From positions 36,376 through 100,375 of the forward strand of contig CAXHTE010000019.1 in the NCBI GenBank assembly GCA_964019415.1: DNA of 64,000 bases. The letters run 5' to 3'. Below, piece by piece: positions 1 through 64,000 of this stretch (positions within the stretch are counted from its first letter, which is position 1; each line of letters opens with the position of its first letter). Below the pieces are notes generated by a model. It was given only the letters and a program-made list of their open reading frames with translations. It had not been told where the DNA came from and did no database searches. The translations under genes were made by a program, and so were the position numbers. This DNA comes from Ianthella basta. Taxonomy: Eukaryota; Porifera; Demospongiae; Verongiida; Ianthellidae.

Positions 1-2719
1 ATTGAGAGTAGATCCCATTAGTATGTTATAGCTTGACAGTGTATATCCATCCTCAAGACACTTTCCAGCAAAGTCAAGGAGTTGCAGGTCAGGTGGGATG
101 CCCTCCTTGTCTTGAATTTTTGCCTTCACACTCCTAACGCTGTCACTGCGTTCGACATTTAGAGTGATAATCTTGCCTGTCAAGGTCTCCACAAGGATTT
201 GTATACAACAACGTAAAAGTATTAAATGGAGAGTAGCATCCTTTGGTACTACATAGTCTGACAGTGTACATTGATCGTCAAGCTGTTTCCCAGCAAAGAT
301 GAGGCGCTGCTGGTCTGGTGGGATACCCTCCTTGTCTTGAATTTGGGCCTTCACATTGTTAATGGTATCACTAGGTGTTACTTCCAGAGTGATTGTCCTG
401 CCTGACAAAGTCTTCACAAAGATCTGCATACTCCCACCACCACGCCTTCTAAGTACCATATGGAGTGTAGCTCCCTTCTGTATGTTATAATCAGACAATG
501 TACGACCATCTTCAAGCTGAATCCCATTGAAAATTATGCGCTGCTGATCTGGTGGGATGCCCTCCTTGTCTTGAATTTTGGCCTTCACATTCTCAATGCT
601 ATCATAGGGCTCTACTGGCAGACTGATTATCTTGCCTGTCAACATCTTCACAATGATCCCATCATGTAGTGGAGGAATTGGAATAAAATGGAGAGTAGCT
701 TCTTTTGGTACACCATAGTCTGACAGTGTACGTCCATCCTCAAGCTGTTTCCCAGTGAAGATTAGGCGCTGCTGATCTGGTGGGATGCCCTCCATCGCAT
801 TAAATTTGGCCTTCACATTCTCAATGCTATCACTGGGTTCTACTCTTGCTTGTCAAGGTCTTCACAAAGATCTGCATACTGCCACGCAATTGAACTAGTA
901 AATGTAGAGTAGATCCCTTCGTTATGTTATAGTCAGACAGTGTACTTCCAACCTTAAGCAGTTTCCCAGCAAAGATGAGGCGCTGCCAATCTGGTGGGAT
1001 GCCCTCCTTGTCTTGAATTTTTGCCTTCACATACTCAATGCTATCACTGGGTTCTACTTTCAGAGTGATTGTCTTGCCTGTCAAGGTCTTCACATGGATC
1101 CCATCACATAGTCGACGAAATAAATGGAGAGTAGCTTCTTTCTGTACTCTATAGTCAAACAGTGTATGTCCATCCATAAGCCGTCTCCCAGCAAAGAAGA
1201 GGTGCTGCTGGTCTGGTGGGATGCATTCCATGTCTTGAATTTTGGCCTTCACATTCTCAATGCTATCACTGGGTTCTACTGCCAGAGTGATTGTCGTGCC
1301 TGACATGGTCTTCACAAAGATCTGCATACCACCACACAGTCCAAGTACAATGTGGAGGGTATCTCCCTTCTGTATGTTATAGTCAGACAGTGTACATTCA
1401 TCCTCGAGCTGTTTCCCATCAAAGATGAGGTGCTGCTGGTCAAGTGGGATGCCCTCCTGGTCTTGAATTTTGGCCTTCACATTCTCAATGCTGTCACTGG
1501 GTTCTACTGCCAGAGTACTAGGCTTGCCTGTCAAGGTCTTCACAAAGATCTGCATACTCCCACCACCACGCCTTCTAAGTAACATATGGAGTGTAGCTCC
1601 CTTCTGTATGTTATAATCAGACAATGTACGACCATCCTCAAGCTGTTTCCCAGCAAAGATGAGGCGCTGCCGGTCTGGTGGGATGCCCTCCTTGTATTGA
1701 ATTATGGCCTTCACATTCCTAATGCTGTCACTGGGTTCTACTTCCAGAATAATTGTCATGCCTGTCAAGGTCTTCACAAAGATCTGCATATTGTAATCAT
1801 GCACTTCCCATACCACATCAAGAGTTTCTCCTGTGTGTATGTTGCAATCTGACAGTGTATGCCCATCCTCAAGTGCCCTCCCAGCAAAGGTGAGGCATTG
1901 CTGCCTTGGTGAGAGTCCTGTCTTGCATACCAGTTTGTTCTTTACAGTCTCAATTCTGTCACTTGGTTCAAATCCCAGAGTGATTGTCTCATCAGTTGGT
2001 TGTAGAGTGCAAACCGTGTCTACTTCTACAGTATAATGTACAAAAACAACCATAGTATGATGAAATACTAACAGGGTAGAACCACTTTGTATGTTGTAGT
2101 CTGACAGTGCACGTCCATCCTCAAGTGTCCTCAAAGCATACACGAGACACTGTTGTTCTGGTGGGATGCCCTCTCTGGAATGAATTAGAGCTTTCACATT
2201 CACAATGCTGTAACACGACTCTACTTCCAGAGTGACTGTCTTACCTTCTTCAGTCTCTACATTGATTTCCATTACAAGCAGGGTATGCACTAGTTGAATG
2301 GTGTTGTGCTCCTTTATGCCATAGTCTGATAAATCCTGCCCATCTTCAAGTACATATGGGCCACATACAAGACTCTGCTGTTCTTGTGGAATGCCCTTCC
2401 TGAGCTGAATGTGGTACTTCACATCCTCAACCAATTCACTAGGAGAAACCACAAGAGGGACTGTCTTTCCTGATTCCTGAACACTTACATTGACTTGCAT
2501 ATGATCACATGTCATGAGGACAGTGCATTTGTCACACACACTATACTCAGATAAAGTATATCCATCCTCAAGCAGGTTCCCAGCGTAAATGAAACAATTC
2601 TGTTCTGGTGGGATGTCTTCCTTGGCATGTACCTTTGCCTTCACAACCTGAATACGGTCACTGGGCTCTACTTCTATTCTGATGACCTTGCCCTTCAGGC
2701 TCTTCACAAAGATCCACAT
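1..2719 (-). pseudogene. Gene A: ubiquitin-like repeat protein, partial and frameshifted
   Basis: Paralogue of genes B and C that runs off the left edge, so the GTPase and death-domain parts are not visible. The conserved start MWIFVK is at 2719; an ORF can be extended to 2779 through MTILLSHR, but that stretch is probably 5'UTR because gene C has a stop just upstream of the same ATG. The frame is open from 2719 to a TGA at 830-832 (629 residues) and holds eight ubiquitin-like repeats plus the start of a ninth. Near 856 a 14-base stretch present in every sister repeat is missing, which shifts the frame. Beyond it the repeats continue open in another frame to base 1 (at least 12 repeats in all). 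Several repeats are close to ubiquitin ([21 protein letters not shown]). The gene is probably disabled, or encodes a truncated repeat-only protein; an assembly error cannot be excluded. Confidence 0.75.
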
Positions 2720-2735
2720 GATTTCACACCAAATT

Positions 2736-5700
2736 CTGTGTGACAATAAAATTGTCATTGAATGCGCATTTGGAGGCAACTACTAAGTAAACGGCTACTT
2801 TAAAATCATAAACATAGCTAATAGTCCAGAACATGCAGCTTTGATGTCTATAAACACCACACACAATCTATGTGAAGGTCACACCTGATGATGCCCACAT
2901 GGCTATGGTTACTGACAATGTTTCACAGGCAGTTAGTAACCCAAAACAGTTTACAATACATGGTTGGAGCATGCAGCTTCAGGAACTAAGCTACTTTCAT
3001 TAGTGGAGAATTATGATGTAGTTGTCCACTGATGCTAGACAAGCATGAAGGACACTTTGGTGAGTTTTAAGGTTGTGAATATTGGCCTATATACTTGCAC
3101 CGTGAAGGCAGAACAGCTATGTATCATAAACAAGATAATGGAAAATGGAATACAGACAGGAAAACACTCAACAACTATCAGATTAGTCTCGTGTGGCTAC
3201 TACCTTTCCTCCATGCACTTTTGCTATTGCACACACCCTCCCCCCCCCCATTGGAGCATTATGCAATAGTGGAAGTGGAGGAAAATGACTGGCCACACGA
3301 GAGACTACTATCAGATAATCATTAATATGAAGCATTTTGTGATTTCCCTCCATCCATCATATACCATATAGTAGGAAAGAAATTTTCATTTAGGCTACTA
3401 TGTCTACATGGATGTATTGAACACTACCAAGCATCACAGAAGAGTTGCAATGTGCCAGGGAGAACAGTAATTCCGGGATCAATACTCAGGAGCGATACTG
3501 AAGGTTGACAAGGTAGTTGGGCATGTTCCTTAGAAGATTTCAAGGTGTGTGCGCTGTACGTTTCTGTCTGCCTTTTCTATCCACTCTGGCTTCACTTTGG
3601 CCAATAAGTGTCTTTTTGGATCACAGAGACACTGATCATGAACATGGGGAGAAGTGTTTTTAACAAAGCCATTCAGAGTGATAATAGGTCCACAACCCCC
3701 CTCCCCCCCAGCTGACACAGTGTCAACTCACAGCATATGCAATAGCACAACAAGCAATAGCACATGTACATGTTAATCAATGCAGGTGTATATGTGTATA
3801 TACCTATGTCTATGTGCTCATGTATGGGATAAAATTTCACGAAGCACAAAGCAGATTTGGATAAAGGACAAAAATCACAAACATAAAACCATTACAAATT
3901 TTCCCACTATTATATTATGGTAAGGCAAACAAGCTCAAATTTGTATGCACCAGTCTGTGCTACCACCAGCCACAGTAGAGAGTTGTATGATGATAACATT
4001 TATATTACATGGTACGTGTAATTGCAAATACATGTAAGTATTGCTTTGAATAGTTCTGTATATGCAAGCTTTCCCCCTACTGAGGAAGAACAGTCAGCTG
4101 TAACTATCCACAATTGAGGGGATCACTGGGGGGGGGGGGGGGGGGTGGCCTCAATCTTGAGATCTTGCATCTTGTGTCTTAGCTCCAGTCTTTGCTCCAC
4201 ACTCAGTCTGTTGATGTACATCAGTTTTTCTCTTCTTGACATAACATTAATTCCCTTTAATCATTCCCTTGTAATGCATAACACTGCATGATTACACTAG
4301 AACTACTGTAACACTTTTATGGAGTGTTACAGTAGCCATAATCTTATATACAGTATGATTACATTGGCAAATATAATCATGGCAGCAGAGTTCTACATAT
4401 GGCAGGGTACAATTATATGGAGTAAAGTAAACACAACCTAACCATGCACACCAAACCCATGCTATTGTTAGCTCATCCTTGATGGCTCTCTTCACTCTGG
4501 ACATTTAGCCAGAGTGAACAAAATGTGCTAGAATTATGCTCCTGAGGTCATTGTGCCTGCGTGAACAACACATTTTTGCACTTCTTTTTCTTAATTACAT
4601 ACATTCAATAATGATCTCGAAGAAAAGGTAGAATAACATAGCAGCCTTCTGAATAACTGCAGTAGCTGATAGAGGCATGTCAAACATCATTGCAATTGGT
4701 TACCATCTTTATTGCACAGAAAGGGAATCACCCACACAATGTCAAACAAACGTTAATATGTTATAATAGATTGTTAAATAGATTGTTAAATGAATAATGA
4801 ATTATAACATATTTCAGGCTTGTCAGACATCACACTCATGATGTCTATTTAGGAATGGCCCTGATACAAATGGCTATTCCTAATTATCTATGCTAATGTT
4901 TTGATGATGGCAACACACCCAAAGCCAGCTTGGAGTACATACATGTAAGCGTGAGATGGCTGCTCTTACCCCATTTCGTCATTTCATGTTCTTCTCCTCC
5001 ACTTGCTCCTCCTGCCCACCAAATTTTGTGCACTCTTAGCACATGACACAGGTAGGAATGTAATACGGTGATGCTGCAATGTAGCTATCAAGCATCACGC
5101 TCGTGACATCTATTTTAGGAATGTGCCTGATAAACATGACTGCTCTATGTTAATGTATTAGTGCACTTCGGTAAAACTAGCCAAGCGGCGGCAGCGAGAA
5201 ACAATTAAAGGCCATGTATAGGGTTCTTTTGATGTATTAAAGATGACAGCGCATCCAAAGCCAGCCTGGAGTGCACGTGAGAGAAAGCGACATAGGCTGC
5301 TCATACCCCATTTTCACATAATTATCAATGGTTGTTCCCATTCTCCCATCCTCAGGTGACCCCAGGTCATAAGGTGGGGATTGTCCTGGTAGTTGTAGCT
5401 AGCCCCAGGGGTAGGGCATTGGTTAGCTCTGTAGCTAGAACCCTTATGTGTGCTACGAACTGTTAGAATGGTATTCCCCACCTAATGGGGTGGGGATTCG
5501 CACTAAAGTTGCACACAAGGGGTAGGGGAAAGACCAGCAGCAAAGCGACAATCCCTACCTCTTACCCTGGGGCATTCCGAGGTGGGGACGATTGATACCG
5601 TATATCTTCTAATTTTTCGTCAGGGCAAGATTCTCAGAAGCAACATCATTTAGAAGTATGTTGGCCGGCTAGCTGAACATGACCAATAAATAGAAGAATA

Positions 5701-7533
5701 ATTATGACGATTGAATCATAGATAGCAAAAACCATTGAATAGAAGTCGCCGGTGCCCATTTAAAATCGTCAAATGGCCGCCTTTAGCTGCGAGTTGTTGC
5801 TATTAGAGGGTGCCACGTGTATAAAGAAAGTTGGGAACCCGGCGTTGGCGATCTAGTCACTTTCGAAAGGCACATTAGTGAGATACGACGCACTAAGGTA
5901 CCTGTACTGACAGCAGGAGGGCTATCAGGCAGACGAAGCGAACGTAGCTAACCCGTAACGGTGCAACTCTTCGTCCATCGCGAACGGCTTAAGCTACGAA
6001 CAAAGGACAAATAAGGTGATGTCACAATAGAATACGTCATAATGACGGCGAATTGAAAGAATGACGTGGATTTATAAGACGGCAAATTTCGTCAGAAGAA
6101 AACCGCACGTTTCGTACAGATGACGGAAAATTGGAAGGACAAAAAATAGAAGATATACGGTAGGGGCATTAGGGAAACGGCGTCTGACCACAATCTCTCT
6201 TCTATAATCTTACTATAATTCACGGGATCTTCTTACTATAATTCACGGGATCTAGAATTTTATGTATGTTTGTTCAGCCATAAAATCGGCGCCTTGCGGG
6301 AAATCGGCTCGAGACGCTCTGTGCCAGTTGAGGGACTGGGGGGCCATGTTCTTAGCGGGGTGCCGTTCGCCTAGCTGCCTTGCGGCCGAAGAGCAAGATG
6401 TCCTTCGTCAATTCTCCGCGGGCCGATATGCCATTTTTAACATTATCGACCGGCCTTTCCACTACCGGTCTTGTGCGTACTTGATACGAGCCATGCCAGT
6501 TAAAGGAGTGAAAGGACATGAGCTTAGAGAGGTGCCGTTCACCTAGCTGCCCTGCAGCCGAAGAGCACGCTTCCTTTTACTCCGCCGGCCGAGACGCCAT
6601 TTTTAATTAGCGGTCTCGAGGACTTTCGGTTACGGAAGATCCTATTCGTTGTCGCGCGCCAAACGTTCGAATTAAACACTACCGTCCTTATAGCAGCCAG
6701 TCTCCGTTGCTACCTGTGTAAATAGTTCAAAACTTGCAAGGGACCGACTCGCTGGCTTGAGATAGGCTGGGAACCCGCCATTTTAACTACTCTTGCAGCC
6801 CTTAATTGACAAAGTACAGCATTTCATTCCACCATAAGAATGTTATGTCACATCCAGCCGAAGTGCGCTGAGCACGCGGAGAGACCCGCCCGAAGGGCGG
6901 GTATGTCCGCTAGTATTATACTATCTTCCGGGCCAGTGTGTGATGACAAAGTAGCTAGCGGCTAGACTAGTCCACAGCTGGCTGGATTAGTTTAGCCCCT
7001 CATTACTTCCACTCCACACCGCCGGCGTTTAGCATGCATGGTCTAACTAGCACGACTAAGAAAATTAAGATCCATTCGGTATAGCTATAGCGGTGAGGGG
7101 GAAACGGACGGCATACTCACTACTGTTGAGCAATCCCTAGCTCTCATCCGTGATTTCTATATCTCGTCCGTGGCTATAACAAACTCACTACTACGCAGAG
7201 GCATTTTCAGGGTCGGGTATAATTTTCGAACCAAAACGGACCGATCGGACTGGACCAATACATTAGATAGGTGCCTGTGCGGTCCATCAGAAAGCTGCTA
7301 CTCACGCTTTAGCCCTTTGTATCGACTTGTCTGCACTAGGTTGGCTTTCTCTGTGCTTGGTACGACAGTGGCATCCTTCGCTGATTGATCAGATAGCTAA
7401 ATAGTTCGCTAAAGCTAAGACATTCCGTTTTACGAAACTGTTCCCTTGCCTCTCACTTTATGGTTTCCACCTTCATAGCTGTGCTACAGGAGCCGCGAAC
7501 AATCCTCACCCTAACCCTGTTTGGAAGACTCAC
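2736..7533 (-). other. Inferred 5' intron of gene A
   Basis: The acceptor is a cag ending at 2736, 16 bases before the ATG plus one; genes B and C have a cag exactly 16 noncoding bases before their ATGs too. The inferred donor is GTGAGTC starting at 7533. The 4.8 kb between holds no convincing gene. It contains a 19-base G run near 4128-4146, a diverged local duplication (about 4830-4990 and 5090-5310), a TA-flanked miniature element at 5598-6160, a 27-base doublet of an attcacgggatc-containing sequence near 6205-6252, and a diverged pair of GC-richer segments around 6360-6600. Much of it aligns by eye to the 5' intron of gene B, where transposons have been added. Splicing is inferred, not shown. 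Confidence 0.5.
5598..6160. mobile_element. Tc1/mariner-like miniature element with TA flanks
   Basis: A 563-base element. Its left end ccgtatatcttcta and right end tagaagatatacgg are inverted repeats of each other. A TA dinucleotide lies directly outside each end (5596-5597 and 6161-6162), as expected for a TA target duplication. There is no coding sequence. It interrupts an older sequence whose two halves (ggtggggacg and ggggcattaggg) lie on either side. Superfamily assignment rests only on the TA duplication and end structure. Confidence 0.6.
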
Positions 7534-7660
7534 CGTTAACCAGAGCTGTCCTCCCAAAAGGCTTGAACTCGCTCCTCCTCAGGCTACTGGTCGGCTTCAC
7601 TCGTCCTGCCGGCGCGCCTGATTCAATTCAGACAATGACCGATGAGGGAGACCGGCGATC
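7534..7660 (-). promoter_or_regulatory. Inferred 5' noncoding exon of gene A
   Basis: Ends in a strong donor context (GTTAACG followed by GTGAGTC) and contains no ATG on the minus strand. Nearly the same block occurs at 34483-34610 upstream of gene B, and a diverged version at 47509-47650. Conservation of the exon and its donor, against a diverged surrounding, suggests a first exon and promoter-proximal region shared by the family. The upstream boundary (transcription start) cannot be placed from sequence and is a guess. Confidence 0.45.
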
Positions 7661-7760
7661 AGATCTTGCCAAGAAAGTTTCCTACTCCCGGGTTAGCTAG
7701 CCAGAACGCTTCCCTTTCTTCGGGTTATTTTGACATCCGCAGTCGGCCTTTCCGGCGGCA

Positions 7761-8331
7761 ATCACGCGCACGCGAGAGCTGTATGCATGAATATGGTTTG
7801 ACACTAGTCTGTACCACTCGCATCTACACAAGTGGTGTGGCGCACATGCATGGCGTTTAGATGGGACGGTCTAGCAAACCAGACTATAGGTCTGACACTA
7901 TGACACTGAAAGGTACCCTGTCACAAGGAAGAGAACAGCTTCACACTACTACCTCACAATATGCAACCATTTGTGTTAGGTCACTCACCATCCATCTCAA
8001 CTGTGCGAGGTGATCACATGACTGGTCAGGGTTGGTCACATGACCTGCCACTCTGGGCAGTAGAGCACCCAAACCTGTTGCATGGAGGTACTCCTGTATT
8101 GTATAGGGTAGACAGATTGTACCTATGTACACACCCATATTAGGGCATGGGCTCAATCAGCATGACAGCATCTGGTAATGTATACAAAACATGGGAGTGC
8201 ACTCTTGTACCTCACACACCACTCACAACTTGAATTCACAATTAACACAGGCACGAATGCAACCTTTGGCTTATTGTAGCAAATGAAAGCATGTTCATGC
8301 GTAGGAACACAAAACTAACAATTAGGTATGT

Positions 8332-8332
<1 letters not shown>
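7761..8332. other. Intergenic stretch between unit A promoter and unit B 3' flank
   Basis: No open frame with family resemblance and no element ends. The short frames here on both strands look like chance ORFs. The region separates the inferred gene A first exon from the start of the sequence duplicated in unit C. Confidence 0.4.

Positions 8333-8377
<45 letters not shown>
8333..8377. repeat. (CA)n microsatellite
   Basis: An uninterrupted CA run of about 22 repeats. It produces spurious His-Thr and Cys-Val ORFs on the two strands. Confidence 0.97.
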
Positions 8378-8382
<5 letters not shown>

Positions 8383-10557
8383 CTTCAGGTCTTGTTTCAC
8401 AGAGTGCTTCACTAGACATTCCTTCATCCTCTCAATGATGGACGCAGCTGAGCACAGAACAGACACAAAGCAACACAACAACTCACCAACACCTGCTCTG
8501 CATGAATAACTCATGAATACACAGTACAACATACAACATTAACTGATGCACACCATGGATTAAAGGTATATGAACATGCTTGCTTTGTTGGAGAAGTGAC
8601 ACACACACACTTGTATGCAGACAAAGCCTCCCCTCCACCACACCTCATCTCTGGCACTAAAGCCATGCTCAAAAGAAACCTTCCTATCAGTGGTGTCCAC
8701 AAGGGTTACATCTAATTATAATGACACATCCACTGATGCCCGCAAACATAATGAGTCACCAAACAGTGAATTGTGTTCATGTCACACTGGAAATATATAG
8801 GGAACTCCATTGGTGCTGTTCATTTTAGCTCCTCCTCTATGGCGAGGGGTCTATAGCGTGACAGCAAAGACTGTTGCTGGTCCTAGTGAGTGTATGGTGA
8901 TATACAGTAGGACACACCATGCGGACACTACACTATTCTACTAATGGTTATGGTACACACAAGCATACCACCTGTGACTGTGAGGGTATACTGGATTAAA
9001 ACTAGCTAGATCCCTTTTGCCTGATTGACACACCCTAGTCCCTGACATTACTGTTTAATTCTTTGAGCATTCACACACTTTTCAGTTCTGTGTTTGAATA
9101 CAGCACATGTACACATGTGTACAGTGACTACGTACAGTGTGTATACATAAACAAGCATACTCACTCACACTAATAGGAAAAAACAATACAATAGTAGGAA
9201 ACTATAGCTATGCATTGTACACTCTCTTCACACATCACACATACTATATGAAGGTGAAACTCACACCTTTCTTTGTAATTGACACTTCCACTTCAACCTC
9301 CACTGGGTGGGCCCTGACTAAGTGTATACCTTGAGACACTTGGCTTAGGTTAGGAGGAAGAGGGAGGTTAAAATTAATATGGCAATTGCAACACACTTTG
9401 TACAGTATGCACAAGAGTGCTAGCAAGCTGCATGGCCGTATGTATGCTCTTCATGAACACAGTTTCACATAATGATATTGCTAATATATGTGCACAGTCA
9501 ACCTATAGCTAGCCTTACAATGATTGTCAACTGAGGCCACTTGCAGTGATCGATATGTTACTGCAAAATCAGATGGCAACATTAGCCTTGGCTAGGTACG
9601 CACGTCCCTTCATACGTACTATACTTCTGTGTCAGAGGGCCATTATCAGGCATATGCACTAAACCAGGCACATGCAGCGTACACACATCAGGATCATTCA
9701 ATCTCTCCATGCATACAAAAGAATGAAGGGCAGATGTATAATACTATAATTATATGCCAAAATGCACAAAGATACAAAATGTACACACTCAAACTGAGTC
9801 AGAAGCAATAACGCATGCAATGTTTGCGATCGAGTATATACATATGTATGAGAAATACAAGCAAATAGCAGTTACGTGTAAGGTCCAGTCTGGTAAACAT
9901 AAACAGGACATGCATGTCATGCAATAAACAAACAAACAAACTGTAATCCATTCACACGGCTGACAGGAAACTAGACTGAGGTTCACACCTGCATGTGCAT
10001 GGAATGGTCAAAGAAAATGGCTCCTTTGACACATAATGTTTCAATTGTACACAGATGCGTACAAGAAGTACAGAGCAAACAGGAAAAGAAATTGCTCAGT
10101 TCATACTGCATTGCTTAGGTGACCATGACAAAAGATGGAGTTGACTGTATTGATATTGAGAGACAATGTTGTATTGAATAGAATTGAGTTAAGTTGTGAT
10201 TGTCTCAGTGTTGCCTATTCCCAAACCAGTCTTAGTTAATGACATCACAAAGACAGAGCCACTCCATGACTGAACAATGTGAAGGCTGGTAATGCTGATA
10301 ACTTCCTTTATGACCGTTCTCCTACATACAGCCCCACCCCCATAAGTGGAAAAGCACAGTTTGGTCCAGATTGTGTCTGAGTTGTAGAGTTGCGTTATAC
10401 TTTACAAAACAGTCAGCGAATGCTGTGTCTGTTGTAAGCTAACTGTCATGAGGTACCACTGTGTATACGTATGTACATAGCAAAATAGATAATACAAAAA
10501 TGGCTGTCACATGATAAATCTCACCTTGTGTGTACAGAGTAGAAAACCGACAATACC
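8378..10557 (-). other. 3' flank of unit B, no gene recognised
   Basis: This stretch is duplicated at about 48400-50076 in unit C. Possible small exons on the minus strand can be imagined (for example one ending at a donor near 9268 and one ending CATGCAG before GTGTGA near 9990), but their frames are not conserved between the copies, so I do not call them. A segment around 10010-10040, on the minus strand reading YVSKEPFSLTIPHA in the related copies, recurs near 14860, 49570 and 55380. It may be a relic exon or just part of the duplicated background. Confidence 0.35.
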
Positions 10558-11019
10558 TCAGCTCAGTGGGTGGCTGATGGTGGCAGATACACACTTTGAA
10601 TGTTGGCGGAGCTCCTTTCTGAGTCCTGTGCAGTGTTTCTCTCCGATACCAGCATACACCATAGCACCAAGGAGCACTTTCCAGGTGCAAGTCTTGCCGT
10701 GGTGACCCTCTGACCACATTATAAGCCCTTCTTGAACTGCCTCCTCCTCACTGAAAGGGTGCTTGCTGTAGCATGCTCTAACTGTTTCAGGAGCCAGTCC
10801 CACACCTTCGAGCACCGCATGTCCCTTCCCTGCCGACTTTCGACTCACATACGTACGGAAGAGAACGATATATTCCAAATTAGCTGCAGAAAAGGTAGAA
10901 GCAGTTTAGTGTGACTCTTGTGAGTACAAGAAGTGAACTGGCAGTGCATGCACCAACTCACCAATCACTGACTGAGACAAGATTGCATCATCTGTATTGA
11001 TCATGGTTGTAGGTCGATT
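10558..11019 (-). CDS. Distal death-domain module of unit B (two terminal exons)
   Basis: Two exons read in phase. Exon 10962-11019 (58 bases) enters in phase 0 and leaves in phase 1 and encodes a linker with DDAILSQSV. Exon 10558-10883 (326 bases) ends in TGA and encodes a death-domain-like fold: [15 protein letters not shown], then [19 protein letters not shown], then TWKVLLGAM. Lengths and phases equal those of exons 5 and 6 of gene B at 15723-15780 and 15330-15655, so this is a duplicated module. Its 5' exons are not resolved. Candidates upstream are 11674-11732 and a small exon at 13618-13730. It could be the end of a separate small adaptor gene or alternative terminal exons of gene B. 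Confidence 0.6.
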
Positions 11020-11673
11020 CTGAGAGCAAGTTACAAAGAGACAATTGCACATTGCTTAGACATGCAAATATAATAATGTGACACAATCTGTACACTATAG
11101 GTACAGACTGTTTGCCGCCATCATGCCATTGTCCACACACTACATACATAAGTTGTGATTAACGCATATACAGCCATGTGTCTATCAGACATGACAACTG
11201 TACTGGTTATATTTAACTGGCATTCCTACTGTGTGTTGTATTTGTTTGTCAGAATATACATTAGCAGACCAGTCAAATGTAAAGGGGTGATCGTAGCATG
11301 TGCACACAAGGTAGTTAAGGTGTGTGGTAACAGTTTGATAGTGTTACTGTTTTGTTCATGAAATGAGTTGTGAAGGGTATTACTGCCTACTAACAAATAA
11401 GGATGCATAAGGAACACAGCCAGTCTGTCGTCAGGTCAGTCATACTGCACAAAGGCAATGCTGAAGACCTACATAGCTGTTTGTATGTGTGGGGCAAGCA
11501 TGAGCAAGCCTCAGCTAACTACTGCAGCAGCTGCAGGGTGGCTTCAACCAAGCAAATATATCGTGCTTGCTAGCACACATGCTTGACAGGTAGGCTACAG
11601 CACTGCACTGTACACATGTGGACCTTTACATGCGCATACACAGTGGCTTGTAGGAAGGTGACGTGAGACTTAC

Positions 11674-11732
11674 CACAGAAGGGAGGCTGCCAATGGCGTG
11701 GGGTCCAGTGGGCAGATCAGCACTGAGCAGAC
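11674..11732 (-). other. Candidate small exon (59 bases)
   Basis: Bounded by cag and by GTAAGT on the minus strand. The phase-1-to-phase-0 frame reads LLSADLPTG and would join in frame to the distal death-domain module. The unit C copy (51621-51679) has a single-base change that makes a TGA in that frame, so either copy C is broken or the exon is not real. Confidence 0.25.
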
Positions 11733-12075
11733 CTGCACACATGAGAACAGATAGAAACTAGAGTGCACATAGTGCACATACCTCACACAGGACTAGACAG
11801 TGATTGCTGGATGTGAAGCATACTGTGAAGGCTACTTGCAATTGCTGTGTTGTACTAACACTGGAACTGCAGTATCTATGTGCAATGATGTGTAGATTCT
11901 CATACGTATGTCCACATACACAGATGTGTGTAGTGAGAACAATCTGCAATGTTCGCTTGACAGAGCAATGTGTCATAAAGTGGCACATACATAAGATGCA
12001 ACTGTCTGATGAGCAAGGGCTCACAAACCATCGACTCAGAACTGGCCATATATACTGTGCATGTGCACGTACTGT

Positions 12076-12078
<3 letters not shown>

Positions 12079-12125
<47 letters not shown>

Positions 12126-12229
12126 CACCACACACACACGCTCACACACACTCACACACGCTCACGCTCACACACACACACACACGTGTGCACAGACACA
12201 CGTGCACACACATACTGTACACACATGCA

Positions 12230-12283
<54 letters not shown>

Positions 12284-12351
12284 TGCACAGACACACATGC
12301 ACACACATAGGCGCACACACGCACACACACATGCACACACACACACACGCA

Positions 12352-12413
<62 letters not shown>
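12079..12413. repeat. Compound (CA)n microsatellite block
   Basis: Three long CA runs (about 12079-12123, 12234-12280 and 12355-12412) separated by CA-rich, cryptically simple sequence. The long His-Thr and Cys-Val ORFs on both strands here are artefacts of the repeat. Confidence 0.95.
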
Positions 12414-12414
<1 letters not shown>

Positions 12415-12939
12415 CCCATAAATCATACACATATTAAGTGTACCTGTCTCATCTCATCAATCTGTCTCGCTGTGCTTCAAGAATCTTTGAAGAAGCTGTG
12501 AAATGGTGAAAGCTCACAAGTGTACATGTATTGGGAGAGACCTGTCCAAGACAGTCACTGTGTAAAGCAGCCACCTCTCTAAAACAGCCAGCCTCCTTGG
12601 CCCCAAATAGCACTAACATGGCACAGTAATATTGCAGTCCATCTCTGTAATGCAGCAACTTCCTCTCTATAGAGACTAGTCACAGACACAGATTACTGCA
12701 CAACACACATACCCACACTTATGTTGCACATGTCACAGAAAGTTGTGATTCCATTTAAAAGCAAACATTTTGTACTTAGTTTAATACACGTGTACTGCTT
12801 CATGCAGTGCTAGTTTGCAATCAAATTATAATTTCCAGAATAAAATGCAACAACTTTGCAGGTCTCACATCCTCCCACCCTAACCTGCTTCCCATGCATT
12901 AATGTGTTTATGCTTACATGTTCCTCACCCACCTTGTCT

Positions 12940-13161
12940 CATTGGGGAAGTGCTGGGTGGTCTGTGGTTGACACAGTGAGGGAGGTGGGCAGGGTAGTGC
13001 ACACAAGGCATGGTCCCATCACAAGGCAAGGTGAGAGCATCGTCCTGTCCAGCCGTCACCTGCAGTGGCCTCAAGCTCATCACATCATTCAGAGTGAGGT
13101 TGATGGTGGCAGCTGGTTGTATTGGTGCAGAGTGCGGAATCAGTAGTCTTGACTCTGCCAC
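12940..13161 (-). other. Conserved open segment, possible exon
   Basis: A minus-strand frame reading TINLTLNDVMSLRPLQ and onwards to a possible donor (CAAG before GTGGGT). It is almost identical at about 53050-53265 in unit C. A plausible acceptor (caaccag) precedes the TINL part. I do not recognise the domain. The frame is open in both copies, but overall nucleotide identity between the copies is too high for that to be strong evidence of coding. Confidence 0.3.
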
Positions 13162-13617
13162 ACTTCACTCTGGTCGGATATGCCCTGTGAGGGCAAGGTT
13201 GATAGAGGGGCACTAAACTGCTGCCCTTGGGTGTTAGGGTGGCTCAAGGGAGAGACAAAACTCTGCAACATCCTCCAGCAATGCTCCTCATCTCGATTAC
13301 ACTGCAGGCAGCAGAATTGAAGCGTTGTGACAACAGACCATTATAATATTATAACCTGTATCATAAATAATAAATATGCTGTGAATTAAATGTGAAACAT
13401 TATGCATTATAGTATACACGCTACAGCAGTGCCCTTTTTATGCATCTACCTAGTTAGCTGATAATATTCTATTTATAATTAGCTACTAGCTACTACTAGC
13501 TACTGATAATGCTACAGCAAATGATGAAAACCGTCATAAATCAGAAGTGTTAGACAGTTTGGGTCTATCTCAGATGATGTGAGTTAAGCAAAAGGCTCTA
13601 GTGACAGGCTGACTCAC

Positions 13618-13730
13618 CAAGTGGAATAGCTATATATCTGTTTCACCGTTCCCTGGTGGATGTGGCTGAACTCTTGGCACAATTTGTGTACGTCACCCTC
13701 CACCTCTTCCCACTGAGAGAGTGATGACAT
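13618..13730 (-). other. Possible small coding exon, frame altered between copies
   Basis: The frame reads MSSLSQWEEVEGDVHKLCQ and ends at a GTGAGT donor. The run catcactctctcag in front of WEE could instead be an acceptor. The unit C copy (about 54152-54255) lacks four bases (atat) present here, so the two copies leave the exon in different phases; the C version gives phase 1, matching downstream exons. Function unknown. Confidence 0.35.
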
Positions 13731-13739
13731 CACAAGAAA

Positions 13740-15329
13740 CATGCACACAACTAAATGCGGCAAATGTCCTTTGTGACTGCCAACGATGGCCTTATGGAGT
13801 TACAGGGCATCCATTTTGTCTCAATTTCCATGCGCGTTGCAACCATGGATTTACAGGTCCATTCTTTCTGGTCGGAAAATGAAACCCAATACATGCAAAA
13901 CAATCTGGCTGAATACGGAGGTAAAAAGGTCGACGAAGAATGCCGCGCTGGGGTATATATAGGCCAAATATAAGGTAATACAGTTTGGTTTTGTGACTTT
14001 ATACTCGGTGCACTACAGCGCTGTGTTAAGGTGCCATGCACTGTGGGAGTAGCTACTCCGCAAATAGTAAGGAGCGGTGCAAAGAAGGTGTTCAAGGCAG
14101 GATAGAGCCAATCAATTGCACAGAGGGACATATTATCTGTTATTATAGCTATGTGGTGCAGTCCAGAGTTAATTGGATTCTATCACTTCAAACTAGCCAT
14201 ATATTATATGGTCACAACAGAGATCGGCAAGCAAATATATAACCACGCGAGTGTACATGTACGTGTCAGGTCCGGTGCCTCCACAGTGTCTCCACCACGT
14301 ATAGCTAGGATTTCAGAGCAGTCACGGGCGAAGCTATGCAGGTATACCTATCATGCATTACATATCTTCTCGTCGAAGTACCCAATTGTTGCAAAGGATA
14401 ATCATTTGTACTAAGGCTCCTGCAGTCCAGTTGTAAGCTGCATACATGTTGCACTGGACAATTCTTGTCCTTTGTTCCATTAACTGGCCATGCAAAGTGT
14501 ACACGCACTCACCAACTGAGTCAGAAGCAATGACACTTATAGAATGGTATAAGTGAGTGTGAGCACGCTGTTATAGTAAGTAACCATATTGTGTAACTAA
14601 ATTTGATGAGTACATGAGGAGAAATACATGCAAACAGCAGCTACTGTGTAAGTACAAGGTCAGCTCTGGTAAACATAAACAAAAACATGCGTGTCATGCA
14701 AAAAACATGTAAACAAACTGTACTCTGTTCACACAGTCAACAGCTCAAATGTGATAAACACTATACTAAAGATACATAAGTGTGTGGTGTATGTGTGCAA
14801 TGCTCAGTTAGGTAGGGAGAAAGAAAATGAGAGGGGCACACCTGCATGTGGAATGGTCAGAGAGAATGGCTCCTTTGACACATAATGTTCCAATTGTACA
14901 CAGATACATATGTACAGAACAAACAAGAAGAGAAATTGTTCACTTCATAGCGCATTACATACGTGACCATGACAAAACACACAGTTGACTATGTTAAAGA
15001 TTAGGAGGCACTGTTGTATTGAATAGAAATGAGTTAACTGGTGATTGTCTTGGTAATGCCTATATATTCCTAAACCAGTCTCGATTAATGATACCTAACC
15101 CCCCCCCCCTTAAAGTGGATAAGCAAAGTTGGCCCACGATGGACACACACGTATAGGGTAAACTACATTACACTTCACAAAACAGTCAGAGAATGATATG
15201 TCTGTTACAAGTTAACTGCCATGAGGTACCACTGTGTACACAAACATAGCAAAATGTTGAAATAATACAAAATGGCTGTCACAGGATAAATCTCACCTTG
15301 TGTGTGCGTAGTGGAAGAATGGCTGTAGT
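13740..15329. other. Noncoding part of unit B between the two death-domain modules
   Basis: Nearly identical to about 54265-55927 in unit C. It holds a C run at about 15100-15108 and short frames on both strands without family resemblance. I see no gene. Confidence 0.4.
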
Positions 15330-15655
15330 TCAACTCAGTGGGTGGCTGGCAGGGGTAGACACATGTTTTGAATGTGGGCAGAGCTCCTTTCTGAGTCCTT
15401 CGCAGTGTTTCTCTCCGATACCAGCATGCTCCATGGCACCAAGGAGAACTTTCCAGGTGCAAGTCTTGCCGTGGTGACCCTCTGACCACGTTATAAGCCC
15501 TTCTTGGACTGCCTCCTCCTCACTGAAAGGGTGCTTGCCATAGCATGCTTTGACTGTCTCAGGATCTAGTCCCACACCCTCGAGCACCGCCCGTCCCTTC
15601 CCTGCCGACACTCGACTCACATACTTACGAAAGAGGATGGTACATTCCACATTAG
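15330..15655 (-). other. Gene B exon 6, second death domain and stop
   Basis: Terminal exon of 326 bases, entered in phase 1 after a tttctgcag acceptor. The predicted helices fit a death domain: [20 protein letters not shown], then [14 protein letters not shown], then [18 protein letters not shown]. It ends HPLS and TGA. A donor-like ACAAG/GTGAGA lies just past the stop. The same exon occurs nearly unchanged at 55928-56253 and, more diverged, at 10558-10883 and 50077-50402. Confidence 0.7.
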
Positions 15656-18600
15656 CTGCAGAAAGGCAGATGCACTCTAATTGAGTACAGGCAGGCAGTG
15701 AATTGGTAGTGCATCAACTCACTATTCACTGACTGGGACAGGATTGCATTGTCTAAATCAGTCTGGTTACCAGATTGAATCTAATAGCAAGTCACAAAGT
15801 GTCAATTGAATAATGCCTACACATACAGATATGTGACACATGTTGTACAGAACGTCTTCATCACATAACAGAGTATACATACCATTGTCCACATACCATA
15901 TGAGTTGAGATAACGCATACACTGCCATCCATCAGACATTTACTGAAATTAATGCATACTCACTGACTGCACATACTCCTTTCCTGCCTGAGATTGCAGT
16001 TCTGCTGTAATGTGATCAGTCACAACTTCTTTGTAATACATTCGAACTGCCTCCAACACAGTGGCCCATGTTCTGGGCATGTCACCTGTCCCAGGTGCAT
16101 TCTGTAGCCATGAATCAAACATTTGAGTGCAGCAATTCTGAGTATTGGCTGGGAACTCCTTGCAAATAGTACACAGTATGTCTGTGTTGATTCCACACTG
16201 CAGCCCCACTGGGAACCACTGAGCTACCATCCTGGGTACCACTAGTGCAGTGATCAGCTCATGAGTGGGGGCTTGTTGAAGGATGTCCAGAGCTGTGAAC
16301 ATGCAAAGCAGAAAATATTACTCTGTCATATCTCATTTGTTCTTTGTGGCTGAAACGTCTTGTGTGAGATTACTGTCTGCTATACAGCCTTTGCTCAGAA
16401 ATTGTCATTTATACCCATCACCTTATGTAGCAATGCACCTCTACATTGTTAGAAATGGAATCGTGCTGGATTTACTGAGCAAATTTTACTTTCATAACCC
16501 ATTACCAATGACATACTACAAAACGCTTAAACAAGTTGTGCAAATCAATCATTAAACTGGATACCTGCCTTTAGTGGAAGTTTGTTCTTACCTTGTACTC
16601 TGGTAGTCAGTGTTGCTTCATCTCTTGAATCAAATATACCATCACATGGACTAGCTTGAGGGAGAGGAGTCACAGTGCCACAGGAGCCTGCAGGCAATAT
16701 CGGAACAGAGACAGCACACAAGAAGTAGCTGTACGTATAATATAAATTTCCATGGACCCTCACATATTTTAGGAATGGCCCATGCAATGAGGATTTTTGT
16801 GATTTTCTTGGCCCTTACATATGTGATTCAGAAGTTATGTAAATGACTCCTTTCAAATACATCTTTAGCAGTAAAATACTAATCACATATTATATCTCAA
16901 TTGATGGTGAGATATGTGCATTTTACAGCTCACCTTTCAACTTCAAGTGGCTTTCACTTCCAAAAGCAGGACCTGGTTCAGGTATCTCTCTTACATGTTG
17001 ACCTTCAAGGACAGCCTGCAACAAGAGAGAAGGACCATGCTAAGGCTATCTCCTTACAGAACATCCATGCCATGAAGAAATGAAAGTCAGACAATGCTAT
17101 ATATGCAGCTGGTATGAGGGAACTTACAGGATGATTCATGCTGCTAAATAACACACTTTGCTCTAGGGAGACAAGAGACATCTGCATCATCTCCTTGCAG
17201 TGCGCACACAGCTCCTCCTCAGACACCACCAAGTGTGCATAATGGCTGTCAGTGTTAGCATGGCCTGCCTCTAAACAAGGCACACCCACAGAGAGCACTC
17301 CAGTGGTGTCCTCCACATTGTACAGCCTCTTGTAGGACTGAGCTAATCTAGTGAGAACCGCATCTCGGAGGGTGATGAAAGTGTGCTGACTAATCTTGGG
17401 TAGGTCACTGGAGACCACCATTTTGATGAAGCTGTTGGTCTCTGTCAACTCAACATAGTTGGTGACAACTCGGAAATATATGTAAGTTCTGCAAGTGAAC
17501 ATGGGTACAACTTCCCAGTTTGGGTTGTTGCCAAGAAGGTAGGTGATCGTAGCAGGAAACACACCACACGGGATGTAGTTCTTGTTCTCGAATGAAACCA
17601 AAAATGGTCCTTTCTGGCACCTCCTCTGAGGAGGATGCTCCCTACCAGTGGGGGGGAGTACAGAGGGAAGGAAGTACTCCTCGGCAGACAGTGTGGCTGC
17701 TTTAGTCGGTAGCTTTGCAGTAATGCCCAACTGCATTAAAAGGTGTAGAAGCCATTGTTTGTCCAGTCTGTGATCAATATCCAGTTCACTCAATGTATTG
17801 GCTGTCAAGACTCCTTCCATCTTCAACTTTCGTTGTGGTCCTCCTGGAATTCTCTGGAACTGAACATGGTACAGCTTTGAAATGTTGCAGTAGAGAAAGG
17901 ATGGGTCAATGAAGACCAGACAGGTGCACTGAGAGTCATCTCCTCTCAGGTGGTCTGCCTCACTGGGCAGTCCAGTGTGCTCATGGAAGAAGAGACCCAG
18001 GTCATGGAAGAACTGGACCATGGCAATGCACTCCTCCTGACTCTTGACAAATCCCTGATTCAAACACTGACAGAGAAGGTCACTGTAGACATAGTAAGGC
18101 TTCTCTTTACTCTGACTGTTGAGGAGAATCTGACAGAGCATCCATGTGATTGGAGTGTCATATTTAGCCTGAGGAGCTGTACAAGGTTTTGTTATTGTGT
18201 CTCTAAGGCATTTTAGCAGTTGAAGTTCTGAATCAGGAACATCATCTTGGTGGTACTGGCTATTGTCCATTGGGAAGAGTATCATCTCTTGGTCACCACA
18301 AGCAGAATTGCGTACAACATCATGAAAGAAAGGCTTTGATTTCAAAGCTTCCTCAAGAGTCTGATCAATATCAAATGGCACAGCATTAAGTGGTTCTGCA
18401 GATACACACTCAGCCATTTTATTTTTATGAGCCAGTTTATTTTTATGAGTGCCAACAAGGATGAGTCGGAGAAGAGGGCTGTGGCTGTCTTTGCACGTAA
18501 GCAAGTCACGCTTGTCTGCCATGGAGTGAATGCTAGTCAGTGAACGCACAATCAGCTCCAGGTTGGTGAAGGACGATTCTGAAGAGTACAGTGGTCCACC

Positions 18601-21600
18601 TGATTCCAATCTAATCTGGTCAGTAGGACGCTCAGTAAGTGGGTCACACATGTTGAACACTTGAAGATGAACAGTGGGGGTGCGTCTGTTGGTGAACACT
18701 GGAAGGATGTCATGAAATGCCAGCTGGCCCCCAGTGTCAATGAATTGGATAAGTTGTGAGTTACGAAAAGTGATGAACTGTAGTTGATCAGTGTCTTTCA
18801 ATAAATCTAGGATGCTTTCCTGAACTGGAGCCTTGTCCAGTGATTTCTCCACATCAGTCTGTATGGAAACTACTTCCTCAACAAGTCTTTCTTCCTGAGA
18901 CTGAATAGCTGGAGAAGTTGCAGGAATCTGGTGTGTGGATATCTCAGGATCTACTGAGGCCTTCTCCGGACTGCTTGTGGAGGAAATTGCCACACTCTTC
19001 TTCATTGAGAGGTGATCTCTGTCATTCTCAGATGGAGAGGCTTCATCACGGGGCATCAACAAAATGGGCTCATTATGAACCTGTTCAGAATCAGGGCGTA
19101 CAAAAGATTCTACAGAGTTACCTTCTCTCTTCCCGGCACTAACAACATCTTGCCTGTGAGTACCATTAGTCAAAATATCTTCACTGACTTTCGTAGTGCA
19201 CATGGACTGATCAAGTGACTGCAGTAATGACCAGAGTCCGCTTTCATCACTGACTACAGTCCATTCTGATCCAGACAGAAGCACACGGTCATTCACTGCA
19301 ATAATATCTGCTTTTGTGCACACTGGGGTGCTAGGACAGTTATCAGGAGGTCGTTGGCCAAGAATGACATGCTTTAGCCATGTTTTACCAACCCCTGGAG
19401 GTCCACTCACTATACATTTGGCAAGATGAAGCGGAACCACAGGGTTGTCTTCAATAACTTTCTGATACTGTGTCCTACAGATAGCCTCCAACTGCTGTGT
19501 CTGTTTGTAACAGGAGGGCGAGTCTGACTTGAGATGAAGGAGGCTCCCAACATGATCAGCCACTAAAGTGGAATCATCCAACTCTTCATGGTCCAAGAAT
19601 AGGTGCTGTTCCACTGCTGAGATGCCTTCTTTGCGCTCGACCCAAGCCTTGACACCTGCAATGGTAGCACCACTGTGGTATGGCATGGCAAGTACCCTGC
19701 CCTGAATGATCTTCACAGAAATGATCTTTCGAAGCACCAGAGTCCAATTTTGAATGTTGGACAATGATGATATGCAGGGGCAAAAGACAGGGTAGTTGGT
19801 ATCTTCTCCTTTAATGACATACCCTGAGCACAGGAGACACTGTTGTTCTGGAGGAATACCAAGTTGGTCCTGAATCTTACCTTTCACATCTTCAAACGTC
19901 TCATTAGCATCTACTGTGACTTTGATAGTACTTTGTGCTCCAGTCCGCTCATTAGTAGTCTTCACAGATATTTGTACACTATGCAGATGAAGGGTACAAC
20001 CTGCTGTGATGCCATTGTGGTCCAATGTAGTGCCATCGTCTTCAAGCGGATTGCCATCAAATGCTAGACATTGTACGTGAAGTGGGATGCCAGTCTTTGT
20101 GTGAATTTGGGCCTTCACGTCTCTAACAGTGTCGAATGGCTGTACACTCACAGTGGTGACAATCTTACCCTTGTCTGTACTAATGAGGACACACCCTACC
20201 AGCCCTATTTGCAGTGTGCTTTTATCCTGAATGTTATACTCAGACACTGTATGCCCATCTTCAAGTTGCCTTCCAGCAAAGATGAGTCGCTGCTGTTCTG
20301 GTGGGATGCCCTCTTCTTGAACTTCACCCTTCACATCCTCAATAGTGTCCCTAGGGTCTACCACCAAAGGGATTGGTTTGCCTGTCAAAGGACTAACAAA
20401 GATCCTCATACCACCAAGTACTAAATTGAGAGTTGATCCATTTTGAATGTTATGATGAGACAGTGTATGTACCAGTATACATTTACCAAAGGTGAGACGC
20501 TGCTGGTCTGGTGCGATTCCCTCCCTAACACAAATTTTGGACCTCACGCTCTCTATAGTATCACTGCATTCTACTCCAAGAGTGATTGTCTTGCCTGTCT
20601 CAGTCTTCACATAGATCTGCATAGCACCACATAGAGCTAGGTGGAGAGTAGATCTATTTTGTATATTGTAGTCAGAAAGCATGCATTCATCGTTAAGCTC
20701 CTTTCCAAAGAAGGTGAGACACTGATTGTTTACTGGGATGCCCTCCTTAACTTGAATTTTGACTTTCACCCTTGCAATACTGTCTTGGGACATCACTTGC
20801 AGAGTGGTGGTCTTGCCTGTTTGAGTCTTCACACAGATACACCATTGAAGTATTAAATGCAAGGTAGATTCTTTTTGTATGCAATAGTCAGACAGTGTAC
20901 GTCCATCCTCAAGCTCCCTCCCAGCAAAGATGAGGCGCTGCTGTTCTGGTGGGATTCCCTCCTTGTATTGAATTTTGGCCTTCACACTCCCAACACTGTC
21001 ACTGGGTACTATTTCCAGTGTGATTGTCATGCCTGTCAAGGTCTTCACAAAGATCTCCGTCCTCATTCCACACAGTTCACACAGTAAATCAAGAATATCT
21101 CTGTTGTGTATGTTGTAGTCTGACAGTGTATGTCCATCTTCAAGTCGCTTCCCAGCAAAAGTGAGACATTGCTGTACTGGTGAAAGTCCTGTCATGCACA
21201 CCAATTTGGCCTTCACTGTCTCCAGACTGTCACTTGGGCGGACTGCCAGAGGAACAGTCTTGTCTGATGAAGTCTTCACAAAGATAACCATACGAAATAA
21301 ATGCAAAGCAGAACCATTTAGTATGTCGTAGTGTGACAGTGTTCGACCATCCTCAAGTATCTCACCCAAAATGACAAGGTGCTGCTGCTCTAGTGGAATG
21401 CCCTCCCTGGAATAAATGAGGGCCTTCACATTCTCAATACTGCAACAAGATTCTACAACTAGAGTGATTGTCCTACCTTCCTCTGTTAGTACTTCGATTT
21501 CCGTCACGAGCAAGGTATGCACAAGTTGGACGGTGTCATGCTCCTTCATGTCATAGTTTGATAGATAAAGTCCATCTTCAAGTACATATGGACCACACAC

Positions 21601-23082
21601 AAGATTCTGCTGTTCTTGTGGAATACCCTTCCTCAGTTGAATATGGTACTTCACATCCTTAACCAATTCACTAGGAGAAACCACAAGAGGGACTGTCTCT
21701 CCTGATTCATGAACACTTACATTGATCAGCATATGATCACACGTCATGAGGACAGTACATCCATCTGAGACGTTGTACTCAAATAAAGTATGCCCATCCT
21801 CAAGCAGGTTCCCAGCATAAATAAAATACTTCAGATCTGATGGGATGTGCTCCAGGTACCGAATTTTGACCTTCACAATTTCAATACAGTCACTCGGTTT
21901 TACCTTCAGAGTGATTCTGCCTTTCACAGTTTTCACATAGATCTCCATACTGCCATATAATTGATATGCTAAATGGACAGTAGTTTCCTTCTGTATGTTA
22001 TAGTATGACAGTGTGTGCCCATCTTCAAGCTCTTTCCCAGCAAAGATGAGACGCTGATTCTCTACAGGCATGCCCTCCTTCTCTTGAATTTTAGTCTTCA
22101 CGTTCTTAATACTGTCACCAGATTCTACCTCCAGAGCAATTGACTTGCCTGTCATGGTCTTCACAAAGAGCTGCATACCGCCACACAGTCGAATAATTAA
22201 ATGGAGAGTAGATTCCAATTGTATGTTATAGTCAGACAATGTAAGTCCATTCTCAAGCTGCTTCCCAGCAAAGATGAGTCGCTGCTGGTCTGGTGGGATG
22301 CCTTCCTTGTCTTGAATTTTAGCCTTCACATATTCAATACTGTCACGGACTTCCACTTCCAGAGTGATTGTCTTGCCTGTCAGGGTCTTCACATAGACTT
22401 GTATACCACACAACAGTTCATGAAGCATTAGACGGGGAATAAATTCTCTCTGTATGTTGTACCCTGACAGTGTGCACCTATCCTCCAATGTCTTTCCAGC
22501 AAAGCTGAGAAAATGCTGATCTGGCGGGATGCTCTTCCTGGAGTGAATAAGGGCCTTTGCTTCCTCAATACTGCAACATGTTTCTACTTCTAGAGTGATT
22601 TCCCTGCTTTTCCTAGTCTCTACATGGACTTCTTTCACAAGCAGGGCGTGCACTAGCTGGATGGTGTCGTGCTCCTTTATGTCATAGTCTGATAAATCTT
22701 GTCCATCTTCAAGTACATATGAACCACACACAAGACTTTGCTCTTTTTGTGGAATACCCTTCCTGACTTGAATATGGTACTTCACATCCTTAACCAGTTC
22801 ACTAGGAGAAACCACCAGAGGGACAGTCTCTCCTGATTCATGAACACTTACATTGATTTGCATATGATCACATGCCATGAGGACAGTACATCCATCATCC
22901 ACACCATACTCAGATAAGGTATGCCTGTCTTTGAGCAGGTTACCAGCATAAATGAAACAAGTCTGTTCTGGTGGGATGTCTTCCTCGGCTTGTACCTTGG
23001 CCTTCACAACCTCAATATGGTCACTGGGTTCTACCTCTATTCTGATAACCTTGTCCTTCAGGCTCTTTACAAAGATCCACAT
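15330..23082 (-). CDS. Gene B: poly-ubiquitin-like / Roc-COR GTPase / death-domain protein
   Basis: Six-exon model, about 2281 residues: 17128-23082, 16934-17015, 16592-16687, 15964-16292, 15723-15780, 15330-15655. All donors are GTGAG or GTAAG and the phases fit (0,1,1,0,1). The start is MWIFVK at 23082, conserved in A and C; the frame also stays open to 23121. Residues 1-1187 are 16 ubiquitin-like repeats. A P-loop GPPGVGKT is at 1227-1234, a DTGGQ switch motif at 1449-1453 and a G4-like THKNK at 1545-1549. A COR-like region follows ([21 protein letters not shown]) to the end of exon 1. Exons 2-3 are a linker, exon 4 a first death domain ([22 protein letters not shown]) and exon 6 a second ([19 protein letters not shown]). 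It is probably a cytosolic signalling switch in the Roco/NLR style. The activity of the GTPase is uncertain because the G4 aspartate is Asn here. Confidence 0.8.
15964..16292 (-). other. Gene B exon 4, first death domain
   Basis: A 329-base exon, phase 1 in and phase 0 out, encoding [19 protein letters not shown], then [11 protein letters not shown], then a WLQ motif and [20 protein letters not shown], and ending EYVQS at a GTGAGT donor. The WxxVGxxxG pattern, the central WLQ and the TWATVLEAV helix are death-domain features. Gene C has lost the second half of this exon. Confidence 0.65.
17128..18282 (-). other. COR-like region of gene B
   Basis: About 385 residues after the GTPase. The winged-helix-like start ([20 protein letters not shown]) is followed by [15 protein letters not shown] and [20 protein letters not shown], the typical COR order of a short helix, a D-L-G-L/F strand and an I/V-D-P-x-W/F-L motif. 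Gene C has the same order with near-identical residues. Assignment rests on motif resemblance to Roco proteins. Confidence 0.6.
18283..19521 (-). other. P-loop GTPase (Roc-like) region of gene B
   Basis: Walker A GPPGVGKT is followed by 214 residues before DTGGQ. Most of that gap is a Ser/Glu/Asp-rich, low-complexity linker that would be disordered. After DTGGQ comes a [12 protein letters not shown] segment, then [12 protein letters not shown], a G4-type strand and motif. The THKNK has Asn where gene C has Asp (THKDK). A short duplication follows (LAHKNK right after THKNK). Confidence 0.65.
19522..23082 (-). repeat. Array of 16 ubiquitin-like repeats in gene B
   Basis: Sixteen units of 68-84 residues, mostly 71-77. 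Repeat 4 is near ubiquitin ([38 protein letters not shown]). Repeats 1-2 and 6-7 share a divergent type ending in CDH and LLV. Repeats 14-16 are the most diverged and are conserved as a set in gene C. Most junctions replace the LRLRGG tail (for example LCGG, LYGS, LCGMR, LALCGA), so processing into single ubiquitins is unlikely. Some units keep the positions of K48 and K63 and the I44 patch residues (RLIFAG). Confidence 0.85.
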
Positions 23083-23869
23083 GATTCCACACCAAATTCT
23101 GTGTGACAATAAAATTGTCATTGAATAGGCATTTCAGAGGCAACTACTAAGTAACCAGCTACTTTAAAATCATAAACATAATAGTCCAGAACACGCAGTT
23201 TTGATGTGTATAAAACACCACACATGCACAATCCATGTGAAGGTCACACCTAATGATGTCCACATGGCTTGGCTTACTGACAATGTTTCACTGCATGGCA
23301 GTCATTAGCTCAAAACAGTTTACAACATCATGCTCGGAGCAGTTTCAGGAACTACCATCATGTTTACACTGGCACCCAGTTCCAGGCCCACACGACGCGG
23401 TTTCCAGAACCATGCAAAGAAGCCATGCTGGCCCGCGTTACAGTGCTGATATGATACAAGTTATTGTGCGTATCGGGCCATTTTGTTACTGTCTCCACAC
23501 TTTGATCGGTTCATTCATCTCTTTGTTCATCCAAGTAGCTAAAGGTGGACGGTATATCGGTATTCTTAGTTATTTTCAGTTATTTTTAGTATTAACACGA
23601 TACCGAATATTATCGGTTCCTTGTTAAGAGATACCGAAATACCGACATATTTCGGTATTGGTCAATATGTGCTACAGCTGCAACTAATACTTTACAAATA
23701 GGAGTACAAGCTCACAGGCATGTAAGCGTTAGGCCTAGAGTAAAATCCTTTCGTCTCCTACGTACGCAGGTTTTAGTATCCTCACTTGTCGCGTCGTCGT
23801 TCTTCCCTGCTCCTCCTCAAAGCGGAGGAAATCATCTATGAAATGGGCATCCCTCGCGATGGCATAGTC

Positions 23870-26087
23870 TCTTAGTGTCTGCTGACATCCGTCGGTTCAG
23901 GGGACAAGTGTGCTTCGAGCTGGAGCGCAATTACAATCCTCCATTTTCTTTCACATTCGAGAATACGGACTACACAGTGACGTATCCTGAGGTATTCGAG
24001 CGAATTTCTCGCAATTTTTTAGTGATGGCGAAAGAGCAGATTGTCAGAAAGAGCAATGCAAAATCACTCGTGTGGGACCACTTTGGCTTCAAGGCAGGAG
24101 AGGATGGGAAGGCTGTGGATGATGGGAAGCCTATATGTCTCCATTGCAAGCGCAGTGTTGTAGCTCGGTGGGCTAACACTTTAAATTTGTCTTCTCATTT
24201 GCGATCAGCACACCCCATTCAATATGAGCTAGCTCATTGTGGGAAGAAGAAGGCATCAGCTAAAAGCACTGCGGGCCAATCTACAAAGCCTGGTGGCAGC
24301 CAGCCGACACTTGCTGAGGCTTTCTCGCAATTACAGAAATACGATCGAAAGAGCAAACAATGGCAGCAGCTGACAGATTCTGTCACATACTGTTTGGCAA
24401 AAGACATGCTCCGAATCTATTCAGTTGAAAAGCCAGGTTTCAAACAAATGACGGCCACTTTCGACAAGCAGTACACCCTCCCTGGACATAAGTACTTTTC
24501 CAACACGGCCATCCCAGCGTTTTACACCCGCACCAGAGAGCAAGTCATGCAGGAGGTTGCACAGGCAGACTTCTTCTCTGCAACAACTGACCTATGGTCA
24601 AGTGAAGGAATGAAATCGTACATGAGCTATACGGTTCATTTCATCATGATCATCAATGAATGGGAGCTCACAACTCGGTGCCTCAAGACACTGTTTCTTC
24701 CTGCAGATCACACTGGAAGAACATAGCCAATGCTATGCTTGCAACATTGGAGTCATGGAGACTGGACCAAGACAAGCAGGTCTGCTTGACAACAGACAGT
24801 GGTGCCAACATCATCAATGCTGCTTCCAGACTTAAGTGGCAGAGACTGTCATGTTTTGGCCACAACCTGCATCTATATAGCAGTCACAAAAGCCATCGAC
24901 AGTGATGTTCGATGCACTCGAGCACTTGGGCTATCAAGGAAGATTGCAAGTGCATTCTCCAATTCATGGAAGAAGCGCCTAGCCAAAGCACAGATGGAGA
25001 CTGGACCAAGACAAGCAGGTCTGCTTGACAACAGACAGTGGTGCCAACATCATCAATGCTGCTTCCAGACTCAAGTGGCAGAGACTGTCATGTTTTGGCC
25101 ACAACCTGCATCTATATAGCAGTCACAAAAGCCATCGACAGTGATGTTCGATGCACTCGAGCACTTGGGCTATCGAGGAAGATTGCAAGTGCATTCTCCA
25201 ATTCATGGAAGAAGCGCCTAGCCAAAGCACAGATGGAGCACAGTCTCCCTAGCATTCTCTTGTTGCAGATTGCCAAACAAGATGGGGCTCTGCACACAAA
25301 ATAGTGTCTCGAATTCTGGAGCAAGAAACTGCTATTCGTGCTGTCTTAAGCGCTGACCGCATGAAATCTCAATTGATTCCATCATGGCAGGATATTGAAG
25401 TGCTTGAGGCAATCAACAAAGCACTGACACCTGTAGCAGACCTCACTGACCTTCTATCTGGTGAAAGGTATGTCTCCATTTCTGCTGTGAAGCCAGTGCT
25501 CAGCCACATGTCTACTGAGGCTCTTGCTGAGAGTGATGACAATACACCCCCTCACCAAGGACATCAAGCACCGTATCCTAACTGACATAGAATCGCGGTA
25601 TTTGCATCCACATGTTGATTTACTCTTGGATATTGCATCTTTCCTGGATCCACGATTCAAAACTGAACACATTTGCCATGAGAATGTGGACTCCATCAAG
25701 GCACGGCTGCAGGATGAAGGGATGGAACTAGCTGGTTGCATATCAGTTGCAGAGTCAGTGGAAGACCAAGCAGAACCTGCTGAGACTGACAATGAGCCAC
25801 CACCAAAAAAGAAAAAGCTTGCTACGATCCTAAAGAAGAAGAACAGGACAACTTCAAGCACATCACGTGGAGATCAAATGGAAAAAGAGACGGAGAGCTA
25901 TCTCAGTGCACAAGATCTAGATGCAGAAGACAGCCCTCTTCTATGGTGGAAGGCAGAAGCTCTTCGTTACCCCATATTGGCCAAGCTAGCGAAAACGTAC
26001 TTGGCAATATGCGCCACAAGCTCAGCTTCAGAGCGAGTTTTCAGTGCTTCTGGAAAGATTGTGACACCACTAAGAAGCTTGCTCTAG
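23870..26087 (+). pseudogene. hAT transposase with BED finger, broken
   Basis: The frame opens near 23870 with its first ATG at 24025. A BED-type finger (CLHC, then SSHLRSAHP) sits near 24135-24215. The first catalytic Asp is in SATTDLWSS near 24575. The second block is LTTDSGANIINA and LSCFGHNLHL near 24785-24870. The C-terminal dimerisation motif LLWWKAEALRYPILAKLAKT through SASERVFSASG ends at 26087. The gene is disrupted: a stop at 24726, a 239-base tandem duplication (24755-24993 and 24994-25232) that is not a multiple of three, and further frame changes near 25300 and 25550. It cannot make an intact transposase. Confidence 0.8.
24755..25232. repeat. 239-base tandem duplication inside the hAT gene
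   Basis: Two almost identical copies, 24755-24993 and 24994-25232, beginning atggagactggaccaagaca. It duplicates the block around the second catalytic motif. Confidence 0.95.
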
Positions 26088-26239
26088 CCTGACTAAGTCA
26101 ATAAACTACTGTTCCTATCACAGAACCTGTAGAACATTACTGATGCTGCTGTTTTGTAGTATAGTATCCATTGTGCTTTCTTGCTTATTTATACACTTAG
26201 TTAAAAGTGAACAGTTAGATCTATTCTATAATGAGCGCA

Positions 26240-26332
26240 TAATCTTCGTCGATAGCCCAAGTGCTCGAGAACATCGAACATCACTGTCAATGGCTTTCAT
26301 GACTGCTAGGTGCAGGTTGTGGCCAAATAGTA
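26240..26332 (-). pseudogene. Inverted fragment of the hAT transposase
   Basis: Read on the minus strand this matches the segment encoding the FGHNLHL to ALGLS block near 24850-24935, with substitutions. It is a second, inverted and more diverged partial copy inside the same element. Confidence 0.75.
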
Positions 26333-27120
26333 CTTGGCATTATGCGTTCCTGGTTCTACATGAGTACAATGTAGTGAATTAGCCAAAATAGTCATGATAT
26401 TTAGTAATACCGAGGTATTAGAGTGAATATTTAGTCGGTATGAATAAAACTCAATACCGCCCACCTTTACATGTAGCCATCTCCTTCAGTCCGCTTAAAA
26501 ATCAAGCTAATATGGCGCTCGTTCGTATGCATGCGCACTACCCTCGAGAGCACAGTTCCAGCTCAGTTTTGTTTATATTGGCAGGACAGCCTGGGCTGAA
26601 GCGAGCCAGCACGGGTGAGTTAACCATGCCATGCCAGCACGGTTCGGCATGGCTCATTTCTGTCTACACTATGCACATTATCGTGCCATGCCGTGCCAAA
26701 CCAGGCTGGCCCAGGACCAAATGCTAATATAAACCATTTTCGTTAGTGGAGAATCGCAATGTAGTTGTCCACTGCTGCTACATAACCATGAAGGATAGCC
26801 TTGGTGACTTTTAGGTTGGGAACATTGGCACAAACTTGCACTGTGAAGGCAGAACATGTATGCATCATAAATAAGGTAATGGAATATTAAAAACAGTCAG
26901 GAAAACTTAACAATTATCAGATAATCATTAAGATGAAGCATTTTGTGATTCCCTCCATCCATCATATAATTATAACATAGTAGGAAAGAATATTTTCCTT
27001 TAGGCTACAACCCCATGTGAGTGTTGCCTTAAATATGTTTATGCTGAAAGCTTCCACAGTTGAGGAGGAACAGGGGGGCTAGCCTCAATCTTGAGATATC
27101 CAACAATAACTGGATTTTGC

Positions 27121-27507
27121 ATGATTAAGATGGTCTATGTACCATGGTGACGCTAATGAAAGACAACGTTCGGAACTACACATGGTAAGGAAAGAGGGGG
27201 GAACATGTGTAGTTCCGAATGTTGTCTTTCATTAGCGTCACCATGGTACATAGACCATCTTAATCAACATTTCCGATAAGTCACTGATTAGTCAGTGCCC
27301 GGTGTGGGAGTTTCAAAGGAGGCTCTGGATAGAGCCCGCCCACATTGGTATATAAGGAGGGAATGGATCAGTGGCTGTTGGCGGTGACCAGTGACCCGGC
27401 TGCTAAAGGGTCGGCTAAAGATCTGGAGGTTGCCGGTGCTGGTCCGGTTCACTGCCGTTTTTCCATTCCCCCCTCTTTCCTTACCATGTGTAGTTCCGAA
27501 CGTTGTC
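27121..27507. mobile_element. Foldback miniature element with 11-base direct flanks
   Basis: The arms 27121-27190 and 27205-27270 are near-perfect inverted repeats (gattaagatggtctatgtac and its complement). A third inverted copy of the inner 40 bases (gacaacgttcggaactacac) ends the element at about 27464-27507. The direct repeat ggattttgcat is present on both sides, so the insertion is flanked by a possible 11-base target duplication. A tatataagg stretch at 27350 lies inside. There is no coding sequence. Confidence 0.6.
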
Positions 27508-27591
27508 TTGGATTTTGCATCTTGTGCCTTAGCTCCAGCCTTTGCTCCACTCCCAGTCTGTTGATGTACATCAGTTTTCTTAACATTCCCT

Positions 27592-28187
27592 TTAACCCTT
27601 TAGTCCCAAATGATGCATATATGCATCATTTCCAAAGAGCTTCAGAAAACATCATATTTCTTTGGCTACAACATTTATACGCAAGGGTCTGCTTCACAGG
27701 ACTTGAAGCAATGTCAGAGCCTTCTCTCAGCCATCTATCTTGTCTCCTGGTCGTGCAGGTAGCGTGCATTGCCAAGCAACTACTTTCGTTCGAGCCACAT
27801 TGCACAACGTCTTTCTCGTCCACACTTGAAGCCCAAGCATACGTGTGCTGTCACAAATTGGCACAAGAAGAACTACACTACTTCCTGTGATTCAGCCTGA
27901 AACCACGAGTCTTCGCCGTCAGTTTCAGGCAGAGAAAAAGCTTGGAGAGCACCAAATTACAAAGTATAGCTCACTGTGAACGTGCGCCAGCACAAAGAGT
28001 CCAGATTGGGTCGAAGACGATTGTCCTGTACTACATCCTGGAACATGACCTTCATCCTACCCCACTGTTAGTGCAGCAAAATGGGCTGAAAACGCGAAGA
28101 CATGCTGCTACTAATTTCTTTGTATGCGCAGACATTTTAATTCCATCATTTGTGCATGGTGCGAAGTTTAAACTTCAGGTCTAATGA
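27592..28187. mobile_element. TTAA-flanked non-autonomous element
   Basis: The unit A intron has a single uninterrupted site ccctttaatcattccc. In B the ccctttaa and ttaatcattccc halves are separated by about 600 bases. The left end begins ccctttagtccc and a palindrome aatgatgcatatatgcatcatt. TTAA duplication is the mark of piggyBac-type transposition. No transposase frame is recognised. Confidence 0.5.
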
Positions 28188-28255
28188 AATTTAATCATTC
28201 CCTTGCAATTCATAATACTGCATGATTACACTAGAACTACTGTAACACTTTTACT

Positions 28256-29098
28256 AGTCTATCAAGCTAGACCTCTTTCATGTTAAAGTGCAAACAAAAG
28301 TAATTCACCTGGGGAGGGCGAAAGAGAGTCTAGCAGAGGTCATTAATATTCATAGGCCATTGACCAATCAGATCTACTTGCTGGTTTCAGCTAGTAGTCG
28401 CACCTCATCAACACGTTTGAGTTATTTATGGTTGTGTACACTTTGACGTGCGATCCCCCAGTAAAAGACAGTGTACCCTCTTACCCAGCCTCCCTCTCAC
28501 TAAGCTACAATCGCTCAGTTTAGCGAGGTTACGCTGCAGGAATTGAGGATGGCTGAACCAGTGCGCATGACTCGCGCCCTGGTTCTGCTTTCAACGCGAG
28601 GTGCACACGCATGGTAGCCCAACGGAGTTGTACCTATAACTGCCAGTCAGCAACAGCTGCTGAGAATTGTTCCGAGGAGCAGCAGTTTCTTCTTCAAGAA
28701 TCCTGTGCCGCACTCACAGCCACCACTCGTGTCTATTGGTTCTTGGCAGTGCAGTTTACTATGCTGGGATATGAGAATAGTACGGAGGAAGCTTTTGGCA
28801 ACATCTAGTACACAAATGTGAACTTTTTAGTCCAAAAATGCATAGGCCGAGGGTAGGAGGGTTAAATGAAATCATATTATGATGATAAAAGCACCTGCTG
28901 AGTGCCCGCAGATGCTTATATGGGATCAATAAGCTCCCACGCTCTGCCCACAATGCACTTTATAGGATTTATAAACCCCCGCACTCTGCCCATAATATAC
29001 TAATAAGGGACTTAGAATCACACTCGAAGCAATTGAAATGCTTCTCAGAGATTACAAATCATCGTTTAGACACATGCCACCATGGCAACAGGATCTAT
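28256..29098. other. Unit-B-specific insertion, nature unknown
   Basis: Absent from the equivalent point in unit A (near 4313). It contains the motif gagggtaggagggttaa near 28850-28866, which in reverse starts ttaaccctcc and resembles an element end. No gene is recognised. Confidence 0.35.
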
Positions 29099-29739
29099 GT
29101 AGTGTTATATGCAGCAGCCACTATCTCATATACAGCATGATTACATTGGCAATCATAATCACGGCAGCAGAGTTCACATGTGGCAGGGCACAATAAATGC
29201 TGCAAAGTAAACACAACCTAACCATGCCAAACCCATGCTGTTGTTAGCTCACCCTTGATGGCTCTCTTCACTCAGGACGTTCAGCCAGAGTAAACAAAAT
29301 GTGCTAGAATTATGCTTCTGAGGGTAGTGTGCATGAGTGAACAACACATTTTTACACTTTCCCTTCTATATTGTATAGTATTACATTTAATAAGCATGAA
29401 GAAAGGTAGAATAACACAGCAGCTTTCTGAAAAACTGCAATAGCTGATAGAGGCATATCAGACATCATTAGTTACCCCGTCTTCATTGCGCAGAACGGTA
29501 ATCACCCACACAATGTCAAACAAACGTGAATATGTTATGAAAGATTGCTAAATGGATTGCTGTGAATAATGAATTATAACACATTACATTACAGGCTCGT
29601 CAGACATCACGCTCGTGATGTCTATTCAGGAATGACCCTGATACAAATGGCTATTCCTATGCTAATGTTTTGATGATGGCAATGCACCCAAAGCCAGCTT
29701 GGAGTATGTACATGTAAGCGTGAGAAACATATCATGGCT

Positions 29740-31400
29740 GTTTGACACAGGACACCTATTGACCCCATTATCTAAGACTACTTACATGCATAATTATGCG
29801 AAGGACTAGGATCTGAGTGCCGGTGGCAATTCCAATGAGTACAGCGCTGGAGCGAGCACAAAGTTTGCCTTCCTCGTGTGATAAAGAAACCCCAATTCCG
29901 CCATTTTGTTGTGTTAGCATACGATACGGTCTTACAGTCAGGTGCCGCTTGACCCTCAAGTGACGCCTGACAGTGGCCTTAATAGCCAGCTCAGGAAGAA
30001 ATTGATGTAGCATGGTCCTTTGGAAATGCAAAAAGTGTCCTTTGGGTGGTTCCCGGTCTATGGTTTGGAATTTGAGTGCTTAACCAATCAAAGCAGTCCA
30101 TTCAGTTGAGAGCATTACGTACAGATTTTTCTTATGTTAATCCATTTCGCATAAAGGAGTCTAGTGGCAAAGGCACCAACCACCTTAGGTCACCCCATGC
30201 ATGTACTGCCATGACATACTCTTCCACGTTTGGTAAAGATTGGTAGAAAACTGAAGGAGGAGTTTCTGAACAACAAAACACGATCCTTTCTCTATCTCTT
30301 AGATATGGCGGCGACCGTAAAAGTGGCAAGAACTCAGATGGAATGACTCTAAACCAAATTTTGGCTCAACCAGGTTACTCTCGCTATGCCTCTTTGCAAT
30401 CCTACCACAATTCATGACATTCCGTCCAGAATTGGAGTATATCCTGAGCATTGAAAACGAGCTTTACGTTTATTATAATAAGATGCTTTTTTCTGCTGAC
30501 CATTCCTAAATCCCTTTTAATTTAAAGGAACACCCCTACATTGTTTTCAGATTAGGTATTCATATGGCTTCATGTTCGTATATATATTTTTGTCATTGCA
30601 AATGGTGGTGATCTATATTATAAAGCTTAAAATCATCGCTAATGGGGTTTCGCCGTCTATCAATTGAACGAAATTTCATGAACAGGTGCTGACAGAGTGA
30701 TACTTGTAAAAAGCTTAACGAAAGACTCTTGTGCGAGATACAGCTCCAATTATCTCGGATGAACATTGTAAAAGCTGTGCTTGACGCTCTCTGAAATACA
30801 AAGAAAGTTTGTCAACTTTCTTCGTATTTCGCCGTGTATCCAAAGAACGAAAGGTAATTCTAAAACATGTTTAAGTAATAGTATTGCAGTAGAAAGTTTA
30901 TCTAACTATTCTCCTGCAAGGTACAGCTCCAAATACAACAGCGCTCGAACAACCTGTTGGCCTATGAGAGACAATTGGATCATGGCATTGCCACTTAGGG
31001 CAGCCTTTATAACCACCACATTCCTCCTCCAGGCACAAAGCAACATGTACATCCTCATTCAGAATGTTATGTAGATCAATAAACATCAGCAAAGCATTTT
31101 GACAGTTTGGTAGGGGTGCTTTCACTGGATGACTTGTTGGTCTGGGAACTTGAAACTCTTGCAAAGCCAACAGTCCATGGCATCGTGATGTATCTTTCAG
31201 GCCATCAGCAATGCTGCATCCCCAACTATCTGAACATACAACATACACGAGGAAGTTGCTAGCAAGTAGTTCGAGTTCAGGGGCACCCCGGCGCCCCATG
31301 AGTTTTTAACTCAAAATACTTGTTAATATACTAGTGTAATTAGAAGTTTCCTTAAAATTAAGAAGTCATCTACCATTGAGCAGCAGAGGTACGTACAAGT
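29740..31400. other. Unit-B-specific insertion with unassigned frames
   Basis: Not present in the unit A intron. A minus-strand frame at 30898-31299 (134 codons, with CLEEECGGYKGCPKWQC) may be a relic of a mobile-element protein, but I do not recognise it. Two related blocks of about 190 bases near 30645-30720 and 30825-30930 start ttcgccgt(c/g)tatc. A segment at 30409-30485 recurs at 63702-63777. Confidence 0.4.
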
Positions 31401-31746
31401 AAAGGTAACTCAAACGTGAACAGTCCGACATGCCTCATTACTTCCACTCCACGCAGCTGGTATTGGTTTGGTCTAGCTAGCAAGACTGCAATCATTAACC
31501 TATTAACGCCCACGTGTTTTTGTCACCACTTACCCATTAAGGCCCAATAGCCACAAAAGTGGCACAAACTTTTGGAAGGGTTCTTGTCATCTTCAACAAA
31601 CGCAATGAGCCTCGAAAATGTTTTGAAATGGTTGCCTTCATCGCAGAAAGCCTTCTATTGTTCAAGGGGTCTTCGCAGTCTACAAGGTGAGATGCGAAAA
31701 GTGATTTTGATGTCGTAGAGGCTCATTGCTACATGAATTAATAGTA

Positions 31747-31899
31747 GGCTTGGTAGACTTTCGAGCGGCAACATAGCAGGAAACAATCACCTGTACCTTT
31801 AGTTTATATACACTTGATAAAGGCCCTCACGGCCAAAACATCCTGAACAGTCAATGATTGTTCCCTGCTACGTTACTGCTCGAAAGTCTACCAAGCCTA
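31747..31899. repeat. 44-base inverted repeat inside the piggyBac left end
   Basis: The arms begin aggcttggtagactttcgag and its complement and are separated by about 62 bases containing tatatacacttgataaa. Arm identity is high. Confidence 0.85.
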
Positions 31900-32027
31900 C
31901 CAAGAGCGATTTTCTTTACGTATTTGATGTGCTGCATAAATATCACCAATGATGGTTTCTGTGCGTAGTTATGCTCAATATCATGCAATGAACCATTTTC
32001 TTCAATAAAATACTGTTTACAGAGAAT

Positions 32028-33890
32028 ATGGCAAGCAGGGTAACAATTGATGAAGTTCTGAAGCAAATCAGTGATGAACAGTGGTGTGAATCTGATGATG
32101 ACCTGCCTGATGGTGAGGAAGATTGGAGCCTTGAGGCATTCTTCCAGAAAGAGGACCCACGTGCACTTGACAAAGCAGGAGCGGGTAGAGATGATGATGA
32201 TGAAGAAACTTGTGAGACTACACCTCCTCTCCCTTTGCAAGAGCCTACCACACCTACACCACTCGATCACTCAGTAGACAGCATCCACATAATCCCCCAC
32301 TGCAAGAGCCTATTACCACCTCCACACTACTCAATCGCTCAGTGGACAGCACCCTAGTCAACGCTCAGGACTTACCCTTGCCTCCAATGTCAACATCTGA
32401 ATCCTTTTCACTGCTGATGAGGTGCCCATGTACTCAGCAACTCACAGGTCCATTTTCACTCCCATTCCTAGGCCAAAGATTGCATTAGATGAAGACAGCC
32501 ATCCATACGAACACTTTTGCTGAATCTGGGGAAGTAACATGTTCAAGTTGATTGCTGAGCAAACAAACCTGTACACAGAGCAGAAGGGTACACCATCCTG
32601 GGAACAGTTGACAGAAGATGAAATGAAGGCTTTCTTTGGCATCCAGATGGGATTAGTCCGCTGGCCATCACTTCGAGACTACTGGAATACCAATCCACTC
32701 ATTGGCACTCCAGGGATCATCAGGGGGGATGAGTCGCAACAGGTTTAGGTCCATCCTGAGTAATTTGCACTTGAATGACAATGCAAAAATGCCTCAACCT
32801 GGAGATTCCAATCTTGATAAGCTATACAAGGTGAAGCCAGTACTTCCCATAATTCGGGCGAACAGCCAAGCCGCTCATCAACCACACTAAGGGGTAGCAG
32901 TGGACGAAGCCACGATTCTTTTCAAGGGAAGAAGCTCGATGTGGCAGTACATGCCAAAGAAGCCCATCAAATGGGAGTACAAGTGTTGGTGTTTGTGTGA
33001 TGCTTGAAATGGCTACATGTACAACCTCAATATCTACCAAGGGGCCAGTGGTACCCTCGATGAAGCAGGCCTTGAAGCAACAATCGGATAGAGGATGGTG
33101 GAGCCATTTTATGACCAGTGCTACCAGGTTTACATGGATAACTTTTTCCCACCAGAGCACTGGCCAACAAGTTGCGGGAGAGAGACATCCTGATGATCAG
33201 CACTATCAGGACAAACAGAAGAGGATGGCCACAGGAAATGAAGGGGCTAAAGAAGCTGAAGAAGGAGATGGAGCAGGAAGAGCAGGTCCAAGGTGGTAGA
33301 TGAAGTGGACTGTGTGGTGTGGAAGGACAAAAGACTGGTTACCTTGGTGAATACCATTACAGAACCATCGAATATGTCTTTAGTCCTCAGAAGGAACAAG
33401 GATGGTTCCAGGTCTAGAGTGTCCTGCCCTGAGAGCGTCCGCTGCTACAGTGCGTACATGGAAGGGGTAGATCTGTTCGATTCACGAAGGAAGACCTATT
33501 CTTGTAGCTGAAAGAGTCGAAAGTGGCGAATACAGCTCTACTGCTTTCTACTGGACAGCGCTGTGACAAACGCATGTTTGGTACAAGGAAAGTCACCAAA
33601 ACTCAGCCATCACCATGAAGGACTTCATGCTGAGGATCTGTGAGCACACTGGGCTCACAAACAACTGCCACATACGCTCAAGCATCCAAGATCCTCCTCC
33701 ACCAACCCAATTGTGTGACCATCAATTTCCTGAGTGCCTGGACAGGCCCCTCCAGTGCAAGGTTTGCATGCAGCGACGATGGACAAGGTCTTGCTACAAG
33801 TCTTGTCGTCCAGTACAACCTGTTTCTTTCTGCCGGGTGGACTGCTTCAGGATTTACCACACAAGGATCAATTTTAGACAACTGTCGTGA
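32028..33890 (+). pseudogene. piggyBac transposase, multiply frameshifted
   Basis: The N-terminal acidic part starts at ATG 32028 (SDDDLPDGEEDWSLEAFF). The core shows FFGIQMGLVRWPSLRDYW, then a frame change and MSRNRFRSILSNLHLND. The catalytic blocks are visible: VAVDEATILFKGR near 32900, VYMDNFFPP near 33130, MEGVDLFD near 33460. The C-terminal Cys-rich finger (CKVCMQRRWTRSCYKSC, CFRIYHT) ends at 33890. Stops or frame changes occur near 32357, 32745, 32890, 33000, 33090, 33180-33250 and 33511. The element is non-autonomous now. Confidence 0.85.
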
Positions 33891-34482
33891 TCCTGCCACT
33901 GCAAGTCATCGGCCGCCATTTTACTGACTGTACATTTCTGTAAACTAGCTTGTATATGTTTGTATAATAATTGTGTTACACCAAGGTCACTCACATTTTT
34001 GTGCCAATTACTGCTAAACTTTGAAGCCTTGTAACTGATTCATGTGCTAGTGTATCATGCACGTTTACAAATTTTCCACATTTATTCAGTTAGTCAAGCC
34101 ATTTCCAACCGTATAAATTCTGTGTCAATCGTCTGACTTTGATCACGTGTGGGCCTTAATGGTATTCACTGCCAGACCCACAAATGTGGTCATTGGGCCT
34201 AAAGAGGTTTAAGACCATTAATTTGGTAGCTATAGCGGTGAGGAGAAAACGAAACGGTATACTCAGTATAGTTGGGCAATCCCTAGCTCTCATCTGTGAT
34301 TCCTAGATCTCGTCCGTGGCTATAACATGCTCACCACTACGCATTCTATTGGTATTCTCATTGGCATTCATCGCTGCCAAGGCGTCCGCTTTAGGAAACT
34401 GCTCCCTTGCCTCTCACTTTATGGTTTTCACCTTCGTAGCTACGATCCTACAGGAGCCGTAAACAACCCTCTGAAGACTCAC

Positions 34483-34610
34483 CGTTAACCAGAGCTGTCC
34501 TCCCAACGGGCTTGAACTCGCTCCTCCTCAGGCTGGTGGTCGGCTTCACTCGACCTTCCAGCACGCCTTATTCAATTCAGATACTTAACAATGAGGGAGA
34601 CCGAACAGAT
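34483..34610 (-). promoter_or_regulatory. Inferred 5' noncoding exon of gene B
   Basis: The same block and GTGAGTC donor as at 7534-7660, without an ATG on the minus strand. Sequence similarity to unit A continues to about 34680 and then stops. If correct, the first intron of gene B is about 11.4 kb against 4.8 kb in gene A. Confidence 0.45.
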
Positions 34611-34708
34611 CTTGCCAAGAAAGTGTCCTACTCTCGGGGGTACTGGTAGCTAGCCAGAAAGCTAGCTTCTTCGGTTGGTGTGGGCTAAATTTCGGAGTTC
34701 TGATGCTG

Positions 34709-34733
34709 TGACGTCAGAGCGGCCATGACGTCA
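34709..34733. promoter_or_regulatory. Two perfect TGACGTCA palindromes
   Basis: TGACGTCA at 34709-34716 and 34726-34733, about 100-130 bases upstream of the inferred gene B first exon. This is the consensus CRE site of CREB/ATF factors. The equivalent position in unit A has no perfect copy. The ghost promoter at 47712-47719 has tcacgtca, one base off. Confidence 0.4.
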
Positions 34734-35421
34734 TAGACAGCAGTCCTCCCTTTAATCATGGATAATATATTCATAGGGAGAGGGTATATACGATATATTC
34801 ATAGGGAGGGGGTGCATGCCTAGACCAGGGTAGTCTCATTCCCAGAAGGTGGTCTGGCACATTTGCTCAATATTCTGATTAATTGAAAACTTTCTGTATG
34901 TTGCATCACATGAATGCATGGATGGGGCGCTTGACAGAATCACCTCAAGGGGCAGTAACAGACATTGAGAAACTGTACCAGGTCACATTTTAAAATGTGG
35001 AAGCCCTTAAATTGGGTGCAAATTGTTCTCATTTGATAGAATACTCGAATACGACTCACGTAGATGAGCGAATGAAGCTGTTACATTGCATATTGCAAGA
35101 CATGGAGGCGCTTACCAAGATGTTGGCAAGCACCCCAAGGGCGGTATCAAAACATTGAGTGACAACAGCATGGGGACTGGGGGGGACTGCCCTGACGTGT
35201 GTCTCGTTCAGATCCTCCTCCCAGCGGTACCTGTCTGCCCAATTTTAGATGGGGGAAGAAACGGGGACACCTTCACAGCACTTTGTCATTGCGCCGGAGC
35301 AGGAAAGCTAGCCGAAGCCGAGCTTTCCTGCTATAGTACAATCAGCACATCGTGAGAAAGCCTCCAGGGAAGCAGAAACTGTGAAAGCAACACTCACAAT
35401 TGCAAGGGTCAGCAGAATGCA

Positions 35422-36166
35422 GTGGAGCAGGCAATTGCAAGTGAGAGAGGAGCATCAACATGGCTCACTGCCATTCCTATGGCAAAATATGGTTTTCAGC
35501 TTCACAAGCAAGCCTTCAGAGATGCGCTTTGCTTGAGATATGGATGGACACCCGAGAGGTTGCCCTTGCACTGCCCATGTGGAAAAGCATTCTTGGTGGA
35601 GCATGCTTTCAGCTGTCCGAAAGGAGCCTTGCCTCCAATCAGGCACAATTGTGTAAGGGACATCATGGCTCACTTGCTCGCTGAAATGTGCCCAAATGTT
35701 GGGATAGAGCCCAATCTCCAGCCTCTGACTGGTGAGAGCTTTCCACTGAAGTCCACTAATGTCGAGGAAGGGGCAAGACTGGACTTAAGGGCACAGGGCA
35801 TCTGGGACAGCAGCAAGAGAAGTGCATACTTTGATGTTCATGTGTTCAATTCCTATGCACCATCAAACAGCAAGTCCTCCACGAAGGCGTGCTACAGGAG
35901 ACATGAGAAGGAGAAAAGGAGAGAGTATGAGAGAAGAATTCTGGAAGTGGAGCACAGGACCTTTACCCCACTGGTCATGTCAACCAAGGGGAATGGGGAC
36001 CATCGTGACAGTAGCATTCAGAAGATTAGCAGGGCTAATCGCTGCAAAGCAAGGCCAATCCTACAGCAGAACCCTGCAATTCATCCGATGCACGATTTCG
36101 TACTCCCTCATCAATTCAGCTTCAATGTGTCTACGGGGCCCCAATCCTCCTACCATGCCCTCGTAA
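35422..36166 (+). pseudogene. Retroelement-type protein C-terminal remnant
   Basis: The frame from 35422 reads TAIPMAKYGFQLHKQAFRDA, a Cys/His cluster (LHCPCGK, VEHAFSCPKG), then LDLRAQGIW and AYFDVHVFNSYAP. The D...FDVxVFN pattern recalls a restriction-like nuclease fold, but that is inference. Near 35990 the likely frame changes: the frame used by LVMSTKG passes to one reading GMGTIVTVAFRRLAGLIA to about 36166. No reverse transcriptase domain is present upstream, so this is a 5'-truncated, frameshifted remnant. Confidence 0.5.
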
Positions 36167-36639
36167 AGGACATTGACTTCAGTGAGAAGCCAACTGACCT
36201 CATTCGGGGAGAGGTTCGGCTCTCCGTCCGGCTAGGGGACTGAATTCATCCCTAGCTAAATGACAATACTAATGTAACAGATAACTCTGCCAGTGGCGGC
36301 TCCAGAGATCCGATTAGGGTGGTGCCAAGTTCCCAGGATCCATTTGAAAAACGAGGTGCTCTCTGGCCAGGGATCATCTGCTGTCAAATGTAGTGTATGT
36401 ATATACGGATTTCAAAATTTCTGAGATATATACGTGTATCACTGCAGCACTGATAGAAACTTGGAGTGACAATCACACTACTAATTGCTGTGAATTCGAA
36501 TTGATGACTACATCCCACATTTTAAATGGTGTGACTGCCACTGCTAAACTTAATACCATGTCATATAAACTGTATAAGAATTGTGTACATGCAATGTGGA
36601 CCTGTTGCTTTGAGTGCGGAAACATGTATTAAATATAAT

Positions 36640-36740
36640 CAGCAACTTGAATGAGAAACATGTACTCACATGCTGCAACATGTCTTGAATGAGAAACATG
36701 TGCTCACATGCTGCAACATGTCTTGAATGAGACACATGCA
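36640..36740. repeat. 43-base tandem repeat, 2.5 copies
   Basis: The unit contains ttgaatgagaaacatgt and cacatgctgcaacatgtc. Confidence 0.85.
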
Positions 36741-37149
36741 TATGTGCTGAAACTGTTGACTCTCACATAATATGTTTCCTAAGCAATAAACTGAGTATTT
36801 CTTCAACTGCCCTCAACTTGGAAGCTCTCATTCAGTTCACAGTTTAGGAAACACACCCTGTACAGCACCTATGCCATTTAGTTTCGACCAGGAAACCACC
36901 TACGTATACGACATTATACTTGTGTATTACCGGTTTGTAGCATACACTGCATTCATGTGAACAACAATGGGGTCTGTATAACATGCAGGAAATGTTTTGC
37001 AGTGCGTACACTAGCTACAACTTTCCATTCTTGAACCTTTATTAGTATGATGCTCACATGTACAGTGGGTGTAGTGTCTCAAATCATCTTCCAAAACTCT
37101 GAAATGGTGTCGGGGGGGACTTTTGGGCGAAAGTGTTGATGCATTTGTA

Positions 37150-37265
<116 letters not shown>

Positions 37266-38359
37266 ATATGTGCTTGTATGTGTGCATGCAGATCGATCAA
37301 GCATTTTTGTGACATATAAGTATGCATGCTGTGCATGCATGTACACATTGTGTGCTAGAGTGAATGTGTGCAATCCTATACTTAGATTTAGTCCATGAAT
37401 CTCTTCACATTTCTGTAAGCATACATTTGTACATAATTATACGTTAATACATTGTGTATTTGTACAAGAAAATGGCAGCGCATGGTTTGCAATAACGATA
37501 ATGACGGATTCAGTGTGATCATCACACTGAATTTTTAACAGTGTGGCTCATTTCAACCAATCCAGATGTGATATCTCTTGCCATGAAGCATGCACCCATA
37601 TGCAGAGAACTATGGCAGCAATCTTGGAAGATTGTATCTTCAAGCGAGTTATTATGAGTTTTGCAATTTGGAAAGGAACAGGGAATACCTTGCTAATAAA
37701 TTGGAAAGTGCTAGATTGTTGCCATAGATTACTGCACACGTAGATTGCATATACCCCAGGTTTGATCATATTCAGCCTTTTGGAACAGAAGAAGATAATA
37801 TTTTCCTGAAACTGCTCAACCTTACCTGAAGTAATAAATCTCACTTCCAATTTGGTTGTCTCATTAAGGGGAGTACTGATCAATATTATTAAGTAAGTAA
37901 TATCACCAATTTGTGGAGAATGTTCATGTCAATTACATTTGCAATAGTCAAGATTGTTGCTTGCATGGTTTGAGAGATACATACACAAATGTAATGTACC
38001 CTAAAGAAATTAGCTTTTAGCCAGTGCTGCTACCTTAACAAGTTTCTGCTACTCAGAACATCACAGGTGGTACCTGGGCACCCCAGGCACCACTCTGAAT
38101 CCGCCACTGTCTGCATAGTCTGAATGGTCATCCGTTATCTCCCCCTTTTATGTAATGGGTACTTCTTTTGCATGGTTTTATGTGTACTCTGTTGCAGGCA
38201 GTGCACATGTGTGCCTGATTAATAATAAAATGCATGTCCACCAGTCAAAATGGCAGACGGAAGTGGGTTGGGTACGAGACTAGTGCCAGACCACCTTTCG
38301 GGCCATTGCAAAATGGCGGCCGGAAGTGGGCTGGGGACGAGACTAACCCCTCTGTGACC

Positions 38360-39885
38360 AGGGGGGGTCGGACAAGGTCCTGGGATTGCGCAATACCAGC
38401 ACCTCAATAATTGCATTCCTGACATTCCAATCGCGTCTCCATATGTTAGCTGACTGTGCTCCAAGGCCGAATGTGCATACCCTGAGCCATGGCAGGGCCT
38501 TGTACTGCATTCGCGCCCCTGGTATGACCCGTACGTACGTAGCCAAGGAGTCATACGGTGGATTGGGCTTAATTGTCTGACCGCTTTCACGATTTAGTTT
38601 TGCAAGTTATCGCAGCGTTTCTTGAGGATTGCCAGCACGCTCAAGCCATTTCTAGCATCCCTGCTATCAAACGTGACAAGTCGTGTACAGAACTAAGACG
38701 ATTGCATAGACGTGGCTGCCGATTGCACTCCCATTGCAGAAGCAGTCAACCTATCAGTCTTGCAGTCCTGAAGTGATCAATGAGGACTCGCTACCAGCTT
38801 CTAAGGAGTCACTTCCACAGGAGCACTTGCTCAGTACTCCAGATTAGGCTCCATCTGCCTCGTAGCCAGCATCAGCGAACACTCGTACACCGGTGTTGGA
38901 AAATGCTCGCAAAACCTACCTAGATGCTGGGGAAGGGCGGGGAAGGGTCCATTTTCTGATAGCCCTTGTCCAACTGTGTGCTCAGAAGCAAAGAAACAAG
39001 CGATGCGACGTGTTTCTGGAAATATGTCTGCTCTTAGCTAGTATAGGTAAAATACACAGTAAAGAGCAGCCGCGTCGGCCATTTTGCGGACACACGTGAC
39101 CTTGACCGACCCCCCCTGCTCCAGGGGGGGTCGGACAAGGTCCTGGGATTGCGCAATACCAGCACCTCAATAATTGCATTCCTAACATTCCAATCGCATC
39201 TCCATATGTTAGCTGACTGTGCTCCAAGGCCGAATGTGCATACCCTGAGCCATGGCAGGGCCTTGTACTGCATTCGCGCCCCTGGTATGACCCGTACGTA
39301 CGTAGCCAAGGAGCCATACGGTGGATTGGGCTTAATTGTCTGACCGCTTTCACGATTTAGTTTTGCAAGTTATCGCAGCGTTTCTTGAGGATTGCCAGCA
39401 CGCTCAAGCCATTTCTAGCATCCCTGCTATCAAATGTGACAAATCGTGTACAGAACTAAGACGATTGCAAGGACGTGGCTGCCGATTGCACTCCCATTGC
39501 AGAAGCAGTCAACCTATCAGTCTTTCAGTCCTGAAGTGATCAATGAGGACTCGCTACCAGCTTCTAAGAAGTCACTTCCACAGGAGCACTTGCTCAGTAC
39601 TCCAGATTAGGCTCCATCTGCCTCGTAGCCAGCATCAGCGAACACTCGTACACCGGTGTTGGAAGATGCTCGCAAAACCTACCTAGATGCTGGGGAAGGG
39701 CGGGGAAGGGTCCATTTACTGATAGCCCTTGTCCAACTGTGTGCTCAGAAGCAAAGAAACAAGCGATGCGACATGTTTCTCGAAATATGTCTGCTCTTAG
39801 CTAGTATAGGTAAAATACACAGTAAAGAGCAGCCGCGTCGGCCATTTTGCGGACACACGTGACCTTGACCGACCCCCCCTGCCCT
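38360..39885. repeat. 763-base direct tandem duplication
   Basis: Unit 1 is about 38360-39122 and unit 2 about 39123-39885, both starting with a G run and tcggacaaggtcctgggatt. They differ at few positions. No gene is recognised; the repeated short frames have no family resemblance. Confidence 0.9.
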
Positions 39886-40399
39886 AGTCTCGTCCCCAGC
39901 CCACTTCCGGCCGCCATTTTGCAATGGCCCGAGAGGTGGTCTGGCACATTTGCTCGATATTTTGATACCACCCTTGGGGCGCTTGCCAAAATATTGGCAA
40001 GCGCCTCCATGTCTTGCAATACGCAATTTAGCAGCTTCATTCGCTCACCTACGCGAGTCATATTTAGGCATTCTATCAAATGAGATTAAACTGTACCCAA
40101 TTTTACCGCTTTCACAATTTTGAACGGTGGCCTGGTACAGTTTCTCAATGTTCGTTACCGCCCCTTGAGGCGATTCTAGCAAGCGCCCCAATCATTGTGC
40201 TTCTTGCATGCATGTGACGCAACATACCGAAAGTTTTTAATTAATCAGACTATCGAGCAAATGTGCCAGACCACCTTTTGGGGGGCTGGGAACGAGACTA
40301 CCCCTGCCCCTGCTCTGTGACTAGACGACCTTCCGCGGCCATTTTGTTAGCGGAAGTGGTGGGCTAGAACGAGACTATTCCCTACTGCCCAATTACGTC

Positions 40400-41493
40400 A
40401 TGGCAGAGAATGAGGGACATCCCCTTCAATCTGACAAAATGTCTGCCACAGACTCGGGCAGCACACATTTTGCCATGGAAGTCGCGATTACGCCTTTACA
40501 TCGGACGTCCCAGAGTATTTCGTCTGCGAAATATGCCATGGCGTACTCAAAGAATGCCTCACGACCTCCTGTTGCCTACACAGCTTCTGCACCAGCTGTC
40601 TAGAGCGAGTCAGAGGATTCAAGGACTCCTGGCTCTCGTGTCGCGCCGAACACTTCGACACGACGAATAACAGGAAAACAGACCGATTAGTGGGATCCCT
40701 TAAGGTGAGCTGCCGCTTCTCTGTCAAGGGCTGCGAGTGGCAGGGTGAGCTGAGCGAAGTGGAGGAGAGCCACATCAAGAGGAACTGCCCGTATACTCTA
40801 GTGAGGTGCCCGCTTGGCTGTGACGGGAGGGTGGAGCGAAAGGACTTAGACGCCCATAGCGCTAATGAGTGCCCCAAGCGCCCTGTGACATGTTCCAAGT
40901 GTGAACATGAGAGTACCTTTGAGAAGCTTCACTCTGAACATTTGGATGATATGGGGCAATGTCCAATGGAATCTCTCAGCTGTGCGTACGAAGACTTAGG
41001 ATGCATGGAGAAGGTGAAACGGTGTGAAATGGATAGCCATAACATCTCAGCCGTCCACACGCAACAGCTTATGATGGCACAAGCATATCGAGCAGAAATG
41101 CAGTCAATGCGGGCTGAGATTGACACACTGAAGACGGCATTACAGGAGAAAGAGGTGACAGTGGAGAAGTTGAAGGAAGATGTGTGTGCAGTGCAGGAGT
41201 CAGTAAAGTTGATTGTCTCAAGTGTAGAGGACAAAATGGACAGGCTCACTTACAAGAAACGAAGGGATTTCCTGAACAGTGAGGAGTACGGTGAGTATGT
41301 GAGTCGGACTGTGAAGAAAGGGATGCTGGTGAGGGCGGTGGAGTGCTACGAGAGCATCCAGGAGGGAGATGTGGGCATCTTTGTGCAGAGCAACGTGTTG
41401 AAGCCACCGGCACAGTTCAAGTGGCTGTTGAATGGGAAGAGCTACTGGGTCATCTGGCACCAGGTGGAAATCTTGGGCTTCCCCATGCAGTAG
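40400..41493 (+). CDS. RING/TRAF-type zinc finger protein, start frameshifted
   Basis: One frame is open from 40435 to a TAG at 41491-41493. It encodes a RING finger (CEIC at 40525-40536, then CCLHSFCTSCLERV and a CRAEH end), two or three TRAF-type zinc fingers (CRFSVKGCEWQGEL, CPLGCDGRVERKDLDAH, CAYEDLGCMEKVKRC), a coiled coil of about 50 residues, and a C-terminal domain of about 70 residues (GMLVRAVECYESIQEGD, FKWLLNGKSYWVIWHQVEIL). There is no ATG before the RING in this frame. A good ATG at 40400 (MAENEGHPLQSDKM) is in a frame needing a net loss of one or gain of two bases to join, with no plausible intron between. The family are E3 ligases/adaptors acting with death-domain and ubiquitin signalling. 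The C-terminal domain replaces the usual MATH/TRAF-C domain. Confidence 0.7.
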
Positions 41494-42110
41494 CAGTAAT
41501 AGGCAGGTGGAAGAGCAGGACTGATCCAACCATGCATGCTGCCTGGTCATGCAAAGTGTTCATGTGTATGTGTAAACTGTAACAAAGTGACAATATACAT
41601 GCATACGTATGTATCTACTGTTCATATGACATTGTGTAGTGTGTATGCGTTTGTGCAGTACATGTGTATTGTTTATGTTAGCTATAATGGGATAGCCACA
41701 CAATGGTGTTGTTCAGTTACTTTGAATTTGATTTGTTTGTCTATACTTTTCATCTATGCAAGAGTTTAGTAGGTTTGTTCTATAGTCTGTACACCAGTGT
41801 ACATGCATGTAATTGGACATTGTGTACACCACAGCTTTCTGTATAGTTTTGAATTTGTTTGTAATATCATTCATCTATATATGTATGTATTTCGGTCAGT
41901 GTTTTGCATGACTACTTTATAACGTTTTATAGCTTTCTATTAAGGGATTCTACAAGTACGAGTCGCAGACATACGAATGCATGTATGGCTTTGCTGCCTT
42001 ACATAAGTATGCATACTCATATACGTACGTATACAGTTGCATAAGGGTCCAGTACATGCACACAAAATTGCTGTCATATGCATCTTACAATTGGTACAGC
42101 GTACATACCA
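41494..42110. other. AT-rich 3' flank of the RING/TRAF-like gene
   Basis: Low-complexity TG/AT-rich sequence with repeats of tatgtatg. No gene or clear element ends are seen. A polyadenylation signal cannot be assigned with confidence. Confidence 0.35.
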
Positions 42111-42116
42111 TCCTAT

Positions 42117-43320
42117 ATATAATGGAGCTAAGCCCGAGTATCCGTGTTCCGTATTCTTAGAAGCGTTTAGCGTTCTGTGACGCGAAAACGACGAGCTTCT
42201 TATGCAGCACTTCGGCCTACCACCATTCGATTCAGCCGTGACGCGAAAACAGCCATGCGCGACGCCTCTGCGGAGAGAATGGGGGAAATACCATTGCGTC
42301 AGCCATGTTTTCCGGATAACGACGCCATCTTTGCCGAAGGTTGCCAAGGAGCGCGAGGTGGCAGCGCAACCGAACGCAATGGCCTTTATAGGAGAAGCTC
42401 AGCGCACGGACGCCAGCAACCGGCGAAGCCAACCATATACCCATGAGACAGGGACCACGTTGCCCTCAGGCATATCCCGCTAAACGTCCGTGCTTCCTGA
42501 TGACTTTGCGCTCTCCACCACTATGGGCGCTTTCCAGGAGCGGCTACAGTGAATGAGCCTGTCCTTACAGACTTAGAGGGTCCTCTAGACAGCTGTCAGC
42601 AGCAATTGCAGCAGGATCAAGACTGCCTGTGGTTAGTTTTTCTTGCCGAGCCTCAGCAACTTTACGTGCTTGCTTATCATGTAGCTAAGGCCAGGACCAG
42701 ACTCACCATTGGTATTTACTTACACAGGCCCCTGTTTTCCCATGGCGAGCTAGATATTGCACTCAGTAGCGTAGATGCATTACAGCATCTTAAAGTTGAA
42801 GATAGCAAACCAATGACCATGGCACACGTTAGCTACATACACTGACAATGTTGTATCATTATCTTGAAAATTTTATGACATTATTTACAGTCTATCTGTT
42901 TCCTCCTATTCTTGACTTGCACTCTATTATGGTCATATGCCGGGTAGCCTTCGTTGGAGGGCCATAGCAGGAACGCCCGCCAAAGGCGGGCGTTTAGTGT
43001 TTTGCTACGCGAAAACGACGAGATTCTTATACAGCACTTTGGCCTACCTCCATTCGATTCAGCCGTGACACAAGAACAGCCACGCATGATGCCTCTGCAG
43101 AGAGAATCGGGAAAATGCCATTGCGGCAGCCATGTTTTCCGGATAACGACGCCATCTTTGCCAAAGGTTGCCAAGGAGCGCAAGGTGGCAGCGCAACCGA
43201 AAGCAATGGTCTTTATAGGAGAAGCTTAGCGCACGGACGACAGCAACCAGCGAAGCCAACCATACCCAAGAGACAGGGACCGCGCTGCCCACTGGCATAT
43301 CCCGCGAAACGCCCGGGGAT
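42117..43320. repeat. Duplicated repeat, copies 1 and 2
   Basis: A block with gcgaaaacgacgag, cagcactt(c/t)ggcctacc and ccatgttttccggataacgacgcc at about 42180-42480 recurs at about 43005-43320, with the following sequence (aattgcagcaggatcaa...) also duplicated to about 43660. A third, shorter copy is at 44712-44880. Copies 1 and 3 start with the same 40-base lead atatataatggagctaagcc. A GC hairpin (cgcccgccaaaggcgggcg) heads copy 2. Likely a dispersed mobile repeat. Confidence 0.75.
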
Positions 43321-43660
43321 CCTCTAGACAGCTGTCAGCAATTGCAGCAGGATCAACACTGCCTGTGGTTAACTCCTTAGCGTTTTTCTTGCCCAGCCTC
43401 AGCAACTTTACGTGCTTGCTCATCATGTATACGCTCATGATGTAGCTAGCTAAGACCAGGACCAGACACACCATTGGTATTTATTACACAGGCCTCTGTT
43501 TCCTCATGGCCAACTGGATATTGCACTCAGTCGTGTAGGTGCACTACAGCATCTTAAAGTTAAAGACAACAAGCCAATGACCATGGCACACTTTAGCTAT
43601 ATAATTTATACTGACAATGTTGTATCATTATCCTGAAATTTTATGACAGCATTAAATTTT

Positions 43661-44711
43661 ACAGTCTAACTGTTTTTTCCTTTTCTTGACTTGCATTATA
43701 TTATGGTTATATGATTTACGGCTTACACATAATGTAGTAACGTGTCAATTCACTGGCACTGTCAGTCAGTGAAAATGAATATGTTGTCATACACAACCAT
43801 TTCGAAAGTTTGATATGCCATGTATGAGCAGTGCTCTATTCATGCCGATTGACATGTATTGATGAGTCCTGTATTTATTATGGAATAATGTAATATTATG
43901 TATATATGCATGCTGGACAATGAAGTAGTCAGTAGACTAGGCCAGCAGGTTTCATTTGTATTGTTCAGAGACAATGCTATTGTTCATCCTATAATGCAGC
44001 CATGCAGTGTTTGTGATCATTTCTACTGTTACAGTATAGATGGATTGTACACACCATGTCATACATGCACATGCATATTTTCAGGTGTATGCACATCTCC
44101 TTCTATGTGATACAGGTATATGGTCAGCTGAAGCGATAGTGTTTTTGGTCTATTGCTGAATTTGACATGGTAGACCACTTGCACAGACAGAGTAAGTGCT
44201 GATTTACACCATAGAAACTCCTGTGTATTTTGTCCTCACTTTCTTTTCCATGAATCATAATTAGCACAGCAAATGAATTTGTGGCTTCCTACAGTGCATG
44301 TGTTGGCTGTGAACAGCAACAGAACAACTAAAAGTGACAAGGATTTGTTGCAAGATAGTATCATGACTGTTAACAGTCGGCCTACTATGACATAACGGAG
44401 TGCCTGTTGTTGTCGCTACCTATACTTTGCTCTCTGTATGAAATCCACTTTCTATATTGCATGTATATCTATTCACCAATTGGTCATGCAATGAAGGTGA
44501 ATTTGATGTCATATTCAGTCAAACTGAAAGTGTGATATGTACAGTACAAACAGTGTTGTATTCATGGCCAACAGCACAGCCAGTAGGTGCGTACATGTAC
44601 GTTGCATGTTGCATCCACACATTGCCATTCATCAGCAGAAGACAACATCTCATGACTCAGACTCCAGTTTTCATGGGCATGTGATGAGGTAGTGCCCTTC
44701 ATTGAGTAATC
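43661..44711. other. No gene seen
   Basis: AT-rich sequence with short frames lacking family resemblance on both strands. Confidence 0.4.
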
Positions 44712-44880
44712 CTATATATAATGGAGCTAAGCCCGAGTATCCGTGTTCCGTATTCTTAGGAGCGTTTTGCGACGCGAAAACGACGAGCTTTCTTATACAG
44801 CACTTTGGCCTACCTCCATTCGATTCAGCCGTGACGTGAAAACAGCCACCCATGATGCCTCTGCGGAGAGAATCGGGGGC
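44712..44880. repeat. Third copy of the 42.1 kb repeat
   Basis: Matches 42117-42300 including the atatataatggagctaagcc lead, then breaks off at a gaagtgggtctgg motif. Confidence 0.75.
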
Positions 44881-44904
44881 AGGAAGTGGGTCTGGTAGAT
44901 TTCC

Positions 44905-45201
44905 TATGCGAGGCTGGTTCCTCCCACGCAGTAAGGTAGGTGTGAAAATCATAACTTCACACCCACAAGTTTGATAGTAGGAGGCCAGTGGGCTTACAAC
45001 TGTAGCCACCGATGTTGGCATCGTGTACCCTCGTACGCGATCGTATACAGCTGGCAAAAGGCCGTAAATAAGAGACTTAACGAAGCCAGTCAGCAGTGAC
45101 ACAAAGACAACTTTCCCTGATACGAACTCGTCAATCGCTAGCAACTGCTCCTCCTTCAGCTTCTCGTAGCCGTGCTCCTTCGCAACTTTGGCGATCAGCA
45201 C
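44905..45201 (-). pseudogene. RecQ-like helicase N-terminal fragment
   Basis: The minus-strand frame reads AKEHGYEKLKEEQLLAIDEF, then VSLLTGFVKSLIYGLLPAVY and SVATVVSPLA. This is the motif 0-I-Ia order of RecQ-type helicases, but the Walker A TGxGKS has Val in place of the second Gly (TGFVKS) and the expected SLPTG is SLLTG. No upstream ATG and no downstream helicase motifs are present. The frame runs into a repeat copy. It is a decayed fragment, probably carried by mobile elements. Confidence 0.6.
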
Positions 45202-45590
45202 TCATTTACCACCTCTGACGCTCTCTCGTTCACCACCTCTGACGCTCGCTTCGGCCGTCTTTGTTTACACCAAACTAGCCCACAGCGAGCGTCGGCGAAT
45301 GTCAAAGCGTCATTAACATTTCACGCCCACCGATTCCCAGGGGTATTGAACATTGACACCTGGCAAATCAACCAGACCCAATTCCTGCCCTTTGCGCAAT
45401 ATAAAATGGCTGGAAGTGGGTCTGGGCTACGTCAGACTAAGGTACTGTATGCAGACACAACCATCCATCAATGTAGTCTTGCATGTTTCTCAATTGGGAT
45501 TCAATATTTAGGCACCGTTTACATTTTAAAGTTTTCATCAACCCTCGGTGGTGCATAGCGCAGCAAGGGTTACGGTACTTGGTCTGTCTA

Positions 45591-45594
45591 TGTG

Positions 45595-45627
<33 letters not shown>

Positions 45628-45628
45628 A
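45591..45628. repeat. (TG)n microsatellite
   Basis: About 18 TG repeats with one CG interruption. Confidence 0.95.
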
Positions 45629-45756
45629 TGTCCGCACCTAATCTGGCACTGTAGGCTATGAGGTGCCTTATGAGCAATACCAGTGGATTCAGAACGACAA
45701 AGTAGGAAGTTAAAAAAGGCGATTGTCTTGAAAGGACTGCATTCGAGAGATAGGGT

Positions 45757-45856
45757 AGTCTCGTACCCAGCCCTGTCTCCAACCGTTCCACCATTTTGGG
45801 CAGGAGAGTCCTCCAAAATGGCAGAATGGCGGAGATGGGTCTGGGACAAGATTAGA
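45757..45856. mobile_element. 100-base miniature element with TAGTCTCGT ends
   Basis: The left end tagtctcgtacccag and the right end, read in reverse, taatcttgtcccagaccc are inverted repeats around an attttgg core. The same end motif occurs at 34825, 38275, 38335, 39885, 40285 and 40365. Confidence 0.6.
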
Positions 45857-46289
45857 GATATGACGTAAAAACAGCGAAAAAGCCAATATGCGGCTTATCC
45901 TCTTTCCGAGAATGGCTAAATTGTGCTCAATGGTGGGATGTAATCGAGAGGTGCCGAGTCCAGCGTTCTACTCTGGTGGTGCAAGCCCTCGGTGCGGCGT
46001 CTGGTGGTAGATCGCCAGATCCAATTTGCAATGCATACCACACCGTAGAATGCTGTACGTAGTTTGCGTAGAGTAGAGAACCACTTCCCTGTGGTTCAAG
46101 AGGATCCACACCTCGACGGAAATGGTGTCCGTTTCACAATGTTAATTTAGCCAGCAATATTTGTTTGCAAACACGCCGAGGGTTTTGCACTTTAGTGCTT
46201 CATTCATATATGGAGCAATTTTGTTCCATAATGGCAATGTTTACACTAATGTGAATTCACTGGAAAAGAAGGGGGCAAAAGTGGCAGAA

Positions 46290-47508
46290 ACGTTAAAACG
46301 CTGGCAATTGTATATCCTGGCAGCAGAGTTCTGCACACGGCAAGGTGCAAATAAAGGTGCTTGCACAATAAATGGAACCTTCGCCAAAACCATGCATGCT
46401 CAGGTGTCACCCTAGGCCTTGATGGCTCACTTTGGCTTGGGATGTAGTGGCAGTGCATAAACAGTAATGTGCTAGAACCATGCACATCAATGGGAGTCTG
46501 CATGCATGCAAATACAAAGCTTTCATTCTTTGCAAGCAGTTATCCCTTCTCCTATTATCCAAAGATTTAGTGCGCTCGATAAAATCTACAGCAACACAGC
46601 AGCCTTCATGATGACGCAGATACTAAAAGAGGTAGAATGCATGGTTGCCATCTTCAAGTATTGTATACACACACATGGACATGCACATCTTAGGCATTAT
46701 ATTGCATTGCAGCTCATATTACATTGGCAGTGTATACATGGAGCAGCACAGTATTCCAGTATACAGTGACTGTAACACGCTGTGCTGGCCCAATCTGTTT
46801 GCCAGTGAATATGTTACGCGCATACCTCCAACTCATAACACAATGCACAGTTAAATGTTACATCAAAAGCAGTGCACTCTGTACAACAACAAACCTCATA
46901 CAATAAACAAGTAGCTATTAATAAGCACAAAACAAGTCATGCAATTGCACATACATGCACAGGCAAACAGTTTTAGCACCATTTGCAGTGACATTGTATT
47001 CGTAATATCCAGTAACAAAAACAGGGCATGAGCAAACCCTGTGTTAACTTCCTCGGAAGCAACACACGCTAGCTATAGCTACACCACAATGGAATTATTA
47101 ATCCATGCCCATACCCATTGGAGGGATATGTGTATGAGACTTTACGATAAGTAGGAGAAAGTAAACACAGAAAAGTGGTAGTTATAGCTACGCACTTTCT
47201 ATACAAACCTGTCGCGAAGCTGAAGAGTGTCGAATACTAGCTTATCGCCGCGCGCTTGACCACACAGCTAGCTAATGTGCACCAGCAAAGGCGATCAATA
47301 CCGTACTAATCCTTCACATTATAAGATAGCTATCTCTATTCATAGCCCAACTGCTTACGGACATTCACGGCAGCCTTTGTTCACTAGGAAGTGTTCCGTT
47401 TACACACTACAACCACACATTTACCACGTTGTCTCGCTTCGGCTAGCTACCGGCTCCTTGAAGCAAGCACTTCTCGTAAACTGACTACAGGAAGATAGCT
47501 GGACTCAC
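46290..47508 (-). pseudogene. Ghost unit: relic of a family 5' intron
   Basis: Several blocks resemble unit A intron sequence in the same order: ggcagcagagttctgcacac matches 4380 onward (also 29165 in B), the cttgatggctcactt and aatgtgctagaa blocks match 4470-4535, and acagcagccttc matches 4640. The coding exon expected further left is absent, replaced by repeats and the RecQ fragment. Confidence 0.45.
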
Positions 47509-47650
47509 CGCCAATCAAACCTGTGGGCTTTCAACAAGCACTTTAATAAAGTCTTTATCCGCTTTACTCGCGGCCCTCCCTCAGATGCGTCAGATTCGAA
47601 CTAGACGATTGGTGAGCGAGACCTGAGAGATCTGACGGAGTCCACCGTGT
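47509..47650 (-). promoter_or_regulatory. Diverged family 5' exon of the ghost unit
   Basis: The minus strand reads a GGTCTCGCTCA block, GAATCTGACGC and GCGAGTAAAGC in the same order as the 7534-7660 exon, and ends GATTGGCG before GTGAGTC. No ATG. A TCACGTCA sits upstream at 47712-47719. Confidence 0.4.
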
Positions 47651-47837
47651 ATCGCCACTCGGTTGAATCCGCCCTTCTTCCCGATATGGCAATCACATAC
47701 ATGCGCACGTGTCACGTCATGAATACTATTGCATCACTTAGCTAAAATTAAGCCAAGAAGCAAGACTAGCTAAACAAGACTTAGTATAAAATGTGTAGCA
47801 AGTGGGCTGGCCGCAGTGACAGGGTGTGCACGAAGTT

Positions 47838-47942
47838 GTGTGTGGGAGGGGTCACCTCCACCCCTCCCACTCTGTACCCTTACAATCTCGACCCATATCA
47901 CCTAGAGATAGCTATCGGTGGAGAGTGGGAGGGGTGGAGGAG
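47838..47942. repeat. GGGAGGGG inverted repeats
   Basis: gtgggaggggt and ccacccctcccac (47838-47872), with gagtgggaggggtgg again at 47924, can pair as a GC-rich hairpin. Confidence 0.6.
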
Positions 47943-47999
47943 TGGTCTGCCAAAAATCCCTCCAGTGGAAGGGGTAGTGTGGGAAGGAGTGTGAGAGGG

Positions 48000-50076
<2,077 letters not shown>

Positions 50077-50538
50077 TTAGCGCCGTGGGTGGTTGACGGT
50101 GGCAGACGCACCCTTTGAATTTTGGCAGAGCTCTTCTCTGAGTCCTGTGCGGTGTTGCTCTCCAATACGAGCATGTTCCATGGCACCAAGGAGCTTTTTC
50201 CAAGTGCAAGTCTTGCCGTGGTGACCCTCTGACCACGTTATTAGCCCTTCTTGAACTGCTTCCTCCTCGCTGTTAGGGTGCTTCCCGTAGCATGTTCTAA
50301 CTGTTTCAGGAGCTAGTCCCACATACTCGAGTACCGCACGTCCCTTCTCTGCTGACATTCGACTCACATATTTTCGGAAGAGGACAGTATATTCAATATT
50401 AGCTGCCGAAAAGGTAGAAGCAGTTTAATGTGACTCTTGTGAGTACAAGCAGTGAACTGGCAGTGCATGCACCAACTCACCATTCACCGACTGAGACAGG
50501 ATTGCATCATCTGCATCAATCATGGTTGTAGGTCGATT
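50077..50538 (-). CDS. Distal death-domain module of unit C (two terminal exons)
   Basis: Exon 50481-50538 (58 bases, [19 protein letters not shown]) and exon 50077-50402 (326 bases) keep the lengths, phases and stop position of the unit B module. The domain reads GRAVLEYVGLAPETV, then [14 protein letters not shown] and [18 protein letters not shown]. It differs from the unit B module at many amino-acid positions while keeping the frame, which argues that it is under coding constraint. The upstream exons are unresolved. Confidence 0.6.
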
Positions 50539-52130
50539 CTGAAAGCAAGTTGTAAAAAAAACAATTGCACATTGCTTACACATGCAAGTGATGTGACACA
50601 ATCTGTACACTATAGGTATAGACTGTATGCCACCATGCCATTGTCCACAAACTACATACGTAAGTTGCTATTAACACATATACAGCCATGTGTCTATCAG
50701 ACATGACAACTGTACTGGTTATATTCAACTGGCATTCCTACTGCGTGCTGTATTTGTTTGTCAGAATATACATTAGCAGACCCAGTCAAATGTAAAGGGG
50801 TGATCGTAGCATGTGCATGTGCACACAAGGTAGTCAAAGTGTGTGGCAACAGTGGTTGCAAGCATGATACATCAGGTAAAGTACCAAGACACCATTCCTG
50901 TGGTGAAGACACTACATATATATCTACCATTCCTGGCACTTTGCCCTCTAATGCGACTGGCTCTGACCAACAGGGCGTCCTCATTCTTGCCAACTACCTT
51001 TTTTTAAAAATTTCTCGAAACGCAATCAACATGTCTGGGGGCATTGAGAATTGCTAGGAACATAGAAACACACAATTTATTAAAATTGTACACTAAGTGT
51101 GTCTGGCTGGAAATGTTATTTTCAATAAGGCATGTACTTTGCATAAACTGATTAGGTTCTTACTGAAGTGATTGGCAAACATATGGCAGGGTTACCGATT
51201 GACATTCACACCGAAACATCCCTACATGCATTGACAATTGTGTGCAAAAGCAATGTTCATCCATGCTTGTACATACATAATTTGATAGTGTTACTATTTT
51301 GTTCATGAAATGAGTTGTGAAGGGTATTACTGCCTACTAACAAATATGGATGCATAAGGAACACAGCCAGTCTGTCGTCAGGTCAGTCGTACTGCACAAA
51401 GGCAATGCTGAAGACCTACGTAACTGTTTGTATGGGTGGGGCAAGCATGAGCAAGCCTCAGCTAACTACTGCAGCAGCTGCAGGGTGGCTTCAACCAAGC
51501 AAACACGTTGTGCTTGCTAGCACACATGCTTGACAGGTAGGGTACAGCACTGCACTGTACACATGTGGATCTTTACATGCACATACACAGTGGCTTGTAG
51601 GAAGGTGACGTGAGACTTACCACAGAGGGGAGGCTGCCAATGGCGTGGGGTCAAGTGGGCAGATCAGCACTGAGCAGGCCTGCACACATGAGGACAGAGA
51701 GAAACTAGAGTGCACATAGTGCACATACCTCACACAGGACTGTACAGTGATTGCTGGATGTGAAGCATACTGTGAAGGCTTCTTGCAATTGCTGTGTTGT
51801 ACTAACACTGGGGCTGCAGTATCTATGTGCAATGATGTGTAGATTCTCATACGTATGTCCACATGCACAGATGTGTGTAGTGAGAACAATCTGCAATGTT
51901 CGCTTGACAGAACAATGTGTCATAAAGTGGCGCATACATAAGATGCAACTGTCCGATGAGCAAGGGCTCATGAACCATCGAATCAGAACTGGCCATATAT
52001 ACTGTACACGTGCACAGACACACACATCGGCACTAGGGATGCAAGCAGAGAAATGTGGACACAAGGAAGCCGTATGACAACCACATGCTATTGCCACTGC
52101 ATACCTGTTCTCTCTCCCAAGTCCTTCTCA

Positions 52131-52211
<81 letters not shown>

Positions 52212-52430
52212 CCACATATGTAGGCACATGCATACGGACACACTACACCACACACACACACACACAGCCACATATGTAGGCACATGCACACTGACACACT
52301 ACACCACACACACACACACACACACAGCCACATATGTAGGCACATGCACACTGACACACTACACCACACACACACACACACACAGCCACATATGTAGGCA
52401 CATGCACACTGACACACTACACCACACACA

Positions 52431-52521
<91 letters not shown>

Positions 52522-53043
52522 CCCATAATTCATACACATATCAAGTGTACCTGTCTCATCTCATCAATCTATCTCGCTGTGCTTCAAGAATGTTTGAAGA
52601 AGCTGTGAAATGGTGAAAGCTCACGTGTGTACATGTAATGGGAGAGACCTGTCCAAGACAGTCACTGTGTAAAGCAGCCACCTCTCTAAAACAGCCAGCC
52701 TCCTTGGCTCCAAATAGCACTAACATGGCACAGTAATATTGCAGTCCATCTCTGTAATGCAGCGACTTCCTCTCTACAGAGACTAGTCACAGACACAGAT
52801 TACTGCACAACACACATACCCACACTTATGTTGCACACGTAGCAGAAAGTTGTGATTACATTTAAAAGCAAACATTTTGTACTTAGTTTAATACACGTGT
52901 ACTGCTTGATGACGTGTTAGTTTGCAATCGATTATAATTTCCAAATAAAATGCAACAACTTTGCAGGTCTCACATCCTCCCATCCTAACCTGCTTCCCAT
53001 GCATTAATGTGTTTATGCTTACATGTTCCTCACCCACCTTGTC
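50539..53043. other. Unit C sequence between distal module and conserved open segment
   Basis: Matches 11020-12924 of unit B, with an extra stretch at about 50850-51280 not present in B. It contains the CA/VNTR block described separately. No gene is called. Confidence 0.35.
52132..52520. repeat. (CA)n blocks and a 56-60-base minisatellite
   Basis: CA runs at 52132-52210 and 52436-52520 flank about four copies of a unit gccacatatgtaggcacatg plus gacacactacacc and a short CA run (starting 52211, 52267, 52327, 52384). Confidence 0.9.
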
Positions 53044-53049
53044 TCATTG

Positions 53050-53265
53050 GGGAAGTGCTGGGTGGTCTGTGGTTGACACAGTGAGGGGGTGGGCAGGGTA
53101 GTGCACACAAGGCATGGTCCCATCACAAGGCAAGGTGAGAGCATCGTCCTGTCCAGCCGTCACCTGCAGTGGCCTCAAGCTCATCACATCATTCAGAGTG
53201 AGGTTGATGGTGGCAGCTGGTTGTATTGGTGCAGAGTGCAGAATCAGTAGTCTTGACTCTGCCAC
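53050..53265 (-). other. Conserved open segment, unit C copy
   Basis: Counterpart of 12940-13161 (TINLTLNDVMSLRPLQ). Open in the same frame; a one-base difference near 53085 changes the frame at its 3' end (PAHPLTVSTTDHP rather than PAHLPHCVNHRPP). Confidence 0.3.
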
Positions 53266-53535
53266 ACTTCACTCTGGTCGGATATGCCCTGTGAGGGCAA
53301 GGTTGATAGGGGGCACAAAACTGCTGCCCAGGGTGTTAGGGTGGCTCAAAGGAGAGACAAAACTCTGCAACATCCTCCAGCAATGCTCCTCATCTCGATT
53401 ACACTGCAGGCAGCAGAAATGAAGCGTTGTGACAACAGACCATTATAATAATATAACCTATATCATAAATAATAAATATGCTGCGAATTAAATGTGAAAC
53501 ATTATACATTATAGTATACACACTACAGCAGTGCC

Positions 53536-53801
53536 CCACAGATGTGTGTAGTGAGAACAATCTGCAATGTTCGCTTGACAGAACAATTTGTCATACAGTG
53601 GCGCATACATAAGATGCAACTGTCCGATGAGCAAGGGCTCACAAACCATCGAATCAGAACTGGCCATATATACTGTACACGTGCACAGACACACACATCG
53701 GCACTAGGGATGCAAGCAGAGAAATGTGGACACAAGGAAGCCGTATGACAACCACATGCTATTGCCACTGCATACCTGTTCTCTCTCCCAAGTCCTTCTC
53801 A

Positions 53802-53882
<81 letters not shown>

Positions 53883-53984
53883 CCACATATGTAGGCACAT
53901 GCATACGGACACACTACACCACACACACACACACACAGCCACATATGTAGGCACATGCACACTGACACACTACACCACACCATC
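53536..53984. repeat. Extra copy of the 51868-52310 segment
   Basis: From agatgtgtgtagtgagaaca to ctacaccacac this repeats 51868-52310 almost exactly, CA run included. Unit B at this point (about 13435-13450) has only a few bases. It is a recent duplicative insertion within unit C. Confidence 0.85.
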
Positions 53985-55927
53985 AACCTAGTTAGCTGAT
54001 AATATTCTATCTATAATTAGCTACTAGCTACTGATAATGCTACAGCAAATGATGAAAACCGTCATAAATCAGAAGTGTTAGACAGTTTGGGTCTATCTCA
54101 GATGATGTGAGTTAAGCAAAAGGCTCTAGTGACAGGCTGACTCACCAAGTGGAATAGCTATCTGTTTCACCGTTCCCTGGTGGATGTGGCTGAACTCTTG
54201 GCACAATTTGTGTACGTCACCCTCCGCCTCTTCCCACTGAGAGAGTGATGACATCACGAGAAACAAGCACACAACTAAATGCGGCGAATGTCCTTTGTGA
54301 CTGCCAACGATGGCCTTATGGAGTTACAGGGCATCCATTTTGTTTCGATTTCCATGCGCGTTGCAACCATGGATTTACAGGTCCATTCTTTCTGGTCTGA
54401 AAATGAAACCCGATACATGCAAAACAGTCTGGCTGAATACGGAGGTAAAAAGGTCGACGAAGAATGCCGCGCTGGGGTATATATAGGCCAAATATAAGGT
54501 AATACAGTTTGGTTTTGTGACTTTATACTTGGTGCACTACAGCGCTGTGTTAAGGTGCCATGCACTGTGGGAGTAGCTACTCCGCAAATAGTAAGGAGCG
54601 GTGCCAAGAAGGCGTTCAAGGCAGGATAGAGCCAATCAATTGCACAGAGGGACATATTATCTGTTATTATAGCTATGTGGTGCAGTCCAGAGTTAATTGG
54701 ATTCTATCACTTCAAACTAGCCATATATTATATGGTCACAACAGAGATCGGCAAGCAAATATATAACCACGCGAGTGTACATGTACGTGTCAGGTCCGGT
54801 GCCTCCACAGTGTCTCCACCACGTATAGCTAGGATTTCAGAGCAGTCACGGGCGAAGCTATGCAGGTATACCTATCATGCATTACATATCTTCTCGTCGA
54901 AGTACCCAATTGTTGCAAAGGATAATCATTTGCACTAAGGCTCCTGCAGTCCAGTTGTAAGCTGCATACATATGTCGTGCTGGACAATTCTTGTCCTTTG
55001 TTCCATTAACTGGCCATGCAAAGTGTACACGCACTCACGAACTGAGTCAGAAGCAATGACACTTATAGAATGGTATAAGTGAGTGTGAGCACGCTGTTAC
55101 AGTAAGTAACCATATTGTGTAACTAAATTTGATGAGTATATGAGGAGAAATACATGCAAACAGCAGCTACTGTGTAAGTACAAGGTCAGCTCTGGTAAAC
55201 ATAAACAAAACATGCGTGTCATGCAATAAACAAGTAAACAAACTGTACTCTGTTCACACAGCCGACAGCTCAAATGTGATAAACACTATACTAAAGATAC
55301 ATAAGTGTGTGGTGTATGTGTGCAATGCTCAGTTTGGTGGGGAGAAAGAAAGAGGGGCACACCTGCATGTGGAATGGTCAGAGAAGATGGCTCCTTTGAC
55401 ACAGAATGTTCCAATTGTACACAGGTACAAATGTACGGATCAAACAAGAAGAGAAATTGTTCACTTCATACCGCATTACATATGTGACCATGAAAAAACA
55501 CAGAGTTGACTATGTTAAAGATTGGGAGGCATGCACTGTTGTATTGAAGAGAAATGAGGTAACTGGTGATTGTCTTGGTAATGCCTATTCCTAAACCAGT
55601 CTCGATTAATGATGTCACAAAGACAGAGCCATTCCTGAATGAACAATGTGAAGGCTGGTAACGCGGACCACTCCCTTTATGACCCTTCTCCTACCTAGCT
55701 CCACCCCTTAAAGTGGATAAGCAAAGTTGGCCCACACTGGACACACACGTATAGGGTAAACTACATTACACTTCACAAAACAGTCAGAGAATGATATGTC
55801 TGTTACAAGTTAACTGCCATGAGGTACCACTGTGTACACAAACATAGCAAAATGTTGAAATAATACAAAATGGCTGTCACAGGATAAATCTCACCTTGTG
55901 TGTGCGTAGTGGAAGAATGGCTGTAGT

Positions 55928-58900
55928 TCAACTCAGTGGGTGGCTGGCAGGGGTAGACACACGTTTTGAATGTGGGCAGAGCTCCTTTCTGAGTCCTTCG
56001 CAGTGTTTCTCTCCGATACCAGCATGCTCCATGGCACCAAGGAGAACTTTCCAGGTGCAAGTCTTGCCGTGGTGACCCTCTGACCACGTTATAAGCCCTT
56101 CTTGGACTGCCTCCTCCTCACTGAAAGGGTGCTTGCCATAGCATGCTTTGACTGTCTCAGGATCTAGTCCCACACCCTCGAGCACCGCCCGTCCCTTCCC
56201 TGCCGACACTCGACTCACATACTTACGAAAGAGGATGGTACATTCCACATTAGCTGCAGAAAGGCAGATGCACTCTAATTCAGTACAGGCAGGCAGTGAA
56301 TTGGTAGTGCATCAACTCACTATTCACTGACTGGGACAGGATTGCATTGTCTAAATCAGTCTGGTTACCAGATTGAATGTTCTGGGCATGTCACCTGTCC
56401 CAGGAACGTTCTGTAGCCACGATTCAAACATTCGACTGCAGCAACTCTGAGTATTGCCAGGGAACTCCTTGCAAATAATACGCAGTATGTCTGTACTGAT
56501 TCCGCACTGCAAACCAACTGGTGTCCACCACTGATCAGTCACCTTGGGCACCACCAGTGCAGTTACCAGCGCATGGGTGGGGAGCTGTTGAAGAATGTCC
56601 AGAGCTGTGAACATGCAAAGCAGAAAATGTCACTCCGTCAAATCTCATTCGTTCTCCAAAAATGGTTGACATGTATATAACACAGAGGGCATACTAGACA
56701 ATGTAGCTATGGTGTATGCATAGGTACTGTAGTCAACAATGAGTGATCATGAAGTGCACACCGTAACATGACAAAGCATAGCTGGTGACAGACACGCTTT
56801 CTACAACTGACTGACAATGGCTGCTTCACACACACTTGTTTCGCTCACATGCACACTCACACCACACCCACACACCCCCACACCCCACATACACACCCAC
56901 ACACACATACATAATTAACGTTGAGGTTTCGTTACATTTAGACGGATCGAGAGACTGTATACAACTAAACAAACAGAACTGACAGAAAGCACTAATTATT
57001 GTACATACTACCATTATGAGTCCATTTATGGCTGTGTAATTCACCAAATTGGCCAACACATTACTCATTATGTACAACAGACAAGGTCTTTTGTGGCTGA
57101 AACGTCTTGTGTGTGGTTACTGTCTGCTGTACATCCTTGCTCGGAAGTTCTCATTCATACCCATCACATTATGTAGCAAAGAACCTCTACATTGTTAGAA
57201 ATGGAATTGCGCTGGATTTACTGAGCAAATTTTACTTTCACAACCCATTACCAGTGACAATTTTGGCAATACTACAGAACTCTTAAACAAGTTGTGTAAA
57301 TCAATCATTAAACTGGATACCTGCCTTTAGTGGAAGTTTGTTCTTACCTTGTACTCTGGTAGTCACTGTTTCTTCATCTCTTGAATCTAGTATGCCATCA
57401 CATGGACTAGCTTGAGGGACAGAAGTCACAGTGCCACAGGAGCCTGCAGGCAATATCGGAACAGAGACAGCACACAAGAAGTAGCTGTACGTATAATATA
57501 AATTTCCATGGACCCTCACATATTTCAGGAATGGCCCATGCAATGAGGATTTTTGTGATTTTCTTGGCCCTTACATATGTGATTCAGAAGTTATGTAAAC
57601 GACTCCTTCCACACACAAAGTATAAACATAGGTACTTGGATGGCAGTAGATGGCTTAGTATCCTCACAAGTTTGCCCACTACTGGTGCTATTCAGGACCA
57701 TTGCTGATTAAGTTAACACCATTCATTGATGCAACATTCATAAAACTCAGCTGCATAGAAGTATGCTAAATGAACAGCGCATCCACTTATTTGCATCCTA
57801 AAATATCTTTGAGTAGTAAAGTACGAATCACATTTACCATATCTCGATTGATGGTGAGATATGTGCATTTTACAACTCACCTTTCAACTTCAATTGTCTT
57901 TCACTTCCAAAAGCAGGGCCTGGCTCAGGTATCTCTCCTACATGTTGACCTTCAAGGACAGCCTGCAACAAGAGAGAAGGACCATGCTAAGGCTATCTCC
58001 TCACAGAACATCCATGCCATGAAGAAATGAAGGTCAGATATATAGTTATGCAGCGGGTATGAGGGAACTTACAGGATGATTCATGCTGCTGAATATCGCA
58101 CTCTGCTCTGGGGAAACAACAGACATCTGCATCATCTCCTTGCAGTACACACACAGCTCCTCCTCAGACACAACCAGGTGTGCATAATGGCTGTCAGTGT
58201 TAGCATGGCTTGCCTCAGGGCATGGCACACCCACAGAGAGCACTCCAGTGGTGTCCTCCACATCATACAGCCTCTCGTAAGATTGAGCAAGACTAATCAG
58301 GACTGCATCTCGAAGGGCAATGAAGGTGTGCTGACTAATCTTGGGTAGGTCACTGGAGACCACTATTTTAATGAAGCTGCTGGTCTCAGTCAGCTCAACA
58401 TAGTTAGTGACAACTCTGAAATACATGTAAGTTCTGCATGTAAACATGGGTACAACTTCCCAGTTTGGGTTGTTGTCAAGGAGGTAGGTGATGACAGCAG
58501 GAAACACACCACATGGAATGTAGTTCTTATTTACAAAGGAAACCAAAAGTGGTCCTTTCTGGCATCTCCGCTGACAAGGGCGATCTCTACCAGTAGGGGG
58601 GAGTACTGAGGGAAGGAAATACTCCTCGGCAGACCATGTGGCCGCTTTAGTTGGTAGCCTGGCAGTAATGCCCAACTTCATTAAAAGGTGTAGAAGCCAC
58701 TGTTTGTCCAATCTGTGATCAATGTCCAGTTCACTCAATGTATTAGCTGTCAAGACTCCTTCCATCTTCAACTTTCGTCGTGGTCCTCCTGGAATTCTCT
58801 GGAACTGAACATGGTACAGCTTTGAAATGTTGTGGTACAGAAAGGATGGATCAATGAAGACCAGACAGGTACACTGGGAGTCGTCTCCCCTCAGGTGGCC

Positions 58901-61900
58901 TGCTTCACTGGGCAGTCCACTGTGCTCATGGAAGAACAGACCCAGGTCATGGAAGAATTGGACCATGGCAATGCACTCCCCCTGACTCTTGACAAATCCC
59001 TGACTCAGGCACTGAGAGAGTAGGTCTCTGTAAACATAGAAAGGTTTCTCTTTACCTTGGCTGTTGAGGAGCATCTGACAGAGCATCCAGGTGATTGGAG
59101 TGTCATGTTTAGCCTGAGGAGCTGTACAAGGCTCTGATATTAAGCCTCTAAGGCACTCCAGCAGTTGAAGTTCTGATTCTGGAACAACAGATTGGCAGTA
59201 CTGGCAACTGTCCATTGGGAAGAGTATCATCTCTTGGCCACCACATGTAGAATTGCGTACAACATCATGAAAGAAAGGCTTTGATTTCAGAGCTTCCTCC
59301 AGAGTCTGATCAATACCACATAGAGCAGTGTTAACTGGATCAGAAGATGCATAGTCAGCCAACAGTTTATCCTTGTGAGTGCCTACAAGGATGAGTCGGA
59401 GCAGAGGGCTGTGGCTGTCTAGACTAGGAAGCATGTTACGCTTGTCTGCCATGGAGTGAATGCTAGTCAGGGAACGCACAATCAGCTCAAGATTGGTGAA
59501 GGACGATTCTGAAGAGTACAGTAGTCCACCTGCTTCCAATCTAATCTGGTCAGTAGGGCGCTCAGTAAGGGGGTCACACATGTTGAACACCTGAAGGTGA
59601 ACAGTGGGGGTGCGTCTGTTGGTGAACACTGGAAGGATGTCATGAAATGCCAGCTGGCCACCAGTGTCAATGAACTGGATAAATTGTGAGTTATGAAAAG
59701 CAATGAATTGTAGTTGATCATTGTCTTTCAACAAATCTAGGATCTTTTGCTGAACTAGAACCTCAGCCAGTGAGTGTGTCTCCACAGCAGTCTGTATAGA
59801 AACTACTTTCTCAGCTTTTACAGTGAATCTCTCTTCCTGAGACTCTATGGCTGGGGAATTCACAGGTATCTGGTGGGAGGGTATTTCAGAATCTACTGAG
59901 GTCTTCTCCAGACTGCTTGTGGAGGAAATTACCTTACTCTTCTCCATTGAGAGGTGATCCCCGTCATCCTGAGATAAAGAGGCTTTGTCACACGGCATCA
60001 ACAAAATGGGCTCATCATGAGCCTGGTCAGAATCAGGGTCTTTAAAAGCTTCTACAGGGGAGTTAGCATCTCTCTTCCTGGCACTACCAACATCTTGCCT
60101 TTGAGTGGTATTAGTCAGAATATCTCCACTGACTTTAGTAATGGACATGGACTGATCGAGTGACTGGAGTAATGACCAGAGTCCGCTTTCATCACTGACT
60201 ACAGTCCACTCTGATCCAGACAGAAGCACACGGTCATTCACTGCAATAATGTCTGCTTTGGTGCACACTGGGGTGCTAGGACTGTTGCCAGGAGGTCGTT
60301 GGCCAAGAATGACATGTTTTAGCCATGTTTTACCAACCCCTGGAGGTCCACTGACTATACACTTGGCAAGGTGAAGGGGAACCACAGGGTTGTCTTCAAC
60401 AGCCTTCTGATACTGTGTCCTACAGATAGCCTCCAACTGCTGCTTCTGCTTGTAATAGGAAGGTGAGTCTGATTTGAGATAAAGGAGGCTCTCAACATGA
60501 TTCCTTACTAAAGTGGAATCACCCAACTCTTCATGGTCCAAGAACAGGTGCTGTTCATCTGCTGGGATACCTTCCTGGTATCTCAAGAATCTCTTTACAT
60601 CTGCAATCATACAACCACTGTGGTATGGCACAGCAATAATCTTGCCCTGGATGGTCTTCACTAAAATCATCTTACGAAGCAACAGAGTCCAATTATCTTG
60701 AAAATGAAGCATTAAGGATCTATTGGTATCAAAGAGACTGTAGGCATTACTTTTCTTTTCAATGAGATACCCAGAGCAAATGAGACACTGCTGTTCTACA
60801 GGAATACCCAGCCGGTTCATTACCTTAATTTTCACATCTCCAAATGTCTCATTAGCATCCACTGTGACTTTGATAGTACTTTGTGTTCCAGTCTGCACAT
60901 TAATAGTCTTCACAAATATTTCTACACCATGCAGATGAAGTGTACAACCCGCTGTGATGCCATAGTGGTCCAGTGTAGTGCTATCATCCTCCAGCCGATT
61001 GTCCTCAAATTGAAGATATTGTAAGGCAAGTGGTACACCAGTCTTGCTCTGAATTTTGGTCTTCACATCTCTGACAGTGTCCATGGGCCGTACACTCACA
61101 GTGGTGATAGTCTTGCCCTTCTTGGTGGTCACAAGAACACACCCTACTGGCACCAATTGCAGTATGCTTCCAATCTGTATGTTATACTCAGATAGAGTAT
61201 GCCCTTCTTGAAGCTGCTTCCCAGCAAAGACAAGGCACTGTTGGTCTACTGGGATGCCCCCCTTGTCATGAATATTGGCCTTCACATTCTCAATGAGGTC
61301 ACTGGGTTCAACTTCCAGAGACAATACCATGCCTGCTAGGGACATTACAAATATTTGCTTATTTGCATTCCAAGCATGTGGTAGAAATACTAAAATGAGA
61401 AGAGATTCCTTTTGTATATTATAGTCTGACAGTGTACGTTCATCTTCAAGTGTCTCCTCGGCAAAGATGAGGCACTGCTGGTCTGGTGGGATGCCCTCCT
61501 TGTCTTGAACTTTAATCTTCACATTCCCAATACTGTCTCTGGGTTCTACTTCCAGAATGAATGTCTTGCCTGTCAAGGTCTTCACAAAGATATGCATGCT
61601 ATTGCCACCACGCAATTGATATACTAAATAGAGAGTAGATTCCTTCTGTATGTTATAGTCTAACAGTGTACGTCCATCCTCAAGCTGTTTTCTAGCAAAG
61701 ATGAGGCGCTGCTCGTCTGGTGGGATGCCCTCTTTGTTTCGAACTTTAATCTTCACATTCTCAATACTGTCTATGGGTTCTACTTCCAGAGTGATTGTCT
61801 TGCCTGTCAAGGTCTTCACAAAGATCTGCATGCTATCATGCAATCGAAGTGCTAAATGGAGAGTAGATTCCTTCTTTATGTTATAGTCTAACAGTGTACG

Positions 61901-63406
61901 TCCATCCTCAAGCTGTTTTCCAGCAAAGATGAGGCGCTGCTGGTCTGGTGGGATGCCCTCCTTGTCTTGAACTTTAATCTTCACATTCCCAATACTGTCT
62001 CTGGGTTCTACTTCCAGAGTGATTGTCTTGCCTGTCAAGGTCTTCACAAAGATCTGCATGCCATCACGCAATCGAAGTATTAAATGGAGAGTAGATTCCT
62101 TCTTTATGTTATAGTCTAACAGTGTACGTCCATCCTCAAGCTGTCTCCCAGCAAAGATGAGGCGCTGCTGGACTGGTGAGACGCCCTCCTTGTCTTGAAT
62201 TTTGAACTTCACTCTCTGAATACTGTCACTGGGTTCTACGTCCAGAGTGATTGTCTTGCCTATCAAGGTCTTCACAAAGATCTGCATGCCATCACGCCAT
62301 CGAAGTACTACATGGAGAGTAGATTCCTTCTGTATGCTGTAGTCTGACAGTGAACGTCCATCATCAAGTTGTCTCCCAGCAAAGATGAGACACTGTTGTC
62401 TTTCAAGAGTGCCCTCCATGTATTGAATTTTAGCCTTCACAGTCTCAATACTGTCACTGGGTTGTACATCCAGAGTGATTGTCTTGCCTGTCAAGGTCTT
62501 CACAAAGATCTTCATACCATTACACAGCTTACACAATAGGTTGAGGGTATCTCCGCTGTGTATGTTGTACTCTGACAGTGTATGCCCATCTACAAGTTGC
62601 TTCCCAGCAAAAGTAAGACATTGCTCCACTGGTGAGAGTCCTGTCCTGTTTACTAGTTTGGCTTTCACTGTTTCAACTCTGTCACTTTGGTTGACTTTCA
62701 GAGTGATAGCGTTATCTGGTGAACTCTTCACAAAAATTGTATCAACTACTGATACATGTACAGTAGAGCCATATTTTATGTTGTAGTCTGACAGTGTATG
62801 TCCATCCTCAAGCGTCTCCCCATTAAAGCTCAGACACTGCTGGTCTGGTGGGATGCCCTCACTGGAATGAATGAGGGCCTTCACATTCTCAATACTGCAA
62901 CAGGCTTCTACTTCCAGGGTGATTTTCTTGTCATTGCCAAAGTGTACAGTGATTTTCATTAAACACAATATAAGCACTAGCTGGATGGTGTCATACTTCT
63001 TAATGCCATGGTCTGATAAATCCTGCCCATCTTCAAGTACATATGGACCACACACAAGACTCTGGTGTTTTCGTGGAATGCCCTTCCTGAGCTGAATATG
63101 GTACTTCACATCCTTAACTGATTCAGTACGAGAAACCACAAGAGGGACTGTCTCTCCTGATTCATGAACACTTACATTGATTAGCATATGATCACATGCC
63201 ATGAGAACAGTGCACCCATCACGCACACTGTACTCAGATAAGGTACGCCCATCTTTGATCAGGTTCCCAGCATAAATGAAATACTTCAGTTCTGGTGGGA
63301 TGTCTCCCACAGCTTGTACCTTATCCTTCACAACCTGAATACGGTCACTGGGCTCTACTTCTATTCGGATAACTTTGTCCTTCTGAATCTTCACAAAGAT
63401 CCACAT
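55928..63406 (-). CDS. Gene C: poly-ubiquitin-like / Roc-COR GTPase / death-domain protein with exon deletion
   Basis: Exons by homology to gene B: 58073-63406 (1778 codons), 57881-57962, 57348-57443, a fused exon 56321-56604, and 55928-56253. Thirteen ubiquitin-like repeats (residues 1-980) precede GPPGVGKT (1020-1027), DTGGQ (1247-1251), THKDK (1343-1347) and the COR-like region. Upstream of ATG 63406 is an in-frame TAG, fixing the start. A 289-base deletion relative to B (joining 56378 to 56379) removes the second half of the first death domain, its donor and an intron. Reading into the fused exon hits TAG at 56351-56353 (about 1921 residues, no complete death domain). Skipping it joins exon 3 to exon 55928-56253 in phase (about 1945 residues, one death domain). 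Confidence 0.75.
56321..56604 (-). other. Fused, truncated death-domain exon of gene C
   Basis: Starts [19 protein letters not shown] and keeps VGLQCGI and [14 protein letters not shown], then runs into what was the end of exon 5, out of frame, with a stop after TRLI. The old exon 5 donor GTGAGT at 56320 is intact. Confidence 0.75.
56615..57347 (-). other. Gene C intron 3
   Basis: Longer than the gene B equivalent (16293-16591) by about 440 bases. The extra sequence at about 56655-57085 includes CA/CCCACA-rich stretches (56830-56910). No element ends recognised. Confidence 0.45.
58073..60466 (-). other. GTPase and COR-like regions of gene C
   Basis: Same domain order as gene B: P-loop, about 220-residue Ser/Glu-rich linker, [17 protein letters not shown] with the G4 Asp intact, and the COR-like block with [12 protein letters not shown] and VFIDPSFLY. 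The linker is the most diverged part relative to B. Confidence 0.65.
60467..63406 (-). repeat. Array of 13 ubiquitin-like repeats in gene C
   Basis: Repeats 5-9 are close to ubiquitin ([36 protein letters not shown]), and 6-8 are more alike to each other than to the rest, indicating recent unit duplication. Junctions read WRDG, LRDG, LHDS, LRGGNS and PHAWNANK rather than LRLRGG. Repeats 10-13 correspond to 13-16 of gene B. Confidence 0.85.
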
Positions 63407-63422
63407 GATTTCACCCTAGACA

Positions 63423-64000
63423 CTGCATGGCAATAAGGTTAGCACTGAACATACATTTTAGAGGCACCTGCTAACTAAACTACTGCTTTAAAAGTTTGAA
63501 ATCATAAAATGTAATAGTCCAACACAAGTAGTGATGATAGCCATAAATACCACTCACAATTCATGCAAAGCTCACAGATATACACTGACACTGTCAATGC
63601 ATATTATGGCTATGTTTATACTGGCAATGTTTCACTGGCAGTCATTATAGCTCAATACATGCAGTTTACATATCACGCTTTTTGGCAACTAATCCTACTG
63701 TGTTTCATGACATTCCGTTCAGAGCTAAAGGAGTATATCCCGGACAACGAAATTGTGCATTATGTTTATTATAATAAGATTATAATCTCAGCACATGGTC
63801 CTTTTGTAAGACTGTTTCTAGACAACCTCGCCATCAAATCTCTTCATTCAAAGGGCAACACACTTAATTGGCAAATGTTAAGGTGTATCACCAATTCATT
63901 TCTGTGATCTTACATAATAAGTAGAGCAGGGAATTGAACGGCTTTGGTCGTGTTTTCCCATAGAATAGATTCCAACCAAGCAAGCAGGCCTGGCAGTAGT
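63423..64000 (-). other. Start of the inferred 5' intron of gene C
   Basis: The acceptor tgccatgcag precedes 16 noncoding bases and the ATG. Sequence to about 63660 resembles the start of the A and B introns (gaggcacctgctaactaaac). From about 63670 it is different and carries the segment shared with 30409-30485. No gene seen. Confidence 0.45.

Follow-up and report, generated by a model that had tools for sequence, protein, structure and literature searches.

Can a single gene join a chain of ubiquitin folds to a GTPase switch and a death-domain output? The question is raised by a locus of the sponge Ianthella basta (contig CAXHTE010000019.1), lying in a window, i.e., the whole stretch of DNA analysed, of 64,000 nucleotides. 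A preliminary description had placed there one long open exon with ubiquitin-like repeats and a Roc/COR-type GTPase, followed by in-phase exons with two death domains. The open frame spans 2042 codons from stop to stop (17005–23133, minus strand), and the exon of 1985 codons, from its ATG to its GT donor, proved to be exactly as described. The downstream exons are indeed in phase: the computed chain of exons A to F (Table 1) has GT-AG at all five introns, and its sole stop is at the end of the chain. The donor after exon A is found in 9/9 paralogues, as GTAAG in eight and GTGAG in one.

Table 1. Features of the locus and of its neighbouring copies, in window coordinates; exons A to F make up the computed chain.
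Feature	Position	Strand	Basis or remark
Exon A: ubiquitin-like array, Roc, COR	17128..23082	-	start codon at 23082, donor GTAAGT
16-repeat ubiquitin-like array, 5' portion of exon A	19552..23082	-	Pfam ubiquitin and phmmer
Roc-type G domain with disordered insert of ~110 residues	18154..19440	-	motifs, LRRK2 profile match, AlphaFold model
G1 / P-loop GPPGVGKT	19381..19404	-	G54, P55, P56, G59, K60 and T61 invariant in 9/9 alignment rows
G4 motif, THKN (Asp to Asn) in the window copy	18439..18450	-	motif alignment
COR domain, end of exon A	17128..18153	-	Pfam, profile and fold evidence
Exon B, 27 codons + 1 base	16934..17015	-	GT-AG; present in 4/4 other closest-subfamily genes
Exon C	16592..16687	-	GT-AG; present in 2/4 other closest-subfamily genes, one partial
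Exon D, death domain 1 (DD1, by predicted fold)	15964..16292	-	
Exon E, 19 codons + 1 base	15723..15780	-	GT-AG; matched in 8/9 other cluster genes
Exon F, probable second death-type domain (DD2), with the TGA stop	15330..15655	-	DD2 or diverged DD2 in 10/10 cluster genes
Extra DD2 exon, intact acceptor and stop	10558..10883	-	4.4 kb downstream of the gene
Second gene copy, frame of exon A with Roc-COR and 12 ubiquitin stretches by Pfam	58046..63415	-	
Second copy, 3' exons B to F	55928..57962	-	DD1 shortened by deletion

The 16 ubiquitin-like repeats claimed for exon A were recovered both by Pfam, where the ubiquitin profile (PF00240) was above cut-off (861 bits, 16 stretches, E 1.4e-266), and by phmmer with the genome's own ubiquitin as query. 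These data do not establish the array as a ubiquitin-chain mimic: the fold core is retained, but I44-patch residues, K48, K63 and the Gly-Gly ends are often lost. Among 161 family repeats from the fetched copies, retention stands at 45, 52 and 58% of the letters for L8, I44 and V70; for K48 and K63 it is 42 and 33%. Thus, taken over its full length, the array fails to keep the ubiquitin binding surface, although single repeats keep it. Repeats 4, 5 and 10 share 64, 53 and 57 of 76 residues with the genome's ubiquitin, all three with I44 retained; Gly-Gly terminates just 2/16 repeats. In the family repeats, mean entropy was 0.87 bits for the fold core versus 2.20 bits for the I44-patch positions. 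Array length ranges from 13 to 18 repeats among the eight cluster genes with the array in one long frame. Positive selection, sought by repeat-wise Ka/Ks, gave no average signal, the value being below 1 in 57/58 comparisons (single exception, 1.09).

It is conceivable, if rather doubtful, that the array provides a diversified surface for recognition or as a decoy, copying the target of microbial ubiquitin ligases, deubiquitinases or ubiquitin-binding effectors; damage to the array, or its capture, would then free the Roc-COR-death unit. The integrated decoys of plant NLRs act in such a manner. The variable length and the variable I44 patch on a retained core are coherent with this reading, and the tandem arrays, together with a recently homogenised block within the family, resemble an immune receptor family. 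However, the repeats lack an average signal of positive selection, and a surface more variable than the core is expected of any repeat protein, the positions compared being the I44 patch and the core only. We consider unlikely a strict mimicry in which a linear, uncleavable chain recruits host ubiquitin readers to death-domain assembly in cis. A head-to-tail chain with so few Gly-Gly ends would resist cutting, and the three ubiquitin-close repeats fit this idea, but most repeats lack one or more of L8, I44, V70, K48 and K63, and the sequences of the array members diverge strongly, a diversity for which a generic mimic would have no use.

Downstream of the array, the Roc G domain directly precedes COR, which is the Roco order, and the P-loop, the G3 motif and the THKN strand reported earlier are all present in the alignment. 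Of the profile searches by segment proposed in the preliminary description, those with Pfam put only the ubiquitin part above cut-off: COR-A scored 18.3 bits in the window protein, below the Pfam cut-off of 35.3, Pfam Roc was unlisted for the window copy (it was listed in 2/9 members, best E 0.19), and Pfam Death gave no match at E<=10 for either death exon. In general, Roc, COR and Death gave weak or no matches when single sequences were searched against Pfam and the PDB, and the first family profile reached a best E of 0.037 against the PDB, with LRRK2 at 0.3. The names given to COR and to the death exons are therefore drawn from profiles of the family, from structure models and from relatives that bridge the distance. 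COR-A is above the Pfam cut-off in the distant relatives P0089, P0091 and P0108, and the AlphaFold model of the G domain, a prediction also proposed beforehand, superposes on LRRK2, LRRK1 and Roco (the VIA-align rows are a mere re-ranking of the Foldseek matches).

In the predicted structure, DD1 has the six-helix death fold, and by this fold evidence it is a death domain. Its relatives P0118 and P0119 reach 16.6 and 17.8 bits with Pfam Death (cut-off 22.6); a profile of five of its own copies matched no PDB chain. Pfam Death matched 0/11 members for DD2, which shares 28.6% identity over 70 residues with the Death exon of a paralogue, itself above the Pfam cut-off, and is, via such bridging relatives, a probable death-type domain. 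The proposed architecture, a Roc/COR type with C-terminal death-type domains, is accordingly retained, with Roc-COR assigned by profile and fold. A death domain C-terminal to COR, as found here, is one criterion of the DAPK1 group; the window protein is not assigned to that group. The extra DD2 exon downstream of the gene is possibly an alternative last exon.

Simple Nei-Gojobori counts between the window gene and its paralogues gave Ka/Ks values of 0.26–0.50 for Roc and 0.17–0.31 for COR (9/9 paralogues in both cases), 0.26–0.63 for DD1 (4/4), and 0.19–0.55 for DD2 in 5/9 paralogues, the remaining four being saturated or without synonymous change. Constraint was not evident for exon B (0.36, 0.41, 0.86 and 1.03 over 25–27 codons) and exon C (0.85 over 31 codons), and the exon E match spans just 25–35 bases in three of its eight matching cluster genes.

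On this sequence evidence, the array, Roc/COR and the C-terminal death-type domains most probably belong to one gene. It is improbable that two adjoining genes are involved, one a ubiquitin-Roco gene that stops close to exon A, the other coding for a small adaptor with the two death domains of exons D–F. Such an arrangement could explain the in-frame ATG immediately ahead of the exon D acceptor (MFTALD) and the weak constraint on exons B and C, and death-type exons are plentiful across the genome. Yet exons B and C intervene, their phases match and their splice signals recur in paralogues, and a stop follows DD2 immediately in 8/9 full-length DD2 copies. Moreover, a single frame of P0121 encodes both DD2 and a part resembling Roc-COR, and three diverged paralogues also end in a death-type exon, two of them above the Pfam cut-off. 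The genome search identified 13 ubiquitin-Roco loci, all of them followed on the same strand by a death-type exon (three had no neighbour among the listed matches, and their exons were seen by direct DNA comparison), whereas such a neighbour is rare at plain Roco loci, with at least 4/44 among the matches listed (this control used 329 of the 450 listed death-type matches, namely the ones whose contig carries a Roco locus). The presence of a death exon beside a Roco gene was dropped as decisive in itself, since such exons are common genome-wide.

Ten of the 13 ubiquitin-Roco loci sit in two tandem arrays. Some neighbours are broken, with split frames at window positions 1–2779 (and on C34, further left) and at 761–767 kb of C22. 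A hAT transposon begins ~0.8 kb upstream of the ATG of the window gene; Pfam gave no match on three suspected piggyBac / non-LTR remnant frames. In public data, the ubiquitin-array proteins form one clade (87/90 clade tips, support 1.0), in a tree that kept 116/137 sequences, 21 being dropped for too little Roc-COR, and that was rooted on P0101, P0105 and P0110. The G4 aspartate is present in 116/118 motif-bearing sequences and replaced by Asn in two, the window copy and P0100, which is distantly related and has no ubiquitin repeats; the window copy is the sole ubiquitin-bearing sequence read that lost it, and its GTPase activity may be compromised. That it is a decaying paralogue, devoid of GTPase function and maintained by neighbouring gene conversion, is nevertheless a poor prospect: this substitution, the broken neighbours and the hAT element are what decay could leave, but the frame holds 2042 stop-free codons and the Ka/Ks of Roc and COR is far below 1.

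How the single-gene protein relates to known systems is indicated by one further locus, in which ankyrin, Roc-COR-like and death-type parts lie within a single open frame. DAPK1 has an ankyrin repeat array ahead of Roc. The locus thus points to a DAPK1-like base plan, in which the ubiquitin array takes the place of the repeats. The window protein has in common with DAPK1 the Roc-COR, the C-terminal death domain and a repeat array in front, and differs in its 16 ubiquitin-like repeats and two death-type domains; in exon A, Pfam found no protein kinase and no Ank match, the ubiquitin-like repeats occupying it up to Roc. Roc-COR followed by a C-terminal death domain is the order given for DAPK1 (PMC6337361).

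Unlike LRRK1, LRRK2 and prokaryotic Roco proteins, the window protein adds death-type domains, and neither LRR, kinase nor WD40 was found by Pfam in exon A. The nearest named proteins come from Dysidea avara. Its Roco proteins P0091, P0104 and P0108 and the 44 plain Roco loci of the Ianthella genome have a homologous Roc-COR (22–24% and 32–39% identity, respectively). Where the ubiquitin array stands, the Dysidea proteins and the plain loci L032–L034 have parts of ankyrin or kinase type, or no recognisable domain. Ubiquitin repeats are absent from every frame of the plain Roco loci L032–L034. Four plain Roco loci have open frames of 2374–2678 aa that resembled larger fusions; the two examined, L032 and L034, were discarded because their frames run into masked N stretches.

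Multi-copy death-domain families are described in sponges (PMC12909245; PMC8195603). The sponge NLRs and Amphimedon expansions are NACHT-LRR or TRADD-N proteins, unlike the window protein: in exon A and the death exons, Pfam found neither NACHT nor LRR, and the name TRADD-N is absent among the matches. The 2026 Dysidea avara NLR paper has UBQ and COR among the abbreviations of its architecture figure (PMC12909245). Polyubiquitin precursors share the head-to-tail ubiquitin folds, and a canonical gene of this type lies on C3 of the Ianthella genome (5 repeats seen); the window array differs in its scarce Gly-Gly ends and its fusion to Roc-COR. Thus, the earlier statement that no well-described system has this order stands for the whole order, within the open-access literature, but not for its Roc-COR-death part, which is the known order of DAPK1.

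Starting from the demonstrated domains and their order, the conserved splicing signals, the selective constraint, the family expansion and the single ubiquitin-bearing clade, we infer expression, location, switching, dimerisation, partners and output. With roughly even confidence, we propose a large signalling protein on a DAPK1-type base plan, in which a Roc-COR switch would link the ubiquitin-like array to two death-type domains. Probably located in the cytosol, it would use the array as its N-terminal binding part, the diverged, mostly non-cleavable ubiquitin folds holding partners. Binding or release of a partner would alter the dimer and nucleotide state of Roc-COR; this change would gather the death domains and nucleate a death-domain assembly, leading to a cell-death or immune response. 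As a whole, the combination resembles an intracellular alarm protein of a type not yet described. More speculatively, and with clear reservations, the family could be one of multigene intracellular immune receptors, in which tandem genes reshuffle and diversify ubiquitin-fold arrays on a conserved Roc-COR-death chassis and so detect microbial attackers of the ubiquitin system.

Ubiquitin chains, LRRK2/DAPK1-type GTPases and death-domain assembly, usually separate fields, are here joined in one predicted polypeptide, in a lineage that is probably early-branching among animals. The in-cis arrays offer a direct test of whether ubiquitin folds can act as a receptor surface, and the family offers a test of Roc-COR control over death-domain output, which bears on DAPK1 too.

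The window gene is modelled as an exon A with the ubiquitin-like repeats, Roc and COR, three short exons (B, C and E) and two exons for death-type domains, D (DD1) and F (DD2 and the stop). All five introns have a GT donor and an AG acceptor in compatible phases, the only stop is the final codon, and translation from the ATG at 23082 gives a predicted protein of 2281 residues. The Pfam ubiquitin profile (E 1.4e-266) and ubiquitin from the genome's own polyubiquitin gene each found 16 repeats. The preliminary description of 16 ubiquitin-like repeats, an open exon of 1985 codons and in-phase downstream exons thus stands on the computed model. An acceptor-like sequence immediately 5' of the ATG leaves room for an extra upstream exon. 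The remains of a hAT-type transposon begin about 0.8 kb upstream of the ATG; further frames resemble piggyBac and non-LTR remnants by eye, with no Pfam match in the three frames scanned.

Coordinates of the features described (window positions unless a contig stretch is named)
Feature	Position	Strand	Details
Exon A, open frame	23133-17005	-	2042 codons, stop to stop
Exon A, coding part	ATG 23082 to GTAAGT donor 17128	-	1985 codons
Exons B to F	17015-16934, 16687-16592, 16292-15964, 15780-15723, 15655-15330	-	AG acceptors, GT donors
G4 motif, Asp to Asn	18439-18450	-	
Second gene	58046-63415	-	3' exons reaching 55928; 12 Pfam ubiquitin stretches and Roc-COR
Third copy, ubiquitin part	1-2779	-	Frame split
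Shared block	15103-15780; 55701-56378		678 bp, 99.3% identical; spans exons E-F of both copies
Extra DD2 exons	10558-10883; 50077-50403	-	3' of the window's two genes, at a distance of 4.4 and 5.5 kb; acceptor and stop present
C9 frame	L035 (stretch on C9):2113-6405	-	1431 codons
hAT-type remains	23842-26087	+	BED zinc finger, hAT dimerisation domain
piggyBac- and non-LTR-like frames	31992-33511; 35356-36243	+	

Searching the Ianthella basta genome (209 Mb, 96 contigs; window at C34 36376-100375), we found 13 loci that join ubiquitin repeats to a Roc-COR GTPase unit: four on contig C34, six on C22 at 645-791 kb, and one each on C8, C19 and C22 at 3.1 Mb. The frame is split in two of them. In a tree of 116 sequences, where some public proteins probably represent the same species in other assemblies, the 87 that carry ubiquitin repeats or come from this genome's clusters fall in one clade (support 1.0), so the fusion probably arose once. 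The clade also takes in three proteins without a recognised ubiquitin repeat. Further removed is a second ubiquitin-Roco clade of 13 public proteins (P0072-P0084; 39-45% identity) with 1-11 ubiquitin repeats in predicted frames. At least 44 further loci carry a related GTPase unit (32-39% identity), a lower bound from 57 scored of 303 candidates, and the three of these examined (L032, L033 and L034) have no ubiquitin repeat in any frame. Of the four plain Roco loci listed on C12, three (near 809, 876 and 908 kb) are followed at 2.6-2.7 kb by a DD1-type exon in the same orientation; the order Roc-COR then death thus extends beyond the ubiquitin family.

Two other copies lie in the window, one of them only in part. 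The second gene has a shortened DD1, with a deletion that sets DD1 letters against exon E, while the GTPase part of the third copy lies further left on C34, beyond the window. The block shared by exons E-F of the first two genes is more similar than the adjoining blocks (81-96% identical), which points to a recent event at the death-exon end, either gene conversion or duplication.

The main doubt is that exons D-F could be a gene separate from exon A. Indeed, DD1- and DD2-type exons have undergone a very large expansion across many contigs (695 DD1 and 431 DD2 candidates, of which each search scored 150), so that nearness alone is weak evidence for one gene; outside the ubiquitin-Roco clusters, the matches listed are 29-51% (DD1) and 48-72% (DD2) identical to the window gene's domains. 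Furthermore, exons B and C are without clear constraint (Ka/Ks 0.36-1.03 and 0.85). Against this, four lines of sequence evidence speak for one gene spanning exons A-F. The short exons lying between COR and the death exons recur with splice signals in paralogues: B in all four closest, C in two of these four, and E in 8/9 cluster genes, three of these matches spanning just 25-35 bases. A stop immediately follows DD2 in 8/9 full-length DD2 copies. Among the matches listed, 10/13 ubiquitin-Roco loci are followed within 10 kb by a death-type exon in the same orientation, versus 4/44 plain Roco loci; on the upstream side, again on the same strand, the counts are 0/13 and 1/44. With those seen by direct comparison of the DNA added, all 13 have one downstream on the same strand, above the Pfam Death cut-off at the C19 and C8 loci and at 21.6 bits against a cut-off of 22.6 at C22 3.1 Mb. 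Finally, one open frame on C9 combines ankyrin repeats and a Roc-COR-like part with a DD2-type domain 68% identical to that of the window gene, and also contains a nonapeptide repeat rich in proline; its Roc and COR-B fall below Pfam cut-offs, the frame matches the family profile with 70% probability (E 4e-5), and an unspliced intron ahead of DD2 is possible. On C7, a DD2 exon lies 3', on the same strand, of a frame resembling by eye P0121, which has a Roc-COR-like part and DD2 in one frame. The extra DD2 exons of the window are possible alternative last exons.

Repeats 4, 10 and 5 of the window gene match ubiquitin at 64/76, 57/76 and 53/76 positions, and the others at 19/69 up to 48/71. Gly-Gly ends are present in only 2/16, and processing of the chain into monomers is therefore not expected. 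Across 161 repeats from the family copies retrieved, the hydrophobic core is conserved, at a mean entropy of 0.87 bits. By contrast, L8, I44 and V70 are retained in 45%, 52% and 58% of letters and K48 and K63 in 42% and 33%. K27, a buried residue in ubiquitin, is retained in 94%. The 849 repeats of public relatives show a like pattern (core 0.94 bits, I44 patch 2.42 bits). Ka/Ks per repeat is below 1 in 57/58 comparisons with four paralogues and 1.09 in the other. Judged by the hydrophobic core and the named ubiquitin surface positions, this indicates that the array is a set of constrained folds with diverged surfaces, as would be expected of a binding array more than of a simple ubiquitin-chain copy. 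In the GTPase unit, the G4 Asp is replaced by Asn, found in no other ubiquitin-bearing sequence examined; because of this, the window gene product may be a weak GTPase.

The base plan is already known from the DAPK1 group of metazoan Roco proteins, described as distinguished by an additional death domain (PMC6337361); the window gene differs by its ubiquitin array in the repeat position. For a bacterial Roco protein, the same source names COR as the main dimerisation element of Roc-COR. Large death-domain families are described in other sponges: Amphimedon has 357 NCOA6-clade TRADD-N proteins, with architectural types mostly starting with death-like domains (PMC8195603), and Dysidea avara 128 DEATH genes (PMC12909245). 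UBQ and COR are named in the legend to the figure of D. avara NLR architectures (PMC12909245), so some NLR gene models of sponges seem to include ubiquitin and COR parts. Among the open-access papers listed by our literature searches, no title or displayed abstract describes the order ubiquitin array, Roc, COR, death.

What is established for the family, at the level of sequence, is its domains and their order, splice signals, constraint, expansion and single clade. The first reading of the window gene, a ubiquitin-chain mimic wired to a death output, proves half right: the architecture bears out the wiring to a death-type output, whereas mimicry is only a possible role of the array. RIG-I and MDA5, whose CARDs act with polyubiquitin, are precedents for ubiquitin chains aiding death-fold assembly in trans; structures of this kind are among those listed by the structure search. 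The mechanism we propose is a switchable scaffold: partners would be bound by the array, Roc-COR would switch state, and the death domains would assemble.
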